A DNA stretch of 35,151 nucleotides from assembly GCA_002713215.1 (NCBI GenBank), contig PAVO01000043.1, positions 1 to 35,151 of the forward strand. Direction: 5' to 3'. Shown piece by piece: positions 1-35,151 of this stretch. The first letter of the stretch is position 1. Every line of letters starts with the position of its first letter. The position numbers and the translations under genes were made by a program. A model generated the notes under the pieces. The model ran no database searches. It worked only from the letters and a program-made list of their open reading frames with translations, and was not told the DNA's origin. This DNA comes from Crocinitomicaceae bacterium. Its GTDB lineage: Bacteria; Bacteroidota; Bacteroidia; Flavobacteriales_G; Salibacteraceae.

Positions 1-652
1 CCAACATTTCAAAACAACTTTTGCTGTATCCACTTTTTCCTGAAAGCGGTATTTCGAGTTTCTTGTCATTGACCTCAGCTATTAAAATGGATTCAGACTC
101 CTTTGCCTCATTTTTTGATCCAAGAATATACTTTCCCGGAACCAATTCTTTGATCCAGAATGAGCAATCGGAAATGGATGAAGAGTGATCTTCAATGGTT
201 AACGAAGAAGCATCAAGTTTATACAACCCACCTCCAATTATTGTGGATAACCACACGTTATTTTGATCGTCAACGACAATACAATTGGTCATGTTGGTTC
301 CAACCCGTTCGGTCATTTGTTCATTTAGGGCGATTTCATTAAACCCACCATCCCTCAAATTGTATAATCTACCATCTGATGAATAAGACCAAACATCATT
401 ATTGGGTGCCTTTTGAAATCCAACTAAAAAGTCTGTTTTTCTTTTTAATGGTATTCCTCTAAAGTCAAACCCCTCTAATACAATAAGGCCTGAACTAGCC
501 GCAAACCAAATTCTACCCATGTTATCTTCAACAGCTGCATACACCTGATTACTTGGGAGTCCATTATCATCTGAGAAGTGATTAAACAAAGCATCCTGCG
601 CTTGTGAATGGCCAGCCAGGACAGAAATCAATATGACTAAAAGGCGTCTCAA
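1..652 (-). CDS. Two-component-regulator-type beta-propeller protein, N-terminal part (gene runs off the left edge)
   Basis: The reading frame is open from 652 to position 1 and continues outside the window. It begins with a TTG directly after an in-frame TAA; no ATG precedes the hydrophobic leader, so TTG is the best start. The first ~18 residues (RRLLVILISVLAGHSQA) look like a signal peptide. The mature start contains FSDDNGLPSNQVYAAVEDN followed by GRIWFAASSGLIVLEG, the typical blade pattern of the ligand-binding propeller of Bacteroidota sensors, and later blades read NNVWLSTIIGGGLYKLD and DVWSYSSDGRLYNL. Such propellers normally sit in the periplasm ahead of a Y_Y_Y domain and a membrane-linked kinase or other output; that part is not visible. 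It resembles in architecture the gene at 29697-32231. Family assignment is fairly sure; the output domain is unknown. Confidence 0.75.
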   Translation of the reverse strand, partial: MRRLLVILISVLAGHSQAQDALFNHFSDDNGLPSNQVYAAVEDNMGRIWFAASSGLIVLEGFDFRGIPLKRKTDFLVGFQKAPNNDVWSYSSDGRLYNLRDGGFNEIALNEQMTERVGTNMTNCIVVDDQNNVWLSTIIGGGLYKLDASSLTIEDHSSSISDCSFWIKELVPGKYILGSKNEAKESESILIAEVNDKKLEIPLSGKSGYSKSCFEML

Positions 653-785
653 TTATTCAATTTGAAAGGAGGAAATTAGAACAATTTTTGACTTTTCAGA
701 TGACGAACGGTCGGTTTATTGAAATGAAATATATAAAGGGTTGGTTATTGTAAATGAAGGGTGCGTCAGGAAATTTGAGCGGTGA

Positions 786-1304
786 TTATTTTCTTGGTCT
801 TTTATAAACAGGCACGGTTGAACACGGTTCTCCATACATAAGGGATTTCACTACCGGTTGTAGTTTATTGGTAATAGCTACCCAGGCCGATTCAGAAACA
901 TCCCGGTCACCACAGCCTTTTATTACGATTCTTGAATCAAGAAATTCCTGAGCATTTATCTCATTTATGGAATCGATCAAAAGCTTTTGTTCAACTGCGT
1001 TCTTAGTACCGTAATTAATCGATAACGCTTTACCTAGCAGTGCTGTTGAAAGTAGCATATAGGCCCAGGATGGAATTATGGCATCGGCAGAACAATGTAT
1101 AGCCACATGCTTATTATTAAATTGGTCCCAGTTGTAAGTCTTAATGAACTCCCTGAAATCCTTTTCCTTAAGAGCTAATCCTTGCCAGAGATTTTGAGCT
1201 AAATCGTATTCTACAATTTCCTCTTCTGGAAAAAATTCTGCCATTTCAAGCTGAATTAACCCTGATTTTGCAACACGGTTTTCTATTTTTAATTCCTCAG
1301 GCAT
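786..1304 (-). CDS. DUF2480-like protein at the end of the suf operon
   Basis: This 172-aa protein has no signal peptide or membrane segment, so it is probably cytoplasmic. It starts at ATG 1304, nine bases after the DUF59 gene, and is the last gene of the suf operon. I recognise it as the DUF2480 type found beside suf genes in Bacteroidota (recalled, not searched). Visible features are an acidic N-terminal half (MAEFFPEEEIVEYDLAQNLWQGLALKEKDFREF), a central HVAIHCSADAIIPSWAYMLL stretch, and a C-terminal VIKGCGDRDVSESAWVAI segment followed by CSTVPVYKRPRK. Three cysteines lie in these conserved-looking segments, which would fit metal or cluster handling, but no motif proves it. Its constant company with Suf genes suggests a role in Fe-S protein maturation; the biochemical function is unknown. 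Confidence 0.7.
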   Translation of the reverse strand: MPEELKIENRVAKSGLIQLEMAEFFPEEEIVEYDLAQNLWQGLALKEKDFREFIKTYNWDQFNNKHVAIHCSADAIIPSWAYMLLSTALLGKALSINYGTKNAVEQKLLIDSINEINAQEFLDSRIVIKGCGDRDVSESAWVAITNKLQPVVKSLMYGEPCSTVPVYKRPRK

Positions 1305-1313
1305 TCAGATATT

Positions 1314-1625
1314 TTACATAAATCCCAATTCTAACTGGGCTTCTTCGCTCATCATGTCTTTCTCCCAAGCTGGTTCAAAAGTCATAGTAACCTTTGCCTT
1401 TTGTACAGCTTCGATTCCTCCAACTTTTTCTTCAACCTCTACAGGCAAACTCTCTGCAACCGGACAGCTGGGAGAGGTTAAAGTCATTAGAATTTCTGCA
1501 TTAAAGTCATCATCAATCTTAATATCATAAATTAATCCCAGCTCATAAATGTCAACTGGAATCTCCGGATCGTAGATCGTTTTTATTACCTCAATGATTG
1601 TATTTTCAAGAACTCGTTTGTCCAT
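1314..1625 (-). CDS. DUF59 / MIP18-family Fe-S assembly factor (SufT-like)
   Basis: This 103-aa protein is a stand-alone DUF59 domain. The hallmark DPEIPVDIYELGLIYDI stretch is at residues 19-35, and TSPSCPVAESLP contains the conserved reactive cysteine at residue 54. DUF59 proteins (SufT, PaaD N-terminus, eukaryotic CIA2/MIP18) assist maturation or transfer of Fe-S clusters in the cytoplasm. The gene starts at ATG 1625, four bases after sufE stops, and is followed nine bases later by the DUF2480 gene, so all three are surely on one transcript. The length matches minimal family members. The exact role (cluster carrier or targeting factor) cannot be read from the sequence, so no gene symbol is given. 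Confidence 0.9.
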   Translation of the reverse strand: MDKRVLENTIIEVIKTIYDPEIPVDIYELGLIYDIKIDDDFNAEILMTLTSPSCPVAESLPVEVEEKVGGIEAVQKAKVTMTFEPAWEKDMMSEEAQLELGFM

Positions 1626-1629
1626 TGTT

Positions 1630-2049
1630 TTATTCTTTTGCTGAGTATATCAGCGCATATGTTTTTATCTTTTTTATCATGGAAACCAATCCATTAGACC
1701 GTGTTGGAGAAAGGTGTTCCCTCAGCCCTATTTTGTCAACAAAATAAAGATCGGCATCCAGAATTTCGGCAGGTGTATTGTCCGAGAGAACCCGTACAAC
1801 CATCCCAACAATTCCTTTTGTAATTATTGCATCCGAATCGGCTTCAAAATGTAGCTTCCCTTGGCTAAAGGCAGGTATCATCCATACCCTGCTCTGGCAC
1901 CCCTTAACCAAAAACTCTTCAGTTTTTTTAGGTTCTTCGAGGCCTTCCACTTCTTTTCCAAGATCAATGATGTATTCGTATTTCTCCATCCAGTCATCGA
2001 ACATGGAAAACTCCTCAACTAATTCGTCTTGTCTTTCGTTTATCGTCAT
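1630..2049 (-). CDS. sufE: SufE, sulfur acceptor for cysteine desulfurase SufS
   Basis: SufE takes the persulfide sulfur from the active-site cysteine of SufS and passes it to the SufBCD scaffold. The 139-aa protein has the family core FSMFDDWMEKYEYIIDLGK near residues 14-32 and VKGCQSRVWM with the sulfur-accepting cysteine at residue 51, the same position as in E. coli SufE. The C-terminal LREHLSPTRSNGLVSMI segment is also typical. It starts at ATG 2049. The 42 bases separating it from the GxxExxY gene upstream are occupied by a repeat arm, so the original sufS-sufE junction seems to have been split by an insertion. Downstream, DUF59 follows after four bases. The assignment is secure. Confidence 0.97.
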   Translation of the reverse strand: MTINERQDELVEEFSMFDDWMEKYEYIIDLGKEVEGLEEPKKTEEFLVKGCQSRVWMIPAFSQGKLHFEADSDAIITKGIVGMVVRVLSDNTPAEILDADLYFVDKIGLREHLSPTRSNGLVSMIKKIKTYALIYSAKE

Positions 2050-2058
2050 CTTTAGTGC

Positions 2059-2091
2059 CTCAGAGTTACGCCAAGAAGGCGCAAAGAACCG
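2059..2091. repeat. Left inverted-repeat arm of the GxxExxY element
   Basis: This short GCGCAAAG/ACGCC-rich stretch fills the gap between the GxxExxY stop and the sufE start. It is made of imperfect CTTTGCG-type units and is roughly the reverse complement of the arm at 2470-2502 on the other side of the gene. The same units recur at 6225-6300. Confidence 0.75.
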
Positions 2092-2469
2092 CTAGAGTTT
2101 ATTTACCATCCTTTTTATTCCACGGGTCATTTTAGACACATGAAAGTTTAACAACAATCCTAATTTATAGTCCCCGAGTTTTAAATAAGTTAAGAGCTGA
2201 GCTTCGTGAACCGGCGTAAATGCTTCCACAGTTTTAAGCTCAAGTACAACCTTGTCTTCCACCAAAATATCCATTCTGTACCCATGGTCCAGCTTAATGT
2301 CCTCATAAATAATGGGCATTGGCATTTCCTGATGGATTTTAAAACTCTCTTTCTTTAACTCGTAAGCAAGACATTCGCGGTAAGCCGACTCCAAAAGCCC
2401 AGGACCTAGTGCTTTGTGTACCTTAATGGCACAACCAATCACTATTTCAGATATCCTATTTTCATCCAT
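2092..2469 (-). CDS. GxxExxY family protein, inserted between sufS and sufE
   Basis: This 125-aa protein carries the name-giving motif in GPGLLESAY (residues 22-30). It also has a PD-(D/E)XK-like core with GYRMDILV (Asp67) and VVLELKTVE (Glu77, Lys79), followed by HEAQLLTYLKL. The family is common in Bacteroidota, often in many copies per genome; its biochemical function is not established, although the core resembles nuclease folds. Start is ATG 2469 and stop is TAG at 2092. Both sides are flanked by short inverted repeat arms (2059-2091 and 2470-2502), and the gene interrupts the otherwise tight sufS-sufE-DUF59 run. This suggests that gene and arms arrived as a unit. A direct role in Fe-S assembly is unlikely; it is probably co-transcribed only because of where it landed. 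Confidence 0.9.
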   Translation of the reverse strand: MDENRISEIVIGCAIKVHKALGPGLLESAYRECLAYELKKESFKIHQEMPMPIIYEDIKLDHGYRMDILVEDKVVLELKTVEAFTPVHEAQLLTYLKLGDYKLGLLLNFHVSKMTRGIKRMVNKL

Positions 2470-2502
2470 TTCTCTGCGCTTCTTTGCGGCCCTTTGCGTA
2501 AC
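2470..2502. repeat. Right inverted-repeat arm of the GxxExxY element
   Basis: The 38-base gap between the GxxExxY start codon and the sufS stop is almost entirely this arm, built of TCTCTGCG, TTCTTTGCGG and CCTTTGCG units. It is the approximate reverse complement of the arm at 2059-2091, giving a gene bracketed by inverted repeats. Confidence 0.75.
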
Positions 2503-2507
2503 AATAC

Positions 2508-3749
2508 TTACCCAAACATCTTTTTAACCCGTTTCAACCCTTCAATTAACCGATCGACTTCTTCGAACGTATTATAAAACGAAAAGGATGCACGAACAGT
2601 TCCCGGGATCTCATATCGATCCATAATGGGTTCAGTACAATGATGTCCTGTGCGAACAGCAATTCCCAATTTATCCAATATGGTTCCGGTATCATAAGGA
2701 TGAACTCCTTTCAGCAAAAACGAAATCACGGAAGCTTTGTTTTTTGAAGTTCCATAGAATTCCATGTCTCCCGATAGCCCTTCACTTTCAAACTGTTTCA
2801 TTGCGTAATCAAGCAGTTCACCTTCATATTGGCCAATACTTTCAAAACCAATTTCAGGTTGGTTACAATAATCTAAAGCTGCTTTTAAGCCAAGTGCTCC
2901 GGCAATATGAGGTGTTCCGGCTTCAAACTTAAATGGGAGTTCATTGTAAGTTGTCTTTTCAAAGCTTACCGATTTAATCATATCACCCCCGCCCTGATAG
3001 GGTGGTAATTTGTTCAACCATTCCTCTTTTCCATAAAGTACGCCAATTCCTGTTGGGCCATAAAGTTTGTGCCCCGAAAACGCATAAAACTCGCAATCCA
3101 AATCTTGTACATCTACCTTCATATGAGGCAGAGCTTGTGCACCGTCGAGCAATACCGGAGCTCCTTTTTTATGAGCTAGTTCAATAAGTTCCTTTACGGG
3201 ATTTATGGTTCCTAGTGTATTAGAAACGTGATTTAAGGCGACCAGCTTTGTTCGTTCTGAAACAAGGCTTTCATATTCCTCAAGAATAATTTCGCCAATG
3301 TCATTAATGGGGATTACTCTGAGTGTGGCACCAGTGTATTCACAAAGCATTTGCCAGGGAACAATGTTAGAATGGTGTTCTAATCCCGAAATAATGACTT
3401 CATCTCCCGAACTTAAAATACCTCTAAATCCATTTGCGATTAAGTTTATCCCATCGGTTGTTCCTTTGGTAAAAATTACTTCGTGATCAAACGAAGCATT
3501 AATGTGTTCTTGTATGGTCTTACGTGCAGCCTCATATTTTACAGTGGCTTCAGCCGAGAGATGGTGTACTCCCCTATGAATGTTACTGTGCTCATACGAA
3601 TAATAATGACTGATGGTATCAATTACCAACTGTGGTTTTTGGGCTGAGGCCGCATTGTCCATGTATACCAATGGATATCCATTTACTTCCTGGTGAAGAA
3701 CGGGAAAATCCTTTCTGATTTTGTCAATATTTAATGGAGTAGTGTTCAT
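2508..3749 (-). CDS. sufS: SufS, group II cysteine desulfurase
   Basis: SufS is a PLP enzyme that removes sulfur from L-cysteine, giving alanine and a protein-bound persulfide that SufE collects. The protein has 413 residues from ATG 3749. An upstream in-frame TTG at 3773 would add eight residues, but they lie in repeat DNA and are not conserved family sequence. Visible features are YMDNAASAQKP near the N-terminus, EHHSNIVPWQ, DGAQALPH, the PLP lysine in FSGHKLYGPTG (about residue 228) and the catalytic cysteine in RTGHHCTEP (about residue 371), then GTVRASFSFYNT. It is flanked by two intruding genes: the four-helix-bundle gene upstream and the GxxExxY gene downstream. The identification is secure. 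Confidence 0.97.
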   Translation of the reverse strand: MNTTPLNIDKIRKDFPVLHQEVNGYPLVYMDNAASAQKPQLVIDTISHYYSYEHSNIHRGVHHLSAEATVKYEAARKTIQEHINASFDHEVIFTKGTTDGINLIANGFRGILSSGDEVIISGLEHHSNIVPWQMLCEYTGATLRVIPINDIGEIILEEYESLVSERTKLVALNHVSNTLGTINPVKELIELAHKKGAPVLLDGAQALPHMKVDVQDLDCEFYAFSGHKLYGPTGIGVLYGKEEWLNKLPPYQGGGDMIKSVSFEKTTYNELPFKFEAGTPHIAGALGLKAALDYCNQPEIGFESIGQYEGELLDYAMKQFESEGLSGDMEFYGTSKNKASVISFLLKGVHPYDTGTILDKLGIAVRTGHHCTEPIMDRYEIPGTVRASFSFYNTFEEVDRLIEGLKRVKKMFG

Positions 3750-3752
3750 ATT

Positions 3753-3790
3753 TGAATATTGAACAAGGAACAAGGAATTTCGAATGTTGA
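3753..3790. repeat. Short arm of the four-helix-bundle element (CAAGGAA units)
   Basis: This stretch lies between the sufS start and the stop of the four-helix-bundle gene. It contains TGAATATTGAA, two copies of the 7-mer CAAGGAA (3764-3777) and GAATTTCGAATGTTGAA. It is inverted relative to the TTCCTTG array at 4163-4218 on the other side of the gene. Similar copies lie at 8749-8780 and 16306-16343. Confidence 0.75.
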
Positions 3791-3794
3791 AAGC

Positions 3795-4157
3795 TTACTC
3801 ATTATTCATGTTTTTCTTGGCAGTTTCAATGCTTTTGACAAAAATTGAAATGAGCTGGTTATTTTCATCAAGTATTGATGTCAGCTTTCCTGTGTCTGAT
3901 AGAAATTGAGAACGCTCAATAATTTTTAGGTTCATTCGAGTTTCTCTTAATTCTTTTAATGCAATTTTCATCTTGTGAACGAAATCTTTTCTGGATTCCG
4001 CTCCTTGGGCCTCAGCATAGTTTAATGAAGGAGAAAGCCCGGAGCGCACAAGTTGGTTAGAAAGATAGTTTGAGACATAGTCTTTAGACATTGATCTCGT
4101 CAACTCTATAATAAGCGCAGAATATTCTATTAATCTATCTTCTAAATCAAAATTCAT
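3795..4157 (-). CDS. Four-helix-bundle protein (23S rRNA intervening-sequence type)
   Basis: This 120-aa, almost wholly helical protein fits the small four-helix-bundle family first named from proteins encoded in 23S rRNA intervening sequences. Typical traits are the early LIEYSALIIELTRSM helix, then LSNQLVRSGLSPSLNYAEAQGAESRKDFVHKMKIALKELRE, with the turn that family members keep (SGLSP.NYAEA), and a final long helix. The molecular role of free-standing members is not established; a relative (Avd) works with diversity-generating reverse transcriptases, but none is present here. The gene sits between sufD and sufS, with 7-mer tandem repeats in opposite orientation on both sides (3753-3790 and 4163-4218). 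It therefore looks like cargo of a small repeat-bounded insertion rather than a Suf component. Start is ATG 4157. Confidence 0.88.
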   Translation of the reverse strand: MNFDLEDRLIEYSALIIELTRSMSKDYVSNYLSNQLVRSGLSPSLNYAEAQGAESRKDFVHKMKIALKELRETRMNLKIIERSQFLSDTGKLTSILDENNQLISIFVKSIETAKKNMNNE

Positions 4158-4162
4158 TTAAC

Positions 4163-4218
4163 TTCCTTGTTCCTTGTTCCTTGTTCCTTGTTCCTTGTTT
4201 CTTGTTCCTTGTTCCTTG
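4163..4218. repeat. Eight tandem copies of the 7-mer TTCCTTG
   Basis: Eight consecutive 7-base units (TTCCTTG; the sixth is TTTCTTG) fill the gap between the sufD stop and the start of the four-helix-bundle gene. The opposite side of that gene has only two units, in inverted orientation. Perfect short units in tandem are prone to copy-number change by slippage. The array lies in the leader between two co-transcribed genes. Confidence 0.95.
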
Positions 4219-4226
4219 TTGATATT

Positions 4227-5456
4227 CTAAAGCTTAAACTTTTCTTCAACCAGTCCTTCTACATGTTCTTTAAACGACTCCAATTTAATCTCTTCCAGCA
4301 CGTCAAATACAAATGCCCGTATCATCATTTTTTTTGCACTTACTTCACTCACTCCTCTCGACCTTAAATAAAATACCGCTTCCTCATCCAGTTGCCCGGT
4401 GGTAGAACCATGAGAGCATTGAACATCGTCAGCATAAATCTCAAGTTCGGGTTTGGAGTTTATGGTGGCATCGTCCGAAAGCAAAATGTTTTGATTGCTC
4501 TGAAACGCATTAATCTTTTGAGCATTGGGCTGAACCATAACCTTACCATTAAAAACGGCTGTTGATTTATCGTCCATCACCCCTTTGTAGTTTTCACTTG
4601 AATAGCAATTCGGAGCAATGTGATCAACGTAAGTATGATTATCAAAGTGCTGGGAGCCATAGGCCAAGTAGACCCCGTTAAGAATTGATTCGCAATTCTC
4701 CCCTTCTACAGCTATATTCAGGTTGTTTCGTAAAACTTTACCTTCTAGACTGATGGTATGAATGGCGAATTTGCTGTCCCGTTGCTGATTCACCTGGGTA
4801 GTATTGATCAGAAAATTTTCATCACCACCTGCCTGAAGTTGATGCAAGCTTAGCTGAGCATTTTCATGAAGTTTTAGTTCGGATACAACGTTGTAAAAAT
4901 TTCCTTCCTGCCCATTGTGATGCCAGTTAAAAATAAAATTAGCGGAGGCATTTGGCTCCAATTCAATTTCAATCCGTGGCTGCACCTGAATGTTGTTATT
5001 GACGGAAAGAAAATTAACCTGGATTGACTTGTCAATTTCAACACCAGCCTTTATCTTGATTTTTATTCCAGAAGTAAAATAGGCCGTATTAAGCGCACTG
5101 AAAAATTCGTTTTGATAATCGACCAAAGCTTCTTCAACCTCTTCCACCGATGTTATTTCAATGCCCTCTTGTATTTCTCCAACAGGTGACTGGAAATAAC
5201 CATTGATACACTCAATGTGAAGCGCACGTTCATTAATAGAAACTACTTCCTCGCTTCCCTCAAACGGTTCAACCGAGAATCTACCATTGAGAATTTTAGT
5301 AAGACGGGTATATTTCCAGTATTCATCACGAGTAGTGGGGAAATCCAAATTTTCCAAAGCCAACTCTGCTGCCTTACTTACTCCGGAAATCCCTTCGGAA
5401 ACCCGAAATGATTCTAAGAACAATTCTTTCTTATCCGCTGTCAAAGTCTGCGACAT
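4227..5456 (-). CDS. sufD: SufD, Fe-S scaffold subunit
   Basis: SufD pairs with SufB in the SufBC2D complex on which Fe-S clusters are built. The 409-aa protein shows the beta-helix type core and the C-terminal family signature: KVMVQPNAQKINAFQSNQNILLS, then YADDVQCSHGSTTGQLDEEAVFYLRSRG, with Cys347 and His349 equivalent to the conserved Cys-His pair of E. coli SufD. Start ATG 5456 overlaps the sufC stop by one base (TAATG), which implies tight coupling. N-terminal residues 1-100 are less conserved, as is usual. Downstream, the operon is interrupted by the TTCCTTG array and the four-helix-bundle gene before sufS. The identification is secure. Confidence 0.96.
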   Translation of the reverse strand: MSQTLTADKKELFLESFRVSEGISGVSKAAELALENLDFPTTRDEYWKYTRLTKILNGRFSVEPFEGSEEVVSINERALHIECINGYFQSPVGEIQEGIEITSVEEVEEALVDYQNEFFSALNTAYFTSGIKIKIKAGVEIDKSIQVNFLSVNNNIQVQPRIEIELEPNASANFIFNWHHNGQEGNFYNVVSELKLHENAQLSLHQLQAGGDENFLINTTQVNQQRDSKFAIHTISLEGKVLRNNLNIAVEGENCESILNGVYLAYGSQHFDNHTYVDHIAPNCYSSENYKGVMDDKSTAVFNGKVMVQPNAQKINAFQSNQNILLSDDATINSKPELEIYADDVQCSHGSTTGQLDEEAVFYLRSRGVSEVSAKKMMIRAFVFDVLEEIKLESFKEHVEGLVEEKFKL

Positions 5457-6214
5457 TAGGCTGTTTCTTTTTCCGGTTTAGTTAACCAGTCGTATCCCTT
5501 TTCCTCTAACTCCAATGCCAGGTCTTTGCCTCCTGTTTTTACAATTTTCCCCTTGTAAAGTACGTGCACAAAGTCGGGAACTATGTAATCCAATAACCTT
5601 TGGTAATGTGTAATTACAATGGTTGCATTGTCCTTGGTTTTTAATCGATTAACACCATTGGCAACAATTCGAAGTGCATCGATATCCAACCCTGAATCTG
5701 TTTCATCCAGTATGGCAAGTTTTGGCTCTAACATAGCCATTTGAAAGATTTCGTTTCTTTTCTTTTCACCTCCGGAAAACCCAACATTAACAGATCTATT
5801 GGCCAGGTTTTCTTTTAGCTCAACCATTTCCTTCTTTTCCTTAACCCTGCCCAGAAATTCCTTGGCCGACATTTTACCCAACCCTTTGTAATCCCGAATT
5901 TCATTAATCGCGGTCTTGAGGAAGTTAATGTTACTTACCCCAGGAATTTCAATGGGGTATTGGAATGCCAAAAACATTCCTTCGGCGGCCCTTTCCTCCG
6001 GTTCCAATTCCATAATATCTTTCCCGTTAAAGGTTATTTCTCCACCTTCAATTTCGTACTCAGACCTCCCGGCAATAACTGAAGCCAGTGTACTTTTTCC
6101 GGAACCGTTCGGCCCCATAATGGCATGAACTTCTCCAGCTTTCACCTCAAGGTCTAATCCATTAAGGATATTCTTCCCTTCTATACTTGCTTTTAAATTC
6201 CTAATTGATAGCAT
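5456..6214 (-). CDS. sufC: SufC, ABC-type ATPase of the Suf scaffold
   Basis: SufC is the soluble ABC ATPase of SufBC2D and drives the conformational changes needed for cluster assembly. With ATG 6214 it has 252 residues. A longer reading to 6241 would begin with MRISAKQQN, encoded partly by a repeat insertion (6225-6300), and is rejected. Walker A GPNGSGKST is at residues 34-42, the Q-loop glutamine in FLAFQYP at 85, the signature FSGGEKKR at 146-153, Walker B LAILDE at 166-171 and the switch histidine in VITHYQR at 203. It overlaps sufD by one base. Upstream, 93 bases filled with repeat DNA separate it from the 175-aa gene, so the repeat lies in what was probably a short sufC leader. Confidence 0.97.
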   Translation of the reverse strand: MLSIRNLKASIEGKNILNGLDLEVKAGEVHAIMGPNGSGKSTLASVIAGRSEYEIEGGEITFNGKDIMELEPEERAAEGMFLAFQYPIEIPGVSNINFLKTAINEIRDYKGLGKMSAKEFLGRVKEKKEMVELKENLANRSVNVGFSGGEKKRNEIFQMAMLEPKLAILDETDSGLDIDALRIVANGVNRLKTKDNATIVITHYQRLLDYIVPDFVHVLYKGKIVKTGGKDLALELEEKGYDWLTKPEKETA

Positions 6215-6224
6215 ATTTTGTTGT

Positions 6225-6300
6225 TTCGCAGAGATACGCAAAGTATTCGCAGAGGTACGCAGAGGTTTTTCTTTGCGTCTTCTTTGCGGTTCTTCGCGTT
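6225..6300. repeat. Gene-less copy of the CTTTGCG / CGCAGAG inverted repeat
   Basis: Here a left arm of CGCAGAG, ACGCAAAG, CGCAGAGG and ACGCAGAGG units (about 6227-6264) is followed after a short T-run by a right arm of CTTTGCG, TCTTCTTTGCGG and TTCTTCGCG units (6271-6300). The unit types and orientation are the same as those around the GxxExxY gene, but no gene lies between the arms. It fills most of the 93-base gap upstream of sufC. Confidence 0.8.
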
Positions 6301-6307
6301 ATAACTC

Positions 6308-6835
6308 TCATTTGCTTGAAAACTGATCTTCTTTGTTTTTAAATAAAACATTGAAAGTAGTTAAACTTCCATAGCTTCTCGTAATGTATTGCTGAAGGTG
6401 AACCTTCTCCTCGTCTGTTAATTTGGAATGACTGTTTATGTTTTGTTCCAATACCCTTAACCGATCCCGAACCATTACAATTTTGTGAAAAAACTGCTGA
6501 ATAGGAATTTCCTTGGATTGCAAATCCGGGTTTCCCGGATTTAGAACCATAATTCCTCCTTCCCATTTGTCACCAAGATCTACAACCTCTTGCAGCCCAT
6601 TAAATTCTTCCAGTATGTTCTTAAGAAGGCTTGCAACTTCAGTAACTGACTTACCATCTGCCTGAGGGGCTTCACCATCTCCTTCTTCCAAAACTTCAAA
6701 ATCGTCTGTCAGCCTGGAAAAAGTCATTTCACCGGCTCGCTTAAAGATTACTGTAAACCCTGAAACCGAACTAGAGGTGATTACCCCTTCTCCATATCTT
6801 TCATGATCTACCTTCGTTCCTGTTTTGATTTCCAT
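6308..6835 (-). CDS. Unknown 175-aa protein between sufB and sufC
   Basis: I do not recognise a named family. The start is taken at ATG 6835, eleven bases after the sufB stop; a longer reading to 6937 would overlap sufB by about 90 bases and is unlikely. Residues 1-45 (GTKVDHERYGEGVITSSSVSG, then VIFKRAGEMTFSR) look like the small beta-barrel (Tudor/SH3-like) found at the C-terminus of UvrD/PcrA helicases and similar proteins. Next comes an acidic linker, EVLEEGDGEAPQAD, and then an alpha-helical part (about 58-175) ending with KNKEDQFSSK. No cysteine is present, so it does not bind a cluster by itself. Its place inside the sufB-sufC pair suggests a role with SufBCD, perhaps as an adaptor; this is inference from position only. 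Confidence 0.75.
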   Translation of the reverse strand: MEIKTGTKVDHERYGEGVITSSSVSGFTVIFKRAGEMTFSRLTDDFEVLEEGDGEAPQADGKSVTEVASLLKNILEEFNGLQEVVDLGDKWEGGIMVLNPGNPDLQSKEIPIQQFFHKIVMVRDRLRVLEQNINSHSKLTDEEKVHLQQYITRSYGSLTTFNVLFKNKEDQFSSK

Positions 6836-6846
6836 TGTTTGATTTT

Positions 6847-8304
6847 TTATCCTACGCTTCCTTCCAACGAAATATCCAAAAGCTTTTGCGCCTCCACCGC
6901 AAATTCCATTGGCAATTGATTCAGTACGTCCTTGCAATAACCGTTGACAATTAAACCTATGGCCTTCTCCGTATCTATCCCTCGTTGGTTACAATAAAAT
7001 ATTTGATCCTCGCCAATTTTAGAAGTGGTAGCTTCATGCTCCACTTTGGCGCTTTTGTTTTGAGTTTCTATGTAGGGAAAAGTATGTGCACCGCAGGTAT
7101 CTCCCAAGAGCAATGAATCGCACTGCGAAAAATTTCTCGCATTATGCGCACTTTTATTGATCTTCACCAATCCACGGTAGGAGTTATTGCTTTTACCCGC
7201 CGAAATTCCCTTAGATATAATGGTTGACTTGGTGTTTTTTCCAATGTGTACCATTTTGGTTCCTGTATCGGCCTGCTGAAAATTATTGGTTACGGCTACA
7301 CTGTAAAACTCACCCACTGAATGGTCTCCTTTTAGCACACAACTTGGGTATTTCCAGGTAACCGCAGAGCCAGTTTCTACCTGAGTCCAGGAGATTTTGG
7401 AATTACTTCCTTCGCACAAACCTCGTTTAGTTACAAAATTGTAAATCCCCCCTACTCCGTTTTTATCACCAGGATACCAGTTTTGAACCGTACTGTATTT
7501 TACTTCAGCATCTTTGTGCGCAACAATTTCGACGATAGCAGCGTGCAATTGATTTTCGTCGCGCATGGGTGCCGTACAGCCCTCCAAATAGCTTACATAG
7601 CTACCCTCATCAGCAATAATTAATGTCCTTTCAAACTGGCCCGTATTGGCTTCATTAATCCTAAAATAAGTGGACAATTCCATGGGGCAACGAACCCCCT
7701 TTGGGATATAGCAAAACGATCCGTCAGTAAATACTGCCGAATTCAATGTAGCGTAATAATTGTCATTAACAGGAACAACCGTTCCCATGTATTTTCTTAC
7801 CAGATCCGGATGGTTTTTAACCGCTTCCGAAAACGAACAAAATATAATTCCCTTTTCTGCCAGTGTTTCCTTAAAGGTAGTGGCTACCGATACTGAATCC
7901 ATAACCACGTCTACGGCAACACCCGAAAGTCGCTTTTGTTCTTCCAATGATATTCCCAGTTTATTAAATGTGTCCAGCAATTCCGGATCAACCTCATCGA
8001 GGCTATTTAGTTTCTTTTTGGGCTTTGGGGCTGCATAAAAATGCAATTCCTGAAGGTCTATTTTGGGATAATTGACATGGGCCCATTCAGGTTCCTGAAG
8101 CGATTCAAACTTCTCTAGGGCAGCCAGTCTAAATTCCAATAACCATTGAGGTTCATTTTTCTTAGCCGAAATGTATTTAATGATATCTGCATTTAACCCT
8201 TTGGGGGCTAAATCAGATTCAATATCGGTGGTAAAACCGTATTTGTAGTCCGAGTTTATTTGCTCATCAAGAGCGGCATCTTGCTGTGCGAGTTTATCAG
8301 CCAT
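6847..8304 (-). CDS. sufB: SufB, Fe-S cluster scaffold
   Basis: SufB is the main scaffold subunit of SufBC2D, receiving sulfur from SufSE and building the nascent cluster. The 485-aa protein starts at ATG 8304, nine bases after the sufA-like gene. Diagnostic segments are [21 protein letters not shown] (about 197-216), [20 protein letters not shown] (231-250), the central beta-helix, and [12 protein letters not shown] with Cys404, equivalent to the key Cys405 of E. coli Suf[22 protein letters not shown] near 423-443 contains the conserved His and Glu ligand candidates. Length and motifs match full-length SufB. The identification is secure. Confidence 0.98.
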
Positions 8305-8313
8305 GGCACGAAA

Positions 8314-8640
8314 TTAAATAGAGAAACTCTCTCCGCAACCACAGGTTCGTGAGGCATTGGGGTTGTTAAATTCAAAGCCTTTTCCATTTAATCCACCACT
8401 GTATTCCAGGGTAGTTCCTGCCAAATACAAAAAGCTTTTTTTATCTACTGCGATTTTAATTCCCTGATCTTCAAAGATTTTATCGTCCGCTTCTGCAGCT
8501 TCCGCAAAATCCATTTTATAAGTCAATCCGGAACAACCGCCTCCTTCTACACCAACCCGAATTATGGAACCAGCAGGAATTTTATCCTCTGCCATCAACC
8601 GGGATACTTCTGTTTTTGCTTCTTCTGATACTTTAATCAT
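8314..8640 (-). CDS. sufA: SufA/IscA-type (HesB family) Fe-S carrier, first gene of the suf operon
   Basis: A-type carriers hold an Fe-S cluster or iron and hand it to target proteins. The 108-aa protein starts at ATG 8640; an alternative GTG two codons upstream (8646) is possible but less likely. The three ligand cysteines are present: Cys36 in GGGCSGLTY, and Cys100 and Cys102 in RTCGCGESF. The usual ASRTCGCG C-terminus and LNGKGFEFNNPNA segment are intact. It is the first gene of the operon, directly behind the promoter and palindrome at 8682-8713, and nine bases before sufB. The symbol is given because of its position as head gene of a suf operon; sequence alone does not separate SufA from IscA or ErpA. 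Confidence 0.92.
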   Translation of the reverse strand: MIKVSEEAKTEVSRLMAEDKIPAGSIIRVGVEGGGCSGLTYKMDFAEAAEADDKIFEDQGIKIAVDKKSFLYLAGTTLEYSGGLNGKGFEFNNPNASRTCGCGESFSI

Positions 8641-8681
8641 ACGCACAATTCTATTACCAATCAGCTTTAGATAAGCGTTTG

Positions 8682-8713
8682 CAAAGTTATTTAGAATAGT
8701 TCTAAATAAAAAC
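8682..8713 (-). promoter_or_regulatory. suf operon promoter with overlapping 23-bp palindrome
   Basis: On the minus strand TAACTTTG (8689-8682) matches the Bacteroidota -7 element TAnnTTTG exactly and would start transcription some 35 bases before the sufA ATG. Immediately upstream, and overlapping it, is a perfect palindrome: arm TTATTTAGAA (8687-8696), centre TAG, arm TTCTAAATAA (8700-8709). A poor -33 element (GTTT near 8713-8710) lies at its far side, so a protein bound here would block the promoter. The core TTTAGAA-N3-TTCTAAA resembles operators of Fur-superfamily (Irr-type) regulators as I recall them. Which regulator binds here is inference. Confidence 0.7.
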
Positions 8714-8729
8714 TTTTAGCACAAATAAA

Positions 8730-8747
8730 ATACCTAATTGTAGGTAT
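8730..8747. promoter_or_regulatory. Palindrome ATACCTA-N4-TAGGTAT upstream of the suf operon
   Basis: A perfect inverted repeat with 7-base arms and an ATTG centre lies about 40 bases upstream of the suf -7 element. An almost identical palindrome (TACCTA-TTTC-TAGGTA) lies just upstream of feoA at 18376-18391. Finding the same arms and spacing before two iron-related operons suggests a shared operator. The bound protein is unknown. Confidence 0.6.
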
Positions 8748-8748
8748 A

Positions 8749-8780
8749 TGAATATTGAATGACGAACAAGGAATTTTGAA
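8749..8780. repeat. Solo copy of the TGAATATTGAA / GAACAAGGAATTT repeat
   Basis: This short stretch shares TGAATATTGAA and GAACAAGGAATTT with the arm at 3753-3790 beside the four-helix-bundle gene, but there is no such gene here. It lies between the suf promoter region and the HXXEE-like gene. Confidence 0.7.
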
Positions 8781-8847
8781 CTGGATGGTTCATTATTCGA
8801 TAACTTCGACATCAACAAACTACTGAACTAAACTTTAAATTTGAGAA

Positions 8848-9430
8848 GTGGAAGCAAAATACAAAAATTGGCCAAAGCTTATTCTTCCTGCATCAATGCT
8901 GGTGTGCCTACTCTTCTACCTGAAACAAGGTTGGTTTTTTAGAAACAACGACTGGGTGTGTTGGATTCACTTGCCCATACTGATGATCCATCAATTTGAC
9001 GAGTATGTTTTTCCCGGTGGATTTAAGGAGTGGTTCAACCTTCACTTCTGGAAGTCGAATGACGTAGATTTCCCATTGGACTGGAAGACATCAGCCAAGG
9101 TTAATGTGTTGGGCTGGATTCCGGTAACGTTGATGGCATTGGTTGGAAGCAAATGGAGCGGTATGTTCCTGTTCTTCCCCTTCATTGGTATTATGGGGGG
9201 CCTTCCACAATGCCTGGTATCATGTCACTCTTACAGTGGTTGACAAATACTCTCCAGGAGTAATTACCAGCTTGCTATTGTATATTCCCCTGGCAGTGTA
9301 TAGCTCTTATCTTTTTTACTCGACTGGTTCGATTTCGGTTTGGGAGTTAATAATAGCATTTTCCGTTGCCGGGATAATTCATTTCCGTCTTGTTAAACGG
9401 TTTCGAAATAAGATGGAAAACAATAAATGA
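8848..9430 (+). pseudogene. HXXEE-like membrane protein, frameshifted in a G6 tract
   Basis: Two overlapping frames together encode one ~193-aa protein. Frame one starts at GTG 8848 and runs through hydrophobic segments, the HQFDEYVFPGGFKEWFN motif (His48, Asp51, Glu52; HXXEE family, here with Asp for the first Glu) and FFPFIGIMG. After the six Gs at 9195-9200 it changes into nonsense and stops at 9243. The correct continuation AFHNAWYHVTLTVV, SPGVITSLLLYIP and two more membrane segments lies in another frame to 9430. Removing one G restores the join M-G-A-F-H-N. The HXXEE family is thought to be a metal- or ligand-binding membrane domain of unknown function. The break may be a sequencing error, a true mutation, or slippage-based on/off switching. 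Confidence 0.8.
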
Positions 9431-9440
9431 TCTAAAGTTA

Positions 9441-12400
9441 CTATCGTTGAATAGTAATTCTCTCAAAATAGACCTGCTCCCCAATTTCTATTTTTAAAAC
9501 ATAGACGCCTGAAAACACTTTTTTCATGTTAAATACCATTGCGTTGTAACCCATCCGGGTTAATGCCGAGTGTTCAACTATAGTTCTTCCCCTAGAATCA
9601 TAAATTGTCACCTGAATTTTTTCTTCCTCTACACCTTCAAAACGTAAGGTGAACTGGCCATTGTTTGGGTTTGGATATAAACTAAACTCCAAACCGCAAT
9701 TTTTGGTTGTAATTTCATAATTCGACTCATTGGAACAGCCATTTACGTCAACCACCTTTAGTGTTACAGAAGAGGTTCCCAACGGTACAGAATAAAAAGG
9801 TAAGCTGAAATTCATTCCTGTAGTATCCTTATTCCAGATGTAGAATTTCATTCCTCGATTGGCAAAAAGCTTCAATGAATCACCCTGACAAAATGAAGTA
9901 TCTCCACCAATTGTTGGGATAGGTTTGGTAAACACATTGATGAATTGGGTTTTTGAAGACTGACACAAATTAGAGTCTGTGTATTGATATTCAAAATAGT
10001 ATTTGGTCTTATTGGGTAAAACATCAACTTGCGTAACGGCCTTGCCATTTACCAAATAAGTGCCGCCTTTTGGCAAGCCATTAGATAATTCAATGGATGT
10101 TTCGTTAGAAATACAAAATGGTGGTAAGGAGTCAAGTGTTATCACCGGATTACCATTTATTCTAAAAACCACGGAGGAGGTGTCCATACCACATTCACTG
10201 GCTAATGTGTAGTGAAGTGTGGTACTTCCTAGCTTTAACTGAGTGGCTGAAAAGAGGGTATCTTCAAATACACCGGCACCAAAATATTTTCCACCGGAGG
10301 GAATTCCACCTTTCAACTTCACTGAATCCTGACCTTCACAAACATCGGGTTGTATTAGTGATGTTATTTTCAAAATTGAATCTACAACTACATTTCTAAA
10401 TGCACTGTCAGAACACATTCTTGAATTTGTATATACATACTTCAATTTGAAATTCCCATAACCTGCAGTTTTAGCGTGAAACTCGTTGCTAACAACTCCA
10501 ACACCATAATAAACCCCACCGGAGGGCTGACCTTGTGAAAGGCGATAAGATGCAGCTTCTATGCATTGAATTGGTAAAGAATCAAGGGAAACAATGGGTA
10601 CCGAATCAATAGTTACAACTATGGAGTTGGAATCGCTACAACCATTGGAATCTACAAAAACGTATTTCAGGGTATCATTTCCTACACCAACTAAAACCGG
10701 ATTATATAAAGAATCGTTCAAAACACCTCGCCCCTTATACTTCCCTCCTGTTGGAGTACCATTGTTCAACTTAAAATATGGAGTATTTAAGCAAACCGAT
10801 CCCAACGTAGTTAGGTTAACCTGTGGTAGTTCATTTACCCTAACCAACGAGAAAGATGAGTCAGAGCAGCCAAAAGAATTGCTAAACTTATATTGCAGGC
10901 GATAGAGACCTGTATCAGCCGGACTAAAGATTCCACCTGAAACATTTTTCCCAGAATAATTTCCACCCAAAGGAGCGCCTCCGGAAAGTACCATGCTTTC
11001 GTTTTCACACATCGGAGAAATACTGGAGAAAGCAACAACAGCAACACTGTCAACTCTTACCGATTCAGCAACAGAATCGGAACAACCAAAGGCATTGGTG
11101 AAGGTATATTTTACTGTATCAGTAGCATTCCCTAATAATGTAGGAGTATAAATACCCGATAACACTTGTGTACCACTGTAATTACCTCCTAACGGAAGGC
11201 CCCCAGCCAACATCACCGGACTCGCATTTGCACAAATTGAATCAAATAATGAAAAACTTAAACTGGTTACTGAGTCGACACGAATGGAATCGGTAACATT
11301 ATTTGTGCACCCATTTCCTCCAACCATAGAATAGCTAATGGATTGATATCCGGATGAAACTATTCCGGGATTAAAGTAATTCCCCGATACACCGCTACCT
11401 GAAAACTGTCCTCCAGATGGTTGGGTAGTTAATAATAGCGAATCAGCATTGGCACAAATGCTATCATTTAAAGAGAAGGTAATTTGAGGCAGGGTATCTA
11501 CAAGTATGGATTGGCTAGCAGAGTCTTTACATCCTTTACTATTCTCATAGACGTACTTAATGGAATACGAGCCGGGGCCGGCGAGTTGGGAACTAAAAAT
11601 CGTATCGTTAATCACCCCCGTTCCAGAATATTTTCCACCGACTGGTGTTGCAGCTTTTAATGTAAAGACTGGTGCTCCGAAACATAGGTTTGCCAATCTA
11701 CTGAAAACAACTGTTGGTGTAGAATCAACCGTTAGGTTTTGGGTAGCACTGTCGGTACACGCATTCAAGTCGGTGTACACATAGGAAATGGTGTGTGTCC
11801 CAATTCCTAGAGAACCAGGGTTAACAGAAGTAGTTGTAGCGCCATTTAACCGGTAAGAACCACCAGAAGGCGAACCACCGGCTAGATTAAACGAAGGAGT
11901 ATTTATACAAACACCTGCCATGCTCGAAAGTGTGACCATAGGCTGGGCATATACCTGAATTATTGAACTGGCTGTATCGGAGCATGAATTGGTATCAATA
12001 AGGGTGTAGGTAACCCAATGAAAGCCGGACCCCGCGATGGAGGGTGAAAATACATTGGACGAAACCCCAGTACCGCTATAGGTACCTCCACCCGGACTTC
12101 CTCCCGCAATAGCAAAGCTTTGAGAACCGGCACAAACACTTGACAAAGATGCCATGGATACACTGGGTGCCAAATTAACAACCTGAATTGAAGTATCGGA
12201 GTTAGAACAATTGTTAGAGTCGGTAAAGGAATAGCTTATTGTGTGCGTGCCTACTCCAGCTATATTGGGCTTAAAACTACCTGAGCTAACACCAGTTCCC
12301 GAGTATATACCAGAACCGGGAGACCCACCGCTAAGAACAAGGGAATCCAGGTTAGAACATACAGGATTTAAAGGGCCAAACGAAACAGTCGGCAATGGAT

Positions 12401-15400
12401 TTACAGTTATCCATTTGGAAGCACTGTCCTGACAATTATTGCTGTCGGTATATGAATATTTTATTGAATGTGTCCCTATACCAGCTACCACTGGATTAAA
12501 GTTTACACCACTCACACCTTTTCCAGAATAGGTCCCCGAAATTGGGCTACCTCCGGAAAGGGTCAAAATTCCATTGTCAATACAAATTGCTCCTAAACTT
12601 GTAAATGATACGGTTGGCTGCCCATAGACCACTTGCGAAGACGTATCTGAATTGGTACAATTATTTGTATCGGTAAAAATGTAGCTGAGCAAATGGGTCC
12701 CTGATTTAGCTGACGAAGGACTAAAATCACCTGAAAACACTCCAAATCCGGTATATATTCCTCCACTTGGGCTACCAGTGTTTAAAGAGAAATCTTGGGC
12801 GTTTTCACAAACAGGTGTCAGAGTTCCAAATGATACTGTAGGCAATGGATTTACAGTGATGGATTTAACTGAGGTATCTGAACAACCTTTCGAATCAGTG
12901 AATTTATAGGTAATCGCGTGGGTTCCTATACCAGCTATCGCCGGGTCGAACATACCTGCACTTACACCACTCCCGGAAAAAGTTCCTCCTGAAGGGCTCC
13001 CTCCACTCAGAGTAAATTTTACCTGATCAATACATACATCATTCTGGTTTGAGAGATTAACGGTAGGTAAGCCAAAAACCTGGATGGTATTAGTAGAACT
13101 GTCAGTGCACCCGTTGGAATCGCTATGCTTGTACGTAATGGTATGGGTTCCTATTCCTGTAGACGCAGGGTTGAAATTGGAACCTACCACCCCATTTCCT
13201 GAATAGGTCCCAGGTGTGGGAGCCCCCCCGGACAAAGCAACTAAGCCATTGTCGATACAAACATGGGCAATGGCAGCCAGACTTACGGTTGGTTGTGCAT
13301 GAACCAGTTGAGGCTGAACGGCTTTATTAGAACATGAATTAGCATCAGAATAGGTATATGTAATGGTATGGGTTCCCGCACCTGCAGTTGAAGGACTAAA
13401 GCCACCTAAACTTACCCCCGTCCCCGAGAACACTCCTCCGCTTGGACTTCCACCTCCTAAAGAAAAGCCGGGCGCTCCTGCACATATGGGTGACAATGAA
13501 CTCAGGATAACATTGGGTATGCTATCAACCTGGATATACTTTGTTGATGTATCTGCACCACAGCTACTAATAACATATTTTACCTCATGATTGCCGACAC
13601 CATGAAAAGCCGGATTAAAAACGGTGAAACCGGTATTATTAATATAGTAGGTGCCTCCTACCGGTAGGCCACCGGATAAAGTAAAACTGGAATCATTGAA
13701 ACATACATTGGGGAAGGTATCGAGGGAACTGGTAGGCGCACCAACCATAACAGTTGTATAGGCTGTATCGGGACATTGTCCATTATTATTGGTGTAGCCC
13801 ACAGCAAAAGTCCCAGTCCCGGAAATTGAGGGATAAAAATTGGAACCTATTACTGCTGAACCAAAATACACTCCTCCACTTGGGCTTCCGTAGGGCAATA
13901 AACTCACCGAAAAGGTACTTACGCATTGGACTGGTACACCAGAAAGGGATGAGCCAGGTGTAGAGTCTACCTGTATGGTTTGAGTAGCAGTATCGCTGCA
14001 GCCAAAATCTGTATAAACATAATGGATATTGTGTGCTCCGGAACCTGCTACACCCGGATCAAATATGGAGTCGTTGATCATTCCAGGACCAACATAACGA
14101 CCACCTAAAGGGAAACCTCCGGTTAGCTTATAACTTGGTGCATTTTCACATACAGCTGATAGAGCCGCAAAATATGCAGTGGTACCCCCTACCCCTAAAC
14201 TCTTTGTTGCCGAATCGGTACATCCTATTGAATCGGAATAGACATAGGTTATTGAATGGGTTCCTAGGCCAGCAAAATTGGGATTAAAAATACTATCCGA
14301 AGTAATTCCCTTCCCCTTGTAGATTCCACCTTTGGGAATACCTTGATTTAAAGTAACATTAGATTGACCAAGGCATATCGACGGAAAAGAGGATATAGAA
14401 ACAGTTGGCAGTGGATTAATAGTAACTTTTATAGATTGTGAAGTATCCAAACAGCCTTCATCAGACACTAAAACTGAATACTCAGCCTTTAACTTTGCAT
14501 TGTAAACACTATCCGTCTGAAGAAATAATGGCCCACCATTTCCTAGCCACTGGTACTTTAAATTCGGGTCGTTATTCGACCATAACTTAACGGAATCGCC
14601 AACACAAACCTGAGTCACTCCCGAATATATCTCCGCCGTATCCGCATCACTACAATCGGTAATTTTTACAATGAAAGCATCGGTATTACCTGCCCCAAAA
14701 GCATGTAGCTTTCCGCTAAAAACAAATGGTGGTGATGCAGCTGCCGTCACGTAAACATTATTGGAAGTATCAATTGCTATATCCTCGGCTAAATTTTGTA
14801 AAAATGTTTGGCTGGTACCGGTAACAGTCCACTTAAAGTTACCACTCGAATCGACTAACGAAATAAATATGTTAGGTGCCGCATTCGCACCTAAAACTGT
14901 ATCCTTTCCAAATTTACCTAAACTAGCTCCAAACATCCCACTTAAACCAGCATTTCCTTGGTTGTCAACCCCTACTATAAAACATCGGTCATTGTAATTA
15001 GAGGTTGAAGGTGTACCTAACCCACCAAAGGCCTTTGCCCATTTCGCGGTACCACTGGTATCGAACATAACCACATAATTGTCCCAGCTGTTGCCGCTAT
15101 AAGTATTAGTGCTTAGGTTTATGGTGCCGAATTTGACAGTATAGTTGAAACGACCCGAAACAAAAAGGTGGTTAAATTTATCCACGGCGATTCCAAAAGC
15201 CTCATCGAAGTTATTGGTTCCATGCTTTTTTGCCCATACCGCATTTCCTGCTGTATCAAACTTCGCAACAAATATTCTAGATGTAGTAGTTCCTCCAGTC
15301 GTAAGTGTCACATTCCCCAACTTGAGAGTATCAAAGAAATTTCCACTGGTATAAAAGTTTCCGCTTGCGTCACTCGTCACATTGAATGTACGATCAATGC

Positions 15401-16091
15401 TCTTGGAAATTAGAGATTTAGCCCATTTGAGGTTGCCGTCTTTATCATAGGATGCGAAAGCAGAATGATAGCTTGAACCGCCTGTAAGTGTTGTGGAGCC
15501 AAATTTTATAGAAGTTTTATAGGAAACACTCAGTACAATATCACCATTAGCACTGACTGAAACTTTAGGCCTGTTTCTATTATTCACCGGAGCAGTATTT
15601 ACTCCTTTGTACACTTGTGCGGTTCTTAACCAATAAATATGGCCTGAAGTATCATACTTGGCAATAAAAATAACACCTTCATTATTTGGTGCCGGCGCAT
15701 TTATTGTATCAAACTTAGCATCGATACTTGTATAAGAACCAACTAAGATAAATGTCGAATCAGACAACATTTCAATGTCGGATCCTATGTCATTACCTGT
15801 GCCGCCAAAGGATACTGTCCAAAGGTTATTTCCTGAATAATCATGTTTAACAATGTAGCCTTCAAGTAGACGTCTGGACCAGGGCCAAATGGTATCATTT
15901 CCCCATTTTGGGTAATCGTAACTAATGTAAATTCCACCAGTTGAATAAGAGTTCCCTGCTTCATCTACGGTAATTCCCAAACCACCGTCATAACTGATTC
16001 CTCCACCTGCTTTCAACCAGTCAACTTGTTGTGTATGACCAGCATAGCTAAAGCTTAGCAGCAAAGTCCAAAAGAATAGAGTTCGAAGCAT
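9441..16091 (-). CDS. Giant T9SS-secreted repeat protein (2216 aa)
   Basis: The start ATG 16091 is followed by a signal peptide (LRTLFFWTLLLSFSYAGHTQQ). Residues about 25-480 hold SBBP-type beta-propeller blades, seen in repeats such as GGGISYDGGLGITVDEAGNSY, ASGNFYTSGNFFDTLKLG and FGIAVDKFNHLFVSGRF. After a PKD-like segment come about 20 tandem modules (residues 564-2059), each reading roughly LPTVSLSSLxxVC, FxLSGGSPSGGTYSGTGV, AGxGTHTITYxYTDSNGCSDSA. Each has two cysteines, which could form a disulphide in the exported protein. A second PKD-like segment (SFCQGDSLKL) precedes the C-terminal T9SS type A sorting domain from about 2133 (FSLYPNPNNGQFTLRF, ending GVYVLKIEIGEQVYFERITIQR). Secretion through T9SS to the cell surface and a stalk-like adhesin role are inferred. 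The gene converges with the HXXEE gene, ten bases away. Confidence 0.92.
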   Translation of the reverse strand: MLRTLFFWTLLLSFSYAGHTQQVDWLKAGGGISYDGGLGITVDEAGNSYSTGGIYISYDYPKWGNDTIWPWSRRLLEGYIVKHDYSGNNLWTVSFGGTGNDIGSDIEMLSDSTFILVGSYTSIDAKFDTINAPAPNNEGVIFIAKYDTSGHIYWLRTAQVYKGVNTAPVNNRNRPKVSVSANGDIVLSVSYKTSIKFGSTTLTGGSSYHSAFASYDKDGNLKWAKSLISKSIDRTFNVTSDASGNFYTSGNFFDTLKLGNVTLTTGGTTTSRIFVAKFDTAGNAVWAKKHGTNNFDEAFGIAVDKFNHLFVSGRFNYTVKFGTINLSTNTYSGNSWDNYVVMFDTSGTAKWAKAFGGLGTPSTSNYNDRCFIVGVDNQGNAGLSGMFGASLGKFGKDTVLGANAAPNIFISLVDSSGNFKWTVTGTSQTFLQNLAEDIAIDTSNNVYVTAAASPPFVFSGKLHAFGAGNTDAFIVKITDCSDADTAEIYSGVTQVCVGDSVKLWSNNDPNLKYQWLGNGGPLFLQTDSVYNAKLKAEYSVLVSDEGCLDTSQSIKVTINPLPTVSISSFPSICLGQSNVTLNQGIPKGGIYKGKGITSDSIFNPNFAGLGTHSITYVYSDSIGCTDSATKSLGVGGTTAYFAALSAVCENAPSYKLTGGFPLGGRYVGPGMINDSIFDPGVAGSGAHNIHYVYTDFGCSDTATQTIQVDSTPGSSLSGVPVQCVSTFSVSLLPYGSPSGGVYFGSAVIGSNFYPSISGTGTFAVGYTNNNGQCPDTAYTTVMVGAPTSSLDTFPNVCFNDSSFTLSGGLPVGGTYYINNTGFTVFNPAFHGVGNHEVKYVISSCGADTSTKYIQVDSIPNVILSSLSPICAGAPGFSLGGGSPSGGVFSGTGVSLGGFSPSTAGAGTHTITYTYSDANSCSNKAVQPQLVHAQPTVSLAAIAHVCIDNGLVALSGGAPTPGTYSGNGVVGSNFNPASTGIGTHTITYKHSDSNGCTDSSTNTIQVFGLPTVNLSNQNDVCIDQVKFTLSGGSPSGGTFSGSGVSAGMFDPAIAGIGTHAITYKFTDSKGCSDTSVKSITVNPLPTVSFGTLTPVCENAQDFSLNTGSPSGGIYTGFGVFSGDFSPSSAKSGTHLLSYIFTDTNNCTNSDTSSQVVYGQPTVSFTSLGAICIDNGILTLSGGSPISGTYSGKGVSGVNFNPVVAGIGTHSIKYSYTDSNNCQDSASKWITVNPLPTVSFGPLNPVCSNLDSLVLSGGSPGSGIYSGTGVSSGSFKPNIAGVGTHTISYSFTDSNNCSNSDTSIQVVNLAPSVSMASLSSVCAGSQSFAIAGGSPGGGTYSGTGVSSNVFSPSIAGSGFHWVTYTLIDTNSCSDTASSIIQVYAQPMVTLSSMAGVCINTPSFNLAGGSPSGGSYRLNGATTTSVNPGSLGIGTHTISYVYTDLNACTDSATQNLTVDSTPTVVFSRLANLCFGAPVFTLKAATPVGGKYSGTGVINDTIFSSQLAGPGSYSIKYVYENSKGCKDSASQSILVDTLPQITFSLNDSICANADSLLLTTQPSGGQFSGSGVSGNYFNPGIVSSGYQSISYSMVGGNGCTNNVTDSIRVDSVTSLSFSLFDSICANASPVMLAGGLPLGGNYSGTQVLSGIYTPTLLGNATDTVKYTFTNAFGCSDSVAESVRVDSVAVVAFSSISPMCENESMVLSGGAPLGGNYSGKNVSGGIFSPADTGLYRLQYKFSNSFGCSDSSFSLVRVNELPQVNLTTLGSVCLNTPYFKLNNGTPTGGKYKGRGVLNDSLYNPVLVGVGNDTLKYVFVDSNGCSDSNSIVVTIDSVPIVSLDSLPIQCIEAASYRLSQGQPSGGVYYGVGVVSNEFHAKTAGYGNFKLKYVYTNSRMCSDSAFRNVVVDSILKITSLIQPDVCEGQDSVKLKGGIPSGGKYFGAGVFEDTLFSATQLKLGSTTLHYTLASECGMDTSSVVFRINGNPVITLDSLPPFCISNETSIELSNGLPKGGTYLVNGKAVTQVDVLPNKTKYYFEYQYTDSNLCQSSKTQFINVFTKPIPTIGGDTSFCQGDSLKLFANRGMKFYIWNKDTTGMNFSLPFYSVPLGTSSVTLKVVDVNGCSNESNYEITTKNCGLEFSLYPNPNNGQFTLRFEGVEEEKIQVTIYDSRGRTIVEHSALTRMGYNAMVFNMKKVFSGVYVLKIEIGEQVYFERITIQR
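9915..14402 (-). repeat. Intragenic array of about 20 diverged ~222-bp coding repeats
   Basis: Counting the conserved cysteine that precedes the SGGxPxGGxY core gives 20 modules over 4.49 kb, a mean of about 74 residues. The modules are diverged rather than identical. Modules 5 to 12 are most alike at protein level (GGSPSGGxYSGTGVSS, AGIGTHTIxYxYTDSN), and the two ends of the array are more degenerate. Confidence 0.85.
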
Positions 16092-16305
16092 TTAGTACAG
16101 TTGAAGCAAGGAATTTACTATTATTTTTTGACATTAAACCAAAATTTACTCACTGATTAATCTCCATTTTTGTGAATCCCTGCTTCCAATGTATGAGTGT
16201 GACAAATACTCTGAATTTCAGTCTATTAACAGGCGATAATGAAAAATTAAACATCATTATTATAAGCTAAAAATGATGGATTTTATACCAACCCTCAGCC
16301 ACCTA

Positions 16306-16343
16306 CTTCCTTGTTCACTAACCAATATTCAATACCTTCGATT
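16306..16343. repeat. Copy of the TTCCTTGTTC / ATATTCAAT repeat upstream of the PNPOx-like gene
   Basis: In reverse complement this stretch reads ATTGAATATTGG and then GTGAACAAGGAAGTAGG, closely matching the repeat copies at 3753-3790 and 8749-8780. It ends eight bases before the ATG at 16351, within what would otherwise be an upstream extension of that reading frame. Confidence 0.6.
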
Positions 16344-16350
16344 CCTAATT

Positions 16351-16884
16351 ATGGCGAAAACAAAATCACTCGAAAAAAGGCACAGGACCTTTATTGAAGA
16401 TCAAAAAATGTTCTTTGTAGCAACCACACCCGATTCAGGGCGCATTAACCTATCTCCAAAGGGCATGGACTCGTTTAGAATAGTTGATGAAACCACCGTG
16501 CTCTGGATGAACTTAACCGGCAGTGGGAACGAAACCCAGGCCCATGTTGCAGAAAATGGTAGAATGACCATTATGTTTTGCGCATTTGAAGGTGCACCTA
16601 ATATTTTGAGACTTTATGGGGAGGCCTCTTTTATTCTACCTGGTGATAACCGGTGGGATGACTGTATTTCAAAATTCCCAAAAATGCTTGGAACAAGGCA
16701 ATTTTTTGAATTGAAAATAGATCTTATCCAGACGTCTTGCGGGTTTGCAGTTCCCTTGTATGAATACGAAGGCCAGAGAGATACATTAACCAAATGGTCG
16801 GAACACAAAGGCGAGCAGGGAATTCGGGACTATTGGGACAAAAAAAATAAGATAAGCCTGGACGACAAACCGATCAAATTTTGA
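16351..16884 (+). CDS. Pyridoxamine 5'-phosphate oxidase-like flavoprotein
   Basis: The 177-aa protein fits the split-barrel, FMN-binding PNPOx-like superfamily. It shows an N-terminal HRTFIEDQKMFFVATTPDSGRINLSPKGMDSFRI strand-helix pattern, WMNLTGSGNETQAHVAENGRMTIMFCAFEG in the middle, then ILRLYGEASF. The C-terminal half has SCGFAVPLYEYEGQRDTL and WSEHKGEQGIRDYWDKKN, typical of a subgroup of small oxidoreductases of unknown substrate. ATG 16351 is chosen over the upstream frame start (16273), because the extra 26 residues would be encoded by a dispersed repeat and do not resemble the family. It is cytoplasmic, with no partner gene: it converges with the Ycf48-like gene 60 bases downstream. 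The substrate cannot be named from sequence. Confidence 0.85.
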   Translation: MAKTKSLEKRHRTFIEDQKMFFVATTPDSGRINLSPKGMDSFRIVDETTVLWMNLTGSGNETQAHVAENGRMTIMFCAFEGAPNILRLYGEASFILPGDNRWDDCISKFPKMLGTRQFFELKIDLIQTSCGFAVPLYEYEGQRDTLTKWSEHKGEQGIRDYWDKKNKISLDDKPIKF

Positions 16885-16944
16885 TGTCGATTTTATTCTA
16901 TGCAGTATTCAGCTATAACTTAGATGGGCTATTGCACCAAATCT

Positions 16945-18228
16945 TTAATCAACAACTAGTTTAACGGTTTGAACTTGCTCACCAGAAATGGTCAAAAAAT
17001 ACAGCCCTGCTGACAGATTCATTGCATCCAAATTAATTGCTTCGCCTCTTTGCAATGAGCCCTTGCAAAGTAATTTACCCGTATAGGATGTTAGGAAAAC
17101 TTCACCGTGAATATTCCCGGTAAAGTAAACCTGACCACTTCGGGAAACCGGGTTGGGATAGGCCATTATCCTGATATCTTCAACAGGTCTGCCAATGGAA
17201 AGGTCCTTATCCTCCACAACAAAAACATTAACTGTTCCTGCAGAATACATGGTAGTACCATTGGACTCCAACAAGGTCAGGCCAAATTTCTCTTTATGAC
17301 TGATAGACCAGGTTTTACCCCCGTCAATAGTCATATATATATAACCTTTGGTTGTGGCCAGGTAACCAATTTTTGGGTCTCTAAAATAAAAGTCGGAGGC
17401 ATTATCGGAGCTATCCTTTAGAAATGAAAGTGTAACCGTATCCCAGGACGCCCCCTGATTGAAGGTCTTATAAATCCGCTGACCATAAAACCAGTTGTTC
17501 TCTTCCATGGCTATCGCCAGGTTGTTGCTCACCTGTTGCACTTTTCCAATGGAAGTATTTGATGAATCAAAAACAAGTGAGTCCCATGTGTTACCTCCAT
17601 TAGAAGTAGTATAGATGGCTCCTTTATAGGCAAAAGAGCCATCCCATGCTCCTACAATTCCATAATCATTATCGTAAAAATCCATATCCTTTACTCCTCC
17701 ATAACTAAACCCGGCAAGCGTTTTAGTTTTCCAGGAACTCCCCCCGTTCTTTGTGCTAAAGACTTTGTTTGCAGTTGCATAATAGCCAACCTGTTCGCTT
17801 GGGAAATTGACCCGGGCAACCCCCGATCCATTTTGTGTTGCTCCCGGGCCAATGCTATCCCAAGAATTTCCACCATCTTTCGTTTTATACAAGTAGGTGG
17901 ATCTACGAGGTGAAAATTTTGCAAAGGCAATAAAGCCAATGTCTTCATTTACAAAAGACAAATTGTGCAGGTTAGAATTTTTGAAGACAATTGTGTCCGA
18001 TGATATTTTTGTCCAGCTTAATCCAGCGTCTGTACTTTTATAAAGCAATTGTTGTCCCGATCCGCGATCCATGTAACTATAGGCTACATCGCGGCTTGGA
18101 AAAGTGATCTCGTTTACTCGCAATCCCTCTTGCGTAGAGATGTTTCTCCATTGAGCATTTGCAACATTTCCCATGAATAATAGTCCTATGGCTATTAGTT
18201 TACACAACAAAAATTTAGAGTACTTCAT
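16945..18228 (-). CDS. Secreted Ycf48/Asp-box beta-propeller protein with T9SS tail
   Basis: The 427-aa protein starts at ATG 18228 with a signal peptide (KYSKFLLCKLIAIGLLFMGNVANAQ). The middle is a beta-propeller with six Asp-box motifs: STDAGLSW (about 65), KTKDGGNSW, STKNGGSSW, TSNGGNTW, KTFNQGASW and MTIDGGKTW. This resembles Ycf48/Hcf136 and BNR-sialidase type folds, but no sialidase catalytic set is visible. The last ~75 residues are a type A T9SS sorting domain (RIMAYPNPVSRSGQVYF, then LSAGLYFLTISGEQVQTVKLVVD). It is therefore probably exported and surface-anchored or released. It is transcribed away from feoA and shares a 200-bp intergenic region with it. Function is unknown; propellers of this kind in Bacteroidota are mostly uncharacterised. 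Confidence 0.88.
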   Translation of the reverse strand: MKYSKFLLCKLIAIGLLFMGNVANAQWRNISTQEGLRVNEITFPSRDVAYSYMDRGSGQQLLYKSTDAGLSWTKISSDTIVFKNSNLHNLSFVNEDIGFIAFAKFSPRRSTYLYKTKDGGNSWDSIGPGATQNGSGVARVNFPSEQVGYYATANKVFSTKNGGSSWKTKTLAGFSYGGVKDMDFYDNDYGIVGAWDGSFAYKGAIYTTSNGGNTWDSLVFDSSNTSIGKVQQVSNNLAIAMEENNWFYGQRIYKTFNQGASWDTVTLSFLKDSSDNASDFYFRDPKIGYLATTKGYIYMTIDGGKTWSISHKEKFGLTLLESNGTTMYSAGTVNVFVVEDKDLSIGRPVEDIRIMAYPNPVSRSGQVYFTGNIHGEVFLTSYTGKLLCKGSLQRGEAINLDAMNLSAGLYFLTISGEQVQTVKLVVD

Positions 18229-18281
18229 AATGCCGTTGTTTTATTTGAAAGACAAATTACGCCACTTCATATTCAAACCTA

Positions 18282-18297
18282 TGGTGTTTTTACACCA
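18282..18297. promoter_or_regulatory. Small hairpin in the shared feoA / Ycf48-like upstream region
   Basis: TGGTGT (18282-18287), loop TTTT and ACACCA (18292-18297) form a perfect 6-bp stem, directly beside a minus-strand TAGGTTTG (18281-18274) that fits TAnnTTTG for the Ycf48-like gene. No -33 element is found at the usual distance. It could be an operator or chance. Confidence 0.3.
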
Positions 18298-18346
18298 ATG
18301 GGTTGCACAAATTCCCGTAAAGGGTTTCGTTCATAAGTAAACTTTC

Positions 18347-18371
18347 GATATTGGATATTGGATATTGGATA
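18347..18371. repeat. Tandem 7-mer GATATTG, 3.6 copies
   Basis: Three full copies and a partial copy of GATATTG lie head to tail, five bases before the palindrome upstream of feoA. The unit length equals that of the TTCCTTG array at 4163-4218, and the sequence is reminiscent of the TGAATATTG part of the dispersed repeat family. Confidence 0.85.
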
Positions 18372-18375
18372 ATCT

Positions 18376-18391
18376 TACCTATTTCTAGGTA
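18376..18391. promoter_or_regulatory. Palindrome TACCTA-N4-TAGGTA upstream of feoAB
   Basis: A perfect inverted repeat with 6-base arms and a TTTC centre abuts the likely -33 TTG (18392-18394) of the feoAB promoter, a good position for a regulator. The same arms and spacing occur at 8731-8746 upstream of the suf operon. A Fur- or DtxR-type iron regulator would fit the gene content, but its identity is inference. Confidence 0.6.
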
Positions 18392-18421
18392 TTGCCTAAT
18401 GCCAGAATAACATAAACTTTG
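18392..18421 (+). promoter_or_regulatory. Likely feoAB promoter
   Basis: TTG (18392-18394) is followed after 19 bases by AAACTTTG (18414-18421), one mismatch from TAnnTTTG. The expected start of transcription falls at or just before the feoA ATG (18429), so the leader would be very short or absent. Confidence 0.55.
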
Positions 18422-18428
18422 CACACCC

Positions 18429-18653
18429 ATGTTTTTGGAGCAAGCACCTATAAAAATTGAGCTTTGTCTGGAAGATGTATCGGATACAACGCTTCAGGTT
18501 AAACTACTGGAAATGGGTTTCTCTATTGGTTCCAAAATCCAACTAATTCGACGTGCTCCATTCAATGGACCATATACCATTGGAAACCATAAATCACAAG
18601 TTATTCTGCGCAAAGAGGACGCCAGGCTTATTTCTGTTTCTAAGCTCAATTGA
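18429..18653 (+). CDS. feoA: FeoA, ferrous iron transport accessory protein
   Basis: FeoA is a small cytoplasmic SH3-like protein that supports the FeoB transporter. The 74-aa product has the family pattern: ELCLEDVSDTTLQVKLLEMGFSIGSKIQLIRRAPFNGPYTIGNHKSQVILRKEDA, with the LxEMGF...G..I..... P..GP turn and a C-terminal ILRKEDARLISV strand. Start ATG 18429 lies seven bases after a near-consensus -7 element. The TGA stop overlaps the feoB ATG by one base (TGATG), so the two are translationally coupled. FeoA is a separate protein here, whereas many Bacteroidota carry FeoA fused to FeoB (recalled knowledge). Confidence 0.93.
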   Translation: MFLEQAPIKIELCLEDVSDTTLQVKLLEMGFSIGSKIQLIRRAPFNGPYTIGNHKSQVILRKEDARLISVSKLN

Positions 18654-20632
18654 TGGACGCACTTTTAGTAGGCAATCCCAATTGTGGTAAAACATCACTG
18701 TTTAATCAGCTTACCGGGCTCAATCAAAAAGTAGGAAACTACCCTGGGATAACGGTTGAAAAGCGTGAAGGTTATTTCAAGCAGAACGACGAGGAAATCA
18801 GCGTAACGGACCTTCCTGGTATTTATAGCCTGTATCCCGGAAGCGAGGATGAAAAAATTGCTGTACAGGCTCTTCTTGCTGCTGTTAATAAACCCTCCAC
18901 GTTGGTGCTTTGCGTAATTGATATCAAAACTCCTCATAAAAATCTGCTGCTTTTATCCCAAATCGCTGAATTTGGGATTCCCCTGGTTGGAATACTTAAT
19001 TACAGAAGAAAGAGCAAACCCGAGGAAATCGATAACTGGCATAAAAACCTGACAACTCATTATAACCTTTCCTTTGTTAAGGTAAATGCCAATAGCGGAA
19101 AAGGAATCGACGACTTAAAAAGTACCATAGTAGATCAACAAGCATGGGCACAACCAGAAATTAAAACATCAATACAAAACCTACCTTATGATCAATGGAT
19201 CAAAAAAGCACTGGAAGAATCAGGGAAGCAGACAGTTCAGAGCATTACGCAAGACCTAAGAAAAAAACTGGAATGGATCGATGCTATCTTTCCTTCTAGT
19301 GAAAATGCGATTGAAACAAAAGGTGCTAATCCAAGTTTCAACCGATCAGCAAAACTCGACTCCCTCCTTATGCATCCATTGTGGGGATACGTTCTGTTTT
19401 CTGCTTTTCTACTGATTATTTTTCAGGCGATTTTCTCCTGGTCAGCCTATCCCATGGACCTTATTGAGTATGGATTTGGTGCCTTGTCAACCCAACTTCA
19501 AAACATACTTCCCTCCAACTTTATCACCAATTCAATTACTGATGGAATTATCCCGGGACTTGCCGGGGTAGTTGTTTTTGTTCCGCAAATTGCCTTCCTC
19601 TTTTTATTCATCGCCCTTTTTGAAGAATCGGGTTATATGAGCCGGGTCGTCTATTTGATGGATCGGCTGGTAAAACCATTTGGGCTTTCGGGTAAAAGCG
19701 TAGTGCCTTTAATTTCAGGATATGCCTGCGCCATACCGGCTATTATGTCAACACGAACCATTAAACATCCACGCGAGCGGCTTATTACCATGTTGGTCAT
19801 CCCCTTTATGACCTGCTCGGCGAGAATTCCTGTTTACACCACATTAATAGCCCTGATGGTTTCCTCCGAAGCGAAGCTGGGGTTTCTTAATGTTCAGGGG
19901 CTGGTACTTTTTGCAATGTACTTTTTTGGGGCTTTCATGTCCTTTTTTATTGCTCTTATTTCTAACAAAATATTGGCAGGAAAGGGGCGGTCCTTATTGT
20001 TAATGGAATTACCCAATTACAAGATTCCTTCTTTTAAAACCATTACGCTAACCATGTACGAAAAAAGTAAATCCTTTGTCCTGCAGGCCGGTAAAGTGAT
20101 TTTGCTCGTTTCATTGGTTTTATACTTTATGGCCAACATTGGATTCAACGAAACATTTGAAAGAATTGAGAACAACGACCCGACGTTAGTTCAGAATTTA
20201 AGCCCCAATGAAGTTGCCAAACTAAAATTGGAAAATAGCCTTATTGGTCAACTTGGTAAGGGCATTGAACCAGCCATTAAACCATTGGGTTATGATTGGA
20301 AAATTGGTATTTCCTTAATTACCTCCTTCGCAGCACGCGAAGTTTTTGTGGGGACAATGGCTACCATTTATGCATTGGAGGAAGATGGAGAAGATACAAG
20401 CTCCATTGTGCAACAGATGAGAAACGACCGGGATGAAAATGGTGACCCGAAATATTCATTGGCCGTTATTCTAAGCTTACTGGTTTTCTATGCTTTAGCG
20501 ATGCAATGCCTGGGAACGGTTGCGGTAATGAATAAAGAAACCCAGGGATGGAAATGGCCAATAATTCAATTGGTAGTTGCGAGTGGAACGGCCTATGTGC
20601 TTGCTTTCATCGTATTTCAAATCTTTAAATAG
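18653..20632 (+). CDS. feoB: FeoB, ferrous iron transporter with N-terminal G domain
   Basis: FeoB moves Fe2+ across the inner membrane, controlled by a GTPase-like domain. From ATG 18653 it has 659 residues, slightly short for the family. G1 GNPNCGKT is at 7-14, the G2 threonine in PGITVEK at about 34, and G3 DLPG at 53-56. The expected G4 (NxxD) is NYRR at 116-119, lacking the Asp that reads guanine. A helical linker follows, then the membrane part from about 240: two Gate-type halves with GLAGVVVFVPQIAFLFLFIALFEESGYMSR, SGYACAIPAIMSTRTI (conserved Cys) and MTCSARIPVY, and the C-terminal AAREVFVGTMATIYAL and LALAMQCLGT-like regions. It is coupled to feoA. Transport identity is secure; nucleotide preference is in doubt. 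Confidence 0.95.
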   Translation: MDALLVGNPNCGKTSLFNQLTGLNQKVGNYPGITVEKREGYFKQNDEEISVTDLPGIYSLYPGSEDEKIAVQALLAAVNKPSTLVLCVIDIKTPHKNLLLLSQIAEFGIPLVGILNYRRKSKPEEIDNWHKNLTTHYNLSFVKVNANSGKGIDDLKSTIVDQQAWAQPEIKTSIQNLPYDQWIKKALEESGKQTVQSITQDLRKKLEWIDAIFPSSENAIETKGANPSFNRSAKLDSLLMHPLWGYVLFSAFLLIIFQAIFSWSAYPMDLIEYGFGALSTQLQNILPSNFITNSITDGIIPGLAGVVVFVPQIAFLFLFIALFEESGYMSRVVYLMDRLVKPFGLSGKSVVPLISGYACAIPAIMSTRTIKHPRERLITMLVIPFMTCSARIPVYTTLIALMVSSEAKLGFLNVQGLVLFAMYFFGAFMSFFIALISNKILAGKGRSLLLMELPNYKIPSFKTITLTMYEKSKSFVLQAGKVILLVSLVLYFMANIGFNETFERIENNDPTLVQNLSPNEVAKLKLENSLIGQLGKGIEPAIKPLGYDWKIGISLITSFAAREVFVGTMATIYALEEDGEDTSSIVQQMRNDRDENGDPKYSLAVILSLLVFYALAMQCLGTVAVMNKETQGWKWPIIQLVVASGTAYVLAFIVFQIFK

Positions 20633-20651
20633 CGGTTGCTAACAATAAACC

Positions 20652-20659
20652 TACTTTTG
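20652..20659 (+). promoter_or_regulatory. Possible -7 element of thiL
   Basis: TACTTTTG fits TAnnTTTG exactly and lies 17 bases before the ATG at 20677, but there is no TTG at the 19-21 base distance upstream. thiL may instead be read through from feoAB, which ends 44 bases before. Confidence 0.35.
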
Positions 20660-20676
20660 CAGCAAAATTGAACACC

Positions 20677-21726
20677 ATGTTGGCAGGGTCAGAAGATAGA
20701 ACAGAGCTGGAAGAGCTTGGAGAATTTGGATTAATCGATCATTTAACCAAAGGCTTGGAAAATGTAAATTCCTCAACCGTTAAAGGGGTTGGTGACGATG
20801 CGGCGGTAATTGATTCTGGTGACAAGTACACCCTGGTAAGCACAGACATGTTAATAGAGGGAGTACACTTCGATTTGATGTATGCCCCCATGAAACATCT
20901 AGGCTACAAAGCTGTGGTCGTTAATTTTTCTGACATCTACGCCATGAATGGACATCCGAAACAAATCACAGTTTCCTTGGCTATAAGCAATCGGTTTTCA
21001 GTCGAAGCGCTAGATGAGTTCTATGCAGGCGTTAAGCTGGCATGTGAATTATACAAAGTTGACTTGGTGGGTGGTGATACAACTTCATCATTAAGCGGGC
21101 TGTGTGTTTCCATTACTGCCATTGGAGAAGTAGAAAAGGATAAAATAGTATACCGAAACGGAGCCAATGAAAATGACTTGATCTGCGTAAGTGGAGATTT
21201 AGGTGCTGCATATGTGGGGCTTCAGTTGTTGGAAAGAGAAAAGCAAATTTTCAAAGAGAACTCAAACATTCAGCCTGATTTAGAAGGTATGGACTATGTA
21301 CTTGAAAGGCAATTGAAACCAGAGGCTAGAAAGGCAGTGGTAGAAATGCTAGAAAAGGCTGAAGTATTGCCTACCTCAATGATTGATGTTTCCGATGGGT
21401 TGGCTTCTGAATTGCTGCACATTGCCAGTCATTCGAATTGTGGCGTTGCCATTTACGAAGACAAATTACCCATTGATCCTGCAACCGTTTCAGGTGCTGA
21501 AAACTTAGGCCTTGATGGCACCGTTGCAGCTCTTAACGGGGGTGAAGATTATGAGTTGTTGTTTACCATTCCTCAAATTCATTTTGAAACCGTTCGTGTC
21601 ATGGAAGGAATATCAATCATTGGCCACATTAATGACCGCGAATCGGGTTACAACATGATTTCTAAGGGAAATAGCATTATTCCGCTCACAGCGCAAGGGT
21701 GGGATTCTTTTTTGAGCAACAATTAG
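20677..21726 (+). CDS. thiL: ThiL, thiamine-monophosphate kinase
   Basis: ThiL phosphorylates thiamine monophosphate to the active cofactor thiamine diphosphate, the last step of the pathway. The 349-aa protein (ATG 20677; an upstream in-frame TTG at 20668 is less likely) has the family motifs in order: GEFGLIDHL, GVGDDAAVI, LVSTDMLIEGVHFDL, VVVNFSDIYAMNGHP, VDLVGGDTTSS (metal and ATP site), SMIDVSDGLASEL and NGGEDYELLFT. Length and motifs are those of a complete AIR-synthase-like kinase. It follows feoB by 44 bases and converges with the hybrid histidine kinase gene, with a small hairpin between. No other thiamine genes are nearby. Confidence 0.96.
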   Translation: MLAGSEDRTELEELGEFGLIDHLTKGLENVNSSTVKGVGDDAAVIDSGDKYTLVSTDMLIEGVHFDLMYAPMKHLGYKAVVVNFSDIYAMNGHPKQITVSLAISNRFSVEALDEFYAGVKLACELYKVDLVGGDTTSSLSGLCVSITAIGEVEKDKIVYRNGANENDLICVSGDLGAAYVGLQLLEREKQIFKENSNIQPDLEGMDYVLERQLKPEARKAVVEMLEKAEVLPTSMIDVSDGLASELLHIASHSNCGVAIYEDKLPIDPATVSGAENLGLDGTVAALNGGEDYELLFTIPQIHFETVRVMEGISIIGHINDRESGYNMISKGNSIIPLTAQGWDSFLSNN

Positions 21727-21727
21727 T

Positions 21728-21742
21728 AACCCTGACGGGGTT
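21728..21742. terminator. Small hairpin between convergent thiL and kinase genes
   Basis: AACCC (21728-21732), loop TGACG and GGGTT (21738-21742) form a short stem exactly between the two convergent stop codons. On the plus strand a run of seven Ts follows some ten bases later. The stem is short, so terminator activity is uncertain. Confidence 0.4.
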
Positions 21743-24256
21743 CTAACCTTTTTTTACATTGGCCAGAATGGATAGCAATTGATTCGGGTCGAAGGGCTTT
21801 GAAATATAACCATCCATTCCTGCCTGATTTACTTTCTCCTTTACATCTCCCAGTGCATCGGCTGACATGGCAATTATTTTAAGGGATTTGAAATAGCTCC
21901 CATCCATTGACCGGATGGTTCGGGAAGTTTCATAACCATCCATTTCCGGCATCTGAAGGTCCATTAAAACGGCATCAACGTTCTTTTCACGAACTATGTT
22001 TAGTGAATCCTCTCCGGAATCAACAACCACAACGTCGGCTCCCCATCGGGTCAAAAACTTGTGGGCTACCTTCTGATTGATAGGATTATCTTCAACCAGC
22101 AGAATTTTTAATCCATCCAAGTTTGCCAAGTCCGCATTTTCGTTCAATACTTCTATTGGTTTTTCGGTTGTTTCAAAAGTTAACCGAATGTAAAAGGTCG
22201 ATCCTTTTCCTTTTTCACTTTCGAGCCAAATTTTACCTCCCTGCAATTCTACCAGCATTCTGGTAATAGCCAATCCTAAACCAGTTCCACCATATTCACG
22301 AGTTGTTTTTGAATCAGCCTGTGAGAAATTCTTGAAAATTAATTCCTGTTTACTTGCCTCGATTCCTATTCCGGTATCCTTAAACCAAATCAGAACAGTT
22401 TCTTTATTACCATCCGAGTTCTCCAGTTTGCTGCCAATTTCAACAGAACCCTTTGAAGTAAACTTAACAGCGTTGCTTAATATGTTATATATAATCTGAT
22501 TCAATCGATTGTAGTCGCCCAGAAAATGACTAGAAATGGTATCGTCTACTTTTAAGTTGATGGTGATTCCTTTATCCTTTGCACTTTGAGCAAATACCTC
22601 GTGAGCTCGTTGCAGTTTTTCATTTAATCGGAATGGGATTTTTTCAAATTGGATTCCACCGGATTCAATTTTTGTCAGGTCTAGAATATCGTTGATTAAG
22701 CTCAGCAGAGAATCTGCTGAATATTTGAGTGGAAGCAGTTGCTCCTTTTGTTCTTCTCTCGGATTCTCTTCCAGCAACAAATTGGCAAACCCAACAATTG
22801 AATTTAATGGTGTTCTTATTTCGTGACTCATGGTAGAAAGGAAATTCTCCTTTTCCTTGGCTCCCTCCAGCGCTCGCTCTTTGGCACGTTTTAGTTCTGC
22901 AATCTCATTCTTTCTATCCGTAATATCTCTAAATGCCCATATTCGTCCAAAATTGTGTCCCGTTTCATCAACTATAGCCGAAGAATAGAAGTCGTAAATC
23001 TTTCCGCTATTCAAGTGAATTTCTTCCTGTACCTCAGTGACCGAATTCATTCGAATTAAACCCTTTAACTCATTGGCCATTGCCGGATCTTCCAGCATTT
23101 TACATACGGAATCAAGGTATAACCTAGAGTCAGCCCCTTTGATTAATTTCTCGTCAAATTCAACCATGTTAGCGAACCGTTTGTTAAACGAAATAATTCG
23201 AAAATCTTCGTCAGCTACAATTAATCCATCACGCGAAGTTTCCTGCTGCTCTTCAAGTATAGTTAAGGCTCTGGCTAACCCTTCCCGACTCTTTTCCAGC
23301 TCATCAGTATTTCTGGATATATCCCTCAGGTTGATAACAAATACTACAATAACCAGCGTAATGATGGCAAAAAATGAAATGAAAATAATCTGCAATTTGC
23401 TTCTAACCGGTTCGATGAAGTCCTTGTCAGAAACCGAAAAAATGAGGCCATATCGTTCGGAAAAGATTTCAATGGGATGATAGATGGTAAGGAACACATT
23501 AGCCCGGTTTGACCCCGAATGAATCAACTCCCCCTTTTGATGTTCCAATAAATCGTTTACAATCCGTTGTCGGTGTTTTCTTATTAAGCCAAAATCACTA
23601 TCAACCTGTTCTCCCTGATGCGCTATCCGAAATCCCATGTTTTCACTAAAGACCACTTTATATCCATGATCTCCAATAAACTGATGCTTGCTCTCAGACT
23701 TAATTAGATTAAATACATTAATCAGTGCTGCTAAATAAACCTTGTTAGTGTCTTCAGGAGAACTGGTTGGAATAATTGCCAGTGACTTATTACCTTTTAA
23801 ATGTACAATCTTCGGAGAGGTAGAAAACTGCAGCGGGTACGAACTATTGGCCAAAGGTAAATAGCCTTCTTCGGCATTTTCATGCTCATCAACGTCAACA
23901 AAATAAATTTGACTTTCATCATAAATAAACAACGTATCAACAAACTCTCCATACCTTTTACTCAAATTCTGGATTCGATATCTGAGCTTTTTAGCATTTT
24001 CAGATTCCAAGTCAAATACCTGTCCAAAATCGTCAATTTCCGCTATAAACGGAATTTCGTTATTGAACTCCCTGATCAACTGATCAATTTTATCAATAGA
24101 AATTTCAACTTGTCGGTCCAAGTATTTCGAGCGTGCTTCAATCTGCTGAGTTAGCAAAGTGCTATACAGGAAGTAACTAAGAATCAATAGCCCGATGATT
24201 ATAATGGGAAGTGAAAAAAAAGTAACCGGGCTTGTTTTCGCGAAATCTCTCAGCAT
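21743..24256 (-). CDS. Hybrid sensor histidine kinase with C-terminal receiver domain
   Basis: The 837-aa inner-membrane kinase has a first transmembrane segment (about 12-33), a periplasmic sensing region of about 255 residues (CHASE/Cache-like; includes YLPLANSSYPLQFSTSPKIVHL), and a second membrane segment (about 289-311). A coiled linker and a PAS domain follow (about 335-450: GLIVADEDFRIISFNKRFANM). HisKA has the phospho-accepting His478 in FLSTMSHEIRTPLNSIVGFANLL. The HATPase part has NQIIYNILSNAVKFT, DTGIGI and GGTGLGLAI. A receiver domain near the end has VEDN, Asp766 in VLMDLQMPEMDGYE and the lysine in YISKPF. The signal is unknown and no response regulator gene is adjacent, so the phosphate may pass through its own receiver to a distant Hpt protein. 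It lies 63 bases downstream of comF on the same strand. Confidence 0.93.
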   Translation of the reverse strand: MLRDFAKTSPVTFFSLPIIIIGLLILSYFLYSTLLTQQIEARSKYLDRQVEISIDKIDQLIREFNNEIPFIAEIDDFGQVFDLESENAKKLRYRIQNLSKRYGEFVDTLFIYDESQIYFVDVDEHENAEEGYLPLANSSYPLQFSTSPKIVHLKGNKSLAIIPTSSPEDTNKVYLAALINVFNLIKSESKHQFIGDHGYKVVFSENMGFRIAHQGEQVDSDFGLIRKHRQRIVNDLLEHQKGELIHSGSNRANVFLTIYHPIEIFSERYGLIFSVSDKDFIEPVRSKLQIIFISFFAIITLVIVVFVINLRDISRNTDELEKSREGLARALTILEEQQETSRDGLIVADEDFRIISFNKRFANMVEFDEKLIKGADSRLYLDSVCKMLEDPAMANELKGLIRMNSVTEVQEEIHLNSGKIYDFYSSAIVDETGHNFGRIWAFRDITDRKNEIAELKRAKERALEGAKEKENFLSTMSHEIRTPLNSIVGFANLLLEENPREEQKEQLLPLKYSADSLLSLINDILDLTKIESGGIQFEKIPFRLNEKLQRAHEVFAQSAKDKGITINLKVDDTISSHFLGDYNRLNQIIYNILSNAVKFTSKGSVEIGSKLENSDGNKETVLIWFKDTGIGIEASKQELIFKNFSQADSKTTREYGGTGLGLAITRMLVELQGGKIWLESEKGKGSTFYIRLTFETTEKPIEVLNENADLANLDGLKILLVEDNPINQKVAHKFLTRWGADVVVVDSGEDSLNIVREKNVDAVLMDLQMPEMDGYETSRTIRSMDGSYFKSLKIIAMSADALGDVKEKVNQAGMDGYISKPFDPNQLLSILANVKKG

Positions 24257-24319
24257 ATGCTACAAAAGCAGTAATTGACGAATTTAAACTAAATCGTATT
24301 CAATTGCACCTTACTACAA

Positions 24320-25000
24320 CTAAATTACGGCTGCTAACGTCGAAACATAAACCTTCGCCGAAGAGATTTTATTAATGGCTCTTGCGCATGCAGCTATGGT
24401 AGACCCTGTGGTTATTACATCATCAATTAGTAAAATATTTCTCCCATTCAGTTCTTTTGGGTTGCACACTTCAAATATGTTTTCAACATTTTTATGCCTT
24501 TCATAGTGGCCCTTATTGGTTTGAGAAGTATTTGCATGCTTCCTTTTTACTGAATGATTTAGCACATCAACACGCAATTGTTCTGACAATCCTTTCGCTA
24601 TTGGATCACATTGGTTATATCCTCTTAACCTTAACTTGGATTTGTGCAAGGGTAATGGAATAATAGCATCTATCTTATTATAAATAGTGGAACACTTCAA
24701 TTCCCTGGCCATAAGAGCTCCTAATTCTTCTCCCAGTTCTTTCTTGCCCTTATATTTTAATTGATGCATCAGCTTTTGAATTCGGTTGCCCTTTTTAAAA
24801 TAGAATGCGCTTGAGGCATGCTCAATATGTGCTTTTCCCCACAATAGTTTAACTACCGGGTTTTCAATCCGCTGTGAAAATTTGGTCTTGGGTAAATGGC
24901 TTTTGCATTTAAGGCATATGTTTTGATCGTATTTGCGAAGAGGTTCAGCGCAGCTTAAGCAAACATGTGGATAGATTAATGATATAATTTCTTTAAGCAC
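24320..25000 (-). CDS. comF: ComF-family phosphoribosyltransferase-like protein
   Basis: ComF proteins are PRTase-fold proteins linked to uptake of DNA during natural transformation; the reaction is not established. The 226-aa protein has the N-terminal zinc-ribbon type cysteines 14, 17, 29 and 32 (CLSCAEP and CLKC). It also has the internal YKGKKELGEELGALMA and PLPLHKSKLRLRGYNQCDPIAKGLS segments, and the PRPP-binding loop in ILLIDDVITTGST (189-201) near the C-terminus. Length is typical. It starts at ATG 25000, back-to-back with the coiled-coil gene at 25056, whose promoter begins two bases from the comF start. The hybrid kinase gene follows downstream and could be co-transcribed. Confidence 0.92.
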   Translation of the reverse strand: MLKEIISLIYPHVCLSCAEPLRKYDQNICLKCKSHLPKTKFSQRIENPVVKLLWGKAHIEHASSAFYFKKGNRIQKLMHQLKYKGKKELGEELGALMARELKCSTIYNKIDAIIPLPLHKSKLRLRGYNQCDPIAKGLSEQLRVDVLNHSVKRKHANTSQTNKGHYERHKNVENIFEVCNPKELNGRNILLIDDVITTGSTIAACARAINKISSAKVYVSTLAAVI

Positions 25001-25001
25001 G

Positions 25002-25031
25002 TTGAATTCAATAATGGCTTTAATATTTTTG
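25002..25031 (+). promoter_or_regulatory. Promoter of the coiled-coil protein gene
   Basis: TTG (25002-25004), 19 bases, then TATTTTTG (25024-25031) match the Bacteroidota housekeeping promoter (TTG-N19-TAnnTTTG) exactly, leaving a leader of about 20 bases before the ATG at 25056. Confidence 0.75.
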
Positions 25032-25055
25032 CCCGAATAAGCAGTCTATAAATCT

Positions 25056-25976
25056 ATGGAAAATACTGAATATAACGAGTTTAATCAAGATAAAAACAAC
25101 TCAAACAAGCTAATTATAGCACTCCTCGCTCTTTCAATTGTGATAAATGGAGTTCTTGGTTTTGTACTAATGCAAAAAAATGATGCCATAGAACAATTGA
25201 CAGGTACTAACGTGGAGGTTACAGCGGAAAAGGACAAACTTGAAGTTGAACTTAACGACATGCTTGCCCAATACGATAGCCTGGAAACATCGAACGATAC
25301 GCTTATGGAACAATTAGGAGAAGAGCGTGCCAAAGTAGAAGAACTAATTGCCAAGGTAAAAAGTGGCAACTGGACCATTTATAAATTGAAAAAAGAGACA
25401 GAAAGCCTAAGAAAAATTATGAAGGGCTTTGTTGTTACTATCGATTCACTCAATACGGCCAATCAACAGTTGATGAGTGAGAATGAAAAAATAAGCGGCG
25501 AACTTGGTAAGGAAAGGGATCGCTCCAGCAAGCTTGAATCGGATAAAGATCAATTGTCGAAAAAAGTAGCGATCGGAGAACGAATGTCTTCCGTTTTTAT
25601 AGAAGCTTATGCGCAGCGGGTCAAAGGAAACACCATTCATAAACGAACGGAGAAAGCAAGTAGAGCGGACAAAATAAAATGCTGCTTTACCATTGCTGCG
25701 AACGAATTAACCAAATCAGGTAAGAAAATGGTTTATCTCCGGGTCATAGGTCCAAGTGGCAAAGTGCTTACCTTAAAAGACAATCAGGATAACATGTTTG
25801 AGTTTGACGGTGTACGTGGGCTGTACTCGGTTAAAAAAGAAATCATATACGAGAATGTAGAAATTGATGTTTGCATGTATTGGGTAGTTCAAAACGAATT
25901 GGCCTCAGGAAAGTACATTGTATATGCTTATGCCGATGGCCATGAAATAGGCGTTACCGAATTCTCTCTAAAATAA
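25056..25976 (+). CDS. Membrane-anchored coiled-coil protein of unknown function
   Basis: I do not recognise a named family. The 306-aa protein has a short hydrophilic N-terminus, one transmembrane helix (about 19-39, LIIALLALSIVINGVLGFVLM) and a long coiled coil (about 42-170) rich in Glu, Lys and Leu with DSLETSNDTLMEQLGEERAKVEELIAKV. A compact C-terminal domain (about 195-306) follows, with KCCFTIAANELTKSGKKMVYLRVIGPSGKVL and VEIDVCMYWVVQNELASGKYIVYAYADGHEIG. It is probably inner-membrane anchored with the C-domain in the periplasm, though topology is inferred. The beta-rich C-domain is of a kind seen in Bacteroidota hypothetical proteins next to cell-envelope genes. It has its own strong promoter and no obvious partner; comF is divergent. 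Confidence 0.8.
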   Translation: MENTEYNEFNQDKNNSNKLIIALLALSIVINGVLGFVLMQKNDAIEQLTGTNVEVTAEKDKLEVELNDMLAQYDSLETSNDTLMEQLGEERAKVEELIAKVKSGNWTIYKLKKETESLRKIMKGFVVTIDSLNTANQQLMSENEKISGELGKERDRSSKLESDKDQLSKKVAIGERMSSVFIEAYAQRVKGNTIHKRTEKASRADKIKCCFTIAANELTKSGKKMVYLRVIGPSGKVLTLKDNQDNMFEFDGVRGLYSVKKEIIYENVEIDVCMYWVVQNELASGKYIVYAYADGHEIGVTEFSLK

Positions 25977-26049
25977 ACCCCATTTTTCCATCCTAACCAG
26001 CAACCAGGATGTAAGGTATATACCGTAGTGATATCCGACGTTTAACGGA

Positions 26050-26080
26050 TTGTCGTTAAGTTTAAAGTGCTTTATATTTG
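26050..26080 (+). promoter_or_regulatory. Promoter of the 1165-aa T9SS protein gene, with a small palindrome
   Basis: TTG (26050-26052), 20 bases, then TATATTTG (26073-26080) match the Bacteroidota promoter consensus, about 47 bases before the ATG. TTAACG (26042-26047) and CGTTAA (26054-26059) form an inverted repeat across the -33 element that might be an operator. Confidence 0.7.
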
Positions 26081-26127
26081 AATAGCTCAATTTAATTGAA
26101 GGTATTTTCATTTTAAAACTGTTAGTT

Positions 26128-29100
26128 ATGAAGAACTTAGCTATCTCCCTGGTTTTTATTTTGGCATTTTTATTTGGTTATAGTCAAACCGCAACCTGGG
26201 TTAAAGGAATAGGCACATCTGCTGATGACAAAATAAATGATATTGCTATTGACGGTTCCGGAAACGTGTACTCGGCTGGTCAAATGGGTACTGGTTCAGT
26301 AACTATTGGGAGCGACATATTAAATAATAATGGGAGTGGGAGTGCAAACGGAATTCTAACAAAATATAATAGCTCCGGTGTAGCCCAGTGGGGTATTCTG
26401 TTCGACAATTATATGGGTGGTCAGGTTGCCGCGGTCGAAGTTGATGGTTCGGGCAATGTGTATGTCGTCGGTGAATTTACCGATAGTCTGCAAATGAATC
26501 CCAAGGGGACATCCAATTACATTCGAACTCAATCAGGCTATCAGGGAGCAAAAAACTTTTACGTAGCCAAGTACAATTCAAGTGGCATTCTACAATGGTC
26601 TAATTTTATGCAAAGTACAGGTGAATGGGATGCCAGAAGCCTTGTACTTGACGGCTCAAGAAATGTTTACGTGGCTGGCTCTGGTTATGGAAATCTGGTT
26701 AATAATAATGCGACAGATTCCGCCATAGATCTAACCCAGGGAACTGAAATGCCATTTTTGGCTAAGTTCACATCCTCAGGAGCTTACGAGGAAGTTATTA
26801 TCATTAGAACCGCAGCTGACAACCTTGGAGCAAAAGCATACGGTATTGCCATAGGTGACGACGGACGTTTGGTTATTTGTGGTAGCACGGAGGATTCCAT
26901 TTCATTTGGATCAAGTAAACTGGTTCCCGACTTAACGAATTCAAAACCGGATGTTTTTGTAGCCAAATACAACAATCAATTACAGGCCGTTTGGGGAAAA
27001 ATTATTGGTGGAGAAGATGACGATGAAGCCTTCGGTATTGTAACCCTGGATACTTCCAAAATACTGATTGTAGGTTCCATGCAAAATAGTTTTTCAATAG
27101 GCACCGACAATTTAAGTTCAAATGGTGCTAAAGATATTCTGATTGCCAAGCTGGACTCGAACGGAACTCCCCTTGGCGGTTTCAACATTGGTGGAAGCGG
27201 TGATGATCTGGCAAGGTCAATTGACGCCAAAAATTCTTCTGTATGGGTAACAGGAATATTTACAGGATCGAATGTTGACTTTGATCCGGGTACCGGAAGT
27301 AAGACCTTAAATGGGGGTTCAAGTGAAGAAGCTTTTCTTGCCAACTACAACCATGTTAATGCAAGTTTAATTGATGCTATAGCAATCGGTGATGCAGGCT
27401 CGGGAACGGATCAGGGGTTTTCATTGGAACTGGCCGGGTCAAACGATTTGTACCTTGGAGGATATTTTGGAAATAACAGCTCCGAATTTAACCCCAAAGG
27501 AAGTTCCAAAAAATTGAGCAATTCAGGGAACAAGGATGCCTTTTTCGGAAAATACAATACGGCTTCCTGCCCGGTTGGAAATGCAACCACGATTAACGGA
27601 AGTAATAAATTGTGTCTTGGAAGCAGAAGGACATACACTACACCTGCTGTTACTGGAGCAACAACTTATACCTGGACCATTACCGGCGACCCTCAAACCA
27701 TTGTGAGTGGGCAAGGCACCCGAACGATTGTATTAGAGGGATTAAACACCGGTGGATCAACCCTTGAAGTAACACCTGGTAATGGAAGCTGTACGGGAGC
27801 TAAAGCAACATTGGCTATTAACGTCAGCGCAAACCCGACATTTGACAACATTACACCTACCAATCCAACTTGTGGTAAGGGCAATGGATCAGTAACCATA
27901 TCAATGAACGGAGCAGGACCATTTGATTATTCCTGGTCGAGCGGGGATACATCAACTACAGCAGATTCGTTGGTCAGCGGTACATATTACATAACCGTAA
28001 CCAATACAACCTCAACCTGTAGTTCAGACACTTTCGTTACACTTAATGATAATGGTGCACCTCAATTCGATGCGAGTACTTCGGTCACAAACCTAACTTG
28101 TAATTCAAGTGAGGACGGATCCATTGACGTTACACTAACCGGAGGCACTAAACCATATACCATTAATTGGTCTTCCGGAGACACCTCGGAAGACATTACC
28201 GGGCTTCAGGCAGGTGGATATCGGGTTATTGTGATGGATTCTGCAGGTTGTTCTGCAGAAAAGATTTTTATAGTTACAGAACCAAGTAAATTAAGCCTAT
28301 CAATGGCAGTTTCGAAAACTTCGGCTTGCGGGATGTCAAATGGAGACGCAGAAGTAACTGCAACAGGTGGTGCCGTTGGGTATACCTATGCCTGGAGTAA
28401 CAGCGGAAGTACCAAAAAAATATCGGGTTTAAGTGCCGGTGCCTATTTGATAACTGTAACGGACAGCAAAGGGTGTAAAGATTCTACCTCTGCAGATGTA
28501 AACGATACCAATGGACCCACTTTATCATTGGATTCAACGAAAACAGTTACCTGTAAATCCAATGATGGAGCCATATATATAACAGGAAACTTTGGCTCAG
28601 CACTCACCTATAAATGGACCGATAATTCAAGTAACGAAGACCTTATCGGAGTTGCAGCTGGAGTATATTCGGTAACGGCAACAGGCGGAACATGTAAGGC
28701 AGTTATGACCTATAAGTTGAACATAACACCTCCAATGGATAACGACATATGCGTTCTAACGGTGGACGATAGCTCCAAAAAAGTCATCTGTGCCTTTGAG
28801 AAGGTTCAAAGCACCGGAATAAAAGGATATAATGTATATCGCGAAAGTTGGGCTCCAGGGGTATACATTCGCCAGGGGTACGTACATCCCGATTCCATTT
28901 CATTTTGGGTTGACCCAACTGCTGACCCGCTTCTTAAGCCTTATAGGTATAAACTATCCGTTGAAAACGACTGCGGAATCCATTCCAATTTAAGCCCTTA
29001 CCATCAACCCATTCATTTGGTTGTTCAAAAAAGTGATACCACGGAAGCCAATCTAACCTGGACCAATTATGAAGGCATTAATTATAGCAAGATTTATATC

Positions 29101-29625
29101 GATCGATTTACGGATACGAGTGGGTGGAAGACAATAGATTCAGTCAATTTTGGTATAACCACGTACAAGGATGCTAATCCTCCGGTAGATATTACGCTTT
29201 CGTATGCAGTTGGGATTAATCACCCGGTGGGATGTTTGGCTACAAGGGCAAATAGTAAAAACTTCAACTCATCGAGATCTAACCGGGCTGCTCCTCCAGG
29301 ATTAGCGGCAATTAAAGATACTACCCTGCCTGTTGATTCAACCTCAATTTTCGAGACAATTGGAGCAAATAAAGGCGTTATAGTTTATCCAAATCCAAGC
29401 CATGGTGAACTTCATATGGTGTTCTTAACTGGTGGAAAATTTAAGGTTCAGGTAACAAGCATTTCAGGTGAAAGAATCGCTGCCTTTAATACTGATAATC
29501 TATCAGCTAATGAAGGCTTTCGGTTTGATCTAATTGATGTCGATCCAGGAGTATATTTTATTGGAATTAGGTCAACCGAAGGAGTTAACTCGCCACCCAT
29601 TTACAAACGAATTGTTATCCAATAG
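26128..29625 (+). CDS. T9SS-secreted protein with SBBP propeller and SprB-like repeats
   Basis: The 1165-aa protein begins with a signal peptide (KNLAISLVFILAFLFGYSQ). Residues about 25-470 carry SBBP-type blades such as DIAIDGSGNVYSAGQM, VEVDGSGNVYVVGEFTDS and GSGDDLARSIDAKNSSVWVTGIF. An Ig/PKD-like segment follows (about 475-560, TYTWTITGDPQTIVSGQGTRT). Then come four SprB-like modules (about 579-868), each with an early cysteine and a pattern such as GSVTISMNGAGPFDYSWSSGDTS or GSIDVTLTGGTKPYTINWSSGDTSEDITGL. A fibronectin-like region leads to a type A T9SS sorting domain from about 1083 (GVIVYPNPSHGELHM, ending GVYFIGIRSTEGVNSPPIYKRIVIQ). SprB is the gliding adhesin of Flavobacterium; surface adhesion is a reasonable but unproven role. 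It has its own promoter and terminator. Confidence 0.9.
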   Translation: MKNLAISLVFILAFLFGYSQTATWVKGIGTSADDKINDIAIDGSGNVYSAGQMGTGSVTIGSDILNNNGSGSANGILTKYNSSGVAQWGILFDNYMGGQVAAVEVDGSGNVYVVGEFTDSLQMNPKGTSNYIRTQSGYQGAKNFYVAKYNSSGILQWSNFMQSTGEWDARSLVLDGSRNVYVAGSGYGNLVNNNATDSAIDLTQGTEMPFLAKFTSSGAYEEVIIIRTAADNLGAKAYGIAIGDDGRLVICGSTEDSISFGSSKLVPDLTNSKPDVFVAKYNNQLQAVWGKIIGGEDDDEAFGIVTLDTSKILIVGSMQNSFSIGTDNLSSNGAKDILIAKLDSNGTPLGGFNIGGSGDDLARSIDAKNSSVWVTGIFTGSNVDFDPGTGSKTLNGGSSEEAFLANYNHVNASLIDAIAIGDAGSGTDQGFSLELAGSNDLYLGGYFGNNSSEFNPKGSSKKLSNSGNKDAFFGKYNTASCPVGNATTINGSNKLCLGSRRTYTTPAVTGATTYTWTITGDPQTIVSGQGTRTIVLEGLNTGGSTLEVTPGNGSCTGAKATLAINVSANPTFDNITPTNPTCGKGNGSVTISMNGAGPFDYSWSSGDTSTTADSLVSGTYYITVTNTTSTCSSDTFVTLNDNGAPQFDASTSVTNLTCNSSEDGSIDVTLTGGTKPYTINWSSGDTSEDITGLQAGGYRVIVMDSAGCSAEKIFIVTEPSKLSLSMAVSKTSACGMSNGDAEVTATGGAVGYTYAWSNSGSTKKISGLSAGAYLITVTDSKGCKDSTSADVNDTNGPTLSLDSTKTVTCKSNDGAIYITGNFGSALTYKWTDNSSNEDLIGVAAGVYSVTATGGTCKAVMTYKLNITPPMDNDICVLTVDDSSKKVICAFEKVQSTGIKGYNVYRESWAPGVYIRQGYVHPDSISFWVDPTADPLLKPYRYKLSVENDCGIHSNLSPYHQPIHLVVQKSDTTEANLTWTNYEGINYSKIYIDRFTDTSGWKTIDSVNFGITTYKDANPPVDITLSYAVGINHPVGCLATRANSKNFNSSRSNRAAPPGLAAIKDTTLPVDSTSIFETIGANKGVIVYPNPSHGELHMVFLTGGKFKVQVTSISGERIAAFNTDNLSANEGFRFDLIDVDPGVYFIGIRSTEGVNSPPIYKRIVIQ

Positions 29626-29653
29626 CAAACCTTTGAAATGATTTGAGTTAAAG

Positions 29654-29685
29654 AACCCTTCTGATTTTTGTCAGGAGGGTTTTTT
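29654..29685 (+). terminator. Rho-independent terminator after the 1165-aa T9SS gene
   Basis: AACCCTTCTGA (29654-29664), loop TTTTTG and TCAGGAGGGTT (29671-29681) form an 11-bp stem with one G-T pair, followed by a run of Ts to 29685. It separates this gene from the propeller gene 71 bases downstream. Confidence 0.85.
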
Positions 29686-29696
29686 ACATTTGGATC

Positions 29697-32231
29697 GTGC
29701 TAAAACACTTTTCATTTCTTTTATTTATCTCCTGTTTTGCTTTTGCAGGGGTTTCCCAAAAACCAGGAGTTCCACTAATAACCAACTATGAACCCAGTGA
29801 CTATGTGGCAAGTCCACAAAATTGGGGAGTAACTCAAATGGAATCCGGTGAAATGCTTTTTGCCAACGATTTTGGGCTTTTGATTTATAACGGAAGACAG
29901 TGGAAAACCATAGAAGAAGAAGTTGGGTTTAATTCAAAATCCATATTAAAAAAAGGGTCAAGTATATACTTGGGTTGCGAGAACAACGTTTTTAGAATCA
30001 AAACAGATTCTGGTGGTTCACTTATTTTCAAATCCATTCTACCCTCCCTACCTGATTCCATAGCTGAATTTGGAATGGTAGATGGATTACTCTCTGTTGG
30101 AAATCAAATTGCTTTTCACTCCAAGAATTTTCTTTTTATTCTTAATGACGATGAGTTTGAATATGCATATACTGAGAACAATATCATTTCAATATTTAGT
30201 GTAAAAGGTCAGATTTATGCAAGCGTTGAAGACCGAGGATTACTTAGACTCGAAAATGAGCTATTGGTGCCCATTTTGGGCTATCAAAATTTTCTGGATA
30301 ACCGGCCCATCTCCATGGTGCAAGTCAAAGGAGGAATTAATGTATTGACAGAAAATAATGGAAGTTATTTTATTGAAATTGACACCTATGGTTATGAGCG
30401 TAAGGTTACTAAAATAGAAACCGAAATTGATCTCCTATTCGAGAATAAAAAGTTAGCCCGATATTTTAAAATTAATGACCAACTGCAAGGGGTTTCAACT
30501 GAAAACTCCGGGTTATACCTGGTTAAAAATTGGAAAACAATTGAATACCATTTGGACATTGATAATGGACTCATTGATGAATATGTACATGATGTTTCTA
30601 TTGATCGGTTTGGGTCTTTATGGTTGGCACTCAATAATGGTATTTCCAAGGTTGACATCTCCTATCCTATTCAAGTATTTGATAATCGATCTGGCCTGGA
30701 AGGTATGGTGGAGTCAATGGTATTACACGAAAACCAGGTATACGCCGCTACACATTCCGGAGTTTATTCCTTAAAAAATGGTGCAAATAAATTTACCGAA
30801 GCCCTACCTATTCAGGCATGGGATCTTCTAAGCTTTTCATCCGATGCAGGCTCCAAACTTTTGGTAGCAACCAATGAAGACATTTCTGAATATACTTCTA
30901 GCGGACAACTCAAAACCATTGTAGAATGTTATCCCTGGAAACTATACCAACCCACTAAGCCCAAAAACACTGTATTAATCGGAACAGACCCTGGACTTAC
31001 GGCAATTAAGTGGGAAGGTGAAAAGTGGGTAGTTGGCCACGAAAGCCCGGAAGTACTCTCTGAAATTGGTAATTTTTGTGAGGACAAAAATGGAATCTGG
31101 ATGGGAACCCGAGGTAGTGAACCCTATCTTCTTGCTGGTTTAAGCTGGAACAACGATTCAACAATTTTTGGAGAATCCACTTCATTTGATCGAAGTTCAA
31201 CGGAAATAGGAGATGGTGAGGTAAACACTTTTAAATGGAAGGGTGAAGTTCTTTTCGGTACAAGTTCAGGAATCTTCCAGCACAACAATGGAAAATTTCA
31301 ACTTAACACTTCAATTACTGGCCTTGATTCTCTTGCCTTAGTACACCGTGCATACAATTGGAAAGATCAGGAATTGTGGGCAATTGCCTACACTAACGGA
31401 CAATTTCAGTATGGTTTTGCAGATCAAAACAACAACTGGAACTATCGTCTTTTTAGCCCCATAGCAAAAGACATTGTGCATTCTATTTTACCTGATCAAG
31501 ACAATGACATGCTGTTTGGAGGTGCTGGTGGAATCTACAAATACAACAAAGGAGAACCTTTCGATATTGAACAATCCTACAACTGCATTCTAAATAAGGT
31601 TACGGTTCTGGAAGACTCCCTCATTCACAATGGGTTTTGGCAAGATACCAGTGGACTATTTTCAACCAACCAACCTGAATGGGCTATCCCAAGGTTCCAT
31701 TACAAGGTCAATGCAATTGCATTTGAATATTCGAGTGTAACGTTTGGGGATGAGGAAGACATCAGTTACTCCTATTGGTTGGAGGGTAATGACAAACGCT
31801 GGAGCAAATGGACCAAAGAACATAAGAAGGAATACACCAATTTACCGCCGGGAAATTATCGATTTAAAGTAAAAGCTATTAACGTGTTGGGTACAGAAAG
31901 CCAAATTGCCGAATATCGTTTTACGGTATTAAAACCCTGGTTCCAAAGCCCCTGGTATTATGGAGCTCAAACTGCTGTTTTAGCCCTGTTGGTTTTCCTA
32001 ACGGTTTTCCTCAATCGAAGCGGGAACCCTAGTCCTTTCTCCAGTGTAATTGCCTTTGTAACTATTATAACCGTATTTGAATTTATTATCATGACCATAG
32101 AACCATTTTTTATTGAGTATACGGATGAAATTCCCGTATTCAACCTCATTATGAATATCCTTATGGCCATGTCGCTGGCTCCAGTAGAAAAAATGATTCG
32201 AAACTTCTTAGCTAAAAGAAACCATGAATAG
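29697..32231 (+). CDS. Propeller/Y_Y_Y sensor protein without kinase or DNA-binding output
   Basis: The 844-aa protein starts at GTG 29697, needed to include the signal peptide (LKHFSFLLFISCFAFAGVSQ). About residues 25-650 form a two-component-regulator type propeller (GEMLFANDFGLLIYNGRQWKTIEEE, GSLWLALNNGISKVDIS, NQVYAATHSGVYSLKNG). The Y_Y_Y domain follows at about 690-750 (IAFEYSSVTFGDEEDISYSYWLEGNDKRWSKWTKE and YTNLPPGNYRFKVKAIN). Then come about three transmembrane helices (WYYGAQTAVLALLVFLTVFL, VIAFVTIITVFEFIIMTI and VFNLIMNILMAMSLAPVEKMI) and a short tail. No HisKA, HATPase, receiver or HTH domain is present. It might signal through a partner. A TACATTTG -7-like element (29685-29692) lies only five bases before the GTG. 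It overlaps the next gene by eight bases. Confidence 0.85.
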   Translation: MLKHFSFLLFISCFAFAGVSQKPGVPLITNYEPSDYVASPQNWGVTQMESGEMLFANDFGLLIYNGRQWKTIEEEVGFNSKSILKKGSSIYLGCENNVFRIKTDSGGSLIFKSILPSLPDSIAEFGMVDGLLSVGNQIAFHSKNFLFILNDDEFEYAYTENNIISIFSVKGQIYASVEDRGLLRLENELLVPILGYQNFLDNRPISMVQVKGGINVLTENNGSYFIEIDTYGYERKVTKIETEIDLLFENKKLARYFKINDQLQGVSTENSGLYLVKNWKTIEYHLDIDNGLIDEYVHDVSIDRFGSLWLALNNGISKVDISYPIQVFDNRSGLEGMVESMVLHENQVYAATHSGVYSLKNGANKFTEALPIQAWDLLSFSSDAGSKLLVATNEDISEYTSSGQLKTIVECYPWKLYQPTKPKNTVLIGTDPGLTAIKWEGEKWVVGHESPEVLSEIGNFCEDKNGIWMGTRGSEPYLLAGLSWNNDSTIFGESTSFDRSSTEIGDGEVNTFKWKGEVLFGTSSGIFQHNNGKFQLNTSITGLDSLALVHRAYNWKDQELWAIAYTNGQFQYGFADQNNNWNYRLFSPIAKDIVHSILPDQDNDMLFGGAGGIYKYNKGEPFDIEQSYNCILNKVTVLEDSLIHNGFWQDTSGLFSTNQPEWAIPRFHYKVNAIAFEYSSVTFGDEEDISYSYWLEGNDKRWSKWTKEHKKEYTNLPPGNYRFKVKAINVLGTESQIAEYRFTVLKPWFQSPWYYGAQTAVLALLVFLTVFLNRSGNPSPFSSVIAFVTIITVFEFIIMTIEPFFIEYTDEIPVFNLIMNILMAMSLAPVEKMIRNFLAKRNHE

Positions 32232-32835
32232 AATAATACTTCTGATTTTTCTTCTTCTACCTTTAATTGCAACCGCACAAAAAGCCCGAAAGCTTAAGAA
32301 AAAGGAGATTCGATTAATTGAGGCTGGTAATCCATTGGATACGATGCGCGTCCTACTGGTTACGAATAAAAGTGACTCTACATTACTACGTAAATCATGC
32401 AAGGATGTAGACCTGGACAAGAATGGCGGAGAGGTTATTTATTTTTCTAAACGCCTGATTGTAACCATGACCCATCCTAAGAACATGGGAGTTGGGATTG
32501 CTGCACCACAGGTCGGATTACTTCGTAATATCATTTGTGTTCAGCGCTTTGACAAACCCAATACGCCCAACGAGATTTATATAAACCCGACTATTATTAG
32601 CTGTTCCGATTCAACTCAATTAGGGCCAGAAGGTTGCTTATCCATCCCCAATAAAAAAGGAGAAGTAAAGCGTGCCGCCCAAATAACGTTGGAGTATATA
32701 GACCTGGATGGCAAAAAACACATCGAAGAAATAGAAGGATTTACGGCTGTAATCTTCCAGCACGAAATTGATCACCTAAGGGGGATTCTATTTACCGACC
32801 ACTTGCAGGAACACGGGTTGAAACCCAAGGACTAA
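32224..32835 (+). CDS. Peptide deformylase-like protein with a signal peptide
   Basis: Deformylases are metalloenzymes (usually Fe2+) that remove the formyl group from nascent N-terminal methionine in the cytoplasm. Here all three motifs are intact: GVGIAAPQVG (about 89-98), EGCLSIP with metal ligand Cys138, and QHEIDHLRG with His180, Glu181 and His184. However, the 203-aa protein begins with MNRIILLIFLLLPLIATAQ, a clear signal peptide, so it would be exported to the periplasm or anchored in the membrane, where no nascent chains exist. It also has a ~20-residue extra segment before the core. Start ATG 32224 overlaps the sensor gene by eight bases, so the two are co-transcribed and coupled. 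No symbol is given, because a housekeeping def may exist elsewhere. Confidence 0.88.
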   Translation: MNRIILLIFLLLPLIATAQKARKLKKKEIRLIEAGNPLDTMRVLLVTNKSDSTLLRKSCKDVDLDKNGGEVIYFSKRLIVTMTHPKNMGVGIAAPQVGLLRNIICVQRFDKPNTPNEIYINPTIISCSDSTQLGPEGCLSIPNKKGEVKRAAQITLEYIDLDGKKHIEEIEGFTAVIFQHEIDHLRGILFTDHLQEHGLKPKD

Positions 32836-32846
32836 CCTTTGGGTTT
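32821..32846. terminator. Bidirectional terminator-like hairpin across the convergent stops
   Basis: AAACCCAAGG (32821-32830), loop ACTAA and CCTTTGGGTTT (32836-32846) form a 10-bp stem with one bulge that spans the stop codons of the deformylase-like gene and of the regulator gene on the other strand. No long T-run follows in either direction, so efficiency is uncertain. Confidence 0.5.
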
Positions 32847-33122
32847 TAGGTAATCGGATATAGCCTCTACATACTGCTCAAAAGCCACTCTTCCTTTATT
32901 GGTAATTGAACACGTGGTCAAGGGGTAATTGTTTCGGAAAGCTTTGTCCACCTTAATGTATTCCTTATCCTTTAACTTGGTAATTTGAACACTCAGGTTC
33001 CCTCGGGTTGATTGAGTTTTTTCCAGCAGCCAATTAAATTCTGCAGACTCCAGGCCAACCAGCAAACTCATAATGGCCAGCCTTAATTCGTTGTGTAAAA
33101 GTGGATCTAATTTTTTAAGCAT
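32832..33122 (-). CDS. Winged-helix transcriptional regulator, small (HTH_27-like)
   Basis: This 96-aa protein is a single winged-helix domain: LDPLLHNELRLAIMSLLVGLESAEFNWLLEKTQSTRGNLSVQITKLKDKEYIKVDKAF, then the wing YPLTTCSITNKGRVAFEQYVEAIS. It resembles the small ArsR/MarR-like regulators often paired with membrane proteins in Bacteroidota. ATG 33122 is chosen; it overlaps the stop of the upstream membrane gene by eight bases (ATGCTTAA), so translation is coupled. The gene ends tail-to-tail with the deformylase-like gene, with stops overlapping by four bases. It probably binds the promoter of its own operon (33883-33915), which has overlapping palindromes; that is inference from position. 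Confidence 0.88.
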   Translation of the reverse strand: MLKKLDPLLHNELRLAIMSLLVGLESAEFNWLLEKTQSTRGNLSVQITKLKDKEYIKVDKAFRNNYPLTTCSITNKGRVAFEQYVEAISDYLKPKG

Positions 33123-33684
33123 TTCCCCCGCTCTCTTGTTTGTACAGCAAGTACCCAGGAATAAGGTATCCCAGAAAAATAGCACCACTAAAAACCAATC
33201 CGGTAAACTCCTTAGCAACAAAAAACGAAAGTATTCCTGCCACCCAAAAAACTATTCCTCCCACTTTTAAGGGGTTAAATTTTGCAATTCCACCGGTAAC
33301 AAAAGTTGGTAACCCGGTAAGCAATAGCACGTAGGGCGTTGGGTTTTGACGATTCCACACAGAAAGAAGGATGACTAGAAAAAGTGTAATGCCAAACCCT
33401 CCCCATAAATAATTGTGCGACAGATCGTAGTAGGTTTTCACTTTTTGTTTTTTGCTTTCTTTTCTGGAGTACCACATGGAAATTACGCCCCCCAATACTC
33501 CCATGATACCCCAAACCGCATAGCCTTGTTTTAATCCCATTTGATAAACTATAACATGTTCAGCTATTCCGGAAATAACCAACAGCACCCCCCAAATCAA
33601 AAAATAGGGGCTGACCTTGTGAAACGATTGTTTGGCTTCAGCCATCATTGACTGAATAATCTCGAGACTCTTTTCAGGCTTCAT
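33115..33684 (-). CDS. Small polytopic membrane protein in the regulator operon
   Basis: From ATG 33684 the protein has 189 residues. It has a soluble N-terminal helix (KPEKSLEIIQSMMAEAKQSFHKVS) and about five transmembrane helices: PYFLIWGVLLVISGIAEHVIVYQM, AVWGIMGVLGGVISMW, YLWGGFGITLFLVILLSVW, YVLLLTGLPTFVTGGI, and VGGIVFWVAGILSFFV with VFSGAIFLGYLIPGYLL. No named family is recognised, although proteins of this shape paired with small winged-helix regulators are common in Bacteroidota. Alternative starts at 33714 and 33702 are possible but would overlap the preceding gene more; with 33684 the overlap is eleven bases. Function is unknown; it might sense or transport something linked to the regulator. 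Confidence 0.78.
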   Translation of the reverse strand: MKPEKSLEIIQSMMAEAKQSFHKVSPYFLIWGVLLVISGIAEHVIVYQMGLKQGYAVWGIMGVLGGVISMWYSRKESKKQKVKTYYDLSHNYLWGGFGITLFLVILLSVWNRQNPTPYVLLLTGLPTFVTGGIAKFNPLKVGGIVFWVAGILSFFVAKEFTGLVFSGAIFLGYLIPGYLLYKQESGGNA

Positions 33685-33856
33685 TCTTTTCTTTTTTATC
33701 ATCTTTTTTGGCAATTACTGCAGCCATGGCAGCTACGACTAACCCAACACCTATGCCGATAAACATAAATGCTTTCATATTCCCATAGAGTTGCCCAACG
33801 CCCATTCCAATTAATGTTCCTCCTCCTATAATATACCCTGAATTTATGTGCTTCAT
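33674..33856 (-). CDS. 60-aa membrane protein, first gene of the regulator operon
   Basis: The short gene starts at ATG 33856, about 27 bases after a TATATTTG -7 element; a longer reading to 33964 would include promoter DNA and is rejected. The product has two Gly-rich hydrophobic stretches (GYIIGGGTLIGMGVGQLYG and FMFIGIGVGLVVAAMAAVIA) and a strongly charged tail (KKDDKKEKNEA), suggesting a small hairpin-like membrane protein. It is followed with an eleven-base overlap by the polytopic membrane protein gene and then the regulator gene. No function can be given. Confidence 0.7.
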   Translation of the reverse strand: MKHINSGYIIGGGTLIGMGVGQLYGNMKAFMFIGIGVGLVVAAMAAVIAKKDDKKEKNEA

Positions 33857-33882
33857 AACCTTATTATTTAGTTTGTAGAGTG

Positions 33883-33915
33883 CAAATATAAACTTGTTTA
33901 TAAAATAAACTATAA
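33883..33915 (-). promoter_or_regulatory. Promoter and overlapping palindromic half-sites of the regulator operon
   Basis: On the minus strand TATATTTG (33890-33883) matches TAnnTTTG. Directly upstream, and overlapping it, are two interlocked palindromes: TATAAAC-TT-GTTTATA (33887-33902) and GTTTAT-AAA-ATAAAC (33896-33910), giving three ATAAAC-type half-sites. This is a plausible autoregulatory operator for the winged-helix protein encoded at the end of the operon. A clear -33 TTG is not seen. Confidence 0.6.
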
Positions 33916-33950
33916 TGTTGCGAAATAAATTGGATAGGTTAACATAACTA

Positions 33951-34328
33951 TAATTATAGGACAAAAGGGCTAATTTTAAGCTATACGTTGTTATCCAGGA
34001 TTTGCGCCTAGCTATGCTAGTTAATATAAAATCAGTTATCGGACAACTTGTTGTTCGCTAACGGCTCGATTTTATGTTAAAGCAAATCCTTTAGAATATA
34101 CGGCAAGGAAATTCTTACACACAAATCTTTTGTCAACTATAATGGATATTATGTCTGCGCTCGCAAACTCGCTTGCTTGTCTTTAGATCAGCCAAGTAAA
34201 TAGTTTCGCGCACACCAACCGCACGTTACTAGATTTTAATATTCCGTACAATTCTTCAAGTTGTCGTTAGATTTTAAAATCTCGTGAGTTTTAAATTTCG
34301 TCTTCGATTTTGGTTTGTCCTATAATTA
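33951..34328. other. Non-coding element bounded by 15-bp inverted repeats
   Basis: TAATTATAGGACAAA (33951-33965) and its exact reverse complement TTTGTCCTATAATTA (34314-34328) bracket 348 bases that hold no gene. Inside are smaller palindromes: CTAGC-TAT-GCTAG (34008-34020) and CGGACAAC-TT-GTTGTTCG (34040-34057, one G-T pair). It could be a small non-autonomous mobile element or a structured region. Confidence 0.5.
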
Positions 34329-34577
34329 GACGTTATATTAAATTGCCGCGCACAATTTCCTTGGAGTAAAATTCAGTTTCCTTGTGATTATTTCGGATTA
34401 CTTTCAAATACGTGATTCTAATCCACCCCGCAAAGCATTCATCTTTAAACTCGTATTGGTTTGGGTTTTTCTAGGCAGCTCACTGGCATGCGTCAAATGA
34501 GCTTTGCCTAACTCCGTTTGGCTTTATTTCTCATTTGCCTGTGCTGGCGTTTGCTAAGTCAGTTTGTCTTTCATTTC
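34329..34577. other. Intergenic stretch with nothing recognised
   Basis: Between the inverted-repeat element and the hairpin cluster I see no reading frame that looks like a gene, no RNA gene and no promoter worth naming. Confidence 0.5.
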
Positions 34578-34715
34578 CTTTTGTCTTGAAACAAAAGAAA
34601 CGAAACAAAGAAAAATTCAAGGCTGTATTTCCTTACGGGTAAAAGCTACACACAGCTTTTGCTTCACAAGCAAACTCACCCTACGGGCTCAAACATGCTT
34701 GCTCTGGCTGCAAGC
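34578..34715. other. Cluster of three perfect stem-loops, possible dispersed Bacteroidota repeat
   Basis: Three perfect hairpins lie close together: CTTTTGT-CTTGAA-ACAAAAG (34578-34597), AAAAGCT-ACACAC-AGCTTTT (34641-34660) and GCTTGC-TCTGGCT-GCAAGC (34697-34715). From memory, intergenic DNA starting with a CTTTTGTCTTGAAACAAAAG type stem recurs in many Bacteroidota genomes; this needs a search to confirm. No gene is seen here. Confidence 0.5.
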
Positions 34716-34781
34716 TTCGCTGCTTTTATCCCTTATGAAATAAGGCCGATCTAGAACCCGATAATCTATTTAACATAATAT

Positions 34782-35102
34782 TTAGGTGTTAGATTTAATT
34801 GATCGTTGATATTGTTCTTGTAGCTCTTCTAAGTGTTTATAGCAGATATGAGCCAGGAGTATTGTTGAATCAGGAGCTATTTCAACCAACTCCTTTGGAT
34901 TTCGATATATAAAACTGGCGTAAGTATCGTACCAATCATCCTTTATGTCTTCTGGTGCTTCCATCAGTTCGCATATGATTGTATTGATTTCAAGATGATA
35001 CTCCTCTACTCTATCTAAACCCAATTGAGCAAGGCCGTCAATTAATTGGTAGTGTTTTAAATCTTGCTGTATGAGTGCGATAACAATCTGTTTTGTGGTC
35101 AT
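34782..35102 (-). CDS. Small orphan protein of unknown function
   Basis: This 106-aa protein starts at ATG 35102 and has no signal peptide or membrane segment. It is mostly helical and acidic (LIDGLAQLGLDRVEEYHLEINTIICELM, EAPEDIKDDWYDTYASFIYRNPKELVEIAPDSTILLAHICYKHLEELQEQYQRSIKS). I do not recognise a family. The base composition looks like that of the other genes, and codon use seems coding. The gene lies beside ~0.9 kb of repeat-rich non-coding DNA, where accessory genes often sit. Its right-hand neighbour is outside the window. Confidence 0.65.
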   Translation of the reverse strand: MTTKQIVIALIQQDLKHYQLIDGLAQLGLDRVEEYHLEINTIICELMEAPEDIKDDWYDTYASFIYRNPKELVEIAPDSTILLAHICYKHLEELQEQYQRSIKSNT

Positions 35103-35151
35103 TATTCAATGTTTTAATGGTGTTTTTATAGATTATTCCTATACAAACATA

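Follow-up and report, generated by a model that had tools for sequence, protein, structure and literature searches.

In the REPIN/RAYT systems a protein gene is bounded by short repeats, and the protein, RAYT, is a Y1 HUH transposase. Insertion sequences and MITEs have inverted ends, and a target duplication of 9 bp is common for DDE transposases. The PD-(D/E)XK nuclease fold is used by other mobile elements, namely by homing endonucleases of the I-Ssp6803I type and by TnsA. Small open reading frames between complementary ends are also found in the intervening sequences (IVS) of 23S rRNA. The Coxiella IVS contains an S23 open reading frame whose complementary ends are cut by RNase III; its mobile origin is only conjectured and the source of 23S intervening sequences is stated as open (PMC4990558).

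The names of the protein families TIGR04256 and PF13366, which match the GxxExxY proteins, carry no function. No account of repeat-armed units of these families was found in the searchable open literature, and the literature on MITEs, Nostoc and repeat sequence yielded nothing on such units. A general account of S23/IVP units with repeat arms was likewise not found, the literature that was found being concerned with the IVS. The feature described here is a GxxExxY gene bounded by two arrays of a short word in the suf operon of a Crocinitomicaceae bacterium. It is probably one copy of a minimal mobile element driven by the GxxExxY nuclease, which would act via the words of the arms.

The GxxExxY unit of the window

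The window, i.e. the whole stretch of 35,151 nucleotides that was analysed (contig PAVO01000043.1), contains a suf operon on the minus strand in the order sufB, sufC, sufD, a four-helix-bundle gene, sufS, the GxxExxY gene and sufE (Table 1). SufB, SufC, SufD and SufS are identified by reading of the sequence and gene order, not by family search. The GxxExxY gene is the only one of its kind in the 5.03-Mb source genome. It is the sole open reading frame of at least 60 aa inside the unit, and the only profiles that it matches are TIGR04256 (E 1.2e-44, 151.4 bits, curated cut-off 35) and PF13366 PDDEXK_3 (E 2.9e-42, 144.2 bits, cut-off 22). No known transposase or recombinase domain was found in the unit with Pfam (at E 0.001) or NCBIfam. 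The Y1 HUH transposase is absent from it, the sole Pfam match at E 0.001 being PF13366, a nuclease fold.

Table 1. Positions of the GxxExxY unit, its gene-less counterpart and the neighbouring genes in the window
Feature	Position	Strand	Description	Basis
sufE	1630..2049	-	downstream of GxxExxY unit	PF02657 2.6e-46
Downstream arm	2059..2097	+	four words, some degenerate; spacers 3,4,3; strand opposite to upstream arm	
Downstream-arm words	2059-2065, 2069-2075, 2080-2086, 2090-2097	+		by eye
GxxExxY gene	2092..2469	-	125 aa, PD-(D/E)XK nuclease-like; E27, D67, E77, K79	ORF list, profiles, AF2 model
Upstream arm	2472..2503	-	words CGCAAAG/CGCAAAG/CGCAGAG; spacers 3,3; GTTA outside	
Upstream-arm words	2492-2498, 2482-2488, 2472-2478	-		
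sufS (cysteine desulfurase)	2508..3773	-	upstream of GxxExxY unit	sequence reading and operon order
Four-helix-bundle unit, downstream arm	3754..3780	+	AACAAGGAACAAGG words	
Four-helix-bundle (S23/IVP) gene	3795..4157	-	between sufD and sufS	TIGR02436 1.5e-23, PF05635 3.8e-15
Four-helix-bundle unit, upstream arm	4160..4225	.	tandem TTCCTTG	
sufD	4227-5456	-		sequence reading and operon order
Gene-less element	6227..6298	.	between sufC and next gene, upstream of sufC	
Gene-less element, first half	6227-6264	+	four words, spacers 3,4,3	
Gene-less element, second half	6271-6298	-	three words, spacers 4,3, facing first half	
sufB	6847-8304	-		sequence reading and operon order

The initial annotation, made from the letters of the window, had described the product as a GxxExxY protein of 125 aa with a nuclease-like core at D67, E77 and K79, and the profiles bear this out. 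The residues are conserved as well: D67 and K79, together with E27, are present in all 67 copies compared and E77 in 66 of 67, three of the 70 copies being set aside for in-frame stops. In another comparison, of 44, the E/D/ExK residues are invariant. The dN/dS ratio lies between 0.028 and 0.145 in 13 of 17 pairs of GxxExxY genes (dS exceeds 1 for five of these 13 values), and the remaining four pairs are saturated in dS. Judged by these ratios, the gene is under purifying selection.

The AF2 model of the window protein has a pLDDT of 95.1 and a pTM of 0.88. With this model as the query, the nearest solved fold is SSO0001 (4ic1), which we take to be a Cas4. Foldseek gives E 4.2e-3 and a probability of 0.99 for its chain B, and chain G superimposes with Z 9.6 and an rmsd of 3.6 over 99 aligned residues. 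Next come a protein resembling restriction endonucleases (3ijm), with Z 8.3 and an rmsd of 3.2 over 99 aligned residues, and others; among these is Hjc (1gef), with Z 7.0 and an rmsd of 3.2 over 87. No Foldseek match of the model reached E 0.001 or better, and the protein has no sequence relatives in the PDB at E 1 or better. Only three chains reach a Z of at least 8, and the ranking therefore tells little beyond the superfamily. The predicted fold is PD-(D/E)XK, with SSO0001 as the nearest structure.

The start of the gene directly follows one arm and its stop codon lies inside the other, where the innermost word has one additional base and overlaps the stop codon. The 7-bp words of both arms point inwards. 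The two arms score 33 against each other, the maximum in 100 dinucleotide shuffles being 29. Inverted arms are present where the initial annotation had placed them, but they are arrays of a spaced short word, not simple terminal repeats. The gene-less copy that it had also reported was found about 3.8 kb from the unit. The doublet CGCARAG-N(1-5)-CGCARAG has six matches in the 5.03-Mb genome, all of them at the unit and the gene-less pair, the degenerate downstream arm of the unit not matching this pattern; the reversed control doublet has no match across the same genome.

Two other features of the window lie outside these units. The gene upstream of sufC at 6308-6835 (MEIKTGTKVDHERYGEGVI) matches nothing in Pfam or NCBIfam at E 0.001. 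A repetitive, secreted-looking protein of 2216 aa with many GG.Y.G.GV repeats, recognized by eye, is encoded at 9441-16091.

Word arrays of the arms

GxxExxY matches, 84 in total, are carried by 37 of 60 relatives. The flanks of 70 of these matches were analysed, 14 weak or broken ones being left out. A script searched for a 7-mer that recurs in both flanks, one mismatch being allowed, and a locus was counted when each arm had at least three words. Inverted arms were found in this way at 47 of the 70 loci, compared with 10 of 70 for direct arms and four of 70 for shuffled flanks. A second set consisted of 80 named GTDB loci from Bacteroidota, Cyanobacteria, Planctomycetota, Proteobacteria, Acidobacteria, Chloroflexi and some labelled Archaea. 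Two of these had short flanks and were dropped, and the corresponding counts are 46 (inverted), 15 (direct) and eight (shuffled) of 78. That arms always flank the gene, a point that the initial annotation had proposed as a check, applies to these majorities but not to the 23 of 70 and 32 of 78 loci with fewer words, several of which are one-armed or broken.

The word varies from unit to unit. CACAGAG, CGCAGAG, CGCAAAG, CACAAAG, CGCAGAT, CACGAAT, CACATAG, CAGGATT, CACTAAA, ACGAAA and others were found, and at the outer ends of 64 upstream and 68 downstream arms the sequence is near TTTTAACC(A/G)C. In the 57 units with at least three words per arm, the words agree between the arms at 0.89 of their letters (1176/1316). 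Spacers of equal length agree at 0.53 (124/235), which is close to the 0.54 (43/79) of non-corresponding spacers. The arms are accordingly not simple terminal inverted repeats, a structure that was rejected because the words match and the spacers match no better than unrelated ones. The lengths of the spacers, in contrast to their letters, are kept: 107 of 131 mirror positions have spacers of one length, the expectation being 31.5. Patterns such as 2-4-2, 3-5-3 and the lopsided 1-1-3 are often common to both arms of one unit; L008, with 3-4-1 and 3-4-3, is an exception.

A conserved stem is not favoured either. Mirror-partner words are 0.894 alike, other words 0.895 across the arms and 0.889 within an arm, and 1560 of 2000 reorderings match or beat the likeness of the mirror partners, although this test is limited in that the words were preselected within one mismatch of the unit word. 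Since mirror partners show no extra likeness, recognition is favoured over base pairing. We read the word arrays as the signature of a protein that binds a specific sequence in a fixed geometry, and not as that of a stem.

The arms were also compared between loci (138 of 150, 12 being left out). The upstream arm scores 31.5 against the downstream arm of its own unit, 18.2 against arms from other loci and 22.3 if the orientation is wrong. Ranked among all 138 downstream arms, the own one comes first in 42 loci and in the top five in 68; it does not come first more often because common words occur in many units. Between loci, the score of the upstream arm of one against the downstream arm of the other climbs from 16.4 for protein identities below 30% to 36.0 for those of 85% or more, and the Mantel correlation of arm similarity with protein identity is 0.413, reached in 0 of 999 permutations. 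From this correlation, the arms and the gene are inherited together. Recognition of the words by the protein is compatible with the correlation and is not proven by it.

Several units depart from the common form. In L081 (genome G004) the downstream arm and its surroundings, 3' of the GxxExxY gene, are present in three tandem copies. The outer flanks of the G047 units L044, L055, L063 and L067 look like an inverted repeat whose ends are similar to GTTACTGTTCAGGT, and at these loci GxxExxY units may take older palindromes as targets. L223-L226, on contigs labelled viral, have longer, A+T-rich words, which in L223 and L224 are of the TACTTAAAATT type; outer GGTCGCTTCGC palindromes are present in L223, L224 and L226.

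Movement of the unit

Over 483 bp the two copies L053 and L059 of one genome are 89.6% alike; their surroundings are unrelated, and the likeness ends at the outer arms. At the first of two Nostoc sites a 1.6-kb query recovers the same insertion, joined to both flanks, in 25 of 53 genomes, and decayed or short remnants are also present. The copy at the second site in G074, G080 and G063 is 80-81% alike, and the match ends exactly at the arm edges (query positions 556-1031).

The second site is the ureB/ureC junction, the genes being named from sequence reading. Of the 53 Nostoc genomes, G074 and G080 match the whole query and have full units, and 14 are empty, with flanks that adjoin and two matches that overlap by 9 bp. 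These 9 bp, which contain the ureC start codon, are TAACTCATA in the empty sites (three of the 14 were read) and in the right copy of the occupied sites, and TAAGGCATA in the left copy; 7 of the 9 letters agree. A 9-bp target duplication is possible at this junction, and the start codon within those letters would be retained anyway. Among the target-site duplications looked for, this imperfect one is the only instance: a clean duplication was not visible by eye at the first Nostoc site or at the sufS/sufE, X/Y and Y/Z junctions described below. The ureB/ureC junction also holds solo arms in other Nostoc genomes.

The sufS/sufE junction, which is occupied in the window, is empty in G009 and G022, where stop and start overlap. 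In their congeners G017 and G025, and likewise in G004, it holds a single protein type, the members of which are 76-79% identical to one another and have CGCAGAT-like words. The window protein, with the word CGCAAAG, is 46-48% identical to these three and 67% identical to the protein of L004, which stands at another place. A single, vertically inherited insertion was rejected on these identities; the two protein types point to two insertions at one junction. In the family of the window genome, the X/Y junction is occupied in G031, G032 and G002. It is empty in G024 and G026, as read from the sequence, and in G008, G016, G027 and G029, where the flank matches lie 13-48 bp from each other. At Y/Z, the junction that follows, G024 and G026 have a unit and G032 has none.

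The copies at unrelated sites of a single genome, the empty and occupied states at four junctions and the second Nostoc site all indicate that the unit has moved. On these comparisons the gene and its arms very probably form a mobile unit that is defined by the arms, and the unit has been inserted as a block, in most cases co-directionally with transcription. As the comparisons are between species and not between strains, they revealed no recent movement.

Two arrangements look like short-distance jumps. One is the gene-less pair 3.8 kb from the window unit. The other is formed by L006, L013 and L035 and by L029 and L030, similar units at two adjacent junctions in related genomes.

Genomic setting and distribution

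Both neighbours are co-oriented with the GxxExxY gene at 40 of 61 and 50 of 65 loci (90/126 overall). They are both opposed at two of 61 and five of 65 (7/126), and mixed at 19 and 10. The median gap is 83-89 bp to a co-oriented gene before the unit and about 53 bp to one after it, little beyond the length of an arm. At three of the four junctions compared, the insertion is right at the stop/start junction or at the start codon. At the first Nostoc site, the one site where this was seen, the element end supplies the stop codon of the preceding gene, the frame being read by eye. The bias in orientation would fit a promoterless unit that is read from host transcripts; it would also fit selection against antisense copies.

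The GxxExxY genes are widespread, with at least 587 confirmed places in the GTDB genome scan. A phage origin was rejected, as the window protein has no match in 50,697 phage records at E 1e-5, and so was plasmid carriage as the main route (7 of 72,556 plasmid records). Six relatives are on contigs labelled viral. Of these, L223, L225 and L226 adjoin host-like genes according to sequence reading, and a search with the flank of L223 found only two contigs, both already in the set.

Four-helix-bundle units

The four-helix-bundle (S23/IVP) gene of the window, 1.3 kb from the GxxExxY unit, is itself bounded by inverted TTCCTTG arrays. Genes of this kind are present in 48 of 60 relatives. Among 31 loci, made up of 30 listed loci of the relatives and the window copy, 18 have three or more words in each arm when the arms are taken as inverted, six when they are taken as direct and three after shuffling of the flanks. 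The arm words are more varied than those of the GxxExxY units. The two kinds also share insertion places: one gene junction holds the four-helix-bundle unit L121 and, in different genomes, the GxxExxY units L009 and L192. By sequence reading, a sufB-like gene is followed by a four-helix-bundle unit in L118 and L124, where sufC comes next, and in L125, where the next gene is related to the window gene at 6308-6835. The suf operon, which in the window (1630-8304) has three units or remains of units, is a hot spot.

The four-helix-bundle units have such arms without a nuclease, and arm anatomy alone does not, therefore, prove that the nuclease is the mover. This suggests a way of life common to both kinds of unit and weakens the case for a nuclease being required.

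The same units bring in the alternative that fares best, an RNA-level element like the 23S IVS, in which the arms would pair in the transcript and be trimmed by an RNase III-like enzyme, the open reading frame being a passenger and the spread being due to rare recombination or an unknown route. The shared arm anatomy of the S23 units agrees with it, as do the Coxiella IVS, with an S23 open reading frame bounded by complementary, RNase III-cut ends (PMC4990558), and the position of the units in operons, co-oriented in 90 cases and opposed in seven. The arms of the window unit are paired in the minimum-energy fold of its RNA (z -2.32), and the gene-less pair forms a hairpin as RNA (z -4.55 for the minus and -6.04 for the plus strand). 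Equal spacer lengths also suit a stem. No Rfam family was found at the gathering score in window positions 1-12000. Against pairing as the conserved property stand the mirror-partner words, which are no more alike than others, and the spacers, which remain unpaired at an agreement of 0.53, like that of non-corresponding ones. Solo arms, moreover, persist without a partner, and an RNA-level element leaves the conserved active site of a DNA-nuclease type unexplained. This alternative is rather unlikely.

Gene-less copies and solo arms

Triple-word patterns match in 14 of 21 gene-positive Bacteroidota genomes and in one of nine gene-negative ones, as well as in all 10 Nostoc genomes; the reversed triple-word controls gave 0 and 2 matches over 40 genomes. 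With the Nostoc rows and one simple tandem array in G004 excluded, 175 Bacteroidota word clusters are listed, of which 31 are at a gene and 144 are gene-less. On these numbers and with the solo arms of Nostoc, arms without the gene make up most of the sites, which counts against the reading of the initial annotation. Its minimal self-moving element is retained in part, as a discrete unit of gene plus arms that has moved, but gene-less arms predominate. The gene-less clusters are read as non-autonomous derivatives because of the 14 of 21 gene-positive versus one of nine gene-negative genomes, a comparison that concerns co-occurrence with the gene and not dependence on it.

L278 is a gene-less derivative of 125 bp. 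The two ends of the ORF region are still present in it, as would be expected if a full unit had suffered a deletion. Its left end lies inside a gene that is intact in L284, and the rest of that gene is missing in L278. Neighbouring clusters less than 250 bp apart are convergent in 18 cases, divergent in five and in the same direction in 11, all five divergent pairs being from one array-rich genome. In the sequences compared, gene-less arm pairs and solo arms have the same ends as the full unit.

Many of the Nostoc copies are single arms. In L290-L309 unpaired four-word arms are conserved at orthologous places, for example at ureB/ureC. Solo single arms at orthologous places are not accounted for by simple transposition.

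The predominance of gene-less copies (144/175) would also be expected if the arms were MITE-like ends moved by a transposase encoded elsewhere, with GxxExxY as cargo or as a word-binding autoregulator. The occurrence of two unrelated proteins, GxxExxY and the four-helix bundle, in the same style of arms agrees with such an external transposase, and a 9-bp duplication suits the DDE type. It is nevertheless unlikely, since word clusters are found in 14 of 21 gene-positive but one of nine gene-negative genomes, and since the GxxExxY gene is under purifying selection with a conserved active site. The words, furthermore, vary in step with the GxxExxY protein across several phyla and a large number of word families, which would be hard for one transposase.

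A homing reading, in which the gene-less pair would be the nuclease target and the gene would be copied into the palindrome loop after the cut, splitting its own site, is very improbable: gene-less facing pairs are common, the full unit resembles a facing pair with the gene in the loop and I-Ssp6803I is a precedent for the fold, but the empty sites that were read carry no arms, so that the arms entered there together with the gene, and the L278 derivative points to deletion from a full unit.

Proposed mechanism

The preferred reading is that of an element of 0.45-0.5 kb, in which a single PD-(D/E)XK gene lies between two inverted arms of 3-4 spaced words each. That the nuclease itself drives the unit through these words seems somewhat likely. 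The GxxExxY protein would recognize the words of its own unit, cut at these words and at the target, and insert full units; it would also mobilize the gene-less derivatives in trans. Such an element would be comparable to an insertion sequence and its MITEs, or to RAYT and its REPINs, with a nuclease in the place of the transposase. Insertion into operons would be tolerated if the preceding gene obtains a stop codon from the element end, as seen at one site, if a duplicated or retained target preserves the start codon of the following gene and if the unit is read from the host transcript.

A broader proposal is a good deal more tentative. It holds that there are nuclease-only transposons, in each of which a lone PD-(D/E)XK protein of about 120 aa would recognize self-specific heptamer arrays at the two ends and insert the unit at stop/start junctions of operons, with a target duplication of about 9 bp. 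Their word code would have changed along with the enzyme from phylum to phylum, and beside them would stand a class in which a four-helix-bundle protein has the corresponding role, with the 23S intervening sequences as the members recognized to date.

Once linked to a mobile unit that carries word arrays of its own, the GxxExxY proteins acquire a testable role, and a class of short repeats is explained. The pairs of protein and word constitute a natural set that might reveal a code of DNA recognition. The anatomy common with the four-helix-bundle units leads to a testable answer on the source of the 23S intervening sequences.

Comparison with known systems

The nearest solved folds are found in the Cas4, Hjc and lambda-exonuclease branch, a similarity of fold alone; GxxExxY differs from its members in having neither a Foldseek match at E 0.001 or better nor a PDB sequence match at E 1. 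The I-Ssp6803I-type homing endonucleases and TnsA resemble it in that a nuclease of this fold serves a mobile element. Unlike them, the GxxExxY unit has no intron, partner transposase or visible fixed target, and it brings its own arms.

The 23S rRNA IVS is similar in having a small open reading frame between complementary ends in a transcribed locus, and a four-helix-bundle unit lies 1.3 kb away in the window. The window unit, however, is between sufS and sufE and not in rRNA. Its open reading frame is not of the S23/four-helix-bundle type, which is that of the neighbouring unit at 3795-4157, but has an unrelated nuclease fold, and in the GxxExxY units the words, not a stem, appear to be conserved.

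With REPIN/RAYT the units have in common one protein gene bounded by short repeats and gene-less copies that outnumber the gene in the genome and are mostly found where the gene is present. The protein is here a PD-(D/E)XK nuclease, in contrast to RAYT, and the ends are spaced word arrays instead of REP hairpins. Insertion sequences and their MITEs share with the units the inverted ends, the insertion of the unit, the possible 9-bp duplication at one site and the internally deleted derivatives. The GxxExxY unit differs from them in being only about 0.45-0.5 kb long, with a single 125-aa nuclease and without a known transposase or recombinase domain, and in being inserted at the stop/start junctions of operons, mostly in one orientation.
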